DNA of 44,280 nt from a virus (IMGVR_UViG_3300041809_000597:1-44280); one strand, 5' to 3'; positions 1-44,280 are shown, counted from the stretch's first letter. Made by a program: numbers and translations. Notes: a model not told the origin generated them from the letters alone.

Positions 1-49
1 TACCAGCTACGATTCTCTGAATGGTTTTGTCTTGAACGTACTCAGACAC
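1..49 (-). CDS. Partial small protein, start only
   Basis: A GTG codon at 49-47 opens a frame that stays open to the window edge (MSEYVQDKTIQRIVAG...). A GAGG ribosome-binding sequence lies about five bases upstream of the GTG. It would follow the two minus-strand genes upstream in the same direction, 78 bases after the first of them ends. Only 16 codons are visible, so no function can be given; it may be a third gene of that operon. Confidence 0.35.
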   Translation of the reverse strand, partial: MSEYVQDKTIQRIVAG

Positions 50-127
50 TATCACCTCTTTTATTAAAGTTAGACCATAATCGTTACGGACGATTGAACA
101 GGCCGTCAATCCAAAACGGAACTTGGT

Positions 128-460
128 TTACTTCCCCTGGTCAGTTAGCTTCTTATCATTGTAAAATCTGTCCAAAACTATGCTCAAGACCTCCCGATGG
201 CCGGAAACTGCATCGGCATGTGATCTATACCGGCGCATATCGCCATTCATGCAACCGCCGAAAACCATAGTTTCCCATAGGACAGGACCACCCACCCCAG
301 AATAATTACGATCCAGGCAGAGAAAGACGGTCGAAACGATAATGCCATCAATTTGGTCGCGCCCCACTACGCAGTCCATGCGACTACAGCCGGTCACCCA
401 GGTTATCACATCCTCGATGGGCACCGGTTCATTGTTCTCGTCCAAAAGGCATAGGTTCAT
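128..460 (-). CDS. Conserved phage-type hypothetical protein
   Basis: 110 residues, ATG start, with an AAGAGGAGG ribosome-binding sequence 11 bases upstream. The centre (IVSTVFLCLDRNYSG, then an ETMVFGG motif and a late GHREVL) resembles a small protein family common in phages that I recall with the pattern ISTVFLGLDHNF...FETMIFGG. Its role is not known to me. The upstream ribbon-helix-helix gene ends two bases before this start, so the two are probably translationally coupled. Confidence 0.8.
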   Translation of the reverse strand: MNLCLLDENNEPVPIEDVITWVTGCSRMDCVVGRDQIDGIIVSTVFLCLDRNYSGVGGPVLWETMVFGGCMNGDMRRYRSHADAVSGHREVLSIVLDRFYNDKKLTDQGK

Positions 461-462
461 TT

Positions 463-648
463 TTAGTGCTGCCTCCTCTTAACTAACTCCAAAAATCCGC
501 CAATGACGTTCTTCATAACTAGGTCGATATTGACCCGCCTACTCTCGCAATAGTCCTTGAGACGCTTCGCCAGCTCAGCCGGAATACGGATCGTCACATC
601 CTCCCATGCTGCGGTTTGTTCGACATTTTCTTGCGGCTCTTTGTACAT
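463..648 (-). CDS. Ribbon-helix-helix (CopG/Arc-like) protein
   Basis: 61 residues. The segment AWEDVTIRIPAELAKRLKDY, followed by a second helix and a VIGGFLELV tail, fits a short beta strand plus two helices, as in CopG/MetJ-type DNA-binding dimers. The ATG at 648 is preferred over the upstream ATG at 687 because GGAG stands five bases before it. As first gene of a minus-strand pair, diverging from the DNA-binding/StbB-like pair, it is a candidate autoregulator of that intergenic region or an antitoxin-like protein; the partner gene does not look like a toxin. Confidence 0.75.
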   Translation of the reverse strand: MYKEPQENVEQTAAWEDVTIRIPAELAKRLKDYCESRRVNIDLVMKNVIGGFLELVKRRQH

Positions 649-745
649 ACCTACTCCAATTTGGATCTGTTTTACACAGCCCAACATGACAACAACATAC
701 TAAAAAAGTTACCCAAAGATGATATTACATTAGTAAAAATGTGAT

Positions 746-764
746 ATCTGAGTGATACTCAGAT
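746..764. promoter_or_regulatory. Perfect 8-bp palindrome in divergent region
   Basis: ATCTGAGT, three bases, ACTCAGAT in an AT-rich gap between the divergent ribbon-helix-helix and StbA/StbB-like genes. The size and position suit an operator for one of the two small DNA-binding proteins beside it, which is inference. Confidence 0.45.
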
Positions 765-840
765 CATACAAAACTTTATTCAAGTCAACTGAGATTGAAA
801 AAAATAATATACTTTTTACACAAAAGTTATACAATTATGG

Positions 841-869
841 TTGACTATCATACTTGAATTGCATATCCA
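841..869 (+). promoter_or_regulatory. Candidate promoter for the StbB-like operon
   Basis: TTGACT at 841-846, a 17-base spacer and TATCCA at 864-869. It lies 35 bases upstream of the GTG start at 904. The -10 box is poor, so this is tentative. Confidence 0.35.
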
Positions 870-903
870 TAATACATTCATCATCTAAATTGGAGGTAGG
901 GAT

Positions 904-1278
904 GTGGTTGATGATCTAAAGACTAGGATCAATGCGTTGAGCGGCAAAACTACTGCCGCAAAATTACGGGATGTTATGCCCGAGATTGACCGAAAGGTGA
1001 GGGAGGGCGTCCGGCATGAGGACATCATCCAGACCCTTGGGGAGACCGGTCTGAAACTTTCCCTAGCAACATTTCGGGGCAATCTGTACCGCTATCGCCG
1101 GTTGGTGCAGTCAATACCGGAGCCTGAACTTACCCAAGATCAGGCCATTGCCCAGATATTCGATAGTCCACCGATGAACCTGGAGGACGTTCTGGATGCC
1201 AGGCAGCGCGAAACTATCGATCAAAAATATCTTGGAAAACGACCGCCTATTATTGGCCAGAAAAGGAACCAAACGTGA
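904..1278 (+). CDS. Putative DNA-binding partner of StbB-like ATPase
   Basis: 124 residues from a GTG start, chosen because GGAGG lies seven bases upstream and the nearby ATG at 902 gives only a five-codon frame. The middle (about residues 20-60: AAKLRDVMPEIDRKVREGV ... ATFRGNLYRYRR) reads as a helical segment of the kind found in small plasmid proteins encoded before StbB/TraL-type ATPases. Its stop overlaps the next start (GTGA), indicating coupling. By analogy with stbA-stbB of IncW-type plasmids or traK-traL of IncP, it may bind a centromere- or oriT-like site and recruit the ATPase; the analogy comes from gene order and character, not a verified homology. Confidence 0.65.
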   Translation: MVDDLKTRINALSGKTTAAKLRDVMPEIDRKVREGVRHEDIIQTLGETGLKLSLATFRGNLYRYRRLVQSIPEPELTQDQAIAQIFDSPPMNLEDVLDARQRETIDQKYLGKRPPIIGQKRNQT

Positions 1279-1976
1279 AGATTGCTGTTATAAATTTCTC
1301 TGGGAATGTCGGAAAATCGACGGTTGCAAAGCACTTACTTTCGCCACGCATCCCAGGTTCGGAGTTTATCTCCGTCGAATCCATCAATGCCGATGAGAGC
1401 GATGGCGATACCATGCGAGGCAAGCAGTTTGGCGCTTTGTCTGAACAGCTCATGCTGGTGAATGACGCGATTATCGATGTGGGCTCGTCCAACGTCGAGG
1501 ACTTTATGAAGCTCATGAAGCAGTACCAAGGGTCGCATGAGGATATGGATCTGTTCGTGGTGCCTGCGGTTAAGGAAGCCAAGCAGATCGGGGATACGAT
1601 TGCGACGATCCAGGCGCTTACATCGCTCGGCGTGCAGCCGAAGAAAATCCGACTGATCTTTAACCGGGTCGAGGTGGATGAGGTTGTGGAGGACGTGTTC
1701 TACCCGCTGTTTGCCTTCCATGAGGATACAAAATCCTTCACGATGCGCTCCCGTGCGGCGATTCAGTTCTCAGAGCTGTACCAGCGGCTTCGCCCGCATA
1801 ACCTGACGATCCCCGGCATCCTGTCCGACACTACGGATTACAGGGCCGTGCTCCAGAACGCAAAAACACCGGAGGCGAAGACCGATGCAGCCGGTCGAAT
1901 CTCGATGAAGCGCCTGGCGATCTCGGCCCAGGCGAACCTGGATCATGTATTCGCGTCGGTCGTGACTCGCCTATAA
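1275..1976 (+). CDS. StbB/ParA-like P-loop ATPase (plasmid stability)
   Basis: 233 residues, GTG start overlapping the previous stop, AAGGAA upstream. The N-terminus MKIAVINFSGNVGKSTVAKH carries a deviant Walker A (SGNVGKST, residues 9-16), as in the StbB/TraL branch of MinD/ParA ATPases rather than the KGGVGKT of classical ParA. DAIIDVGSSN provides the Walker B-like strand, and IRLIFNRV fits the later nucleotide-binding strand. Such proteins act in segregation, positioning or mobilisation of plasmids. Here it implies that the element is, or derives from, an extrachromosomal replicon. No classical ParB-like partner follows it. Confidence 0.85.
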   Translation: MKIAVINFSGNVGKSTVAKHLLSPRIPGSEFISVESINADESDGDTMRGKQFGALSEQLMLVNDAIIDVGSSNVEDFMKLMKQYQGSHEDMDLFVVPAVKEAKQIGDTIATIQALTSLGVQPKKIRLIFNRVEVDEVVEDVFYPLFAFHEDTKSFTMRSRAAIQFSELYQRLRPHNLTIPGILSDTTDYRAVLQNAKTPEAKTDAAGRISMKRLAISAQANLDHVFASVVTRL

Positions 1977-1991
1977 ATCATACATAACTTT

Positions 1992-2021
1992 AGTTGTGTG
2001 GTACGAAATTGCCACACAACT
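1992..2021. repeat. 10-bp inverted repeat after StbB-like gene
   Basis: AGTTGTGTGG (1992-2001) and CCACACAACT (2012-2021) form perfect arms around a 10-base loop, 15 bases after the ATPase stop. No T-run follows, so a simple terminator is unlikely. It could be an operator, an mRNA hairpin before the lipoprotein gene, or a partition-related site. Confidence 0.5.
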
Positions 2022-2041
2022 TACACAAATGAGAACGTGTT

Positions 2042-2311
2042 TTGTACAAAATTGCTACAATACTAATCATAATATCACTATCTGGATGTGTCCCACCAAC
2101 TCACTACGCGGATATAACAGGCCAAGGACGCGGCCAACCGCAATTCAACATGGACTCTGCCAACTGCGATCTGATGAAACAATCTGTCCCGCCACCGATG
2201 ACCTATCAAAACTGCGCGGATTGCAATGCGATTGCTGTAGCGACGACCCTAATACAGCAAAATAACGTGTATCGTGATTGTATCACATCGAGCGGGTGGG
2301 AGGCCGAGTAG
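2042..2311 (+). CDS. Small cysteine-rich lipoprotein
   Basis: 89 residues from a TTG start, the only start giving a proper signal: MYKIATILIIISLSGC ends in a lipobox (LSGC) with the acylated cysteine at residue 16. The mature part has further cysteines (CDLM, NCADC, RDC) that could form disulfides in the periplasm. GAGAA lies seven bases upstream. Its function is unknown. It sits third in the StbB-like group, the place taken in IncW plasmids by the small stbC, but no sequence likeness is claimed. Confidence 0.6.
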   Translation: MYKIATILIIISLSGCVPPTHYADITGQGRGQPQFNMDSANCDLMKQSVPPPMTYQNCADCNAIAVATTLIQQNNVYRDCITSSGWEAE

Positions 2312-2336
2312 GGGGCCTTCCATTTTGCTTTATTTT
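2298..2336 (+). terminator. Rho-independent terminator of StbB-like operon
   Basis: Stem 2298-2305 / 2314-2321 (GGGAGGCC with GGCCTTCC, one G-T pair), followed by ATTTTGCTTTATTTT. It overlaps the lipoprotein stop codon and separates this operon from the next leader. Confidence 0.6.
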
Positions 2337-2414
2337 CGGGCAGAGTTGGCCGCTATGGGGTGAGGGATTGCCCCTAAGTTGTTAACCATTCTGGAGAATA
2401 GGACGCCAGACAGC

Positions 2415-2480
2415 AAAAACCCCGCACGGAGGCGGGGAGATCACCCTCAAGCATGAGATGATGGAAAAATAACGTACGTG
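2415..2480 (-). ncRNA. Candidate antisense RNA over the winged-helix gene leader
   Basis: On the minus strand CCCCGCCTCCGTGCGGGG followed by TTTTT (2437-2415) is a clear intrinsic terminator, yet no minus-strand gene precedes it. A TTGACA (2518-2513, minus) with a weak GAAATT 17 bases on could start a transcript near 2480, giving an RNA of about 65 bases complementary to the plus-strand leader. Its 5' part lies in a strong hairpin shared with that leader. This layout matches copy-number-control RNAs of theta plasmids. The terminator is well supported; the promoter is weak. Confidence 0.4.
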
Positions 2481-2600
2481 GTTGTCGTTAATTTCCATCA
2501 TCTTAAATCCATTGTCAAGCGAAGGGGTAACTTTCGCTAACGGGGATTTGCGTCTGGGTATCTCCCTCGTGCGGGTTTTGTTGAAACCCGAGGACGTAGG
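2456..2600 (+). promoter_or_regulatory. Structured leader of winged-helix (possible rep) gene
   Basis: Three plus-strand hairpins: 2456-2474 with 2486-2503 (AGATGATGGAAA against its complement, nearly perfect over 17-18 pairs); GCGAA/TTCGC around 2519-2538; and CTCG..GGGTTT against AAACCCGAG (about 2567-2592). The last arm contains the GAGG that serves as ribosome-binding site for the start at 2601, so folding would hide it. This is direct sequence evidence for translational control, with the regulator not identified. Confidence 0.55.
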
Positions 2601-3224
2601 ATGTTGGTAAGGTATCGACGCGCAAAGGTATTTGGGCGCGGAAAGAGTAGGGCAATGAGCCAGAACGAGAAGCGGGCGATTATGGCCTATGCTGATCGCT
2701 GGTCCGACCAGCACAAGCTGCCAGGTCAACATCGCGGACCCCTGACGCGCTCGATGCGTGACGTGCTGCGGGTGCTATTATGGACGTTCCACAATAGCCG
2801 AGACGGTCGATGCTTCCCAAGCTACGAACGGATCGCCCAAGCCGCAAAATGTAAACGCGACACCGTATTTAGGGCGATCAAAATCCTTGAACATGCCAAA
2901 ATTCTGACCTGGGAGCACCGGTTGCTGAGGGTCCAATACAGAGAACGCAACGCATTCGGCCAGAATGTTTTGATGAATCGTGTCGTTCGGACCAGCAATG
3001 CGTATTATTTCAATGACTTAGGGCTTTCGGATTGGAAGCCAATTCGCGGAAATCTCTCTAAGTCTGAAAATCAATCTGGAACACTGAATCAAGATTTTAA
3101 TAATACTTTGATGGGCGAAAAATTGATCGAAAAGCCACTTCCGCCAGAATTAAAGGCTGCACTAGATAGATTAGGAATGGCTGTTTTACAGAAAGAGTCC
3201 GTGGAGATAGGAGATAAGGTATGA
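2601..3224 (+). CDS. Winged-helix protein, possible replication initiator
   Basis: 207 residues. Start chosen because GAGG stands seven bases upstream; an ATG at 2655 is possible. Residues about 48-112 (LTRSMRDVLRVLLWTF ... CFPSYERIAQAAKCKRDTVF RAIKILEHAKIL) make a clear winged helix-turn-helix like those of phage and plasmid replication proteins, followed by basic stretches and a low-complexity tail. Location after StbB-like genes, the antisense-type leader and the lack of another Rep candidate together suggest replication initiation. A transcriptional regulator is the main alternative. It overlaps the next gene by ATGA. Confidence 0.6.
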   Translation: MLVRYRRAKVFGRGKSRAMSQNEKRAIMAYADRWSDQHKLPGQHRGPLTRSMRDVLRVLLWTFHNSRDGRCFPSYERIAQAAKCKRDTVFRAIKILEHAKILTWEHRLLRVQYRERNAFGQNVLMNRVVRTSNAYYFNDLGLSDWKPIRGNLSKSENQSGTLNQDFNNTLMGEKLIEKPLPPELKAALDRLGMAVLQKESVEIGDKV

Positions 3225-3550
3225 ACGAAAATACAATTTTTGGTCCGCTAACTGATATTAATATAATCTATGGTTGTTTAACCCTACCTGCCCAACCTCA
3301 TGTTTTCAGACTTGCAATTTATGGATTACGTAAGCGATTAAAGAAAACACAAAAGGAGTTTGCTGTTGAATATTTAATAGATATCAAAAGACTAAGGGAG
3401 TTAGAGTCAGGTTCTGATCCGACAGCAATGGAGGCAATGTATCTTTACATAATCGCCCGAAAACATAAAACATTCATCAATGTGAAAGATGAATTTATCA
3501 AACTTGCACAAAAATTAAATAGCAGCACAGAAGAAAATGCTATCGAGTAG
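3221..3550 (+). CDS. AT-rich XRE-like helix-turn-helix protein
   Basis: 109 residues, coupled to the winged-helix gene by ATGA. Residues about 35-68 (LRKRLKKTQKEFAVEYLI then RLRELESG) follow the XRE pattern: R-x-K, TQKEFA as first helix, LRELESG as the closing motif. It may regulate the gene before it. Base composition is conspicuously AT-rich compared with the genes on either side, suggesting separate acquisition. Function beyond DNA binding is not inferred. Confidence 0.65.
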   Translation: MNENTIFGPLTDINIIYGCLTLPAQPHVFRLAIYGLRKRLKKTQKEFAVEYLIDIKRLRELESGSDPTAMEAMYLYIIARKHKTFINVKDEFIKLAQKLNSSTEENAIE

Positions 3551-3608
3551 GGGCCTATCGGAAGCTGGGGCCCAGGGATCAACCTATTTTTGGAAGGAAG
3601 CCTAAGAA

Positions 3609-3881
3609 ATGAGCATTGACCGGGCCGCCGATCTGCTACTTCAACCGATGACCGGCTCTGAGTATTTTGAGAAGTCCATCGGCAGCGGTCATAAGCCCGC
3701 GACTTACGGGAAGCATCAGGCAACTCACCCGGTCACGATCCGGCGGGTCTACGAGGAGGCGTTAACTCGGTTCCCAGAAGCTGCCGATGTGATTGCCTCG
3801 CTGGTTTTCTTCAAAGCCGTGGACCGGAACCGGGACGAGTGGCTGGCACAAATCGAGAAAGAAAGGCAGTCCGAATCATGA
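3609..3881 (+). CDS. Hypothetical protein
   Basis: 90 residues, ATG with GGAAGGA upstream. Soluble; the second half (IRRVYEEALTRFPEAADVI ... EWLAQIEKERQ) is helical and charged. No family recognised. It ends about 100 bases before the end of the convergent minus-strand operon; the gap holds only a weak ATGGA/TCCAT repeat near 3961-3975 and no clear terminator. Confidence 0.65.
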   Translation: MSIDRAADLLLQPMTGSEYFEKSIGSGHKPATYGKHQATHPVTIRRVYEEALTRFPEAADVIASLVFFKAVDRNRDEWLAQIEKERQSES

Positions 3882-3983
3882 GCCAAAGCAAGGGGATTTA
3901 GCCACGGCAGGGGGTTATCTAGGGGGTTCCAAGCCTGTCCCACGGCATCGATTGCAGCGTATGGAACGTATCCATTCGCCGCA

Positions 3984-4208
3984 TCAGTTGATGTTGTGGG
4001 TTTGGCTCTTTTGGAGTTGTTCAACAAAGAATTGTGTGGCGGCTAGGGCAGCGTCGATCAGCCGATCTTGCAGCTCAGGCGAGAGCATTTCCAGCGCCTT
4101 TTTTGCCTCCATATTCAATGGGCGGTTCGCGTGGATAAATGCTTCATGGATTCGTATAGCTAGCTCGCGCTGGTCAAGCTCAACGATAGCGTATTTTTTG
4201 TCATCCAT
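3984..4208 (-). CDS. Hypothetical helical protein
   Basis: 74 residues, MDDKKYAIVELDQRELAIRI..., last gene of the minus-strand operon. ATG at 4208 is chosen because AAGGGCGAG lies upstream and it overlaps the preceding stop by eight bases; the longer frame lacks a site. Charged, with predicted amphipathic helices (HEAFIHANRPLNMEAKKALEML as separate stretches). No function recognised. Confidence 0.65.
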   Translation of the reverse strand: MDDKKYAIVELDQRELAIRIHEAFIHANRPLNMEAKKALEMLSPELQDRLIDAALAATQFFVEQLQKSQTHNIN

Positions 4209-4503
4209 GTTTCTCGCCCTTGGGGTCGATCCCATAGTTTAATGCCTGGCAGGACAGACTATGCGCCAGGGCGACCGCTCTATCCAGTTCCAGGATTCCC
4301 ATGCGCTTGGGCATACCCGCGATCTGTGCGAGAGCTGCGCGGTAATAAAAAATCTCCTCGTCCTTTGCCTTAGTAGCTTCGGCTATCCGGCCCTCGGCAT
4401 ACTCGATTGCGACCTGGCCCATAACGACATGGCGCTCTTTCCCCTCAACGAGCATCCCGGCCCGCGAGATTTTATCTCCTAGTTGGGCGGCAATCATGGT
4501 CAT
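4201..4503 (-). CDS. Hypothetical protein
   Basis: 100 residues, start overlapping the stop of the upstream gene. Mostly helical and soluble (MTMIAAQLGDKISRAGMLV ... AKDEEIFYYRAALAQIAGMP). No recognised domain. Third of four genes on an operon in which each gene overlaps the next, so co-translation is likely. Confidence 0.65.
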   Translation of the reverse strand: MTMIAAQLGDKISRAGMLVEGKERHVVMGQVAIEYAEGRIAEATKAKDEEIFYYRAALAQIAGMPKRMGILELDRAVALAHSLSCQALNYGIDPKGEKHG

Positions 4504-4811
4504 CTGCTACCTACCTTTTCATTGCAGGACCGGACAACGGCATTTATCGATTTGACCAGGACAACCACAAATTCACCGACCACCTGCATGGGCGCGGTGA
4601 CGTTGACCTGAATCATCACGTCTCTTTCCCGACCACCAAACTCACGTTCCCACAACTCGTAATCGAAATGCGATTCACATACGCGCTGCACAATCTCATC
4701 GCGAGTCGCGGTGTTAATCATGCGCGCTGGGATTAGCGTTTCGACTTCTCCAGTAAGCCGGGTCTTTTCTTCGCCTATGGAAAGCGCACTCCATTTAATG
4801 CGCACGTACAT
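4500..4811 (-). CDS. Hypothetical protein
   Basis: 103 residues, ATG at 4811 overlapping the preceding stop as TGATG. Alternating hydrophobic residues (MIQVNVTAPMQVVGEFVVVL) suggest beta strands in the second half. No family recognised. Confidence 0.65.
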   Translation of the reverse strand: MYVRIKWSALSIGEEKTRLTGEVETLIPARMINTATRDEIVQRVCESHFDYELWEREFGGRERDVMIQVNVTAPMQVVGEFVVVLVKSINAVVRSCNEKVGSR

Positions 4812-4993
4812 CACTGGATAGAACCCCCGTCGATGACTCGCTCAAAATGGTCGCCTTCTTTTTTTTTAGAAACCCCCGAGTCCATTCTTCGGAGAATTGA
4901 AATTACACCATCCCGATAACCAAAACGATATGTCAGCATCATGCCGACGATGAAAGTAATGATGATGATAATGGAGGTTATTAGAAAAGGCAT
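4811..4993 (-). CDS. Small membrane protein, first gene of minus operon
   Basis: 60 residues from ATG 4993 (a TTG at 4999 is also possible). Residues 2-20 (PFLITSIIIIITFIVGMML) form a single membrane helix, followed by a basic and acidic cytoplasmic-type tail. The operon leader upstream contains a terminator-like hairpin and two operator-bearing promoters. Function unknown. Confidence 0.65.
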   Translation of the reverse strand: MPFLITSIIIIITFIVGMMLTYRFGYRDGVISILRRMDSGVSKKKEGDHFERVIDGGSIQ

Positions 4994-5019
4994 TTTCAAT
5001 CCATGCTCTTGTTTTCATT

Positions 5020-5052
5020 AAAAAAACCCCTGGAGTAAGGAATGCCAGGGGG
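5020..5052 (-). terminator. Terminator/attenuator in leader of minus operon
   Basis: Read on the minus strand: CCCCTGG stem, 11-base loop, CCAGGGG partner (5051-5027) then seven T residues (5026-5020). It stands between the minus-strand promoters at 5.1-5.2 kb and the first gene at 4993. With no gene upstream to terminate, it is best read as an attenuator or the end of a short leader RNA. Confidence 0.7.
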
Positions 5053-5118
5053 AGGTAAGGTGGCCTTCGATATGACAGACGGCTATCGGTCTAGTGGCTC
5101 ATAACTGACCGTGGCGAA

Positions 5119-5147
5119 ATTTAATATTATCCAAGGTGGATAGTCAA
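5119..5147 (-). promoter_or_regulatory. Minus-strand promoter with ATCC-N5-GGAT operator
   Basis: Minus strand: TTGACT (5147-5142), 17-base spacer, TTAAAT (5124-5119). The spacer contains the palindrome ATCCACCTTGGAT (5141-5129). It should drive the 4993-3984 operon through the attenuator. Confidence 0.6.
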
Positions 5148-5186
5148 AGAAAAATGTTGCGTCATGCGAATCTTTTATCTAATCGG

Positions 5187-5214
5187 AATATATAGCCAAC
5201 TTGGATTACAACAA
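5187..5214 (-). promoter_or_regulatory. Second minus-strand promoter with related operator
   Basis: Minus strand: TTGTTG (5214-5209), 16-base spacer, TATATT (5192-5187). The spacer holds ATCCAAGTTGGCT (5206-5194), one base off the palindrome seen at the neighbouring promoter. The -35 box is weak. It overlaps the region upstream of the 5280 gene and may influence it too. Confidence 0.45.
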
Positions 5215-5279
5215 TCTGCCAGCATCGCCGCAAGCTGGGGAAACAGATGATGCGGCTATTTTTTTGCAAGGAAATATCT

Positions 5280-5807
5280 ATGCGTAAATTACTTATGATG
5301 ACGGCGGTTGCCGGTTTGATGGCAGCTCCTGCATTTGCTGCTGGCCCGATCTTTGGGCCAGGACCAGTCACGCCTCCGACCATTCCCGCCCCTGCGCCGA
5401 CTACTCCTGCCCCTGCGCCGACCATCACAAATCCAGAAGCCAGCCTCTCAGTTGGTGGCGGGATTTCTACGGTTTCCAGCAACGGAAGCACCGGCAGCGA
5501 AACCTCATTTTCCGGCACTCAGAGCGGGACTTCGGTGGAAAATGGTTCATTCAATACTGCTTCGCAGGGTACTGATGCGGTGATTACGCCAGAGACCTAT
5601 GCCGACGGATCGCTCCAATCTTATGAAACGGATACAACCTATACGCAACAGTCCTCTGGCGGAACTTTCAGCAATACCGCACAGTCCTCCGAGGCTTTTG
5701 GCGGTGAGACCGGGGGTGGTGCTTATAGCGGAGCAGCCCTTGAGGGCGGAGTTTCCGTGACGGAGAGCGGAACGTTCCCTGCCAATGGATCGTTCAACCC
5801 CTTCTAA
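5280..5807 (+). CDS. Exported low-complexity Ser/Gly/Thr-rich protein
   Basis: 175 residues. ATG 5280 is chosen for the AAGGAA seven bases upstream and because it starts a classic signal peptide (MRKLLMMTAVAGLMAAPAFA, cleavage near residue 20-21). Next comes a Pro-rich linker of repeated PAPAPTT type, then a Ser/Gly/Thr/Gln-rich body resembling surface or stalk material. No catalytic motif. It begins a run of exported products ending with the adhesin, so an envelope or cell-surface role is inferred. Confidence 0.75.
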   Translation: MRKLLMMTAVAGLMAAPAFAAGPIFGPGPVTPPTIPAPAPTTPAPAPTITNPEASLSVGGGISTVSSNGSTGSETSFSGTQSGTSVENGSFNTASQGTDAVITPETYADGSLQSYETDTTYTQQSSGGTFSNTAQSSEAFGGETGGGAYSGAALEGGVSVTESGTFPANGSFNPF

Positions 5808-5818
5808 TCTTTTGTAGC

Positions 5819-5849
5819 GGCGACGAGTCAGGTTGCACCCTGGCTCGCC
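5819..5849 (+). repeat. Intergenic hairpin between exported-protein genes
   Basis: GGCGACGAGTCAGG against CCTGGCTCGCC with one bulge and one mismatch, loop about six bases. No T-run follows. Possibly an mRNA-stabilising or processing hairpin in a 5280-6476 transcript. Confidence 0.4.
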
Positions 5850-5873
5850 ACCTTAGCAAACAAGGCTAACGAT

Positions 5874-6476
5874 ATGAAACGGTTCATTTTTCCAATCGTC
5901 GCGCTATGTATATGGGCATTACCTATGGTTGCGCAAGCGAGTAATGAAACTTCTAGTTCAACCTCGGCTGGTGTCGCCAACTCTGGTGCCGACTCTGGGG
6001 CCAACGCAAGTTTTTATGGGGGTGCAAGTACATCCGTCTACCCTCAGAACACGCCCGCACCGACTGCTCCACCTTTCGTTACCGCAAGCCCGTGCATGGG
6101 TGTCATCAGCGGGGCGGGAACATCCCCGGTTGTGGGCATCGCCCTAGGTATGTCGTACAAGGATAAAGAGTGCGAGCTTCGCGCAAATGCAAGCGCCTTG
6201 AACTCGCTCGGCGCGCGGATGGCCGCTCTACAGATCATGTGCCAGCTACCGGACGTGAAGCAGGCAATGACCGCTGCTGGAACGCCATGCTCAAGCGTGA
6301 CGCGGGCCGAAGCATCACCAGTACACCCGATGGACCAGACGGAATTTCAGCCAACTGGAACCGGGTATGTCCAGGCCAATGGAGGGATTGCCCCGGTCAA
6401 GATATGCAAGCAGGTGTTCGTTCCCCCCGCCAATCCAGATGGCGCGGGCTACATGGACCAGCGTTGCACAGAATAA
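5874..6476 (+). CDS. Exported protein with conserved cysteines
   Basis: 200 residues with a signal peptide (MKRFIFPIVALCIWALPMVA, cleavage near QAS at 21-23). A Ser/Ala/Gly-rich segment is followed by a Pro-rich linker and a more structured domain (about residues 70-155: CMGVISGAGTSP, DKECELRANASALNSLG, MCQLPDVKQAM). Six cysteines remain in the mature protein, compatible with disulfides. No family recognised; it is probably periplasmic or surface-exposed and co-transcribed with the gene before it. Confidence 0.75.
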   Translation: MKRFIFPIVALCIWALPMVAQASNETSSSTSAGVANSGADSGANASFYGGASTSVYPQNTPAPTAPPFVTASPCMGVISGAGTSPVVGIALGMSYKDKECELRANASALNSLGARMAALQIMCQLPDVKQAMTAAGTPCSSVTRAEASPVHPMDQTEFQPTGTGYVQANGGIAPVKICKQVFVPPANPDGAGYMDQRCTE

Positions 6477-6501
6477 CCCGAGTCGTATTTTTGTGAACGA
6501 T

Positions 6502-6531
6502 TTGACATAATCCGAGTTGGATTTATTATAC
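6502..6531 (+). promoter_or_regulatory. Strong promoter of the adhesin, operator in spacer
   Basis: TTGACA (6502-6507) with TATTAT (6524-6529) or TTATAC (6526-6531) downstream. The spacer contains the perfect palindrome ATCCGAGTTGGAT (6510-6522), matching elements at 5.1 and 21.4 kb. A repressor bound there would block the adhesin promoter. Confidence 0.7.
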
Positions 6532-6578
6532 AAGCACGTAAAAAACTTCTGCTTGTCTAAAATTCAAAAGGGTAAATT

Positions 6579-7841
6579 ATGAATTCGTTCACGAAGACAC
6601 TTCTCGCATCAGCATCCTTCATTGCACTCGCGGCACCCACCGCGATGGCTCAGACCATAGTGCTCCCGACCAGCCCGAGCCTGGCGGGTCTCCCGGCTGG
6701 TGAGTCTGGCGCATCCATCGCTCCGACCCAGCAAACGGGCGTTGGCACCATCGCTTCTCCTGTTACCCCTGGCATTGCTGGCCTTCCGCCTGGCGAAGCT
6801 GGCACGTCCATTGCCCCGACGCAGCAAGTTCCGGTTCCGGCTACCGGCCCCGTGAGCCCGCTCACGGGCAGCGGCGCAAGCGGTGGGGCGACCATTCCCC
6901 AGGCTGCAATCAACAGCACCCAATTTGCGATCAACAACGCCCAGGCAGTAACCAACGCAGCCCAGGCGACGGAGAACACCACGCTCCAGAGCGGAATCAC
7001 CACCAACGCGAACACCATCAGCAGCAACGAAGCTGCCCAGGCTATCGTGAATACCGCTCAGGCCGCGACCAATACCAACCTGCAAGGTCAGATCACCACC
7101 AACTCTGACACGATCACGAGCAACGAAGCCGCCCAGGCTGTTGTGAATACCGCTCAGGCCGCGACCAATACCAACCTGCAAGGTCAGATCACCACCAACT
7201 CTGACACGATCACGAGCAACGAAGCCGCCCAGGCTGTTGTGAATACCGCTCAGGCCGCGACCAACGCAGCCCAGGTCACGACCAATACCGCTCAGGCAGC
7301 TACCAACGTTTCGCTCCAGAGCGGAATCCAATCGAACACCAGCCTCATCAATGCCGATGACGCCACGCTGACCAACCAGGAAGTCGGCACGATCTCTGCC
7401 GATGGCACGAACGTTACCCTCGGCAATGCTGCCTCGGGTTACACTGGTCCGGTTGCGCTGAACAATGTTGCGAACGGGTCGGTTTCTTCGGGCAGCACCC
7501 AGGCAATTAACGGTGGCCAGCTCTACGACGCGGAGCAGGGGTTCAACCAGCAGATCGCTGGCGTCAACCAGCAGATCGCTGGCCTGAACAGCCAGATTGG
7601 TAAGGTGGAACGCGCTGCTAATGCAGGCACCGCCGCTGCTATGGCTGTTCCGTCGCTCCCGATCCTGGCACCGGGCAAGGAATGGATCGGCGCTTCCTAT
7701 GGCGAGTATGCTGGCCAGAGTGCCCTTGGCGTTGGCTATGCTTACCAGATCAACAACCATTGGAATGTCGGCGCTGGCGTTTCGGTCCCGGTCACGGGCG
7801 GAAACATCGCGTTCAAGGTCCAGGCTGGCTACGAGTTCTAA
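6579..7841 (+). CDS. Trimeric-autotransporter-like (YadA-type) adhesin
   Basis: 420 residues, AAGGG seven bases upstream. A signal peptide (residues 1-25, ending TAMAQ) is followed by Pro/Gly-rich repeats LAGLPAGESGASIAPTQQ, a long Asn/Thr/Ala/Gln coiled-coil-like repeat region (about 110-250), and a stalk motif (LNNVANGSVSSGSTQAINGG) close to the connector that precedes YadA anchors. The C-terminal 70 residues (KEWIGASYGEYAGQSALGVG ... VQAGYEF) match the four-strand outer-membrane anchor and end in phenylalanine. Such proteins trimerise, insert their barrel and expose a fibre for binding surfaces. In a phage element this suggests conversion of the host surface. It lacks a recognisable YadA head and is short for the family. 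Confidence 0.85.
   Translation: MNSFTKTLLASASFIALAAPTAMAQTIVLPTSPSLAGLPAGESGASIAPTQQTGVGTIASPVTPGIAGLPPGEAGTSIAPTQQVPVPATGPVSPLTGSGASGGATIPQAAINSTQFAINNAQAVTNAAQATENTTLQSGITTNANTISSNEAAQAIVNTAQAATNTNLQGQITTNSDTITSNEAAQAVVNTAQAATNTNLQGQITTNSDTITSNEAAQAVVNTAQAATNAAQVTTNTAQAATNVSLQSGIQSNTSLINADDATLTNQEVGTISADGTNVTLGNAASGYTGPVALNNVANGSVSSGSTQAINGGQLYDAEQGFNQQIAGVNQQIAGLNSQIGKVERAANAGTAAAMAVPSLPILAPGKEWIGASYGEYAGQSALGVGYAYQINNHWNVGAGVSVPVTGGNIAFKVQAGYEF
7050..7241 (+). repeat. Two exact 96-bp tandem repeats in adhesin stalk
   Basis: The 96-base unit (32 codons, beginning NTAQAATNTNLQGQ and ending SNEAAQAVV) at 7050-7145 is repeated at 7146-7241 apparently without change; a third copy begins at 7242 and diverges. 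A related, more diverged unit precedes them. Exact nucleotide identity implies recent duplication and allows length variation of the stalk. Confidence 0.85.
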
Positions 7842-7854
7842 TCTAAAACCTACT

Positions 7855-7885
7855 CCCCGCATCGCGTGCATGGTGCGGGGATTTC
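7855..7885 (+). terminator. Terminator after adhesin gene
   Basis: CCCCGCA (7855-7861) pairs with TGCGGGG (7874-7880), followed by ATTTCT. Stable stem, weak T-tract, 13 bases after the adhesin stop. Confidence 0.55.
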
Positions 7886-7946
7886 TAAAAGTCGGCAAGT
7901 CTCCCGTATATCTTGACTGACTGAGAAAAGGTTAATCCGTATGGGG

Positions 7947-7983
7947 TTTAGGGAGTTTATCCTTTTAGCATAAACTCCCTAAA
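7947..7983. promoter_or_regulatory. 13-bp inverted repeat upstream of XRE gene
   Basis: TTTAGGGAGTTTA (7947-7959) and its exact complement (7971-7983) around an 11-base loop, ending 13 bases before the regulator's start. Likely an operator for autoregulation, or an mRNA hairpin next to its ribosome-binding site. Confidence 0.6.
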
Positions 7984-7996
7984 TTAAAGGGAAAAA

Positions 7997-8230
7997 ATGA
8001 TTACATCAGGACAGTGCCGTGCCGCGCGTGCCTGGCTAGGATGGTCTCAAAATGACCTCGCCAAAGCATCCGGCTTAACCATCGGAACAGTCGTAAATTT
8101 TGAGCGGGACCAGAGTATCCCGCGATCCCGCAGCATGAATGAGATTGTCCGCGCCATAGGTATTGCTGGAATTAGACCAGTATTTCAGGGCGGGCGAGCA
8201 ATTGGAATTATTTCTGAAAGCAGAGAATAG
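7997..8230 (+). CDS. XRE-family transcriptional regulator
   Basis: 77 residues, AAAGGG six bases before ATG. The whole protein is one helix-turn-helix domain: QCRAARAWLGWSQNDLAKAS, then GLTIGTVVNFERDQSIPRSR, the standard XRE arrangement (residues about 5-60). It stands alone between two terminators and behind a perfect inverted repeat, so it is probably autoregulated. It is one of several regulators able to serve the operator families in this window; which sites it binds cannot be read from sequence. Confidence 0.85.
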   Translation: MITSGQCRAARAWLGWSQNDLAKASGLTIGTVVNFERDQSIPRSRSMNEIVRAIGIAGIRPVFQGGRAIGIISESRE

Positions 8231-8253
8231 TAAATTTTAGGGCTGGCCCTAGC

Positions 8254-8284
8254 CCCCGCACCATGAGGCTGGTGCGGGGTTTTT
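8254..8284 (+). terminator. Rho-independent terminator after XRE gene
   Basis: CCCCGCACC (8254-8262), 8-base loop, GGTGCGGGG (8271-8279), then TTTTT (8280-8284). Confidence 0.9.
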
Positions 8285-8286
8285 AA

Positions 8287-8323
8287 CCTTGATGCGTTTC
8301 CAAATAGGATTTAGCATCAAGGT
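8287..8323 (+). promoter_or_regulatory. Operator-bearing promoter, probably giving a leaderless mRNA
   Basis: TTGATG (8289-8294), 17 bases, TAGCAT (8312-8317). The spacer contains TTCCAAATAGGAT (8298-8310), one base off the ATCC-N5-GGAT palindrome. The element is flanked by a perfect 10-bp inverted repeat, ACCTTGATGC (8287-8296) and its complement (8314-8323). The predicted start of transcription falls at or next to the ATG at 8324, fitting the absence of a ribosome-binding site. Confidence 0.55.
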
Positions 8324-8587
8324 ATGAAAAAAATTATCCTGCTTTGCTCATCAGCGATTTTATCAACATTTTATGTTGCCGCTCCAGCTCAGGCTCAGGA
8401 CTTATTTCAATCGCAATGGCGGGCTCAAGCGCATTGTCCAAATGATACGGTCGTTTGGTTGAACACCAGGACCAGAATTTATCATTTTCAGGGTGAACGC
8501 TGGTATGGAAGAACGCGCAATGGTGCGTATGTTTGTGAACACGAAGCAGATGAAGCCGGAGACCGCGCAACAGAGAATGGGCAATAA
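8324..8587 (+). CDS. Small exported protein
   Basis: 87 residues with a signal peptide (MKKIILLCSSAILSTFYVAA, cleavage near AQAQ at 24-25). The mature domain, AHCPNDTVVWLNTRTRIYHF then GERWYGRTRNGAYVCEHEAD, contains two cysteines and a Trp/Tyr-rich pattern that I recall as a widespread small periplasmic protein of proteobacteria without known function. No ribosome-binding site is visible; the promoter geometry suggests leaderless translation. Probably delivered to the host periplasm from the lysogenic or plasmid state. Confidence 0.75.
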   Translation: MKKIILLCSSAILSTFYVAAPAQAQDLFQSQWRAQAHCPNDTVVWLNTRTRIYHFQGERWYGRTRNGAYVCEHEADEAGDRATENGQ

Positions 8588-8662
8588 GTAAAATTAAATG
8601 ATTATGACCTGGTGATCCATATGAGTTATATTCTCAATCTCACATGAGGTTGAGGAATAAAA

Positions 8663-9463
8663 ATGGCTCGGATTCTGACTCCAGAAGAAATCGTTGCTAG
8701 GGCACTCAGCTATAAACCAGCCGAGATATTCATAGGATATTCCGGCGGAAACGATAGCGCGGCAGTCGTTCACTGGATGATGAATAACGTTCCGGGGTGT
8801 AAGGTTCTTCACATCAATACCGGCATAGGCATAGAGCGGACGCGCCAGCATGTGCGCGAGACATGTGCCGCTTACGGCTGGGAACTTGTGGAGATCAGGG
8901 CCAAAGAGGATTGCGGCCAGGACTATGATACGATTGTCAAAAAGTACGGATTCCCCGGCCCCAACGGTCATCAGTTCATGTATCGGCGTCTTAAAGAGCG
9001 TTGTATCGAACACCTTCTACGCATTTACAAAACCAAGCGATCGGACAAGATTATGATCGCGACCGGTATTCGCCATGATGAATCCAAGAACCGCGCAGGA
9101 TATGCAGGGCGGGAGATCAATTTCAAGGGCGCGCAAATGTGGGTGAATCCGCTGTATTGGTGGACCGGCACCGACATGCGGCAGTATATCGATGCTGCAA
9201 AGATGCCCCGTAACCCCGTCAGTCAAATGCTTGGCATGAGCGGTGAATGCTTGTGCGGGGCGTATGCTCATAAGGGTGAAATGGCCTTGGTACGGCTTGT
9301 TTGTCCTGCCACAGCCGACCGCCTAAAGCGCCTTGAGGATGAAGTTAAGGCTTGCGGCCATGAGTGGGGATGGGAGGATAGGCCGCCCACTGTGGCTGAA
9401 CAGTTCATCGCCAAGAACCAGTATGCGATGCCATTTTGCAATGGCTGCGAGAAGGCAGCTTAG
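8663..9463 (+). CDS. PAPS-reductase-family PP-loop protein
   Basis: 266 residues. The PP-loop SGGNDS (residues 27-32, in IFIGYSGGNDSAAVV) binds the pyrophosphate of a nucleotide, and GIRHDESKNRAGY is the second family signature. The C-terminal half has SGECLCGAYAHKGEM and a final CNGC, cysteines that could carry sulfur or bind metal. The family includes cysteine-biosynthesis CysH and DndC of DNA phosphorothioation; stand-alone copies are frequent in phages with unproven roles (sulfur metabolism or nucleic-acid modification). No dnd partner genes are nearby. TGAGG upstream supports the start. Confidence 0.8.
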   Translation: MARILTPEEIVARALSYKPAEIFIGYSGGNDSAAVVHWMMNNVPGCKVLHINTGIGIERTRQHVRETCAAYGWELVEIRAKEDCGQDYDTIVKKYGFPGPNGHQFMYRRLKERCIEHLLRIYKTKRSDKIMIATGIRHDESKNRAGYAGREINFKGAQMWVNPLYWWTGTDMRQYIDAAKMPRNPVSQMLGMSGECLCGAYAHKGEMALVRLVCPATADRLKRLEDEVKACGHEWGWEDRPPTVAEQFIAKNQYAMPFCNGCEKAA

Positions 9464-9537
9464 TGAAAATCAACTCGACATTACGAAGTCAGCCACTTAG
9501 GCCGCAATGTCAGATCAACCTGATTTTATGAATAGCC

Positions 9538-9789
9538 TTAAGATTGGTCAAACTGCTTATCGATCTTAAAGAGGCTGTTCTTCATTGCCTCCAGGTCGGT
9601 GATCCTCGGTGGATCATGTGCCCAGTTCTGGGTGTAAGAGCATCCATCGCCCGCACAAACCCATCCATCCCTAGTCGCTACAAGGTCGGCGCTGCAACTC
9701 CCGCAGGTATAGGGGTGGAGGAATCCGCAAGCCTGGTGGGCATTGAGGCGGGCAACCGTATCGTCAGACCAGGGGGAAGTGACAGCCAT
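9538..9789 (-). CDS. Zinc-ribbon-like small protein
   Basis: 83 residues. Cys29, Cys32, Cys45 and Cys50 (CGSC ... WVCAGDGC) make a likely zinc knuckle, followed by an Asp/Lys-rich tail. Isolated, convergent with the PAPS-reductase-family gene, with no strong ribosome-binding site. Function unknown; possibly nucleic-acid binding. Confidence 0.6.
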   Translation of the reverse strand: MAVTSPWSDDTVARLNAHQACGFLHPYTCGSCSADLVATRDGWVCAGDGCSYTQNWAHDPPRITDLEAMKNSLFKIDKQFDQS

Positions 9790-10347
9790 CAGAGATCAAA
9801 AATCCAGGGGGTGTATGGGGTTCCAGGGTAAGCCGACACGTAGCCCTGGAGCGTGTGTGCATGGGAGCGGCACCCATCGGCCTGGCCAGCTTAGGCAAAA
9901 TGTTTCGATGATTCAAGAAAATTTGTTGCCGCGAGCTGGGGGATTAACCCAGCCACCTGACTACTATGTTTCGTCATCAACCAGCCTTACCAGGGGTGCG
10001 GACCTCCTTGCGGAAGGGCCAGGGTAGTTCGGCTAGTAGGTGTCCTGTGCGAGATCGCAGCACAAGGACGGTAATGGATGAGCCGGGGAGGCGTCAAGGA
10101 CAATCCGACTTGGAACAAATGAGTTCTGGCACTGAGGGCAATTCGGGTATCTAAAGGATTCTTTATTCCATCGTGGAGATTGAAAATGCGTAGCATTTTT
10201 CTACATCACTCGGAAAATCTGGATAACCTTAAATAGAAAACGCCGGTCCCTGCTAAACCGGCGCCTCCTATTACTCGCAGTACCCACATTGTCCGTATCT
10301 GCATCTAGTAATGAGAAACGAACCGGAGCGCAAGCAGTTGTTTGTGA
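9790..10347. other. Gene-free structured region
   Basis: No convincing gene in about 560 bases. It contains several hairpins: CCAGGG/CCCTGG (about 9825-9850); a four-helix cloverleaf-like fold at 9929-10013 (closing stem CCGCGA/TTGCGG, arms GCTGGG/CCCAGC, TGAC/GTCA and GGGGT/ACCTC); GTCCTGTGC..GCACAAGGAC (about 10042-10070); and AAAATGC/GCATTTT near 10183. ATCCGACTTGGAA (10103-10115) resembles the 13-bp operator. The cloverleaf lacks the T-loop and anticodon-arm features of a tRNA. A noncoding RNA or regulatory region is possible. Confidence 0.4.
10235..10264 (-). terminator. Minus-strand terminator in leader of vapE operon
   Basis: CGCCGGT (10241-10247) and ACCGGCG (10257-10263); on the minus strand the stem is followed by TTTTCTATTT. 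No minus-strand gene precedes it; TTGCGC and TACTAG, 17 bases apart on the minus strand near 10300-10330, could start an RNA of about 65 bases ending here. On the plus strand it is just a leader hairpin. Confidence 0.5.
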
Positions 10348-10836
10348 ATGGATTGTTTCATGCTCTATGCAACAGCGGATACAAAATTAGCTAAATCCCT
10401 GGAAAGATACGACACGCGACGGCGAATAGCCTGGCTGCGCGACCGAACAAATGGCTATGTCCAAGATTTAAGCGCGCGGTTTCACCTGAAAATCTCCTGC
10501 CTGGTAGCCGGTCACGCGGTCGAAGACCCCGAGAGCGAAGCCTTGCAAGCCGTGATCGGCATCGGGATTAAAGCAAACCTCACGCCCGAAGAAATCCGCA
10601 AAGCATTCATGCTCGATTGGGAGGCCGGGATTATCATGGCGAGGAAGCTCAGGCAGCGGTGCGAACGTATCGCGGCGCAGCAAATCCAACTCTACCGTCG
10701 CCGGGACGGTATCTACCTTGCGTTGATCGATGACACAAAAAACTGGCCAGCCGATTGGCCGTTCCTCTCCTCATCCGACCTCGCCACCATCGCCGCCCGG
10801 TTCGAGCGGCATCCAAATCGGGGCGACGCGACATGA
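10348..10836 (+). CDS. Hypothetical protein encoded before VapE-like ATPase
   Basis: 162 residues (ATG at 10360 is an alternative start; neither has a strong site). Basic, mostly helical: RYDTRRRIAWLRDRTNGY, LKISCLVAGHAVEDPESEAL, LTPEEIRKAFMLDWEAGI. The stop overlaps the next ATG as ATGA, so it is translationally coupled to the VapE-like gene and probably works with it in DNA replication. No primase motif is visible. Confidence 0.7.
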   Translation: MDCFMLYATADTKLAKSLERYDTRRRIAWLRDRTNGYVQDLSARFHLKISCLVAGHAVEDPESEALQAVIGIGIKANLTPEEIRKAFMLDWEAGIIMARKLRQRCERIAAQQIQLYRRRDGIYLALIDDTKNWPADWPFLSSSDLATIAARFERHPNRGDAT

Positions 10837-12119
10837 AAGAGCCAATAGATTTTGATGAGTACAAAGCCAAGAAAAAGGCTCGTGAGCATATGGGGTGGGT
10901 GAGCGAATGCCAGAAAACAGACTCTGGAAAGCCGATCCCAAATCTTGCCAGCGCATACTTAGGGTTGTCGCTCGACCCCCACCTAAGAGACCTCATCGGA
11001 TACGACGACATGGCCAAAAACAACTATCTCCTCAAGCCAATGCCTGAAGAAGTATTACACGCAATTGAGAATAGAATAGATAGTCAATCACACAAAAATG
11101 AGCCAAAATTACGCAAATATCCATCAATAATTACCGATGCTGATACAGATGTTATACAAAAATACTTACAAATTTGCGGTTTAACCCGCCTCGGAAAAGA
11201 ACCCGTCCAACAAGCAATCGGTCTGCGCGCTCAGCAAAATTACTATCACCCGCTAAAGACCTATCTGGAATCCCTGCAATGGGATGGAAACCGTAGGTTG
11301 CATGGATGGCTGAACGCATATCTCGGTGTCGAACACTCACCTTATGCCTCCCAGATCGGCACCATGTTCCTCATAGCTATGATCGCCCGTGTCTTCCAAC
11401 CTGGATGCAAGGCCGATTACATGCTTGTCCTGGAAGGTCCGCAAGGCGCTCTCAAATCCACGGCCTGCGCAACCCTGGCGGGAGCATGGTTCTCAGACAA
11501 CTTACCCGACCTCAACAAATCCGACCCCATCCGCCTCTCCATCCACCTCCGAGGAAAATGGCTCATCGAGATCGCGGAAATGTCCAGCTTCAACGCAACC
11601 GAATCCCACCGCCTCAAAGAGTTCATCACCCAACGCGAAGAACGATACACCCCAAAATTCGGCCGGAACGAAGTTTACGAACCCCGGCAATGCCTATTCA
11701 TCGGCACAACCAACCAATCTGTCTACCTAAAAGATGAAACTGGAGGTAGACGATTTTGGCCAGTCATTTGCGGCACCATCGACCTCGAAGCCCTAGCCCG
11801 TGACCGCGACCAGCTCCTGGCCGAAGCCGTCTCCCTATTCCAAAGCGGAGCGCACTGGTGGCCAGGCCGAGGCTTTGAGGCAGAGGTCATCAGACCACAG
11901 CAAGAAGCCCGGTACGAGGCTGACATTTGGGAGCGTATAATCCGCGATTACCTATCGGGTAGGTATGAAGTTACCACTTTGGAGATCGCAAACGTTGCGC
12001 TACAGATACAGGTGGGTATGATCCAGACAGCAACAAACAGGCGAATCGCAAGTATTCTCAGGAACTTAGGGTGGGTTTCTAAACATACAAATAAAGGAAC
12101 TGTCTGGGGACAAAAGTGA
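10833..12119 (+). CDS. VapE-family replication ATPase/helicase
   Basis: 428 residues, start set by the ATGA overlap. The C-terminal two-thirds is a virulence-associated-E type P-loop domain: Walker A EGPQGALKST (201-210), Walker B WLIEIAEM (243-250), sensor FIGTTN (289-294) and the family motif DETGGRRFWP (301-310). VapE proteins are SF3-like helicases in phage and island replication modules, often fused to a primase; here the N-terminal 150 residues show no primase signature. Likely acts at the element's replication fork. The stop codon lies inside the large terminator hairpin that follows. Confidence 0.9.
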   Translation: MKEPIDFDEYKAKKKAREHMGWVSECQKTDSGKPIPNLASAYLGLSLDPHLRDLIGYDDMAKNNYLLKPMPEEVLHAIENRIDSQSHKNEPKLRKYPSIITDADTDVIQKYLQICGLTRLGKEPVQQAIGLRAQQNYYHPLKTYLESLQWDGNRRLHGWLNAYLGVEHSPYASQIGTMFLIAMIARVFQPGCKADYMLVLEGPQGALKSTACATLAGAWFSDNLPDLNKSDPIRLSIHLRGKWLIEIAEMSSFNATESHRLKEFITQREERYTPKFGRNEVYEPRQCLFIGTTNQSVYLKDETGGRRFWPVICGTIDLEALARDRDQLLAEAVSLFQSGAHWWPGRGFEAEVIRPQQEARYEADIWERIIRDYLSGRYEVTTLEIANVALQIQVGMIQTATNRRIASILRNLGWVSKHTNKGTVWGQK

Positions 12120-12223
12120 CAGATGACAGTAAGTGACAGATAAAACCTTCTTGTGTGCCTTGTAATTTTCAGCGTCCACAAGAAGGTTTTATCTGTCACC
12201 ATCTGTCACCTGTCACTTTTTTT
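12112..12223 (+). terminator. Very large hairpin (44-bp arms) ending vapE operon
   Basis: Inner arms 12133-12155 and 12177-12199 are perfect over 23 bases around a 21-base loop. The pairing continues outward to 12112 and 12220 with only four mismatches in 44. Each arm repeats GTGACAGAT-like units. A T-run (12217-12223) follows, so it can act as an intrinsic terminator, but it is far larger than needed and contains the vapE stop codon. A replication-related or recombination role is possible. Confidence 0.8.
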
Positions 12224-12255
12224 GTGGTACATAATCCAAAATGGAGGGGAAAATC

Positions 12256-12537
12256 ATGGAAGAAAACGACATAGACCACGACCAAAAGAGGCTTGAGGAG
12301 ATGGGTGAAAAAGTTCTCCAGCTTCTAAAATCCGCAAACGATGGAATGAACCTCTCAGCTAGGTCCGCACGCCGGGAACATGAGGCCGGAAACTTCGACC
12401 GCGAAGCCGCATTCCTCAACGCAACCGCCAATTTCAGCATCGCCCAAGCCATGATCGCGATCCACCTCCATAGCGAATATCTCCAGACCATCCGCCAAAT
12501 CGAAGACCACGACAGGGAAAAACCCCATGATCGATGA
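12256..12537 (+). CDS. Hypothetical helical protein
   Basis: 93 residues. ATG 12256 is preferred because GGAGG (12243-12247) precedes it; the upstream in-frame ATG 12241 has no site. Acidic N-terminus (MEENDIDHDQKRLEEMG), then long helices with a heptad look (SANDGMNLSARSARREHEAG, NATANFSIAQAMIAIH). No family recognised. Overlaps the next gene by eleven bases. Confidence 0.65.
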   Translation: MEENDIDHDQKRLEEMGEKVLQLLKSANDGMNLSARSARREHEAGNFDREAAFLNATANFSIAQAMIAIHLHSEYLQTIRQIEDHDREKPHDR

Positions 12538-12760
12538 CATCCTGATCTCCCAGGAAACCGCAGATGGCCTATCAAAAATCGGCATAGGCCAGTTCTTCAC
12601 CGCAAACCTGGCCGACCGGATGGCCTTTGCCGTAATGGTCATGGTCGATCTCACGGATAATCCAACTTGGTTCCCAGAGGGCAAGTGGGCGACAATCCAG
12701 CTTATCCGCGCACAACTGAGTGACCGGGCGGCAGAACTGGCAAAAAATAAAAACAAATAA
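12527..12760 (+). CDS. Hypothetical protein
   Basis: 77 residues, starting inside the end of the previous gene. MIDDILISQETADGLSKIG, with a central hydrophobic stretch (ADRMAFAVMVMVDL) and a basic tail. No family recognised. Last plus-strand gene before the GCG-repeat field. Confidence 0.6.
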   Translation: MIDDILISQETADGLSKIGIGQFFTANLADRMAFAVMVMVDLTDNPTWFPEGKWATIQLIRAQLSDRAAELAKNKNK

Positions 12761-12784
12761 TCGAATGGGGATGTTTTTTTTTGA

Positions 12785-13140
12785 AGCCCTGATGACCCAA
12801 CGGGCGCGTGCGGCGCGCATCATGTGCGGGCCTGGGTCCGCGTTCGGGTGGGTGGGTGCGCGCGTTCGCACGCGCTCATCCGCCTGCGCATCCGCGAACG
12901 CGAACGCGCACGGGTATTATATCTATCACGCCATCGGAAAACATTACTTCTCCGATGGTCCGGCAGAAAACCTAGCAATTCCAACGGGTTAGCGCGTGCG
13001 TTCGCATTCGGGCGTTGGTGCGTATATGCGCGAACACGCGAACGCGAACACGCAGATGCGCGGATATGCGCGCGAACACGCGAACGCGAACGCGTGAACG
13101 CACGCGAACGCACGAACGCGATTGCGCGATTGCGCAATTT
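12785..13140. repeat. GCGAACGCG-type repeat field, candidate origin
   Basis: About 350 bases dominated by short units such as CGCGAACGCG, GCGAACACGCG and GCGCGTTCGCACGCG in both orientations. The densest plus-orientation array is at 13029-13124, TTCG-oriented copies occur at about 12839-12870 and 12991-13010, and TTGCGCGATTGCGCAA follows near 13121-13137. An AT-rich interval in the middle carries the hairpin CCATCGGA/TCCGATGG (12931-12958). Long Arg-rich frames on both strands are by-products of the repeat. Iteron-like density and symmetry suggest a replication origin or a protein-binding array. Confidence 0.7.
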
Positions 13141-13167
13141 TGCGGTTGCAAAAAAAATTGCCGGGTG

Positions 13168-13680
13168 CTATTTGTCGCTAAATCGCGCCGCGTCGGTTTT
13201 GTCGGTCGGTAGTTTGCCAATCGCTGCCAATTTGTCGGGCCGCATCACTGCACGCGGATTGACGTATCGGGTCGCAGTATCCGGCGTCACAAGTTTTTTG
13301 GTTTTCTTCTCAAACGCGAGAATTGTAGAATCCATGCGCCGCTTGGCCATAGTCGCGCGCCCTCTCTCCGCTGCATCGCGCATCCTGGTCCGAATATTGT
13401 CGCGTCGCATCTGCGCCACCGCGTGCTCATGTGCCAGCTTTGGCAGCAATTCCGCCAGTATGGGCTTTAAACCCGTTTTAAGGGCCTGCCAGCGGCCTGC
13501 ACCAGTTCTGGCGAGCGAAGCTAGACTTTCATCGTCCAAGTCGCTGGAGGGGCATCCAGCGGCCCAGAAATGGCATGTTATCGCCAGTATGACCTTGTAG
13601 GTCGCACCCGAACAAAAAAACATGGCGCGATGCGTCAAAACGAGATCAACCGGCATCGGTAGCGGTCTAATTTTGGCCAT
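13168..13680 (-). CDS. DUF1376-like replication-associated protein (tentative)
   Basis: 170 residues. The N-terminal part (YKVILAITCHFWAAGCPSS, then DDESLASLARTGAGRWQALK) resembles the DUF1376/YdaU pattern of phage proteins, in which a helical domain precedes a basic tail and an acidic dipeptide leads into LARIARL..KRW. The C-terminal half is strongly basic (RTRMRDAAERGRATMAKRRM). Its 3' end points into the repeat field, so DNA binding near a replication origin would make sense. Family assignment is uncertain. Confidence 0.6.
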   Translation of the reverse strand: MAKIRPLPMPVDLVLTHRAMFFCSGATYKVILAITCHFWAAGCPSSDLDDESLASLARTGAGRWQALKTGLKPILAELLPKLAHEHAVAQMRRDNIRTRMRDAAERGRATMAKRRMDSTILAFEKKTKKLVTPDTATRYVNPRAVMRPDKLAAIGKLPTDKTDAARFSDK

Positions 13681-13728
13681 ACCGCCGGATTTACCCGCTT
13701 TTTTGCCAATTTACAAAAAAATCTCCAA

Positions 13729-13774
13729 ATCATCGGAAAACCCCATTGACCGCGAATTGCGATGATGCTTTAAG
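13729..13774 (+). promoter_or_regulatory. Promoter with CATCGG dyad (site B)
   Basis: TTGACC (13746-13751), 17 bases, TTTAAG (13769-13774). Half-sites ATCATCG (13729-13735) and CGATGAT (13760-13766) flank the -35 box. Drives the 13822 gene group. Confidence 0.55.
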
Positions 13775-13821
13775 CTGCCCATGCGTTGGCATGGTGCCGA
13801 AGCATTCAAGGGAATTACCCG

Positions 13822-14484
13822 ATGGCTAAATATCAAACCTTGTGCGAATTTCTGGCGGAAATGGGCGGTTTGCGTTCGTTCCGTGGCCAGATGGATACAA
13901 TCGGTTCATCCGATCTCCGCTCAATTGGCGCGGATGCGTGGCACAAGGCAAAACCTTTCCGTAAAAAGCTGGTTCGCCTGGAAACGGGTTTGACGCCGGA
14001 TGACGCGACGTTGGCGGCATGGAACGCGGGATATTTTCCGCAATTCTCCGAACGGCCAGAAGTTCAGGATTTGATCGATGCGATTGACGGTGAGCTGGCG
14101 GGTAAGCCGGTTTACACGTTGGATGATGCGCACGAGATTTTTAACGATGAGATGGCAGCGTATGAACGTGAAATGACAATGCAGGGTCTGCATGACTTGG
14201 CCGAAATTGATCCATCGGACGAATTCGAGGTCGCGCCATTTATTGACGTTCCAGGCCGCGCGATTCCGAAAAATTCGGAGTTAATTGTGGGCGCGAACGG
14301 CGAAGCGGTTTACATTTATTGTCAAATTTACATTAACAAAAAAGGATTTGAGGGTAAAACGTTTTACGCAAAAGCGTTCCGTGCGGGTGAAAAAAATCAC
14401 GATTGGCACAATGCTTTTGCATCGCACGAATTGCGCGAAGACAAGATTAACGAATTTTTTGCCTCAAGCCTGGAGCTGGTTTAA
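13822..14484 (+). CDS. Hypothetical protein
   Basis: 220 residues; ATG 13822 with AAGGGA nine bases upstream lies after the dyad-bearing promoter. Acidic, with an N-terminal helical region (YQTLCEFLAEMGGLRSFRG) and a C-terminal region rich in aromatic strands (EAVYIYCQIYINKKGF). No family recognised. The following gene starts on its last base. Confidence 0.7.
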   Translation: MAKYQTLCEFLAEMGGLRSFRGQMDTIGSSDLRSIGADAWHKAKPFRKKLVRLETGLTPDDATLAAWNAGYFPQFSERPEVQDLIDAIDGELAGKPVYTLDDAHEIFNDEMAAYEREMTMQGLHDLAEIDPSDEFEVAPFIDVPGRAIPKNSELIVGANGEAVYIYCQIYINKKGFEGKTFYAKAFRAGEKNHDWHNAFASHELREDKINEFFASSLELV

Positions 14485-14705
14485 TGCGTCGCCTAACTTG
14501 TAATATCCGTTGCCAAACTTCAATAAAACATATTTGCGAATGTCCTTGCGGCGGAAAAAATCATGGTCGCCTAATCGTCATGGCGTGTGACGATCCAGAT
14601 TCGAGCGCCGAACCGTTGCAGGTAATACAAGCGCGTTTGCGTCACAAGGCATTGCCGCTGCCGATTGTACCGCCGAACCCTAATCAATTCGATCTGTTTT
14701 TGTAA
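14484..14705 (+). CDS. Small cysteine-rich protein
   Basis: 73 residues beginning on the last A of the previous stop codon. The motif HICECPCGGKNHG (about residues 16-28) offers two or three cysteines and a histidine for metal binding; I recall this short CxCxCGG..HG pattern in small phage proteins of unknown role. C-terminus is Pro-rich and ends NQFDLFL, which resembles the DnaN sliding-clamp binding box (QxDLF), a point of inference. Confidence 0.65.
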   Translation: MRRLTCNIRCQTSIKHICECPCGGKNHGRLIVMACDDPDSSAEPLQVIQARLRHKALPLPIVPPNPNQFDLFL

Positions 14706-14715
14706 GGTTTTTGAT

Positions 14716-15081
14716 ATGTCAGAATTTACGTGCTGCAATGTTATCGATGGTTCCGATTGCTGGAATGACGCGACATGGAACGCGGATATCAAATCCGCTG
14801 ATCCTGATCTGGCGGGGATTAAATATACCGGATCGTATTGCACTGAATGCAAGCGCGCGGGGATATCCCGCAACGTTACGGCATGGCGGCGCATTGTACC
14901 GGCTTTGGTGCTGGAAGGTGGGGATGTATCGGCTGACACGTTTGCGCCGTCCAAACCAGCTCCTAGCGCGTTAAAACAGGCTTCCCTGTTTGCGATGCAC
15001 CATGACGCAAAACCAAACAAGATGGCGCGACATGCCGCGCCAACATTGATGGATTGGCTTGACGCTAACCCGTCAAAATAA
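14716..15081 (+). CDS. Cysteine-containing hypothetical protein
   Basis: 121 residues. ATG 14716 is chosen for the AAGG upstream. The first third contains paired cysteines (FTCCNVIDGSDCW, GSYCTECKRAG) that look like a treble-clef-like zinc site; the rest is low in signal and basic at the end. No known family. Followed by an intergenic promoter of the CCATCGGAA type. Confidence 0.6.
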   Translation: MSEFTCCNVIDGSDCWNDATWNADIKSADPDLAGIKYTGSYCTECKRAGISRNVTAWRRIVPALVLEGGDVSADTFAPSKPAPSALKQASLFAMHHDAKPNKMARHAAPTLMDWLDANPSK

Positions 15082-15091
15082 ATTTAAAAAA

Positions 15092-15135
15092 CCACCGGAA
15101 TTCCATTTGACAAGGTTTTCCGATGGCTCTATAGA
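15092..15135 (+). promoter_or_regulatory. Strong promoter with CCACCGGAA/TTCCGATGG dyad (site C)
   Basis: TTGACA (15107-15112), 17 bases, TATAGA (15130-15135). Half-sites CCACCGGAA (15092-15100) and TTCCGATGG (15118-15126) flank the -35 box. This is the best promoter of the dyad family. Confidence 0.75.
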
Positions 15136-15180
15136 CTGCATATGCGCTGGAATACACCGGCACAAAACACGGAGATACCG

Positions 15181-15411
15181 ATGAAGATTTTAAATGTTTG
15201 GCAGTATGAGGATTGCACCGGGCGAATCTGTAAAGGTGCAATGCTCGGATTTTCCGATTTTGGTGGTACGGACATAACATACCGATTCCATCGTTTAAAC
15301 GACAACGGTTTTCCGATTGTGCATGACAATGGTGGTATAACGTTGGATTTAGTTAGTGGTTCTCGCTTGAAAGCCGCAACACGAATCGGCAACGTGAAAA
15401 TTGAAGATTAA
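15181..15411 (+). CDS. Hypothetical protein
   Basis: 76 residues; ATG 15181 has GGAG seven bases upstream, whereas the in-frame ATG 15142 would lie right at the predicted transcription start. Beta-rich sequence (ILNVWQYEDCTGRICKGAML, ITYRFHRLNDNGFPIVHDN). No family recognised. First gene of a three-gene group. Confidence 0.65.
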   Translation: MKILNVWQYEDCTGRICKGAMLGFSDFGGTDITYRFHRLNDNGFPIVHDNGGITLDLVSGSRLKAATRIGNVKIED

Positions 15412-15434
15412 CCAAAAGTTTCGGGGATAAGATT

Positions 15435-15620
15435 GTGGATAAATTTACTGTTGAAATTGATTGCGGAAATGCAGCGTTCTATGAAGTTGATCGCGAGTAT
15501 GAGGTGGCAAGAATTTTGCGTGAATTGGCGGATTCGTTGGAATCTGGGCGGATCGGAAAGATTTACTTGCATGACTATAACGGCAACCGCGTTGGTGCAG
15601 CTAAATTCGAGGAATGCTAA
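15435..15620 (+). CDS. Small conserved phage protein
   Basis: 61 residues from GTG (MDKFTVEIDCGNAAFYEV, then EVARILRELADSLESGRIG and DYNGNRVGAAKFE). I recognise this layout as a small protein found widely in phages and alphaproteobacterial prophages, without known function. GGGGATAAG precedes the start. Confidence 0.75.
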   Translation: MDKFTVEIDCGNAAFYEVDREYEVARILRELADSLESGRIGKIYLHDYNGNRVGAAKFEEC

Positions 15621-15621
15621 A

Positions 15622-16047
15622 ATGATTTCGACGCAAAAATATGATGGCCTGATGATTTGCGCATTAACGCCAGAACAGCACGCCAGAACATGTGACTACT
15701 GGTACACCGTCACAACCCACGGGTTCACGACACATACCGCGTTCACCACGCGGGGCGCGTTGCTTGGGTGGCTGCATGAAAGGGGATTGACGATTGACGA
15801 TAGCGCCATCCCCGAACAGGGAAAACACGCTGTAGTACCCGTCAAGGGCGCGTATCGTACCGCGATGCACCTGGGCAGCTATGACGGATTTTTCGCGCTC
15901 CGGGGTCGTCGAACTAAGGTAATGTCGAACGCATCGGTAACGCTCGCAATCATTACCGATGATGAAGATGGTCTAAAAACGGTGCATTATCTAAACCCAA
16001 ACATGCAGGATCGCCCAGTTTTCCCCTGGTCTGATCTGCCAAAATAA
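15622..16047 (+). CDS. Hypothetical protein
   Basis: 141 residues; ATG 15622 follows GAGGA by eight bases and starts one base after the previous gene's stop. Residues 25-60 (DYWYTVTTHGFTTHTAFTTR GALLGWLHERGL in two parts) suggest an alpha/beta fold. No family recognised. Confidence 0.65.
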   Translation: MISTQKYDGLMICALTPEQHARTCDYWYTVTTHGFTTHTAFTTRGALLGWLHERGLTIDDSAIPEQGKHAVVPVKGAYRTAMHLGSYDGFFALRGRRTKVMSNASVTLAIITDDEDGLKTVHYLNPNMQDRPVFPWSDLPK

Positions 16048-16058
16048 ATTTAAAAAAA

Positions 16059-16101
16059 CCATCGGAATAGTGTTTGACATATCAATACCGATGGTTTAAA
16101 C
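16059..16101 (+). promoter_or_regulatory. Promoter with CCATCGGAA/TACCGATGG dyad (site D)
   Basis: TTGACA (16074-16079), with TTAAAC (16096-16101) 16 bases on. CCATCGGAA (16059-16067) and TACCGATGG (16086-16094) flank the -35 box, the same spacing as site C within one base. Confidence 0.65.
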
Positions 16102-16151
16102 CTTCTCATACATTGGCGATTGTGCCAACATTCACTTGGAAAGTACCAAAA

Positions 16152-16895
16152 ATGACTGAAAACAAAACCGCAATTCTCCGTCGCATTCGTGCTCTTGCCG
16201 CGAAAACTGTTGATAATGGTTGCACGGAGGAAGAGGCATTTAGCGCGGCGGCATTGCTGGCACGGTTGGTTGATAAATATGGTTTTTCACCTTCGGATAT
16301 CAACGAACCGGCTGAAAAATTGACAGAGGCGAAAATTCGTTCGACCGCGAACGCGCGTGCGAAGGAATGGTTTGCTATGGCGGTGGCCGTATATTGCGAT
16401 TGCGAGGTGTTGATGCGTCGCCTTGATACCAACAATCGCGAGTTGGTGTTCTTTGGCATGGAAACGGATGTTTTGATGTGTGAATATATCATGGCAATTC
16501 TTGATCGTGCGAATGAAACCGGGTTCAAAGCATTTTTGATGCAGGAGAAACTAAACGCGCCGTATGGTGCGAAAAAAACGCCAAAGGATATCTACCACGA
16601 CCGCAAGGCATTTGATGCGGGCATGGCGAATCGGGTAAATGCGCGGCTAAAAGAAATGAAAAATTCGCGTAATTCCACGGTGGATGAATCTACCGGGCAG
16701 ACGGGCGGTGCGTTGGTTATCGTAAAAAATGCGGTCGTATCGGAGGCATTTGCGGAAAAATACAAGCTCAGGCACCGCAAGAGCAGCACGAAAATCAATC
16801 ATCGTGGCAACGCATATGCTTCTGGTCAGCGCCAGGGCGATAGCGTGGCAATAAATCGCGGCGTCGGCGGCAGTTCGCAATTGCGTTTATCCTGA
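16152..16895 (+). CDS. DUF2786-domain protein
   Basis: 247 residues, GGAAAG upstream of ATG 16152. Residues about 8-50 (ILRRIRALAAKTVDNGCTEE, EAFSAAALLARLVDKYGFS) match the DUF2786 pattern of repeated Ala-rich helices ending in KYG. The rest (WFAMAVAVYCDCEVLMRR, VLMCEYIMAILDRANETGF, AFDAGMANRVNARLKEM) follows the usual downstream helical region of phage members. Biochemical role unknown. C-terminus is basic and Gly/Ser-rich. Transcribed from the site D promoter. Confidence 0.8.
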   Translation: MTENKTAILRRIRALAAKTVDNGCTEEEAFSAAALLARLVDKYGFSPSDINEPAEKLTEAKIRSTANARAKEWFAMAVAVYCDCEVLMRRLDTNNRELVFFGMETDVLMCEYIMAILDRANETGFKAFLMQEKLNAPYGAKKTPKDIYHDRKAFDAGMANRVNARLKEMKNSRNSTVDESTGQTGGALVIVKNAVVSEAFAEKYKLRHRKSSTKINHRGNAYASGQRQGDSVAINRGVGGSSQLRLS

Positions 16896-16917
16896 TTGGA
16901 GTTTTTTATTAAATAGG

Positions 16918-16984
16918 TTGACGGTGGCGGGCGGGTGGGGATATCCTGCCCGTCGCTGAAATATAACTTGGAATTGTCCAAGTT
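16918..16984 (+). promoter_or_regulatory. Promoter and 8-bp palindrome before 17003 gene
   Basis: TTGACG (16918-16923), 18 bases, TATCCT (16942-16947), followed by the perfect palindrome AACTTGGA-ATTG-TCCAAGTT (16965-16984). A GC-rich imperfect hairpin (CGGGCGGG/CCTGCCCG) overlaps the promoter. The palindrome may be an operator or leader hairpin. Confidence 0.45.
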
Positions 16985-17002
16985 CGGATTGGAATTTTAC
17001 CA

Positions 17003-17293
17003 ATGAAAAAATTACATAATAAAATGCGTGTCGATTTTTTCGATAATGCTGAGAGCGGCCAGCGCAAGGTCAGCGTGCAGATCATCGATGCGGTGGAATT
17101 CGATCAGGTATTGCTTGTCGATGACCTGGCGGCGGTGTTTAAGCGCCTTGGCGGGGTGCTGCGGGCTGTTGCGGTGGCCTATGGGTGGCTGGTAGCTCAT
17201 CCCCGCTTGGCGCTGTTGTGCGGCGTCATGGCGGCTTCTATGGCCACAATGTTCGCCGGTATGGTGGCTTACTATTTCGGGCTTTCCGGTTAA
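17003..17293 (+). CDS. Small membrane protein
   Basis: 96 residues. Basic and acidic N-terminal 60 residues (MRVDFFDNAESGQRKVSVQI) then a hydrophobic stretch from about 62 to 94 (HPRLALLCGVMAASMATMFA, GMVAYYFGL) that can form one or two membrane helices. No strong ribosome-binding site (GGA only). Function unknown. Confidence 0.65.
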   Translation: MKKLHNKMRVDFFDNAESGQRKVSVQIIDAVEFDQVLLVDDLAAVFKRLGGVLRAVAVAYGWLVAHPRLALLCGVMAASMATMFAGMVAYYFGLSG

Positions 17294-17298
17294 AGAAG

Positions 17299-17342
17299 CA
17301 TCAGCAATTGCGTTGACGCGGTTGTTGTCGGTGATGTACTAA
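17299..17342 (+). promoter_or_regulatory. Promoter with degenerate dyad (site F)
   Basis: TTGACG (17313-17318), 18 bases, TACTAA (17337-17342). CATCAGCAA (17299-17307) and TTGTCGGTGATG (17325-17336) occupy the positions of the dyad half-sites in the neighbouring promoters, but the match is loose. A GGCTGG/CCAGCC hairpin (17351-17368) follows in the leader. Confidence 0.4.
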
Positions 17343-17388
17343 GTTCTTACGGCTGGAGTTCACCAGCCTAGCATATGGAGTTTACCAA

Positions 17389-17811
17389 ATGTCTGCATTT
17401 CTCATTAACCCAGATACCATGAATAAAGTGATTCGCGCGATTTGCGCGCCAGCGTATTATCGCCCGCACAATCGCATGTTCGCGGGTTATAACGTTGACC
17501 GTTCAAACTCTTGGGACAAGATTGGAAGGGCCTTGTTCGCGTTGAATGTTGAGGCGGTAAGCCAACGCTACCCGAGCGAACGCGGGAAGTTCCACACATT
17601 TGAAGAGTACCGATTTGAGGGAATCCCGTACATGCGGGATCGGTCGGAGATCGTTTCTTGCTACAAGGCCGCGCAGTGCTTGGCGTATCAGTGCAGCGAG
17701 GGAAATGTTCCAGAGGAGGCAATTTATAAAGAATTGCGCGACATTATTTTGGAATTGCAGGAACGCATTGTCGCGGAATTGGATGAATACAAGGCGGCGG
17801 ATTGGGGATAG
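17389..17811 (+). CDS. Hypothetical protein
   Basis: 140 residues, GGAG eight bases before ATG. Soluble, alpha/beta in character (MFAGYNVDRSNSWDKIGRAL, YKAAQCLAYQCSEGNVPE, then a helical C-terminus). The sequence looks well conserved and similar in style to hypothetical proteins on alphaproteobacterial phages and plasmids, but I cannot name a family. Confidence 0.7.
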   Translation: MSAFLINPDTMNKVIRAICAPAYYRPHNRMFAGYNVDRSNSWDKIGRALFALNVEAVSQRYPSERGKFHTFEEYRFEGIPYMRDRSEIVSCYKAAQCLAYQCSEGNVPEEAIYKELRDIILELQERIVAELDEYKAADWG

Positions 17812-17819
17812 GGATCAGG

Positions 17820-18044
17820 ATGACAAATAGGATTAGGGAATTGAAGGTGGTGAAAAAAACTATTGTTCGCAGGTTCCAGAAGGGGCAGGCGATCAGGTAT
17901 GTTGGAAACAATAACATGTACGGGCGGATCGGTAGCATCGATGGGTTTACCTCTCCAACGCGCTACAGGGTAATTCTTGAAGGGCGGTATTACACGGTAT
18001 CACAAGACAACATTGAGGCTTTCAGCGGGTCGGAAAATGGCTAG
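17820..18044 (+). CDS. Small beta-rich protein
   Basis: 74 residues from ATG 17820 (an upstream TTG is less likely). Basic N-terminus, then QAIRYVGNNNMYGRIGSIDG and YRVILEGRYYTVSQDNIEAF, a pattern suggesting a small SH3-like beta barrel. Function unknown. Confidence 0.6.
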   Translation: MTNRIRELKVVKKTIVRRFQKGQAIRYVGNNNMYGRIGSIDGFTSPTRYRVILEGRYYTVSQDNIEAFSGSENG

Positions 18045-18095
18045 GATGCACATTCGTATTCCTGATCGGGTGTTTTGATTTTTAGAGTAGAGGGA

Positions 18096-18121
18096 CCGGC
18101 ACACGGTGCCGGGTTCTTTCT
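18096..18121 (+). terminator. Terminator after small-gene cluster
   Basis: CCGGCA (18096-18101), five-base loop, TGCCGG (18107-18112), then GTTCTTTCT. Moderately convincing. Confidence 0.5.
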
Positions 18122-18123
18122 CG

Positions 18124-18281
18124 TGGTGGATGATGTTGCGCTATTTTGGTTTAGTTTGGTTTGCGGCTTGGTGTTGTGTTCGATTGCGGTTTTCCTGTTT
18201 GCTCGAATCTCCAGGAGCGGGAGATTTTGCCGAACAAACCCCGCTAGACCTGATTCAAATTTTGGGGGCATAGATGAATAA
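18124..18281 (+). CDS. Possible small membrane protein
   Basis: 52 residues from GTG 18124 (VVDDVALFWFSLVCGLVLC, then SIAVFLFARIS and a basic tail): one clear membrane helix with positive residues after it. It overlaps the next gene by eight bases, as others here do. No ribosome-binding site is seen and a longer version from TTG 18075 would run through the terminator, so its reality is uncertain. Confidence 0.4.
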
Positions 18282-18567
18282 AAATCTACCGGCTAAGCCG
18301 CAAGAGCTGATTGCGCGGGATATTGTTAAGGCGATTGCAATGAACATTGGAAAGGACGTGGCATTTCACATAGAAACCATGTATCCGCTGGCCGTTTCTG
18401 CCACGTCAAGAAGTATGCTGTTGTCGGTCAGGAACGCGGTCTATAATGAAATTATGGCGGCTCTGGATGTGACAGATGAGACAGAAATTTTGGCCCGCCT
18501 GCAACGTCGCAAGGCGCATCGGAGGGAGATAAAAGCTATGATGAAAGCCGGGACACGCGGGCCATGA
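18274..18567 (+). CDS. Hypothetical protein
   Basis: 97 residues, GGGGG before ATG. Helical throughout (PQELIARDIVKAIAMNIGKD, SVRNAVYNEIMAALDV, LARLQRRKAHRREIKAMM) with a basic C-terminus. Coupled by ATGA to the helix-turn-helix gene that follows. No family recognised. Confidence 0.65.
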   Translation: MNKNLPAKPQELIARDIVKAIAMNIGKDVAFHIETMYPLAVSATSRSMLLSVRNAVYNEIMAALDVTDETEILARLQRRKAHRREIKAMMKAGTRGP

Positions 18568-18794
18568 CGCCACTTGCACGATACCTTGAGATAATCAGAT
18601 GGTCCTCCGGTGATCTGGCGGACCATTTTGGCATCAACAAGAGGACGGTTTTTCGTTGGCTAAATGGTCAAAATGATACGCCGGACAACGTTCTTGTATG
18701 GGCAAGGGAATTGGCGGAATTTCATCTTGCGCACGGCTTGCCGGATGGGTGGGTGTCAAACAACAATAACGATTTCAAATCGATTGGGGATTGA
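18564..18794 (+). CDS. Helix-turn-helix DNA-binding protein
   Basis: 76 residues. MTPLARYLEIIRWSSGDLAD, HFGINKRTVFRWLNGQNDTP is a clear helix-turn-helix (residues about 13-40) of the small phage type, with a helical tail (ELAEFHLAHGL). Likely a transcriptional regulator of the element. The next promoter overlaps its stop codon. Confidence 0.75.
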   Translation: MTPLARYLEIIRWSSGDLADHFGINKRTVFRWLNGQNDTPDNVLVWARELAEFHLAHGLPDGWVSNNNNDFKSIGD

Positions 18795-18821
18795 CAGGGA
18801 GGAAACGTCCAAGGTTATGTT
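18791..18821 (+). promoter_or_regulatory. Candidate promoter of SlyB-like gene
   Basis: TTGACA (18791-18796), 19 bases, TATGTT (18816-18821), followed by a small GTTGA-TTCG-TCAAC hairpin in the leader. The long spacer lowers certainty. Confidence 0.4.
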
Positions 18822-18846
18822 GATTCGTCAACAATGGGAGTTCACT

Positions 18847-19374
18847 ATGCGTTCTAATAAGTTGGGTTTTCTCTCGGTTTCCGCTATTATACTGTTGGCT
18901 GGTTGTCAGCAACCAGGCGCAGACCTGGGGGCAAATGTCTACGATGCGAGCCAAGTCAACCAGAATCAAAACGCTAAAGTGATTGATATTGTCACGATTG
19001 CCCCCGCCCAGATTAAGGTCAGCAACGCTCAAAACCAGAAGACTGCGGAAGTCGCTGGTAGCATTTTGGGTGCTGTTGGCGGGGGTCTGTTGGGCAATAG
19101 CTTGAGCGGCGGCATGGTGCGCGGTAGCAATACCGTTGGCGGTGCAGCATTGGGGGGCATCGCAGGAGCGGCGGCGGGGTCGTTGGTTTCATCAACGGCG
19201 CTGGTTGATGGCGTGACAATCGGTTACAATGAGGACGGTTCAATTCATACTTCGACGCAGGTTGGCGAAATGTGCCAATTTAAGCAGGGTCGGGCTCTGG
19301 TTGTGATGACGCAGGAAAATGAAACCCGCGTGCAACCAAATACAGATTGCCAGAAGCCTACCAACAACGGCTAA
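18847..19374 (+). CDS. SlyB-like glycine-zipper outer-membrane lipoprotein
   Basis: 175 residues, GGGAG six bases before ATG. A lipoprotein signal (MRSNKLGFLSVSAIILLAGC) has its acylated cysteine at 20. After a linker comes a glycine-zipper segment (SILGAVGGGLLGNSLSGG, VGGAALGGIAGAAAGSLV), typical of the SlyB/Rcf2-like outer-membrane family, and a short C-terminal beta domain with two cysteines. Such proteins support outer-membrane integrity under stress. Carriage by a phage element is unusual and could alter host envelope traits. Confidence 0.8.
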   Translation: MRSNKLGFLSVSAIILLAGCQQPGADLGANVYDASQVNQNQNAKVIDIVTIAPAQIKVSNAQNQKTAEVAGSILGAVGGGLLGNSLSGGMVRGSNTVGGAALGGIAGAAAGSLVSSTALVDGVTIGYNEDGSIHTSTQVGEMCQFKQGRALVVMTQENETRVQPNTDCQKPTNNG

Positions 19375-19403
19375 TTTTCACTCCATAAAAAATTGGATTA
19401 ACG

Positions 19404-20027
19404 ATGAAAATTCTTGCGACCGCTGTAGTCTTCACCGCTTTGGCCGGGGCTTGTTATGCCCAGAATTCCGACTCCGGCCCAATTGTTGGGCTTGCTGCTT
19501 TGGCGGCAGCGCAGGACCAGGATCAAGCGGAAGCTGCGGCGGCGCAAGCAGCCGAGGAGCAGGCGAGAGCGCAGGCAGAGGCCCGCGCCGAAGCGCAACA
19601 GGCAGCAGTTGAACGTCGGGCAGCAGCGCAACAGGCAGCAGCAAATGCTGAGGCAGAAGCCGATAAGCAGCGCAACGAAAAATACCAGGATAAGTTGCGA
19701 GATATTAACCTTGAACGACAACAGATTGATCTGGAAAAGGAGCAAACTGATGTCAATCGGGAAAACGACATTATCAATGCGCAGTTGAAGGCGCAGAATG
19801 CGCAAACAGATGTAACGCAATCTCAGGCCGATGCGGCGCGCACACTGGCGCAGGGCCAGGCAACGGCAGAGGTTACAGAGGCGCAGGGTGACAAGACGTT
19901 GGATAGTGACGTGGGTGCGGCTGTAGTGACCCGCGCGCAGGGTGCGGCAACGCTCGACACTGACAAAGGCAAGGCGGATGTGAAGAAAGCCGGTGGCTTT
20001 CTAAACAATAGTGCGGGCGGCAGTTAA
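19404..20027 (+). CDS. Exported Ala/Gln-rich coiled-coil protein
   Basis: 207 residues with a signal peptide (MKILATAVVFTALAGACYAQ). Residues 35-145 are a long Ala/Gln/Glu/Arg coiled coil (AEARAEAQQAAVERRAAAQQ), followed by Thr/Ala-rich repeats (DAARTLAQGQATAEV, GDKTLDSDVGAAVV, TRAQGAATLDTDKGK). It resembles what I recall as DUF5384-type periplasmic proteins, tentatively. Convergent with, and overlapping by four bases, the GcrA-like gene. Probably co-transcribed with the SlyB-like gene. Confidence 0.75.
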   Translation: MKILATAVVFTALAGACYAQNSDSGPIVGLAALAAAQDQDQAEAAAAQAAEEQARAQAEARAEAQQAAVERRAAAQQAAANAEAEADKQRNEKYQDKLRDINLERQQIDLEKEQTDVNRENDIINAQLKAQNAQTDVTQSQADAARTLAQGQATAEVTEAQGDKTLDSDVGAAVVTRAQGAATLDTDKGKADVKKAGGFLNNSAGGS

Positions 20028-20398
20028 CCTACCTTTAACCGCATTGGCACGTAGGCTTTAGCATGATGTTTCGCGCAATAGCGGCTTCCAGGCTTTAGGT
20101 TATCGCCGCAAAATCGGAACTCTGGAGTTCTCGGGGTTCCGATTGGCCATTGGCAAGTTTCAGCGGACCTTTTTAGGGTCGGCGCTGGAGCTGGTGGGTT
20201 GCGCGGCCTCGGTGCCGACTGCGTTTCTGTATGCTTTGGCGGCAATTCGCCTGGTGGTCCAAGGCGGCGAGTTTTTCGGCTCACGCTCTCGACCGTGCGG
20301 CCCATTTGGCGCGCAATGTCTGATGTTTTGACCTTTTTTTCTCGCAAATCCCGAAGTTTTCTAACTTCGTCGTCGGTCCACGGCTTGGAATTTATCAT
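20024..20398 (-). CDS. GcrA-like cell-cycle regulator
   Basis: 124 residues, start set by ATGA overlap with the preceding gene and AAGG upstream. The N-terminus (SKPWTDDEVRKLRDLREKKV, then TSDIARQMGRTVESVSRKTR) is the GcrA/Myb-like helix-turn-helix; after a Pro-rich linker the C-terminus has CQWPIGTPRTPEFRFCGDN and SRYCAKHHAKAYVP, the characteristic GcrA sigma70-interaction domain. In Alphaproteobacteria GcrA binds sigma70 and activates promoters carrying CcrM-methylated GANTC. A phage copy could reprogramme the host cell cycle or serve the phage's own promoters. The N-terminal half is more diverged than the C-terminal one. Confidence 0.85.
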   Translation of the reverse strand: MINSKPWTDDEVRKLRDLREKKVKTSDIARQMGRTVESVSRKTRRLGPPGELPPKHTETQSAPRPRNPPAPAPTLKRSAETCQWPIGTPRTPEFRFCGDNLKPGSRYCAKHHAKAYVPMRLKVG

Positions 20399-20559
20399 AG
20401 TTCGCCTTGTGTCATCCTTAGAAGGCCACATTGCGCACAAATTACGGAATCGTCTACTGTTTCGCAATGGCATCGTTCGCTAGTCATGGGTTTGAACTCG
20501 TTGAACCTCATGTGACGCAAGGCCCTACTGGCTTTTGGCGGCGGGAAACGTCTTTTCAT
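20395..20559 (-). CDS. 54-residue Cys-rich protein in ATGA-coupled operon
   Basis: MKRRFPPPKASRALRHMRFN then a region with four cysteines (RCHCETVDDSVICAQCG), a likely zinc site. Its ATG overlaps the stop of the RusA-like gene (ATGA) and its own stop overlaps the ATG of the GcrA-like gene in the same way, filling the gap between them exactly. That double coupling is strong evidence for a real gene despite its size. Function unknown; a small partner in transcription or DNA binding is conceivable. Confidence 0.8.
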   Translation of the reverse strand: MKRRFPPPKASRALRHMRFNEFKPMTSERCHCETVDDSVICAQCGLLRMTQGEL

Positions 20560-21089
20560 GTTATGCGGCCCAAGTCGCGGATTCGGACAATAGTTCTTTG
20601 CTCGGCGCGGTTTTTTGCCTGCACATGTTGGATGTCGGATCGCAAATGCGTTGGATCATCCCCGGCGATGATGCCCAGCCCATAGGGGTGGCGCGCGGAT
20701 CGGGGCTGTAGAAGGTCCAAGAGGAATTTCCGGCTTTCCTGTAGGTTGTCTTCATCTGGCCGTTTCAGAGAATAGCGGAGAATACTCACGGACGCGAAGG
20801 TAAGCGGGCTTTTTGGTGCGCTGGTGATTGCCCGCGATACCTCATCGGATAACTCATGTATCGCGGCACTTTTTTTTGACCAGTGCATATTTTTTTTCAC
20901 GTTGGGCAATAGGAGCGGCCTGGAGAGGGTTATGGTGATATCTGGGTGTATCTGCCCGCCTAATTGCTGCACCGCACCGGGGGGCTTCTGGGCGGCTTTC
21001 TCTGGCCATTTTGCGGGCAGTGCGGCCTGTTCCTGGCCAGCTCTGCGGCGCTCGTAGTCTCTCAGCCACGCTTCATCGAATCTGGCCAT
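20556..21089 (-). CDS. RusA-like Holliday junction resolvase
   Basis: 177 residues. The C-terminal domain (about residues 50-177) shows the RusA layout: a basic start (LSRPLLLPNVKKNMHWSKKS), then RPDEDNLQESRKFLLDLLQP and GLGIIAGDDPTHL, corresponding to the DxDN...K...DxL...DD signature whose aspartates bind the metal. RusA resolves Holliday junctions late in phage recombination. The N-terminal 45 residues are an extra basic, Ala/Pro-rich extension. It overlaps the upstream regulator gene and is coupled to the next one. Pairing with the ERF/YqaJ module across the divergent promoter fits a recombination set. Confidence 0.75.
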   Translation of the reverse strand: MARFDEAWLRDYERRRAGQEQAALPAKWPEKAAQKPPGAVQQLGGQIHPDITITLSRPLLLPNVKKNMHWSKKSAAIHELSDEVSRAITSAPKSPLTFASVSILRYSLKRPDEDNLQESRKFLLDLLQPRSARHPYGLGIIAGDDPTHLRSDIQHVQAKNRAEQRTIVRIRDLGRIT

Positions 21090-21324
21090 GCCCCGCGTGC
21101 TCTCGTGCTTGCGTGTGCTGCACGCGCTTACTTGGCGATTTGCTGACTAAATCTGTTATGGTCATTGACCAATCTTTTTCCCTGGCAATGTCGATTACCT
21201 TTTGCCAGTACAGGGGTGGGATACCGCGCGTTTTCCAGTGTCCGATGCAGATTACAGACACGCCGAATGCTTCCGCCGCATTTTTTGCTGGCCCGAATCT
21301 GTCAAGGAATTCGTGGTGATCCAT
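21073..21324 (-). CDS. Phage helix-turn-helix regulator (carph-isopro-like)
   Basis: 83 residues from ATG 21324; a TTG at 21342 is an alternative and neither has a good site. MDHHEFLDRFGPAKNAAEAF, then GVSVICIGHWKTRGIPPLYW, is the short helix-turn-helix of the kind annotated as carph-isopro or YdaS/Cro-like in prophages (residues 4-45). Divergent from the ERF operon with two operator-like palindromes between them, it is the best candidate for the element's early-gene repressor, binding ATCC-N5-GGAT. That pairing is inferred from position. Confidence 0.75.
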   Translation of the reverse strand: MDHHEFLDRFGPAKNAAEAFGVSVICIGHWKTRGIPPLYWQKVIDIAREKDWSMTITDLVSKSPSKRVQHTQAREHAGHGQIR

Positions 21325-21392
21325 GTAAAAAAATAGTTCCAAAAAGGATAAAAAGTCAAGTTATTTGCTATATGTCTTTCAAAATCTCGCCA

Positions 21393-21445
21393 ATCCAAAT
21401 TGGAACAGAATTTACTTTGACCAGGTATCCCAAACGGATTAGATT
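21393..21445 (+). promoter_or_regulatory. ERF-operon promoter with two operator palindromes
   Basis: TTGACC (21417-21422), 17 bases, TAGATT (21440-21445). The spacer contains ATCCCAAACGGAT (21427-21439) and a second element ATCCAAATTGGAA lies just upstream (21393-21405). The region divides the early operon from the divergent regulator gene, like a phage immunity switch. Confidence 0.7.
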
Positions 21446-21488
21446 TACCAAGTCTAAAAATTAAGAAAAATTTGGAGCGATGTTCGTT

Positions 21489-22253
21489 ATGAATGATATC
21501 GTCAGAACTGACACGCCCGAATCTGTGTCCCTGTTAAATATCATTGCCGAGGCTGCGCGCAATCCAGAAACCAACATAGCCAATCTGGAGGCGTTGTTAA
21601 AAATGCAGCGGGAGGTTTTGGCGGATCAGGCAAAGATTGCATTCACCCGCGCGCTATGGAGGCTGAAAAAAGACCTTCCCCACGTCAGCAAGGACGGCAC
21701 AATTGATCTGGGTGTGAAGGGAAAAATGAAGTTTGCCAGATGGGAAGATATGGCAAAAATCACTGAGCCTTTAATGGATCGCGAGGGGTTTACGCTCTCG
21801 TTTGATACTGAGGAACGCAACAGGGACGGCGGCGGCTCTGTCGTCATTGGCGAGCTGACACATGTTGACGGGCATAGTAAGAAGGCGCGGTTTAGCCTTC
21901 CGCTGGATACCGGCCCAGGAAGAAACAACCTCCAGGCGGCTGCTTCAACGCTCAGCTATGGGAAGCGGTACGTGGCTGAAATGCTGTTAAACATCGTGCG
22001 CAAGGGCGATGATGATGATGGGGTGGCGGGCGGAAAACGGTACATAACAACAGCAAAGAAAGAAGAAATAGTTAAGCTGTTGCAGGAAACGGATTCGGAT
22101 GTGACGGCATTTTTGCGTCATTTTGGCGTAGAGAGTGTCGATGAGATCGAGAGCAAAAACGAGGTCGTGGTTATCAATTCGCTTGTCTCCAAAAAACTAA
22201 AAATGGAAGCCAAGAAAAATGAAGGAAGTACAGGTACAACAGGGGTCGCCTGA
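21489..22253 (+). CDS. ERF-family single-strand annealing protein
   Basis: 254 residues. ATG 21489 is preferred over 21480 because GGAG is only two bases from the latter. Pattern of the ERF family: FTRALWRLKKDLPHVSKDGT near residue 50, FARWEDMAKITEPLMDREGF near 83, then GSVVIGELTHVDGHSKKARF and LQAAASTLSYGKRYVAEMLL (about 145-165), the family hallmark. ERF proteins coat and anneal single-stranded DNA in phage recombination. The acidic tail overlaps the exonuclease gene by 35 bases, an arrangement typical of a Red-like annealase/exonuclease pair. Confidence 0.9.
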   Translation: MNDIVRTDTPESVSLLNIIAEAARNPETNIANLEALLKMQREVLADQAKIAFTRALWRLKKDLPHVSKDGTIDLGVKGKMKFARWEDMAKITEPLMDREGFTLSFDTEERNRDGGGSVVIGELTHVDGHSKKARFSLPLDTGPGRNNLQAAASTLSYGKRYVAEMLLNIVRKGDDDDGVAGGKRYITTAKKEEIVKLLQETDSDVTAFLRHFGVESVDEIESKNEVVVINSLVSKKLKMEAKKNEGSTGTTGVA

Positions 22254-22896
22254 ATGGATCGCCGCGCGCCTTGGAATCCCAACAGCATCAAATTTCGATA
22301 AAATTTTAACACCTGGCGGAAAATTATCAGAGTCTGCGCGGAAATTCGCTTACTACCTGGCGGCGGAACACCTGTTAAATCGCCAACTGGATAGCCTGGA
22401 TTATCTCGAATGGGTGGCGCGCGGCAAAGAGCTGGAGCCGGATGCCGTCCAGAATTACGAATTTTTGCAGGATGTAAAAACGCGCAAGGTCGGGTTTATA
22501 ACCACAAATGATGGCCGCATAGGGGCCTCCCCGGATCGCCTTATCGTCGGCGCAAATGGTGGCCTGGAGATCAAATGCCCGTCGCCCCAGGTTCATGTCG
22601 GGTATATGATCGATGGGTTTGGAAAGGCATACAAGGTCCAAGTCCAGGGACAAATGTACGTGGCCGAACTAGATTTCGTGGATCGATATTCGTTCCATCC
22701 TGAAATGCCGCCGTTTCTGGAGCGAACGGTGCGGGATGAACCGTTCATAACCCAACTGGCAGATGCGCTGAACCAGTTTTCAGATGACCTGGCAGAGATC
22801 ATACGCAAGGCAAAGGCATCTGGGTTTTTTCAGGATCGTGTTGCCATGCTATCGGCGCATGACGATGCGTACCAACAAAATCTAGGGGATGAATGA
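22219..22896 (+). CDS. YqaJ-like 5'-3' exonuclease
   Basis: 225 residues. VQQGSPEWIAARLGIPTASN is the conserved start of the YqaJ/lambda-exonuclease family; ARGKELEPDAVQNYEF, then IGASPDRLIVGANGGLEIKC (about residues 96-115) supplies the D...E-x-K nuclease core, and VQVQGQMYVAELDFVDRYSF follows. It degrades double-stranded ends to make substrate for the annealing protein encoded just before it; the two overlap. Together with the RusA-like resolvase they form a complete recombination set. Confidence 0.9.
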   Translation: MKEVQVQQGSPEWIAARLGIPTASNFDKILTPGGKLSESARKFAYYLAAEHLLNRQLDSLDYLEWVARGKELEPDAVQNYEFLQDVKTRKVGFITTNDGRIGASPDRLIVGANGGLEIKCPSPQVHVGYMIDGFGKAYKVQVQGQMYVAELDFVDRYSFHPEMPPFLERTVRDEPFITQLADALNQFSDDLAEIIRKAKASGFFQDRVAMLSAHDDAYQQNLGDE

Positions 22897-22899
22897 ATA

Positions 22900-23244
22900 A
22901 TGCGAGACCTTCGGCAACTCGAAAAATACCGCACGATAGGCCAGCCAAATAGGCCAGAGGAAATGCAGTATGGCGGGGCTTTTCGGGTCGTCCACAAAGG
23001 AAACGTGCTCCGAATTATCGCGTCGAATGACGCTGGATGGGACCACGTATCGATTAGCCGAATGACAGCCTGCCCTAGCTGGGAAGATATGGAATTTGTG
23101 AAGCGTATGTTTTTCGAGGAGGGCGAGTTGTGTTGGCAATACCACGTCCCGGTGGGCGACCATATCAACATAAACCCCCATGTTCTGCACATATGGCGAA
23201 AACACGACTTTGAAATGCCGCTACCGCCGAGGTGGATGGTCTAA
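22900..23244 (+). CDS. DUF7694-like phage protein
   Basis: 114 residues beginning three bases after the exonuclease. AFRVVHKGNVLRIIASNDAG WDHVSISR and CPSWEDMEFVKRMFFEEGE, then an Asn-His rich HININPHVLHIWR, match a small protein that is common near phage recombination or early genes and is annotated as DUF7694 to my recollection. It ends LPPRWMV. Function unknown. Confidence 0.7.
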   Translation: MRDLRQLEKYRTIGQPNRPEEMQYGGAFRVVHKGNVLRIIASNDAGWDHVSISRMTACPSWEDMEFVKRMFFEEGELCWQYHVPVGDHININPHVLHIWRKHDFEMPLPPRWMV

Positions 23245-23435
23245 TGTCCGAACCCGTCACAGTTCTAGCAGAATGGATAAAGTCACACCCGAACGCACAT
23301 TCAAAACTCGAAATTGTGGGCGATCATGTAGTTTTGACTTTTGGGCCAAAATCCCGCGAGCTGCCTTTCCCGGCGTGGCTTTGGCTGATTCCGATGCTTT
23401 GGCCGGTGTTATTTTTTTTAAGTCCGCGCCGATAG
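23244..23435 (+). CDS. Small C-terminally anchored membrane protein
   Basis: 63 residues, ATG sharing a base with the previous stop. Soluble N-terminal 43 residues (MSEPVTVLAEWIKSHPNAHS), then one C-terminal membrane helix (FPAWLWLIPMLWPVLFFL) and a terminal basic SPRR. Function unknown. Confidence 0.6.
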   Translation: MSEPVTVLAEWIKSHPNAHSKLEIVGDHVVLTFGPKSRELPFPAWLWLIPMLWPVLFFLSPRR

Positions 23436-23450
23436 TTTGCCCTTGCGCGA

Positions 23451-23484
23451 CCATCGGAGTTAAATTATATAATAATTCCGATGG
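23451..23484 (+). promoter_or_regulatory. CCATCGGA dyad around a TATAAT box (site E)
   Basis: CCATCGGA (23451-23458) and TCCGATGG (23477-23484) enclose a perfect TATAAT (23468-23473); the -35 is weak (TTGCGC, 19 bases away). The right half-site merges with GGAGG, the ribosome-binding site of the gene at 23493, so the same sequence could also fold as an mRNA hairpin. Confidence 0.5.
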
Positions 23485-23492
23485 AGGTTTAT

Positions 23493-23723
23493 ATGCCCGA
23501 AGAACTGCCAGAAATGCGACCCGTTCAGAGTACAAATCTAGCTGCTATTGGATACGATCAAGAGGCGCAAAACCTCTATGTCCAGTGGCACGATGAAAGG
23601 GTCTCTGTGTATGAAGGGGTTCCGGCATTGATCGCCAGCAACCTGGAGAGCGCACATAGTGTCGGGCAGGCATTTAACCAGATCATCAGGGGAAAATATC
23701 AACATAGGTACATTGACCAATGA
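23493..23723 (+). CDS. KTSC-domain protein
   Basis: 76 residues; ATG 23493 has GGAGG five bases upstream. STNLAAIGYDQEAQNLYVQW, VSVYEGVPALIASNLESAHS and VGQAFNQIIRGKYQHRYI follow the KTSC domain from end to end: strand with a Ser, Y-x-G-V-P motif and the S-x-G..FN..I close. KTSC domains are short and common in phages and next to lysyl-tRNA-synthetase-like genes; their activity is not established. Overlaps the next gene by four bases. Confidence 0.85.
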   Translation: MPEELPEMRPVQSTNLAAIGYDQEAQNLYVQWHDERVSVYEGVPALIASNLESAHSVGQAFNQIIRGKYQHRYIDQ

Positions 23724-23920
23724 GAATTGAGAGTGTCGTTTGGAGTTTTGGACTTGTCAGTACCTACCTCGCGCTGGCCGCAAATTTTGGTTTGTTTCTG
23801 CATAACTCCCGGCGCAAACGTGAGTTAAATTTCATAATTGATGAGTTGCAAGAGGCAAAGCAGATTTATGATGCGGCCACAAGAGAACTTAAGGAATATT
23901 CCCATGTCCAGAATAAGTGA
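23720..23920 (+). CDS. Small membrane protein with coiled-coil tail
   Basis: 66 residues, ATGA-coupled to the KTSC gene. Residues 5-27 (SVVWSFGLVSTYLALAANFG) form a membrane helix, followed by Arg-Arg-Lys and a charged helical tail (IIDELQEAKQIYDAATREL). It resembles a generic single-pass phage membrane protein; spanin or holin identity cannot be shown. Confidence 0.65.
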   Translation: MRIESVVWSFGLVSTYLALAANFGLFLHNSRRKRELNFIIDELQEAKQIYDAATRELKEYSHVQNK

Positions 23921-24182
23921 TGTCGTAGCGAGGCACCTTCCGAAAAAGGTTAGGGATGGCCAAGTTGTTGCAAACAACGAGCGGGCCGAAAAGATTCTGG
24001 ATGAGTTGAAGGGCGAAGGATTTATCGTTTTTAGCCCAGAAATTCGCACGGTTGTTTCAAATGCGTTGAACATGCTGATTGATGCAGGGAGTTTGACGCC
24101 AGATGACCGTAGGAGGATTGCGCAATCTGCTATGTCCACTGTATGGGGTGGTTTCTTTCCTATAGAAGACGATGAGAAATGA
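23904..24182 (+). CDS. Hypothetical protein
   Basis: 92 residues; ATG 23904 follows AAGGA by eight bases and overlaps the previous gene. SRISDVVARHLPKKVRDGQV, then EKILDELKGEGFIVFSPEIR; alpha/beta character, ending in acidic residues. No family recognised. Confidence 0.65.
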   Translation: MSRISDVVARHLPKKVRDGQVVANNERAEKILDELKGEGFIVFSPEIRTVVSNALNMLIDAGSLTPDDRRRIAQSAMSTVWGGFFPIEDDEK

Positions 24183-24277
24183 TGTGGCCCATTCATTTAG
24201 CTATAGCATTTGCTATAGGTTTTTCGGTCGAAAGAATACAGTTTTTAGTTCTAAAGTATATAAGGGATAGATTTTGA
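24179..24277 (+). CDS. 32-residue membrane peptide
   Basis: MMWPIHLAIAFAIGFSVERI then QFLVLKYIRDRF. Its ATG overlaps the previous stop (ATGA) and its stop lies two bases before the resolvase start. One short membrane helix with a basic end. The DNA also contains CTATAGC-ATTT-GCTATAG followed by GTTTTTC, which might act as a weak terminator, so coding is likely but not certain. Confidence 0.5.
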   Translation: MMWPIHLAIAFAIGFSVERIQFLVLKYIRDRF

Positions 24278-24279
24278 CT

Positions 24280-24891
24280 ATGCGTGCTGCACTATACACC
24301 CGAGTTTCCACAAACGATCAGTCAACCGAAAGCCAGCGGCGTGAAATGATCGACTTGGCAATGCGTCGGAAATGGATTGTCGTTAAAGAGTTCACCGACC
24401 AAGGCATTTCAGGCGCGAAGGGCCGGGAGCAACGGCCAGGATTGGATGAAATGTTGAAGGCTTCAACGGGTGGGGAGTTTGATGTTATTATGGTTTGGGC
24501 CGTTGATCGGCTGGGCCGCTCTCTTGGCAATCTCATTCATACTTTGCAAGATTTGGATAAGGCTAAGGTTGGATTGTATATTCACCAACAGAACCTAGAC
24601 ACGACAACGCCAGCCGGTCGCGCCATGTTCCAGATGCTTGGCGTGTTTGCAGAGTTCGAGCGATCTCTAATTCAGACTCGCGTAAAATCCGGCATGGCTA
24701 AGATGAAGTCAGAGGGGCGTCGGCCAGGTCCGAAGGGAATTGAATACTCATCGCCGGACAAATACAATCTTGTTGTAAAAATGTTGAAAGATGGCATTCC
24801 GCCTTGGCGCGTTCACCAAGACACGGGCGCTGGTCATTCGACGGTTTTGAGAATTAGAGATGATATTAAGAAGGAAGCGGCTAATGGATAA
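24280..24891 (+). CDS. Serine recombinase, resolvase/invertase family
   Basis: 203 residues from ATG 24280. N-terminal catalytic domain: RAALYTRVSTNDQSTESQRR with the nucleophile Ser10 and Arg8; VWAVDRLGRSLGNLI (DRLGRS 76-81) supplies the other active-site arginines; AGRAMFQMLGVFAEFERSLI leads to the E helix. The C-terminal 45 residues (YNLVVKMLKDGIPPWRVHQD, TGAGHSTVLRIRDDI) are a helix-turn-helix. Length and layout match Tn3-type resolvases. On a phage-plasmid it would resolve multimers; invertase or transposon origin is the alternative. No accompanying res-like site was identified. Confidence 0.9.
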   Translation: MRAALYTRVSTNDQSTESQRREMIDLAMRRKWIVVKEFTDQGISGAKGREQRPGLDEMLKASTGGEFDVIMVWAVDRLGRSLGNLIHTLQDLDKAKVGLYIHQQNLDTTTPAGRAMFQMLGVFAEFERSLIQTRVKSGMAKMKSEGRRPGPKGIEYSSPDKYNLVVKMLKDGIPPWRVHQDTGAGHSTVLRIRDDIKKEAANG

Positions 24892-25135
24892 GAAAGTCCT
24901 TGAGGATCATTGGAATGAATTGTGTTTACATGCACTAGATGGTGACATGCCGCCAGGGTTAATCGCTCTTTTTAAGAGGGTCTATTACGCGGGTGCCGTG
25001 GTTACGTTCAACGGAATTGTTGAGCGGTCAAAAGATAAATCAAGTACGATAAAAGAAAGGGGTATTTCTGTAAGAAATTTACGGAAAGAAATTTCGGATT
25101 TTTGGTCAAAACACGAATTGAAATGTCAGGGGTAA
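24884..25135 (+). CDS. Hypothetical protein
   Basis: 83 residues, starting eight bases before the resolvase ends. MDKKVLEDHWNELCLHALDG, PPGLIALFKRVYYAGAVVTF, then a basic helical tail. No family recognised, although similar short proteins with ALxRVYYAGA are frequent in phages near late-gene borders. Confidence 0.65.
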   Translation: MDKKVLEDHWNELCLHALDGDMPPGLIALFKRVYYAGAVVTFNGIVERSKDKSSTIKERGISVRNLRKEISDFWSKHELKCQG

Positions 25136-25138
25136 GGT

Positions 25139-25495
25139 ATGCACATCCTAAAGGTATTTCTGCACGGCATAGGCGAAACGCTCATGGTGCGGTTTAAGGA
25201 AAAATCATCGGCTGATAAGGCAAGGTCAGAAATTGAGGGTATGTTATTCCAGGATAGCGGGAAAATACCTGGTCCGGTGCTGATCGAGGATGATTTTGGA
25301 CTATCGGTAAATATACCATACCATTCGATTATGCTGGTACAGCAAATTGATTTTGAAAAGGCTATAGAGGGGGATGCGCAGTGGCAATTTGTGCAGCAAA
25401 AGATAGGAACACGAACGCTGGATAGATTGAAGGCCAGCTCGCCGATCATAACCCCTCTTGAGGCTTCATTCCCGAACGGGAGTAGGAGGATGTAA
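25139..25495 (+). CDS. Hypothetical protein
   Basis: 118 residues, AGGGG six bases before ATG. VFLHGIGETLMVRFKEKSSA, DKARSEIEGML, then VLIEDDFGLSVNIPYHSIML. Alpha/beta, no known family; lies immediately before the packaging genes in the same operon. Confidence 0.65.
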   Translation: MHILKVFLHGIGETLMVRFKEKSSADKARSEIEGMLFQDSGKIPGPVLIEDDFGLSVNIPYHSIMLVQQIDFEKAIEGDAQWQFVQQKIGTRTLDRLKASSPIITPLEASFPNGSRRM

Positions 25496-25758
25496 TGGAT
25501 AAGGATGATAAGGTAGTTCCAATAAGCGAAAATACCTATCACGTTCCAGGGGTACAGGAGGAGGTTGTCGAGGCTATTGAGGATGTCCTGGCCCAAGCCA
25601 AACGTGGCGAAGTTACTGGCATCGTCATCAGCGCAGTGCGGGCGAACCATGAAATTTTATGCCATGTCGCGAAGGGGTCAGCGTCGTATTCATCCCTGGT
25701 GTCTGCCGTAGTCATGGGGCAATTTGATTTGTGCCACGTATGGTCAAGCCGTGAGTGA
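25495..25758 (+). CDS. Hypothetical protein
   Basis: 87 residues, GGAGG five bases before ATG, stop/start overlap with the previous gene. EEVVEAIEDVLAQAKRGEVT, GIVISAVRANHEILCHVAKG, SYSSLVSAVVMGQFDL. The LxxAxxGEVTGxxI pattern is one I have seen in many small phage proteins without assigned role. Confidence 0.65.
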   Translation: MDKDDKVVPISENTYHVPGVQEEVVEAIEDVLAQAKRGEVTGIVISAVRANHEILCHVAKGSASYSSLVSAVVMGQFDLCHVWSSRE

Positions 25759-26407
25759 TCTATACGATGCCCTAGGAATACCGAGGGATGCAGACAGGGA
25801 AACCGTAAGAAAGGCTTACCGGAAACAGGCAAAGAAAGCACACCCAGACGCGGGCGGAACAGTCGAGCATTTCGCGCTGGTCAAGGTAGCGCACGACACG
25901 CTGACCGATGACGAGCGGCGCGCACACTATGATAAAACGGGGCAATTTTCAGAGAAAGAACCGGATAACTCAAACTCCGAGGTCATGAATTTGATCTCTC
26001 GGAGCATAGACATGGCTTTGACCGCCGCGCACGAGAAGGGAACCCTTGACGTTGTGTTTTCGAGCGACTTGGTGGCTTTAATCAAATCCAAGGTGTCAGA
26101 CCTAGTAAAAAAAAGTCACTCTGACGAATCTGATATGTTAAAGGCGATAAAAATAAATCAGAGGTTGCTAAGTAGATTCCGCAGAAAGCATAAAGATGAC
26201 GGCCAGAATATGATGGATTTGCTGGTATCTGGCCGCATCAGAACGTTCCAAAATGGAATAGCCAACCAGCAAAAACAGCGGAAAATCGCAATGCGTGCGC
26301 TTGAGGTTCTGGGGGAATATGAGTTTGAAAAAGAGATATTGTCTCAGGATGATAGCCGCCAAGTTGGATTAAATATTTTAATGACGGCGATACAAAATAT
26401 GAGGTAA
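25751..26407 (+). CDS. J-domain protein before terminase
   Basis: 218 residues from GTG 25751, overlapping the previous gene by eight bases. Residues 2-62 are a complete J domain: LYDALGIPRDADRETVRKAY, HPD at 31-33 (KKAHPDAGG), and the closing TDDERRAHYDKTG. The J domain stimulates ATP hydrolysis by DnaK. The rest is helical and basic, with no zinc domain. It occupies the position normally taken by the small terminase subunit; the C-terminal region could play that role, with host DnaK recruited for packaging or assembly. That is inference. Confidence 0.85.
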   Translation: MSDLYDALGIPRDADRETVRKAYRKQAKKAHPDAGGTVEHFALVKVAHDTLTDDERRAHYDKTGQFSEKEPDNSNSEVMNLISRSIDMALTAAHEKGTLDVVFSSDLVALIKSKVSDLVKKSHSDESDMLKAIKINQRLLSRFRRKHKDDGQNMMDLLVSGRIRTFQNGIANQQKQRKIAMRALEVLGEYEFEKEILSQDDSRQVGLNILMTAIQNMR

Positions 26408-26417
26408 TCCCTCATGG

Positions 26418-28274
26418 ATGGAAAAGAAGTCGCGCAAGTGGCTACGGGCGTTTTCGCATTTTCTGGAAAACCTTAGAATTGATAGCAAGCACATTGCAGC
26501 CGAATCGGCGGAAGCCGGTATAAAGCTAGACTTGTGGGATTCGCAGCAACGGGTTCTCGATTGCCTTGGGAATGGCCTAGATGATGGAATCCACGTTTTC
26601 TATATCCTAAAATCTCGCCAGCTCGGCGTTTCCACGGTCACACTCGCAATCCTCCTTTTCTGGCTGGCCATACATCCCCGCATTTTCGGTGCTCTCGTTA
26701 TCGATAATGAAAAAAATAGCGAAAATTTCCGCAACATCCTTGTAAGATATATGGGGAGTTTTCCGGCCGGATTTTTTGGCAAGGCGTTCACGCTTGTTGC
26801 CAATAACTCGAAATTCCTAGAGTTCTCCAACGGCTCCCGCCTGGATTTCCTAGTTGCGGGTAAATCAAAAACGACATGGGGCGAATCTCGTGCCTACACA
26901 GTGGCGCTACTCTCTGAGGTATCAAAATACGGTCGAGCGGAAGGTCTAAATTCTTTCCTAGAAACCTTGTCTGAAACTAATCCAAACCGGCTCTATATGT
27001 TCGAGAGCACGGCGCATGGCCCGAACCATTGGAAAGCGATGTGGGAGGATGCCGGGATCGACGTTTACATGAAACGTCGAATTTTTGTCGGCTGGTGGTC
27101 TAGCGAGGTGAACACTATCGCAACGTCAGACCCGAGGTTTAAAATTTTTGGCGCTTCTGATCCAACGCCAGCGGAGAGGGAGAAAATACATGCCGTCAAA
27201 GAGGCATACGATTTTAAGGTTAATCGTAATCAGTTGGCCTGGTACAGATGGCGCGAGTCCAACAAGGCGACAACGCGGGAAATGCTGGATGAGTCCCAAC
27301 CTTGGACGGAAGACGATGCTTTTGTGCTCAGTGGCATGTCGTTCTTCCAGGTACGCAAGGTTACAGAGGACTTGGAGCGAGCGACAGAGGCAAACTCGCT
27401 ATGGTATCGCTATTATCTCGGCAATTCTTTCATGTCATCAAAATGCGAACAAATCCTAGATCAAAATCGCCGACCAGAGGTTGATCTGCGGGTTTGGGAG
27501 GAACCAGTACCGGGCGCGCGGTACGCCATCGGATTCGATCCGGCATATGGCAGAAATGACAATGCAGATAATAACGTTATCTGCGTTGGCAGGTGCTTCG
27601 CGGATAAATGGGTCCAGGTGGCAGAATACGCCAGCAACGCCCACACTGCCGGACAAGCGGCTTGGGTGATGGCCCACCTGGCGGGATGGTATCAGAACTG
27701 CATTGTAAACCTGGAGATCGGCGGGCCAGGCGACCAGGTTGTGATGGAACTGAACTCTGTACGACAACAGCTCCGATCAGAAGAATACCAAAAGGCGATG
27801 AATATAGCTCCAGGCGCGGTGAACTTCCTGGAAACAATGCGCTGGTATCTTTACCACCGACCCGATTCAATGGGCGCTGGATATGTCTATCACTGGCAAA
27901 CTACGGTAAGGACAAAGTTTCGGTTGATTGGCGGCTTTCGAGATAGCCACGTTACCGAACAAATACGGATAAATTCAGTTTTTTGCCTGCGCGAAATGTA
28001 CGATGTCACCCAGGAAGGCGCAGAGGTTAGCGCCCCATCAGGGTTGCACGACGACCGGGTATTTGCCGCCGCTTTGGCTGATGAGTGCTGGAAAAGCTGG
28101 ATTCGCCCGTCGATGATTGCCCAAGGTCTCACCTACGACCGGGTAATACTTTCCAATGAGGGCGTAAAATCGCGGGTATCGGATATCCTGAATGCCAGCG
28201 TGATTCGCGCTCTAAATGCACCGGAACAAGAACCGGCTGTAAATACCTTCCTACGAGAAAGAGGCTTATCCTAA
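26418..28274 (+). CDS. terL: Terminase large subunit
   Basis: 618 residues. N-terminal ATPase: Walker A-like KSRQLGVST (65-73), Walker B around ALLSEVSK (163-170), coupling motif ESTAHG (196-201). C-terminal RNaseH-like nuclease: IGFDPAYGRNDNADNN (first acidic residue D374), NLEIGG with E433, and HDDRVFA (544-546) as the last acidic cluster. It drives DNA into proheads and cuts the concatemer. GAGG lies rather far upstream (13 bases) of the chosen ATG. No separate small terminase was recognised. Confidence 0.95.
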   Translation: MEKKSRKWLRAFSHFLENLRIDSKHIAAESAEAGIKLDLWDSQQRVLDCLGNGLDDGIHVFYILKSRQLGVSTVTLAILLFWLAIHPRIFGALVIDNEKNSENFRNILVRYMGSFPAGFFGKAFTLVANNSKFLEFSNGSRLDFLVAGKSKTTWGESRAYTVALLSEVSKYGRAEGLNSFLETLSETNPNRLYMFESTAHGPNHWKAMWEDAGIDVYMKRRIFVGWWSSEVNTIATSDPRFKIFGASDPTPAEREKIHAVKEAYDFKVNRNQLAWYRWRESNKATTREMLDESQPWTEDDAFVLSGMSFFQVRKVTEDLERATEANSLWYRYYLGNSFMSSKCEQILDQNRRPEVDLRVWEEPVPGARYAIGFDPAYGRNDNADNNVICVGRCFADKWVQVAEYASNAHTAGQAAWVMAHLAGWYQNCIVNLEIGGPGDQVVMELNSVRQQLRSEEYQKAMNIAPGAVNFLETMRWYLYHRPDSMGAGYVYHWQTTVRTKFRLIGGFRDSHVTEQIRINSVFCLREMYDVTQEGAEVSAPSGLHDDRVFAAALADECWKSWIRPSMIAQGLTYDRVILSNEGVKSRVSDILNASVIRALNAPEQEPAVNTFLRERGLS

Positions 28275-28291
28275 TAAAAAGGGAACAAAAA

Positions 28292-28603
28292 ATGCCTAAA
28301 CCATTGACCATTCTACCTGAGAAAGACCCGCCAGAGGCGCTTATTCTTCCCGTAAGGGAGTCTTACGACTACCAGTTTTTGAACCCATATGACGCTGATA
28401 CGAAAAAATACCCGTATGATGGAAAAGTTGTAATATTATCGGACGATGATAAATCGCCAGGCATTGCGGCAGTATGGCGCGTTTCCAGGAAGCTAAATGG
28501 ATGGCGGTGGAAAAGCTATGGCCAGTGGGTAACGCCATTGACGAATACCAAAATCGTATTTGATCCTGTATATTGGCGTAAATTTACCGGCTATTCGGAA
28601 TAA
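28292..28603 (+). CDS. Hypothetical protein
   Basis: 103 residues, AAGGGA before ATG. Polar, with VVILSDDDKSPGIAAVWRVS and LNGWRWKSYGQWVTPLTNTK, suggesting a small beta-rich fold. Lies between terminase and portal; a structural or packaging accessory is possible. No family recognised. Confidence 0.65.
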   Translation: MPKPLTILPEKDPPEALILPVRESYDYQFLNPYDADTKKYPYDGKVVILSDDDKSPGIAAVWRVSRKLNGWRWKSYGQWVTPLTNTKIVFDPVYWRKFTGYSE

Positions 28604-28609
28604 TCCAAC

Positions 28610-29134
28610 ATGGAATTTTGGATCAAGAATAGGTGCCAGAGCTGTTCCAATGTCTACAAATTCAAGGCGTCGAGCGATTTGGACGATGCCTCGGATGTGG
28701 AGGACAAACCATGCCCAAAATGCGCAGGGGTTCAGAAAACGCGGGGTATGGATGTATCAGCGGGCAAGGCCCCATCAGTCGGTGGATCGAACATGGTTCG
28801 CGCGATGGATGCTGCCGCAGATATCGTAATGGATAATTACCAATTGACGGACCTAAGCTCGGATGGTCGGCCAGGCGCGGTGATGGCTCCAAAACTTCCG
28901 CCGCACCAACAGCAGCGCGTCGATAATTTTTTCAGCCCAAATAAAAATAGTATCATCGGGGCGAAGGCAAAGCAGATGGCAGCGGCAGCAGCCCAAGGCA
29001 AGGGCCTAGGGGCGTTCGCACCGCCTAGAGACCCGAGGACACCAGACCCGATTGCACTGGTCCAGGCGACGCGCCAGCGGCCTCCTGTACACCTATTAAA
29101 TCCGCGCGATAGAAACGGGAATATAATCTCATGA
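28610..29134 (+). CDS. Zinc-ribbon protein upstream of portal
   Basis: 174 residues. CQSC near residue 9 and CPKC near residue 35 form a zinc ribbon at the N-terminus. The remainder is Ala/Pro/Gln-rich and apparently disordered (KAKQMAAAAAQGKGLGAFAP). Overlaps the portal start by four bases. Function unknown; a packaging-associated role is inferred from place only. Confidence 0.65.
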   Translation: MEFWIKNRCQSCSNVYKFKASSDLDDASDVEDKPCPKCAGVQKTRGMDVSAGKAPSVGGSNMVRAMDAAADIVMDNYQLTDLSSDGRPGAVMAPKLPPHQQQRVDNFFSPNKNSIIGAKAKQMAAAAAQGKGLGAFAPPRDPRTPDPIALVQATRQRPPVHLLNPRDRNGNIIS

Positions 29135-30975
29135 TAATCCCTGAAAGAGACATTGAAGATTGGGCAGCAGAAATATGTCGCCAATGTACGCCGGATAATC
29201 AGGACAGAACCCAGCGCGGCGCGTTTTTTCGGAATCTGTATCTATCAGCAGATGAAAACGGCGACACCGCGATCTTCAACAAAACATTCGACTCAATCGA
29301 AGACCTGACATCCTATTTGTGCTCGTCAACTGATCTCAGGTATCTCGTAAATTTTCCTGGCGGCGGATCGCCCCTCCAGCGTGCGCAGGCAGAAGCTATC
29401 GCCCATGAGCTGTTGGACCAATCGCGCAATACCGAACTTGACACGCTGTTTGAGGAAGCCACGCGCTGGTCGCTCATCAAAGGCATAACATTTGTAAAAA
29501 TGCTATGGAGTGTAAACGGGCTAGAACCGCATTTGATATTTCCAGAATTTATGGGGGTCATGCGCGCGGATTTGAACAGCCTAGATCAACAAGAGGCATT
29601 CGTTCATTCGACGTATCTTACAAGAGACCAATTTCGGCTACTGATAAAAGACCATCCAGACGCGAGAAAAATATACAAGCGTGCAATTCAATTTTCGGCG
29701 CAAACGAGATCGGCGGACGGGCCGGACCAAGCCGCGATGCTCAAGCAGGTTATTGTCGGCGGATTTCAGCCGTACCAGGGCGTCGGCGGTGTTGGCAGCG
29801 CGAACCCGCAAACGACAAACGGAATGGTTCAATGGCTCGCTGGCCCCTATCCTAGTTTTGATCCAAAGGTAATTACTGAGTTAGTTCGCGTTGACGAGCT
29901 ATGGGTAAGGGATGACGGCAGGATGGATGATGAAGGTCGTCGAGAATGGTCAACCTTCCAGGTTGTTGGAAACATAATGCTGTTTGGAAAAGAACAGCGC
30001 ATGAACATTTTCGCCGATGCGATTGACCCATATAATCGGTTTCCAATACGCCAGGCATTCGATGCAAATCCCCTAGCATTTAAACACCCATTCGTTGAAT
30101 TTTGCCCAAATAGGCTACAAAATTATTTTTGGGGAAGATCAGAGATTGCAAACCTTGCCCTATTACAGAGGCAGTTAAACAAGAGAATAAATGGGATAAA
30201 CGGGCTTTTGCGGTTACAGGAAAATCCTCCAATCGCCTTTATGGGCGGTACGATGATGGACCAAACCAAAAAATCAAAGCTCACAAAGCCGGGAGGATGG
30301 ATGCACGACCCAGACCCAACGGCAAAACCTCCGCTGGTTCTAGCGCCAACGCTGCCCCCTGATCTATGGCAAAGCCTGGTTCAGACAGAGAGGCTATTCG
30401 ACGTTATGACGGGAATGACGCCAACGCTACAGGGTATGGCATCGCCATCTGTTCGATCTCATGGTCAGACCGGCCAGCTCACAGCAAACGCAACACCAAG
30501 ATTCAAGACAAAATCTGTTCGCATAGAGCGTTCTATCCAGACTTGCGCTGGGTTGCTGCTCGATCTCCTAAAGGCAAAATCAAAGCATTTGATAACGGCA
30601 TGGGTTCCGCCAGGAGCCTCTCAATCCCCAGAATTGCTAGGGAGGTTGATTGATCCGGCGGTGCAGCCTCCAGCACCAGGTATGAAGGCATATCAATTTT
30701 ACATGCACGAGGTTCCTGACAATGTTCGCGTCATGGTTGATGCTCATAGTTCATCCCCAGCATTTGGCGACGAGTCAGAGCAAAAGGCGGTACTGCTCAA
30801 GAAGGCAAACGCCATGTCGAGTGAACAGTTTATCGAACAGATCAATCCGCCAAACGCTGATGTCGTCATTGCCGAGGTTAAAACTGCCGAGATCATGGCA
30901 GCGGCACAACAGGCAAAACAGGCAGCCGCCGTTGCCGCTCAAGGTGGACAGCCTGGAAAGCCTGGCAGAAAATGA
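29131..30975 (+). CDS. Portal protein
   Basis: 614 residues, coupled to the preceding gene. Size, position after terminase and internal pattern agree with portal proteins of podovirus-like phages: helical N-terminal stem region, WSLIKGITFVKMLWSVNGLE, a long central beta region, FCPNRLQNYFWGRSEIANLA (the conserved P.R..YY.G.S wing motif) followed by LLQRQLNKRINGINGLLRLQ, and a Gln/Ala-rich C-terminus (AAAQQAKQAAAVAAQGGQ). It forms the dodecameric DNA gate. Confidence 0.9.
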   Translation: MIIPERDIEDWAAEICRQCTPDNQDRTQRGAFFRNLYLSADENGDTAIFNKTFDSIEDLTSYLCSSTDLRYLVNFPGGGSPLQRAQAEAIAHELLDQSRNTELDTLFEEATRWSLIKGITFVKMLWSVNGLEPHLIFPEFMGVMRADLNSLDQQEAFVHSTYLTRDQFRLLIKDHPDARKIYKRAIQFSAQTRSADGPDQAAMLKQVIVGGFQPYQGVGGVGSANPQTTNGMVQWLAGPYPSFDPKVITELVRVDELWVRDDGRMDDEGRREWSTFQVVGNIMLFGKEQRMNIFADAIDPYNRFPIRQAFDANPLAFKHPFVEFCPNRLQNYFWGRSEIANLALLQRQLNKRINGINGLLRLQENPPIAFMGGTMMDQTKKSKLTKPGGWMHDPDPTAKPPLVLAPTLPPDLWQSLVQTERLFDVMTGMTPTLQGMASPSVRSHGQTGQLTANATPRFKTKSVRIERSIQTCAGLLLDLLKAKSKHLITAWVPPGASQSPELLGRLIDPAVQPPAPGMKAYQFYMHEVPDNVRVMVDAHSSSPAFGDESEQKAVLLKKANAMSSEQFIEQINPPNADVVIAEVKTAEIMAAAQQAKQAAAVAAQGGQPGKPGRK

Positions 30976-31220
30976 CTCAGTATGATTTGAAAAATATAGG
31001 CGTCCTATTGTATGGGCCGCTCTGGCAAGCCCAGCTTGCGCGAAATATCGGGGTATCGGACAGAACAGTAAGGCGCTGGTACAAAGGAACGAACAGAATA
31101 AAGGCGTCATACGAAGAAAAAATAAAACTCATAATGCTACGTCGCGCTAATTCGATGAAGGCATTTTTATCCAATTTGGAATCATCAAAAATTGAAAAAA
31201 ATCCGGTGGTTAGGACATAA
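30972..31220 (+). CDS. Small helix-turn-helix protein in virion module
   Basis: 82 residues, ATGA-coupled to the portal gene. IGVLLYGPLWQAQLARNIGV, then SDRTVRRWYKGTNRI, is a clean helix-turn-helix (about residues 8-38); the tail is basic. The same fold type appears at 18564. A DNA-binding protein co-translated with portal could regulate the late genes or act in packaging. I do not know a named family. Confidence 0.7.
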   Translation: MTQYDLKNIGVLLYGPLWQAQLARNIGVSDRTVRRWYKGTNRIKASYEEKIKLIMLRRANSMKAFLSNLESSKIEKNPVVRT

Positions 31221-31242
31221 ATCGAAAATCCATCTTATTTCC

Positions 31243-31323
31243 TTGACGTTTTAGGAAAATAATAAATACCTATGGCCACGCCAATTTTGGGCGGCACAAA
31301 GGGACCGGGAGAACCGGACTCCC
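31243..31323 (+). promoter_or_regulatory. Structured gap with possible promoter
   Basis: TTGACG (31243-31248) has no good -10 at standard spacing (nearest TACCTA, 18 bases). The following leader has a GGGA-CCGG / CCGG-AC-TCCC hairpin at about 31300-31324. Either a weak late promoter or a processed leader for the two micro-genes. Confidence 0.3.
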
Positions 31324-31344
31324 CTCAACATAGAGGAGTGTGAT

Positions 31345-31380
31345 ATGGCTCGTCATAAAGGTCGCGGCAAGCGCAAATAA
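31345..31380 (+). CDS. 11-residue basic micropeptide (copy 1)
   Basis: MARHKGRGKRK. GAGGAG lies six bases before ATG, a strong site. Seven of eleven residues are basic. A second micro-gene 55 bases downstream encodes the near-identical MRHKGRSKRK with its own site. Conservation at protein level with different codons (for example CAT/CAC, CGC/CGT, GGC/TCC) argues for selection on the peptide. It could bind DNA or RNA, act as a leader peptide, or be an internal virion peptide. None of this is established. Confidence 0.6.
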   Translation: MARHKGRGKRK

Positions 31381-31430
31381 ATCCTTCGCATCGGACACTG
31401 CGAAAATTTCTAAACCATTTTGAAGGATTT
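31379..31430 (+). promoter_or_regulatory. Alternative hairpins between the two micro-genes
   Basis: AAATCCTTC (31379-31387) can pair perfectly with GAAGGATTT (31422-31430), which contains the ribosome-binding site of the second micro-gene. TTCGCA (31385-31390) can instead pair with TGCGAA (31399-31404). The two share bases 31385-31387 and exclude each other, like an attenuator switch set by ribosomes finishing the first micro-gene. Confidence 0.55.
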
Positions 31431-31435
31431 GTATC

Positions 31436-31468
31436 ATGCGTCACAAAGGTCGTTCCAAGCGCAAGTAA
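31436..31468 (+). CDS. 10-residue basic micropeptide (copy 2)
   Basis: MRHKGRSKRK, paralogous to the micro-gene at 31345. AAGGA stands eight bases before ATG. Followed by a terminator hairpin eight bases after the stop. Too short for homology inference beyond the pair itself. Confidence 0.6.
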   Translation: MRHKGRSKRK

Positions 31469-31475
31469 GCGTGTC

Positions 31476-31508
31476 GGCGCGAGGTTGAACAGCCTCGCGC
31501 CTCCGTTT
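31476..31508 (+). terminator. Terminator after micro-genes
   Basis: GGCGCGAGG (31476-31484), 8-base loop, CCTCGCGCC (31493-31501), then TCCGTTTT. The stem is strong, the T-run short; partial read-through into the scaffold/capsid genes would be needed, or a promoter downstream. Confidence 0.65.
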
Positions 31509-31522
31509 TGCGGGACAACATC

Positions 31523-32068
31523 ATGTCACAATTTGTCGGTCAAATCCCCCCTCAATTGGCTGCTCTAGCAGGTGGCGGTGCGCCTGGCGGCCCGCCTGGC
31601 GGCCCACCTGGTGCTGCACCCGGCGCTGCACCCGGCGCTCCCCCCGGTGCCGGTGGGCCGCAGCTCCCGCCGAGCCTGCAAGCTGGCCGACCTGGTGCTG
31701 GCCCGATGGCCGTTCCGCAGGGAAACCCCGGCAATGCACTAGCGGCGGTCTCAAAGCTCAAGACGGCTATAACGCTGCTCCAGGAAAGCCTGCCAGCAAT
31801 CCCCCTTGGGTCTGATGTCCATACGGATGTCCTTAAGGCGGTCGGCATGTTGGCGAAGCACGCTGATAGCCACGAGTCGAATGACCAACAGCAAATCACG
31901 CAATTGCAGGCATTGATTCAAAAACTGGCCCAGCAACAGCCTAACGCGGCGCTTGCGCGGCTCAGTCAGATGAACCCGAACACCCCGCCAGCATTACCGA
32001 CGCCACCGCCGCCTCAAGGCGATTCAGGGGGTCCATCCGGCCCCCCTGCCCCGCCAATGGCGGCATAG
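31523..32068 (+). CDS. Pro/Gly-repeat structural-region protein
   Basis: 181 residues. ATG 31523 starts MSQFVGQIPPQLAALAGGGA. Residues 20-47 repeat a four-residue unit of xxPG type (GPPG, AAPG, APPG). A helical middle section (NALAAVSKLKTAITLLQESL, VGMLAKHADSHESNDQQQIT) and Pro-rich tail follow. Probably a virion or assembly protein in view of its place before the scaffold; no family recognised. Confidence 0.7.
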   Translation: MSQFVGQIPPQLAALAGGGAPGGPPGGPPGAAPGAAPGAPPGAGGPQLPPSLQAGRPGAGPMAVPQGNPGNALAAVSKLKTAITLLQESLPAIPLGSDVHTDVLKAVGMLAKHADSHESNDQQQITQLQALIQKLAQQQPNAALARLSQMNPNTPPALPTPPPPQGDSGGPSGPPAPPMAA

Positions 32069-32080
32069 AGGAGAAAATCG

Positions 32081-32278
32081 ATGTCAAAAGGGCCAGGTCC
32101 ATACGTCAATACTGTTCCGGCAGAGGGAAAAGACCCGATTATGCGGACGGTCCCATTCGACTATTCCGGCATTGGCGCGTCGCCAGCCGGGATGCCAGCC
32201 GGTACGCGCGGCGCGGGCATGGGTTTGCAGCACTATGGCACAACGACCGATGGCAATCCCGGTAAGGGAGCGCCCTAA
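32081..32278 (+). CDS. Small structural-region protein
   Basis: 65 residues, GAGGAG upstream. Gly/Pro-rich, ordered elements few (MSKGPGPYVNTVPAEGKDPI). Its stop overlaps the scaffold start (TAATG). Perhaps a minor capsid component; unassigned. Confidence 0.65.
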   Translation: MSKGPGPYVNTVPAEGKDPIMRTVPFDYSGIGASPAGMPAGTRGAGMGLQHYGTTTDGNPGKGAP

Positions 32279-32880
32279 TGTCGAATACGCCAGAGACGGT
32301 TGAAATTTCGTCGTCCGATCTTGCAGCATATAAGAGGGCAATGGCGCTGCTCGATAAGCTGACAGGCGATAAAGATACCGGATTGAACATCCAACGGAAG
32401 TTGAAAGAGATCGACCCGACTCTTAACCTTCCAGGGATCGACCTTGGCGATGCAGTTGTTAAGCCGCTTAAGGAAGAACTCACATCGACTCAGGAAAAGC
32501 TAAATAATCTCATCGCCGAGCGCGAGGCAGAGCGAAAAGCCGCTGAGGATTCCAGGGTTGAAAACGGTCTGCGGGATTCAATCGGTCGCGCCCAGACGAA
32601 ATACAAGCTCACCCCCGAAACGACTGATAAACTGGTAAAGTTTATGCAGGAAAAGGGGGTTGCAGATGCCGAGGTTGCCGCTCCAGCCTTCCTGGAAACG
32701 CTGCCGAAACCCCCGGCACCGATCAAGCCCAACTCCTATACACCAATGACGGCAAATTTATTCGGAACGGGCGATGATAGAGGGTCCGATGAAAATATCG
32801 CGGCTCTGCATAAAGACCCGGTGAAGTGGTTTGACGCCGAGGTGGCCAAGATAATGAACGAGGCAGACCAAGCAGCCTAA
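32278..32880 (+). CDS. Probable scaffolding protein
   Basis: 200 residues just before the capsid gene. Highly charged and helical (LKEELTSTQEKLNNLIAERE, RAQTKYKLTPETTDKLVKFM), with a short ordered C-terminal helix (KDPVKWFDAEVAKIMNEADQ) such as scaffolds use to bind the shell. Position, size and composition suit a scaffold that is removed before DNA filling; there is no protease motif. Confidence 0.75.
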   Translation: MSNTPETVEISSSDLAAYKRAMALLDKLTGDKDTGLNIQRKLKEIDPTLNLPGIDLGDAVVKPLKEELTSTQEKLNNLIAEREAERKAAEDSRVENGLRDSIGRAQTKYKLTPETTDKLVKFMQEKGVADAEVAAPAFLETLPKPPAPIKPNSYTPMTANLFGTGDDRGSDENIAALHKDPVKWFDAEVAKIMNEADQAA

Positions 32881-32895
32881 ACAGGAGATTAACCC

Positions 32896-33960
32896 GTGTC
32901 ACAAACCTTCTTTACGAGCGGCGTTTCTGGCGGGTTAATGCCAGGTGGCGCACTTGGCCAACAGCTTACATACATCACAAATCGCGCGGTCATCCCGTCG
33001 CTTTTTGTTCAGATTTACCAGTCCCATCCGCTGTTATCCCTTCTTTTGAGCAATGCTCAGAGTGCCAGGGGTGGCGCGTCGATGATTACCGTCCCAACGC
33101 AGGGTTCATCCTTCACGACCTTCAATTGGGGTTCGTTCGCTGGCGACTTCCCGATGCCAGAAGATCAGGCAGCTATCACCGATGCCAGCTTTAACTTGAA
33201 GATTGGTATGGTCCCTATCGGATTCTTCAATCTTGAGGCAATTGTTCAGTCTTCGGACGTGATTATCCCAAAACTTCGGGCTGTTACGGCTGACGCAGCG
33301 GTTGTCATCAAACAGGCCCTTGCCAGCTACATGTTCTCGAATAACTCCAATAATCTAAATGCCCTAGATTCGCTCTACATGGCATATGATAATGGAACAA
33401 ATGTCGCCTCATATGGCGGTATCAGCAAGACAAATGCCTTCTGGCAGGGCCAGTATTACCCGAACCAAGGCGGTCTAGGTAACATTGCCTCCCGCGTTGG
33501 CATGGCGACCATGCTAACCCGCGTTGCGACGGGTGCCGGTGGCGAGGATTGCGACTTTGCCGTGATGAATCCCGCCGATTGGGCAACGCTAATGAGCGAC
33601 TTCATGGGGTTCGAGCAATACCAGACCAACCCGCGCAGCCGGTACGGTAAGGGCGACACGGTAAACTCCGGTTTCCGCGCGATCCAGGTACTAAATACCC
33701 CGATTTTCCCCGATCCGTGGTGCCCTCGCGGCGAAATGTACATGATAAATTCGCGCTATCTTGCGATGTATATCAGCGAGGCGGCACCGTTCATCTTTAC
33801 TGGATTTGAATCGATGATCCCGCTCGGGCAGCTTGCATCAATCGGCGTGCTTCTGACCGCCCTCGATCTTGTGTGCTCAAAACCGTCCTCCGGCGCGCAT
33901 ATCACGGGCCTAGCCTCTCCGGCCTGGCCGAACGTACCGGGACCGCCTGCCGTCCTCTAA
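32896..33960 (+). CDS. Major capsid protein
   Basis: 354 residues from GTG with AGGAG eight bases before it. Follows the scaffold. TYITNRAVIPSLFVQIYQSH near the start (N-arm and long helix), then strands (MITVPTQGSSFTTFNWGSFA), central helices and FAVMNPADWATLMSDFMGFE with IQVLNTPIFPDPWC toward the end, consistent with an HK97-type fold. The call rests mainly on genomic position and overall pattern; no signature motif exists for the fold. Confidence 0.8.
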   Translation: MSQTFFTSGVSGGLMPGGALGQQLTYITNRAVIPSLFVQIYQSHPLLSLLLSNAQSARGGASMITVPTQGSSFTTFNWGSFAGDFPMPEDQAAITDASFNLKIGMVPIGFFNLEAIVQSSDVIIPKLRAVTADAAVVIKQALASYMFSNNSNNLNALDSLYMAYDNGTNVASYGGISKTNAFWQGQYYPNQGGLGNIASRVGMATMLTRVATGAGGEDCDFAVMNPADWATLMSDFMGFEQYQTNPRSRYGKGDTVNSGFRAIQVLNTPIFPDPWCPRGEMYMINSRYLAMYISEAAPFIFTGFESMIPLGQLASIGVLLTALDLVCSKPSSGAHITGLASPAWPNVPGPPAVL

Positions 33961-33995
33961 CTTTAACCCTTGGTCATCTTTCAGGAGTTTGACAA

Positions 33996-35072
33996 ATGCC
34001 AATTCGTTTCGGTGGTCCTGGGGTAACAAACACCCTTGCCGATCTTACCAGCAATCAATTCGCCTTGCAGGCTGGGGGTGTTTGGCTTCCTCCCGCCAAC
34101 GGCTATTGGGCATCCCTCGGTCGTTATTCGCAGCTCCAGGAATACGACCCGATTATGACGATCTGGAAGCCGATCTCCGGTGTCAAACAGAACGTCTTTT
34201 TCTCGGCTGATGGCGTCAATCAGCGCATTGCGAATACCTCGGGCTGCGCGGTCGGCGCTCTCCTGACCGCCGCTGGATCGGGATATACCTCTGCGCCCAC
34301 CGTAACAGCATCCGCTGGCAATTCTGTCTGGCTTGCCCTAGTTGGCGGCGCGGTGAATACGACTGTCACGGTCGCATATGGCGGCACCAACTATACCCAG
34401 CCCCCCAATGTGTTCTTCTCCGCTCCCCCGGCTCCTGGCGTCCCTGCAACGGGATATGCCACGATCTCGGGTGGCTTAGTTACCAGCGTTACCATCACCA
34501 ACCAGGGGGCCGGATATACCTTCCCCCCAACCGTCTCGTTCTTCAACGATCCGCGCGATTCCACGGGCGCGAATGCCTCGGCTGTTGCCACGCTGACCGG
34601 CGCTGGCACGGTTACGGCTGTCCTCTGCCTCAACCACGGAAACCCCCTCACCTCTGTTCCAACCCTGACCTTCACAGGCGGCGGCGGTACGAGCGCGGCG
34701 GCAACGGCGATTATGAATTTCGCGATTACTGGCTATGCGGTGACGACTGCGGGCGCTGGATACACTGCCGCTGCTGGTAGCGTCACGGTATCGGCTACCC
34801 CAGTGCCGACTGCTGGAACGGCGGCTTACACCAATCCTGGTTCTCAGATTGAGCTAGTCGCCATGCGCCAGGCGGTCATTTCTGCCCCCGTAAGCAGTGC
34901 TGGCGCGATCACCGCAACGGGCGAATATGTCGTTGACGGTGGCTCCTATGAGGCAATTCCAACGGCTGGTTCCATCAGCATTATCGGGAATGGTCTTATT
35001 ACGACCGCTGCCGTTCTCACCCTTACCGTTGGCGGCATCGTTGACAACGAGAATTATATCTACCCGAACTGA
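33996..35072 (+). CDS. Virion protein with GYTSxPT-type repeats (possible decoration)
   Basis: 358 residues, AGGAG nine bases before ATG. Residues 85-255 contain four to five copies of a glycine-rich beta repeat (LTAAGSGYTSAPTVTASAGN, ITNQGAGYTFPPTVSFF, VTTAGAGYTAAAGSVTV). The N-terminal 75 residues and C-terminal 80 residues are non-repetitive. Similar repeats occur in the 35957 and 38579 products. The place just after the capsid gene suggests a head-decoration or head-completion protein; terminator follows. Confidence 0.75.
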   Translation: MPIRFGGPGVTNTLADLTSNQFALQAGGVWLPPANGYWASLGRYSQLQEYDPIMTIWKPISGVKQNVFFSADGVNQRIANTSGCAVGALLTAAGSGYTSAPTVTASAGNSVWLALVGGAVNTTVTVAYGGTNYTQPPNVFFSAPPAPGVPATGYATISGGLVTSVTITNQGAGYTFPPTVSFFNDPRDSTGANASAVATLTGAGTVTAVLCLNHGNPLTSVPTLTFTGGGGTSAAATAIMNFAITGYAVTTAGAGYTAAAGSVTVSATPVPTAGTAAYTNPGSQIELVAMRQAVISAPVSSAGAITATGEYVVDGGSYEAIPTAGSISIIGNGLITTAAVLTLTVGGIVDNENYIYPN

Positions 35073-35093
35073 TATCTGAATCGATTCACAACC

Positions 35094-35128
35094 AGACCGG
35101 CGTGCGTGAAATCGCCGCCGGTCTTTTT
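35094..35128 (+). terminator. Rho-independent terminator
   Basis: AGACCGGCG (35094-35102), 13-base loop, CGCCGGTCT (35116-35124) and TTTTT (35124-35128). Separates the capsid-region transcript from the tail genes, lowering their dose. Confidence 0.9.
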
Positions 35129-35142
35129 GTTGGAGATATACC

Positions 35143-35898
35143 TTGCAACTGAGCCAGTATATCACCGATACGCAGTCTCTATTGCATGACAATCTGGGGC
35201 TACTTACCCCTGTCTCTCAATTGACGACTTGGATAAATGAAGCCCGCCGCCATGTTGCATATTCGACGGGATGTATAAATTTACTTGCAACTGGCCTGGC
35301 TCCGGTCGGGAATGCGGCGCAGGCCGGTTCAATGGTGCCAGGTGGGTTCACACCAGGTTCTGCGCCAACCCCCCCATTTATGACAATCGTAAACCAAGAA
35401 AAATATCCATTCTCTATGGCGCTTGCGCAAATCCAAAATGCGAATGCGAGTATTGAATTTGTGACAGATATTACCTCCATAGCCATATCATGGGGGTCGA
35501 TGCGACCTGCCTTAAACTATATGCCTTGGGATGATTTTCAGGCTTACGCGCGGTCATATAATTACATTGTGTCAAGCTATCCGCTTGTATGGGCAACAGA
35601 TGGCGATGGAGCAAATGCTAATCTTTGGTTATGGCCAGTTCCAAGCCAGGCTCTTGAAATGGAGTGGCAATGCTCATGCACCCCTGCGCCGCTGGTTTCG
35701 GATAGTGATTATGATGCAATACCCCATCCATTCCAGAACTCGGTAAAATACTATGCGTGCTATTTAGCAAAATTAGGAACGCAGCAGCCGCAACAGGCCG
35801 GAATGTACCTCCAACTATTTATGACATCGCTTGGCAGATCACGCGGCGCGACGGAGCATGGTCGTGTTGTCGATTGGTACAATTCCAATGCCTACTAA
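35143..35898 (+). CDS. Head-tail adaptor protein
   Basis: 251 residues from TTG with GGAG seven bases before it. QLSQYITDTQSLLHDNLGLL, then TTWINEARRHVAYSTGC, is the helical start typical of podovirus adaptor proteins; MPWDDFQAYARSYNYIVSSY and PLVWATDGDGANANLWLWPV, then YYACYLAKLGTQQPQQAGMY, fit the rest of that family. Binds under the portal. Assignment from pattern and order. Confidence 0.75.
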   Translation: MQLSQYITDTQSLLHDNLGLLTPVSQLTTWINEARRHVAYSTGCINLLATGLAPVGNAAQAGSMVPGGFTPGSAPTPPFMTIVNQEKYPFSMALAQIQNANASIEFVTDITSIAISWGSMRPALNYMPWDDFQAYARSYNYIVSSYPLVWATDGDGANANLWLWPVPSQALEMEWQCSCTPAPLVSDSDYDAIPHPFQNSVKYYACYLAKLGTQQPQQAGMYLQLFMTSLGRSRGATEHGRVVDWYNSNAY

Positions 35899-35956
35899 TC
35901 TCCGATTTTATCGTAAATTATTCGCGCAACAGCGTGCTTTTTTGGGATGTCAATAG

Positions 35957-38254
35957 ATGGCCAGACGCAGCTCGTCGGATGATCTTGGGATACCGGCAGG
36001 CTTACAACTATACACGCCATTTCCGTTTGCAGGTCTAAATCTGTCATCTAGTCGCCCAGCAATTAGGGATTCAGAATTTTACGCTATCGAAAATTTTGTA
36101 AGAGTTGGTGATGGATTTTTAAGAACCTTATGGGATGTAGGACCGCCAATATATACGGCGGCTACGAACCTAACAATTATTTCGGCATTTTTTTACAATA
36201 TCGCCGTAACACAATATGTTGTTGTTTTCCTGAGCGATGGCACTGCGTATCAGGTGAACACATCGACAAATGCTATAACAACGATATCATCCGTTGTCGG
36301 TACTTTCTATAATGGAGGTAATATTCCTGGGTGCATCCAGTGGGGATCGCAATATCTTTTAATTGGAAACAACAATAACCAAAATGCCTATTGGGTGTGG
36401 GATGGGTCGATCCTTTACGCGGCTGGTGGGGTATCCCCCGAAATAGTCATAACCAATGGGGGTTCTGGATATTCAAGCGCCCCTACTGTGACAGCCTATG
36501 GTGGAGAGGGAACTGGGGCAACATTCCAGGCAGTCATTCAAGACGGCTCTGTTGTTGCTGTGAATGTCGTAACTCCCGGAACGGGATATCAGCCGATTGA
36601 TTATGTCCAGTTGGCATTTTCTGGAGGAGGATCATCAAATTCTGCAATCATAGAGACAACCCTTGGACCTAGAGGAATTGAGGCAATAATCGTTACGGCT
36701 GGTGGAACTGGATACACTTCGCCGCCAACAGTCTATATCATAGATGGCGGCGGAACTGGGGCAACAGCAACCGCAGTTTTGACGGGAACATCAGTAACAT
36801 CAGTAACGGTGAATACTCCAGGAAGCGGATACACATCGACGCCGACAATTGTTTTTTCTGGGGGCGGGGGTTCAGGAGCGTCTGCCTATGCGTCAGTTCC
36901 CGAAAGCGGAGTTGCGACCATATTTATTGTCACTGGAGGAAGCGGGTACGGGGAAACTCCAACATTAACCATAGTTGGTGGCGGCGGAACTGGGGCAACA
37001 GCAACCGCGACAGTGACAAATGGCGTTATAACGGCAGTTACCTTGACGAATGGTGGAAATAATAATTATACGAGTCCACCATCAGTTATTGTTGAAACAG
37101 CGATAAATCAATCTGCATCTGCGACCGTAGCTCTCATGCCGTATGGAGTAAGTGGAACGACGCTTGAGGCGTTTCAGTCTCGCGTATGGATAGCTGATCC
37201 ATTCACACCTCCGACAAATGCCCCATCACAGAATAATAGCAATAGGTTTCAGGTTTCTGCTCCAGGATCAATTTCAGATTTTGCAACATCAGATGGCGGG
37301 CTAATTTTTACATCGACAGACAGATTTCTGCGCCAGCAATACGTGGCAATGCGGCAGTCAAATGGATACCTTTATCCAATTGGAGATTCTTCATGTTCGA
37401 TCATAAGCGGCGTATCGACTAGCGGTAATCCACCAACAACGACTTTCAGTTATCAGAACACTGACCCTCAAATTGGAACCCCTTGGCGCGATTCGTGCCA
37501 GGATTTTGGAAGAACTATCCTTTTTGCCAACCAACTCGGAGTTTACGGGCTGTACGGCGGATCGGTAACAAAGGTAAGCCAGACTTTGGATGCGCTTTTT
37601 TCCCTAGCAAAGTTTCCGCCAACTCCAGGTGCATTAACGCCAACATCGGCGGTCGCAAATATCTATGGCGGGAAATACTACCTACTGCTGCTCACTGTTT
37701 TAGATCAGGAAACGCTGGTTGCTACAAATAAGATGCTCGTTTGGGATGAATCCGAGTGGTTCATGGCGACCCAATCGAAAAACCTCATGTTTATATGCAC
37801 GCAAGAGATAAATTCAAATATCACGGCGTGGGGTTCGGATGGGGCAACTCTATTTCCCCTGTTTAGGGCTGAAAGTTCCAGCCTAATAAAGACGCTTTCA
37901 ACAAAATTGTATGGTGGAAACCAACCGTTTCTAGCAAAACAGGTGTTTTCCGTCCTGGTTCAAGCAAGAAATTTTCAGAATTTTGGGTATCCTGTGACTG
38001 TATCTCTGAATTTAGACACGGATGCAAATGAATTTCCTGTTGGACCGAAGTCGTTTACCTTTTCTGTCCTGGGAAACTACAATCTTTCCTGGCCAATGGC
38101 CATGACGGGAGATACAAATGCAGCAGGGATATACCTAGGCGTGACTTTGACCACGACGCAGGCCGATATGGTGCTAAGTTACCTGGCGATCACCTATACG
38201 CCTGGCCCATTCCAAGTTGGAAGTATCAATCTGGTTGTTCCAGGACAATACTAA
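35957..38254 (+). CDS. Tail hub/stopper-like protein with inserted repeats
   Basis: 765 residues. N-terminal (residues 1-155: GIPAGLQLYTPFPFAGLNLS, SEFYAIENFVRVGDGFLRTL) and C-terminal parts (from about 400: QSRVWIADPFTPP, PIGDSSCSIISGVSTSGNPP, WRDSCQDFGRTILFANQLGV) resemble beta-propeller-like tail proteins of P22/T7-type podoviruses. Between them, about residues 157-395, sit five or so GSGYTSTPTIVFSGGGGSG-type repeats that look like an inserted module. The start has only a weak site. Probably forms the tail nozzle or head plug. Confidence 0.7.
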   Translation: MARRSSSDDLGIPAGLQLYTPFPFAGLNLSSSRPAIRDSEFYAIENFVRVGDGFLRTLWDVGPPIYTAATNLTIISAFFYNIAVTQYVVVFLSDGTAYQVNTSTNAITTISSVVGTFYNGGNIPGCIQWGSQYLLIGNNNNQNAYWVWDGSILYAAGGVSPEIVITNGGSGYSSAPTVTAYGGEGTGATFQAVIQDGSVVAVNVVTPGTGYQPIDYVQLAFSGGGSSNSAIIETTLGPRGIEAIIVTAGGTGYTSPPTVYIIDGGGTGATATAVLTGTSVTSVTVNTPGSGYTSTPTIVFSGGGGSGASAYASVPESGVATIFIVTGGSGYGETPTLTIVGGGGTGATATATVTNGVITAVTLTNGGNNNYTSPPSVIVETAINQSASATVALMPYGVSGTTLEAFQSRVWIADPFTPPTNAPSQNNSNRFQVSAPGSISDFATSDGGLIFTSTDRFLRQQYVAMRQSNGYLYPIGDSSCSIISGVSTSGNPPTTTFSYQNTDPQIGTPWRDSCQDFGRTILFANQLGVYGLYGGSVTKVSQTLDALFSLAKFPPTPGALTPTSAVANIYGGKYYLLLLTVLDQETLVATNKMLVWDESEWFMATQSKNLMFICTQEINSNITAWGSDGATLFPLFRAESSSLIKTLSTKLYGGNQPFLAKQVFSVLVQARNFQNFGYPVTVSLNLDTDANEFPVGPKSFTFSVLGNYNLSWPMAMTGDTNAAGIYLGVTLTTTQADMVLSYLAITYTPGPFQVGSINLVVPGQY

Positions 38255-38264
38255 GGAGAATCCA

Positions 38265-38579
38265 ATGGCAAATCTACCGAAAACATCAAGAGGAACGCTA
38301 GACTTCGATGCGATGATTGAGGCCAGCCAGCCAGCCCTGCCGCCAAATGGCTGCGCAACCCATAACCCGATGGGATTGGTTGTAGAATCCCCCGCAGGGA
38401 CGTTATACACCGCTGAGGGAACGATGTATGGGACCGCAGGCGGGGATGGTCGGCAATGGAACCATGATAGCCGAGACGGCGATAAGTGGAACCATAATTG
38501 TATGCCAGTTCGGCCAGAACCCGACATTTACGGCTTGGTCCCATATATCCTGCCGATCTCTCGGAAGCTAAAAAAATAA
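38265..38579 (+). CDS. Small virion-region protein
   Basis: 104 residues, AAGGAG six bases before ATG. Contains GRQWNHDSRDGDKWNHNCMP, two WNH elements, and ends in a basic PISRKLKK. No family recognised. Overlaps the next start (TAATG). Confidence 0.65.
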   Translation: MANLPKTSRGTLDFDAMIEASQPALPPNGCATHNPMGLVVESPAGTLYTAEGTMYGTAGGDGRQWNHDSRDGDKWNHNCMPVRPEPDIYGLVPYILPISRKLKK

Positions 38580-39181
38580 TGGGTACTCAAAACCTATGGA
38601 ATACCCCGAGAGATAAGAATAGCCTCGATCTATGGGGCCTGGCAAACCGCGTCGATCACGACGATATATCTAAGGCAATATCCCTAAAAAGCAGTATGAT
38701 TGCTGGCCTGACGATAACGAATAGCGGAACCGGATATACATCAGCTCCGACGATCACGATTGGCCCGCCAGATTTGCCTGGTGGGACGCAAGCAACGGCG
38801 GATTTTACCATCGTTGGCAGTTCTCTGACCCTAAACCTCACTAATCCAGGACTAGGGTACTCTCGCGCTCCAATAGTAACCGTTACTGGTGGTGGCGGAA
38901 CTGGATTAACGGTTGCGGCAACGGTGAATTACATCGTTATCCAGACATTCCAACTCGATCCAATACCGCAGAACGATATGGGAACGTGGAATACGAACCA
39001 TCAATTACTCCATCAGCTCATGCTCAACGCAACCGCTCAACAAAGCAGCGATCTCGGGGATATCCAAACTGGATATTTAGACTTTAGCGATCCAGAAGGC
39101 ATGGAAGAATACATTTACTTTCATGCACAGGACCATATTTCAGCAAGGAATGCCTTAATCGGATTTTTACCGGGCGTATAA
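38579..39181 (+). CDS. Virion protein with two GYTSAPT-type repeats
   Basis: 200 residues. An N-terminal helical part (DLWGLANRVDHDDISKAISL) is followed by two copies of the repeat (LTITNSGTGYTSAPTITIGP, LTNPGLGYSRAPIVTVTGGG), then a C-terminal domain (YLDFSDPEGMEEYIYFHAQD). The repeats tie it to the 33996 and 35957 products. Tail or tail-fibre attachment role possible. Confidence 0.7.
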   Translation: MGTQNLWNTPRDKNSLDLWGLANRVDHDDISKAISLKSSMIAGLTITNSGTGYTSAPTITIGPPDLPGGTQATADFTIVGSSLTLNLTNPGLGYSRAPIVTVTGGGGTGLTVAATVNYIVIQTFQLDPIPQNDMGTWNTNHQLLHQLMLNATAQQSSDLGDIQTGYLDFSDPEGMEEYIYFHAQDHISARNALIGFLPGV

Positions 39182-39184
39182 GAA

Positions 39185-39628
39185 ATGGATGGGGCAAATT
39201 ATACCACTCTAAGGCCGATGATTGAGGTAGATTTTCATGAAGCAATTCTGCTCGCTATGCAAAAGTATAATGAATACTACCCGCGCATGTCTTATCATGG
39301 GGCGTGGGAATTTTGTGAAATGGCAGCAAGCAGTCCTGATTATCTACTTCTTAGAGGTAGTGATGTTTATTTTTGTGCTGGCTCTATTCGCTCTTTCATG
39401 GAGCCAGAAGTAACTGTTGGCGGCATATGGCTGTTTACGCGGAAGACGAACTTGAGGGAGGTTCTTGCGGCATTCGATGCAATGGAAGCATGGGCCAGGC
39501 GGATCGGAGCGGTTGAATGTGGATGGGGTAATATAAGCGATGAGGATTTATCCCCGCTTGCGAAGAAACGCGGATATAAACATGCAAGCCAGTATTTTTC
39601 TAAGAAGCTGATTGGTGGCATTCAATGA
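39185..39628 (+). CDS. GNAT-like phage virion-region protein
   Basis: 147 residues. VDFHEAILLAMQKYNEYYPR at the start and VGGIWLFTRKTNLREVLAAF, AMEAWARRIGAVECGWG, LAKKRGYKHASQYFSKKL, with the last helix-strand typical of acetyltransferase-fold (GNAT) proteins, where the 'GY...' segment precedes a final strand. Comparable proteins occur among internal virion genes of podoviruses. Catalytic activity is not implied. Confidence 0.6.
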   Translation: MDGANYTTLRPMIEVDFHEAILLAMQKYNEYYPRMSYHGAWEFCEMAASSPDYLLLRGSDVYFCAGSIRSFMEPEVTVGGIWLFTRKTNLREVLAAFDAMEAWARRIGAVECGWGNISDEDLSPLAKKRGYKHASQYFSKKLIGGIQ

Positions 39629-39704
39629 ATAAGATCATTCGAGCCACGACTTTTCATAGTATGGTCTTTGTCACTTAACGAGTTCTTACACAAGGACAAC
39701 AAAG

Positions 39705-40925
39705 GTGTCGCATGTTTTTGGCAAGGGCGGCGTTGGTGGCTTCCTCGGAAGAACTTTCAGCCTAAAAAACCTTGTACCCGAAGTCCTGACTATCGCTGGC
39801 GGTGTCTTGGGTGGCCCTATTGGGGCTGGCCTTGGCGACACGGCGGGGAATCTCATTGAGGGAAGAAACATCGGACAAGCTGCTGTTGGCGGATTAGAGG
39901 CTGGCGCTCTGGATTATGCGACTGCTGGGATTCTTGGGCTTGGCGGTTCTGGTAGCCTTCTGAGCGGAACTGAGGTCGGGAACGCCTTGCAAAGCGTGTC
40001 CGGTGGAATTAGCGGCCTTGAGGGGGCAGTTGGAAGCGATATCACCGCTGGCCTTGGGGATGTCGGTCTCGGCGGCGTGGCAAGCGGTGTCGGGAGTGCT
40101 CTTGGTGGCGTTGGGAGCGCCGCGAGTAGCCTTGGCAGCGACATATCAAGCGGATTCGGAAATCTTGGGAGTTCTCTCGGGATCACCGGGGCTGGAGGTC
40201 TCACATCCGATATTTCTTCTGGTTGGGACGATCTGACCGGGAGCGGCGCAGCGAGCACTGCCTTAACTGGAAGCACGGTATCAAATCCGACTTTGGCCCA
40301 ATCCCTCGTAAACACGCCTGGAAATGTCACAAGCGCAATTGCTGGCGCTCCATCTGTTGTTCAAAACGCTGGAGGCGGCACAATACTTGGAAACTTACTG
40401 GGAGGCGGTGGAGGTGGAACTTCTTCGGTAGCTGGCGCTGGAACGGGAGGCGGTAGTATGCTCGGCGGGATTCTAAAAACCGCAATTGGCGCAGCTCCCT
40501 TAGCGGTTGACTTGCTGCGGGGGAATCAGCCCGTATCGGGGCAGGCCCAAATAGGAACATCAGCCGCGCAATTAAGCGCGCAGGGAACGCAGCTCCAGAG
40601 CTACCTCCAAACCGGAACGCTCCCACCTGGCGCTCAAGCATCCATTAACCAGGCCGTGGCGGCATCCCAGGCATCGATCAGGAGCCAATACGCTTCGATG
40701 GGGATGAGCGGTTCTTCTGCCGAGGCGCAAGACTTGGCGAACGCCCAAACAGCCGGTGTATCCCAGGCAACTACAATGGCCCAGAGCCTCCTGAGCACCG
40801 GCCTCCAGGAGTCCCAAATGTCCGACCAGCTCTACCAGGACATTATGAACCAGGCGCTACAACAGGATAACCAACTGTCGAGCGCAATTGGCACGTTTGC
40901 CACTGCCGCCGCGTCCGCAGCATAG
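39705..40925 (+). CDS. DNA-ejection/internal virion protein candidate
   Basis: 406 residues from GTG with AAGGA upstream. Extremely rich in Gly, Ala and Ser (GVGSALGGVGSAASSLGSDI), with helical C-terminal third (AQASINQAVAASQASIRSQY, QDIMNQALQQDNQLSSAIGT). Such composition and place after the tail hub match ejection proteins of P22-like phages, which leave the capsid before the DNA and form a channel across the envelope. Low-complexity sequence limits certainty. Confidence 0.65.
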   Translation: MSHVFGKGGVGGFLGRTFSLKNLVPEVLTIAGGVLGGPIGAGLGDTAGNLIEGRNIGQAAVGGLEAGALDYATAGILGLGGSGSLLSGTEVGNALQSVSGGISGLEGAVGSDITAGLGDVGLGGVASGVGSALGGVGSAASSLGSDISSGFGNLGSSLGITGAGGLTSDISSGWDDLTGSGAASTALTGSTVSNPTLAQSLVNTPGNVTSAIAGAPSVVQNAGGGTILGNLLGGGGGGTSSVAGAGTGGGSMLGGILKTAIGAAPLAVDLLRGNQPVSGQAQIGTSAAQLSAQGTQLQSYLQTGTLPPGAQASINQAVAASQASIRSQYASMGMSGSSAEAQDLANAQTAGVSQATTMAQSLLSTGLQESQMSDQLYQDIMNQALQQDNQLSSAIGTFATAAASAA

Positions 40926-40934
40926 GAGTAATTT

Positions 40935-42641
40935 ATGCCTCTCGATAATACGTCAGGCCCAGTTTCCCAAGCTCTGCTAGGTCCGAGCGTCGGAACCTCT
41001 GTTTCCCCCGCCGCCACAAAGGCACCGGCCATAATTCCTACAGTCTCCCAAATCTCAGCCATGCCCGCGCCTGGCGCTGCGCCATCTGCCGCGCCCGCCG
41101 CCGCACAAGCGCCGCCGACGCCACAACCACCGCCATCCTCGGGCGATAACCAAGTCCAGACGGAGACATTGAGCAACCTGGCAGACAGCCTAAGACAATC
41201 GATGGACGATCTCCAGGAGGAGGAAGCAGAGCCAGGCCCTAACCCTCCCCCCGCCCCATACTTGCCGCCCCCGCCTACGACGCCACCGCAAAACCCGCTC
41301 CATGCCTGGGGCAGCATGGCCATGATTCTGGCAACAATGGGATCACTTTTGACGCGCCGACCCCTGACCACGGCACTAAATGCCGGGGCATCGGTTATGA
41401 ATGCCTATACCCAGAAGAATCAGGCGGCGGCGAATAACGCACAAGAAATCTGGAAGGCAGAAACGGCTAACGCGCTCAATCTCGAAAAATACCAGATGGA
41501 TCAATATAACAAGGCGCTCACAGATCGGAACATGGATATCCGGGAGAAAATAGCTACGGTTCAGGCAAGTGCCGCAGCATTCAAGGACGCCCCGACGATT
41601 GCCGCTCTTGAGACGGGCGGGTTGCCAGCCGTCATTGCCCTACAAAAAAAGCGCGGCGGGGTAGCAGCGAAACTAGCCGACACGTCATTTGATCTCGATG
41701 TATCGCACCAAGCGGGACAGGTGGCCGATGCGCCAGACCAATCAGGATATTCTAAAAACCAATGGCTGCAAATTGCCCAAAATGTTCAAGGCGGTGGAAA
41801 ATTTAAGTTTGCAACTGGTGCCTTGGGGAACTTGCAAAAAGAGGAATTTAATAAGGCGACGCTCCAAGTAACCGCAGGGATTCCAGGCGGCGGCGGGGTG
41901 GGCGGTGTTATGTCGAACAACACGATAAATGCACTAGCAAAGGCATGGACCAATGGCGTTCCCCTATCCCAGCTAACCGCCGGATTGTCTGGGGATTCGA
42001 CAAAGATACGTGTAGATATCGAGAATGCTGGTGTAAATCTTTTGATCGCCCAAGGGAAAGACCCGACATCATTCATCACCGCCCAAACTGATTACAAGGC
42101 AAATCAGGAAACCTTAGACCAAATGACAAAATCGGCAAACTCTGCCGCATCATACGAAAAGACAACCCTCGATAATATGGCGACTGCCCAATCCTTACAG
42201 GCGCAAGGAATACCAACGAATATTTCGCCAATCCTAAACCAGATTGCTGCGTTTGGAGAGGTGAAGACGGGTAGTCCCGCAACGCTCGCCTATGGTGCTG
42301 CGCTTACGACGACCTTGACTGAATATGCGAAAGTCATGGCTGGTGGAACCGGAAGCTCTGCCGCGAGTAGTGATTCAGCGCGTCAGGAAGCAGCAGATTT
42401 GATCTCTCAGTTTGGGACCGCAGCACAGGCTAATGCTGTTTTTAGCGTCATGCGGCAAGATATGAATAACCGAATTACCGAATACGCAAATTCTATTGCA
42501 GCAATAAACAAGGCAATATCTACGGGCCAATCATCGACCGGGATGGATATCGCACCGCCTCCCCCATCATACACCCCTTCGCCAACAACGCAGGATGAAT
42601 CGGCTGGTGGCGCTGGGTGGAGCATTCAGGCCGTACAATAA
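40935..42641 (+). CDS. Second internal virion/ejection protein candidate
   Basis: 568 residues, AGGAG seven bases before ATG. Pro/Ala-rich N-terminal 120 residues (PAPGAAPSAAPAAAQAPPTP), a hydrophobic stretch (WGSMAMILATMGSLLT) near residue 128, then long helices (NNAQEIWKAETANALNLEKY). Overlaps the next gene by one base. No enzymatic motif. Likely one of a group of three ejection proteins, inferred from order and composition. Confidence 0.65.
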   Translation: MPLDNTSGPVSQALLGPSVGTSVSPAATKAPAIIPTVSQISAMPAPGAAPSAAPAAAQAPPTPQPPPSSGDNQVQTETLSNLADSLRQSMDDLQEEEAEPGPNPPPAPYLPPPPTTPPQNPLHAWGSMAMILATMGSLLTRRPLTTALNAGASVMNAYTQKNQAAANNAQEIWKAETANALNLEKYQMDQYNKALTDRNMDIREKIATVQASAAAFKDAPTIAALETGGLPAVIALQKKRGGVAAKLADTSFDLDVSHQAGQVADAPDQSGYSKNQWLQIAQNVQGGGKFKFATGALGNLQKEEFNKATLQVTAGIPGGGGVGGVMSNNTINALAKAWTNGVPLSQLTAGLSGDSTKIRVDIENAGVNLLIAQGKDPTSFITAQTDYKANQETLDQMTKSANSAASYEKTTLDNMATAQSLQAQGIPTNISPILNQIAAFGEVKTGSPATLAYGAALTTTLTEYAKVMAGGTGSSAASSDSARQEAADLISQFGTAAQANAVFSVMRQDMNNRITEYANSIAAINKAISTGQSSTGMDIAPPPPSYTPSPTTQDESAGGAGWSIQAVQ

Positions 42642-44280
42642 TGCCAGATTATATCATCACATCGCCGGATGGAAAAAAGTTCAAGGTCACTGCACCGACA
42701 GGCGCTACGCAGGATCAAGTTCTATCCTTCGCCAAGGCCCATTGGGGTTCTATGGGTGGCGCACCGGCTGCGCCAAAGCCAGCGCCACCAAGCCCGATCT
42801 CGTCCGGCGATGCTGCATTAGGGGCTGGTGTCGTTGGTGGCCTTGGTAACGCCGCCTTGGGTACGGCGCAGCTCGCAGGAAAAGTGCTTACCCCTCCAGT
42901 TCTCACACCGCCTACAAATGGTCCTATGGCGGGCATAGACCAGACCCTATCGAACATCACAGAGGCGGAAGGTGCCCCAGGTCGGGCTATTAGCTCTGCC
43001 GCGCAGCACGGCTTAGATTGGCTCCAGGGAGAGACGCAGCCATACCAACAGTCCCATCCAGACTTATACGAGGCTGGAAATGTTGCAGGCCAAATGTCCG
43101 CCGCCCTATTACCGGGCGGCGCGGCGGAGGATATCGCATCCACGGGAACGGCGTTAGGTCGGATGGCGCAAGCCGGTCGAGCTGGTTTGGTCGCCGGAGC
43201 AGAGCAGCCAGTATCCGGTCCCGACTATTGGAAGGGAAAAGCTCAGGAAACCGCCGAAAATATTGCTGGTGCTGTTGGTACTGGCGGGATTTTAGAAGGT
43301 ACGAATGTACTCTCAAGCGGAATTGGGAACTTCATCAAGAGAAATAACCCAGAGGCTCTAAAATCGCGGGCCGTTCAGGCGGTGGCGCGTACCATTGCGG
43401 CTGATGAAAAGGGCGGTGGACCGAGTGCAACAGATATCATCGACCTGATGCACAAATCCCATGCCGCCAGCGTCCCTATGACGCTCATGGAGGCTGGTGG
43501 CGAGAATTTACGTGGTCTGGCTGGCCGGGTATCGCGGGCGAAAGGGGCAAGTAGAGCGATAATTTACCAGAGCTTCAAGGATCGACTATCGGGGGCAGCG
43601 CAAAGGCTGACTAACTCCGTTCGACAGAATTTTGAGGCTCCAGAAACGCGCAGGCAGGTATCAAATGCGCTTGGCGAGAGCCAGGCAACCAATGCAAGGC
43701 CACTATATGAACAGGCTTTTAAGCCTGGGAGCATGGCGTCCATTAAGGAACAGTTTTCCGACGAATTTAACCGTGTGTCGAAGGCAAAAAAAGCGGCGAT
43801 TAAGGAATGGGATGCCGCAAAATTAAATCTTACCAGTGCAGCCGCGAAAATTTCGAGCACCGGAAGGGATGTATCAACGAATGCGCGTGCGGTGCGCGAA
43901 ATGGCCTCTGCGAATAAGGCTGTTGAGGATGCTCATGCGAAGGTCCAATCGGCAAACGATGACCATGCCAACATTCTTGGCCAGTTTAAAACGGCGCAAT
44001 CCGCCGAATCTCAAGGGAAAGGCGCTGGCGTTTATAGCCCGTATATCTCCCGCCTCCTGAAAAACCCTAGGATTCAGGAGGGGATAAGGAAAGGGCTTGA
44101 GATACAACGAAATGAGGCGGATGCTGCAAATATAAAATTTGATCCAACGGATTATTCGGTGAGGTACGATTCTACCGGAACACCACAGCTAATCAATACG
44201 CCGAATATGAGGCTTTTGGATGCAGCCAAAAAGGGTTTGGATGATATCATCGAACAATACAGAGACCCAGTTACGGCGAA
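42641..44280 (+). CDS. Large internal virion protein, 3' end outside window
   Basis: The frame starts at ATG 42641 on the last base of the previous stop and is open to the window end (546 codons). The start (MPDYIITSPDGKKFKVTAPT, then GATQDQVLSFAKAHW) is the short repeat-like beta-helix motif seen at the N-terminus of many phage virion and injection proteins. A hydrophobic Gly/Ala segment (LGAGVVGGLGNAALGTAQLA) near residue 65 follows, then long basic coiled coils. Third gene of the presumed ejection set. Confidence 0.8.
   Translation, partial: MPDYIITSPDGKKFKVTAPTGATQDQVLSFAKAHWGSMGGAPAAPKPAPPSPISSGDAALGAGVVGGLGNAALGTAQLAGKVLTPPVLTPPTNGPMAGIDQTLSNITEAEGAPGRAISSAAQHGLDWLQGETQPYQQSHPDLYEAGNVAGQMSAALLPGGAAEDIASTGTALGRMAQAGRAGLVAGAEQPVSGPDYWKGKAQETAENIAGAVGTGGILEGTNVLSSGIGNFIKRNNPEALKSRAVQAVARTIAADEKGGGPSATDIIDLMHKSHAASVPMTLMEAGGENLRGLAGRVSRAKGASRAIIYQSFKDRLSGAAQRLTNSVRQNFEAPETRRQVSNALGESQATNARPLYEQAFKPGSMASIKEQFSDEFNRVSKAKKAAIKEWDAAKLNLTSAAAKISSTGRDVSTNARAVREMASANKAVEDAHAKVQSANDDHANILGQFKTAQSAESQGKGAGVYSPYISRLLKNPRIQEGIRKGLEIQRNEADAANIKFDPTDYSVRYDSTGTPQLINTPNMRLLDAAKKGLDDIIEQYRDPVTA

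Follow-up and report, generated by a model that had tools for sequence, protein, structure and literature searches.

The closest described analogue of the promoter unit analyzed here is the ESAS/SAS system of cluster K mycobacteriophages, in which an imperfect inverted repeat surrounds a SigA-like promoter with 17-18 bp between the hexamers and recurs before several small non-structural genes that are not related to one another, and for which the regulator is not known (PMC3203893; PMC11373665). Linked to it is the start-associated SAS, in which GG...CC symmetry surrounds the Shine-Dalgarno (SD) sequence; the ESAS arms do not act as an RNA hairpin, and the repeat consensus differs between subclusters (PMC3203893; PMC11373665). 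Aca proteins are small helix-turn-helix (HTH) proteins that repress early host-takeover genes via inverted repeats inside the core promoter (PMC9410906). In archaeal viruses, a single virus-specific promoter motif lies before numerous small early (anti-defence) genes, and some of these viruses add an inverted repeat that has been interpreted as a repressor site (PMC11065993). The locus described here shares with those viruses the logic of one motif before many small early genes, but theirs are archaeal TATA/BRE promoters. The PeSLs of T4-type phages (Arbiol et al. 2010) are said to combine an early promoter with a stem-loop in a portable unit between exchangeable small genes.

The DNA analyzed was a virus record of 44,280 bases (the window), whose products include a helicase (10755), a large terminase (TerL; 26418) and a major head protein (32896), with a weak portal match at 29131, an exonuclease encoded at 22219 and an annealing protein of the Erf type at 21480. 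An approximately 96-base tandem repeat (6996-7264) lies inside a 420-aa ORF (6579-7841). No annotated phage was matched by megablast with the window, and the annotated terminase closest to its TerL is 36% identical. The relatives of its terminase and capsid are other uncultured phages; they are not T4-type, and no mycobacteriophage is among the matches listed for these two proteins. The phage group is unrelated to mycobacteriophages. Its host is probably alphaproteobacterial, as suggested by one phage gene:

20024-20473, minus strand: phage-encoded GcrA-like regulator (Pfam E value, 7e-19)

Relatives were traced via the terminase. These were G006 (TerL 77% identical), a 57.7-kb contig that is syntenic with the window and circularly permuted, and G002.

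Three units in the window, termed cassettes, share a common order: an A-rich stretch, an arm CATCGGAA, 6-7 nt, TTGACA, 5-6 nt, an arm TTCCGATG, 3-4 nt, and a -10 box resembling TATAAN, with a promoter spacer of 17 bp. Most cassettes continue into a leader, in which a 5' hairpin precedes a mini-hairpin that contains the SD, and then into the gene. The first-pass annotation, which lacked the leader hairpins in its description of the unit, had placed half-sites that are all present in the sequence where it gave them, and its claim that they flank TTGACx at nearly fixed distances held in all three members of the strong group (13730, 15092 and 16059), in which arms 17-18 bp apart are centered on a TTGAC -35, with 6-7 nt from left arm to -35 and 5-6 nt from -35 to right arm.

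13731..13774, plus strand: cassette 1 promoter-operator, syntenic with G006:54281; left arm CATCGGAA 13731-13738, -35 TTGACC 13746-13751, right arm TTGCGATG 13757-13764, -10 TTTAAG 13769-13774
13783..13821, plus strand: cassette 1 leader; 5' hairpin 13783-13803, SD mini-hairpin GGGAATTACCC 13810-13820, then ATG 13822 (220-aa protein)
15093..15135, plus strand: cassette 2 promoter-operator; left arm CACCGGAA 15093-15100, -35 TTGACA 15107-15112, right arm TTCCGATG 15118-15125, -10 TATAGA 15130-15135
15144..15180, plus strand: cassette 2 leader; 5' hairpin 15144-15163, SD mini-hairpin CGGAGATACCG 15170-15180, then ATG 15181 (76-aa protein)
16060..16102, plus strand: cassette 3 promoter-operator; left arm CATCGGAA 16060-16067, -35 TTGACA 16074-16079, right arm TACCGATG 16086-16093, -10 TAAACC 16097-16102
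16112..16151, plus strand: cassette 3 leader; 5' hairpin ATTGGCGATTGTGCCA 16112-16127 plus flanking pairs, SD mini-hairpin TTGGAAAGTACCAA 16136-16149, then ATG 16152 (DUF2786/DUF7168 protein)

Like ESAS/SAS, the cassette joins an inverted repeat and -35/-10 sigma70-type hexamers 17-18 bp apart in one conserved unit that is repeated within a genome, and it sets a dyad-wrapped promoter and a GG..CC start-site hairpin before unrelated small genes. The two differ in sequence, in arm length (8-12 bp here versus 15-17 in ESAS), in gap (17-18 bp here versus about 4-14), in the extra 5' hairpin and in phage group. The SAS consensus GGGATAGGAGCCC, located 3-7 nt before the start codon, was not found; the SD mini-hairpin here is of the TGGAGAAACCA type, with GG..CC around the SD, 0-5 nt before the ATG. 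Because of these differences in the SAS sequence, arms, gap and phage group, we regard the cassette as working like ESAS/SAS and do not class it as a member. The first-pass annotation knew of no such motif, which stands for the sequence itself but not for the design, which is known from the ESAS/SAS elements.

The dyad search pattern was CCATCGGAA-N(4-30)-TTCCGATGG, allowing no more than one mismatch in total, and the window was compared with 100 dinucleotide shuffles of itself. Four dyads were found in the window (12931, gap 10; 15092, gap 17; 16059, gap 18; and 23451, gap 16) versus none in the 100 shuffles. With up to three mismatches, 7 were observed in the window versus 0.72 expected. The 13730 pair, with a gap of 18 and three mismatches in all, is borderline if taken alone; its syntenic copy, G006:54281, adjoins the same minus-strand gene, and both of its 8-base arms are perfect. 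A dyad at 20112 was set aside as most likely a coincidence, as it lies within the GcrA-like coding sequence. Exact 8-mer half-sites were 16 times denser between genes (0.83/kb) than within them (0.05/kb), with gene limits taken from our own ORF choices, the opposite of the equal frequency that the first-pass annotation had named as evidence against the motif.

A -35 between the arms and a -10 at 17 bp were present in 10 of 10 cassettes (three in the window, six in G006 and one in G002), and in all 10 the arms lie on either side of the -35 and extend into the spacer between -35 and -10, so that the putative operator overlaps the promoter. It is probable, judging from the sequence, that the cassettes constitute an early-gene regulon, in which a dimeric phage repressor would sit across the -35 of sigma70 promoters that carry its operators. 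That the promoters are active, early and repressed is predicted, as is the identity of the regulator, and the genes are presumed to be early from their position and type. Host RNA polymerase would read the cassette promoters at once on infection. A phage dimeric DNA-binding protein would occupy both arms (about -49 to -42 for the left, about -23 to -16 for the right) and cover the -35, and at a later stage of infection or during dormancy it would shut off the early units jointly. Through the leader hairpins, mRNA stability and translation start would be made uniform. The cassette is a portable unit set before unrelated small genes, which one phage repressor would most likely switch together.

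The first-pass annotation had proposed one regulator for several small-gene operons. The conserved geometry, the recurrence of the same units in related phages and the unrelated downstream genes speak for this, and binding by a single regulator stays a prediction. A simple promoter scan of the window did not flag the cassette promoters because their -10 boxes are weak, and this is a real caveat on the promoter reading. Weak -10 boxes, together with the rigid distances from the arms to the -35 and -10 in the strong group, would suit an activator site, at which RNA polymerase is recruited or remodeled by an arm-bound protein of phage or host origin, making the genes a later, activated class. This is unlikely. 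The right arm lies between the -35 and -10, under the polymerase, and the 23451 dyad stands in another register relative to its promoter, which an activator would hardly tolerate; a near-consensus -35, 17-bp spacing and promoter overlap in more than one register favor a repressor. Arm spacing varies among the dyads (10, 16, 17 and 18), which is unusual for a rigid dimer and counts against one.

Dyads were found in three genomes, the window, G006 and G002, a small number that counts against the repressor reading. G006 has six cassettes with the same layout (1203, 1710, 2843, 54281, 55644 and 56908), and G002 has one of the same geometry (G002:1003). The first-pass annotation had called for a motif scan of the genome and its relatives, and matrices recovered the same units in both directions. 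With a matrix from the window's three sites, all six G006 cassettes ranked above every background site, and with one from G006 and G002, exactly the window's three sites ranked first; through the dyad symmetry, some sites score on the opposite strand too. Among 2.9 million viral contigs, the precise cassette pattern was present only in G006. The exact wide dyad had six other matches in all viral contigs, none with TTGAC between the arms plus a leader after them. Twenty-six matches to the cassette in bacterial genomes look like chance, as they are without A-tract and leader and many share one apparently coding sequence. More distant phages with a DUF2786 protein were also scanned, and the promoter dyad was present in none of these except G006 and G002. 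Searches through the 13168 and 13822 proteins found no relatives. As far as the collections searched reach, the motif belongs to this phage group.

The 5' end of the leader, GCGCTGGC, forms its stem with a 3' arm that differs between cassettes (GCCGGTGC and GTTAGCGC among others). Relative to shuffles, leader folding is more stable than that of other gene starts of the window (P = 4e-4). The G006:2843 and G002:1003 cassettes are without the two-hairpin leader. Two further leaders in the window are associated with no dyad or a decayed one:

16918..17002, plus strand: promoter TTGACG-N18-TATCCT with two-hairpin leader and without dyad, before gene 17003
17300..17388, plus strand: cassette with decayed dyad; -35 TTGACG 17313-17318, 5' hairpin GGCTGG..CCAGCC 17351-17368, SD mini-hairpin from 17376, before gene 17389

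The second of these had been annotated as a looser dyad copy (17299/17325); its leader identifies it as a real cassette, but the dyad itself is badly decayed. In a more distant phage, L079, the leaders are kept, the dyad is absent, and other palindromes occupy the promoter spacer. Homologous early genes at L079 7654 and 8781 have the spacer palindromes TGTGAG..CTCACA and ACATCA..TGATGT, with TTTTCGAT directly 5' of the -35. From the leaders without dyads, including those of L079, we infer that the leader may be the constant part of the unit and that the operator changes with the regulator. A more elaborate possibility is a two-level switch, in which one small phage HTH protein would repress at the dyad and also read the leader hairpins on the mRNA, with the cassette labeling exchangeable host-takeover/anti-defence genes; we consider this speculative and unlikely.

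The proteins encoded behind the dyad cassettes have no mutual similarity. The two ends of the G006 contig (L033 1-2557 and L035 14330-17754) are variant copies of one early region, in which the first gene and the last block are common to both and the genes between differ, and one homology block between the variants begins inside a cassette. The same cassette precedes unrelated genes, with PeSL-like gene exchange at cassette borders, in variants that may be two strains of one sample joined in assembly. The cassette also resembles PeSLs in being a portable promoter and stem-loop unit between small genes. It differs in that the inverted repeat encloses the -35, the stem-loops are in the leader and the phage is not T4-type. 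Intergenic stem-loop units of another kind, AACGCTTAA...TTAAACGTT with different stems, lie between small genes of G006 (L033 about 440-720 and L035 about 16100-16560).

The exchanged gene content, the homology block that begins in a cassette, the unrelated cargo and the phage's Erf-like annealing protein and exonuclease would fit a cassette that serves mainly as a seam at which genomes recombine, as has been proposed for the PeSL cassettes of T4-type phages, and only secondarily in regulation. However, conservation is focused on the arms, the -35 and the stems of the leader instead of extending along one contiguous block, a pattern not expected from recombination-driven selection by itself, and the G006 evidence carries the possible joining of strains noted above. 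We consider this reading improbable.

Arm deviations from consensus were one-sided in 8 cases and two-sided in 4, with 5 pairs broken. Two-sided changes, such as those at G006:1710 (CATCGGGG/CCCCGATG) and G006:2843 (CATCGGGA/TCCCGATG), would be expected if the dyad were a cruciform or RNA hairpin rather than a protein site, but the loop would measure 17-18 nt, and with both arms upstream of the predicted transcription start this promoter would make no RNA copy of them. Because the arms vary mostly independently and both lie upstream of that start, a protein reading half-sites is favored, and nucleic-acid structure is a still poorer explanation than a recombination seam. Chance matches or recent functionless duplicates, for which only the individual weakness in relatives of the looser members (12931, 23451 and 17299) speaks, are the least credible reading of all and are refuted for the strong group by the absence of dyads from the shuffles, the cross-genome recovery and the retention of arms, -35 and leader stems between flanks too diverged to be recognized.

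Two weaker members, also listed in the first-pass annotation, are present with other spacing, as it had claimed, but they are placed differently relative to promoters:

12932..12957, no strand assigned: short-gap dyad CATCGGAA-N10-CTCCGATG, located among non-coding repeats on the downstream side of gene 13168-13680, with TATAAT adjoining on the minus strand
23452..23483, plus strand: dyad CATCGGAG-N16-TTCCGATG; left arm between the -35 (TTGCGC 23443-23448) and the -10 (TATATA 23466-23471), right arm reaching into the SD of the KTSC-domain gene 23493

Both are significant in the window itself. The first has a counterpart at the same gene position and with the same gap of 10, G006:53504, that is weakly significant (P about 0.02-0.05). 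Counterparts of the second at the same gene position in G006, G002 and G005 are diverged and weakly significant (P about 0.009). Where the helicase gene ends, a 109-base imperfect palindrome (12112-12220; 82% identical to its own reverse complement) lies close to the GCGAACGC-type repeat field (12800-13130) and is possibly replication-related.

Four regulators had been named as candidates for the protein that binds the dyads (7997, 18564, 21073 and 30972), and 18564 is the best of them. Candidates were ranked by conservation alone, and none of them could be tied to the motif.

18564..18794, plus strand: gp18564, an HTH protein of 76 aa and candidate regulator, conserved in each of the three dyad phages
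13168..13680, minus strand: alternative candidate regulator, 170-aa protein, its gene lying between two dyads in the window as well as in G006

Homologues of 18564 in all three dyad phages are 54-58% identical, and its predicted fold is an HTH domain (pLDDT of >90 over the first 50 residues). Its best PDB neighbors are the anti-CRISPR repressor Aca2, with a non-significant E value of about 0.1 and a very common fold. A dyad at the start of its own gene was not found. This protein is tentatively the most likely regulator of the dyad. Like acr-aca systems, the cassettes have inverted repeats within the core promoter, on which a small HTH protein would act, but acr-aca has one acr operon per site versus many dispersed units here, and the dyad gap here is much longer. 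With libraries that hold few such families, none of the early genes was recognized as a known acr or aca. The 13168 protein had no Pfam match, and its structure model (pLDDT 60) was uninformative; matches of its alignment to PDB profiles of designed proteins were judged meaningless. Our impression is that it resembles DUF1376/replisome organizers.

The other three named candidates are less likely. The 7997 protein has no homologue in G006, although G006 has the same operators, and 30972 comes after the portal gene and partly matches small terminases. The 21073 gene adjoins a different palindrome family of its own, TCCAnnnTGGA. In five related phages this family lies next to the divergent 21073/21480 promoters, and in the window and G006 it also precedes the 5247 gene. 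The TCCA(A/T)3-4TGGA palindromes (listed at window 21393, 5129, 655, 12234 and 6512) form a second operator-like family and are probably the operator of 21073.

A second system, unrelated to mycobacteriophages, makes the question of what reads such dyads testable. If the two-level switch were true, a motif scan would list the host-takeover/anti-defence genes of this uncultured phage group. Searching for the cassette sequence is a simple way to list genes that are candidates for early interaction with the host.
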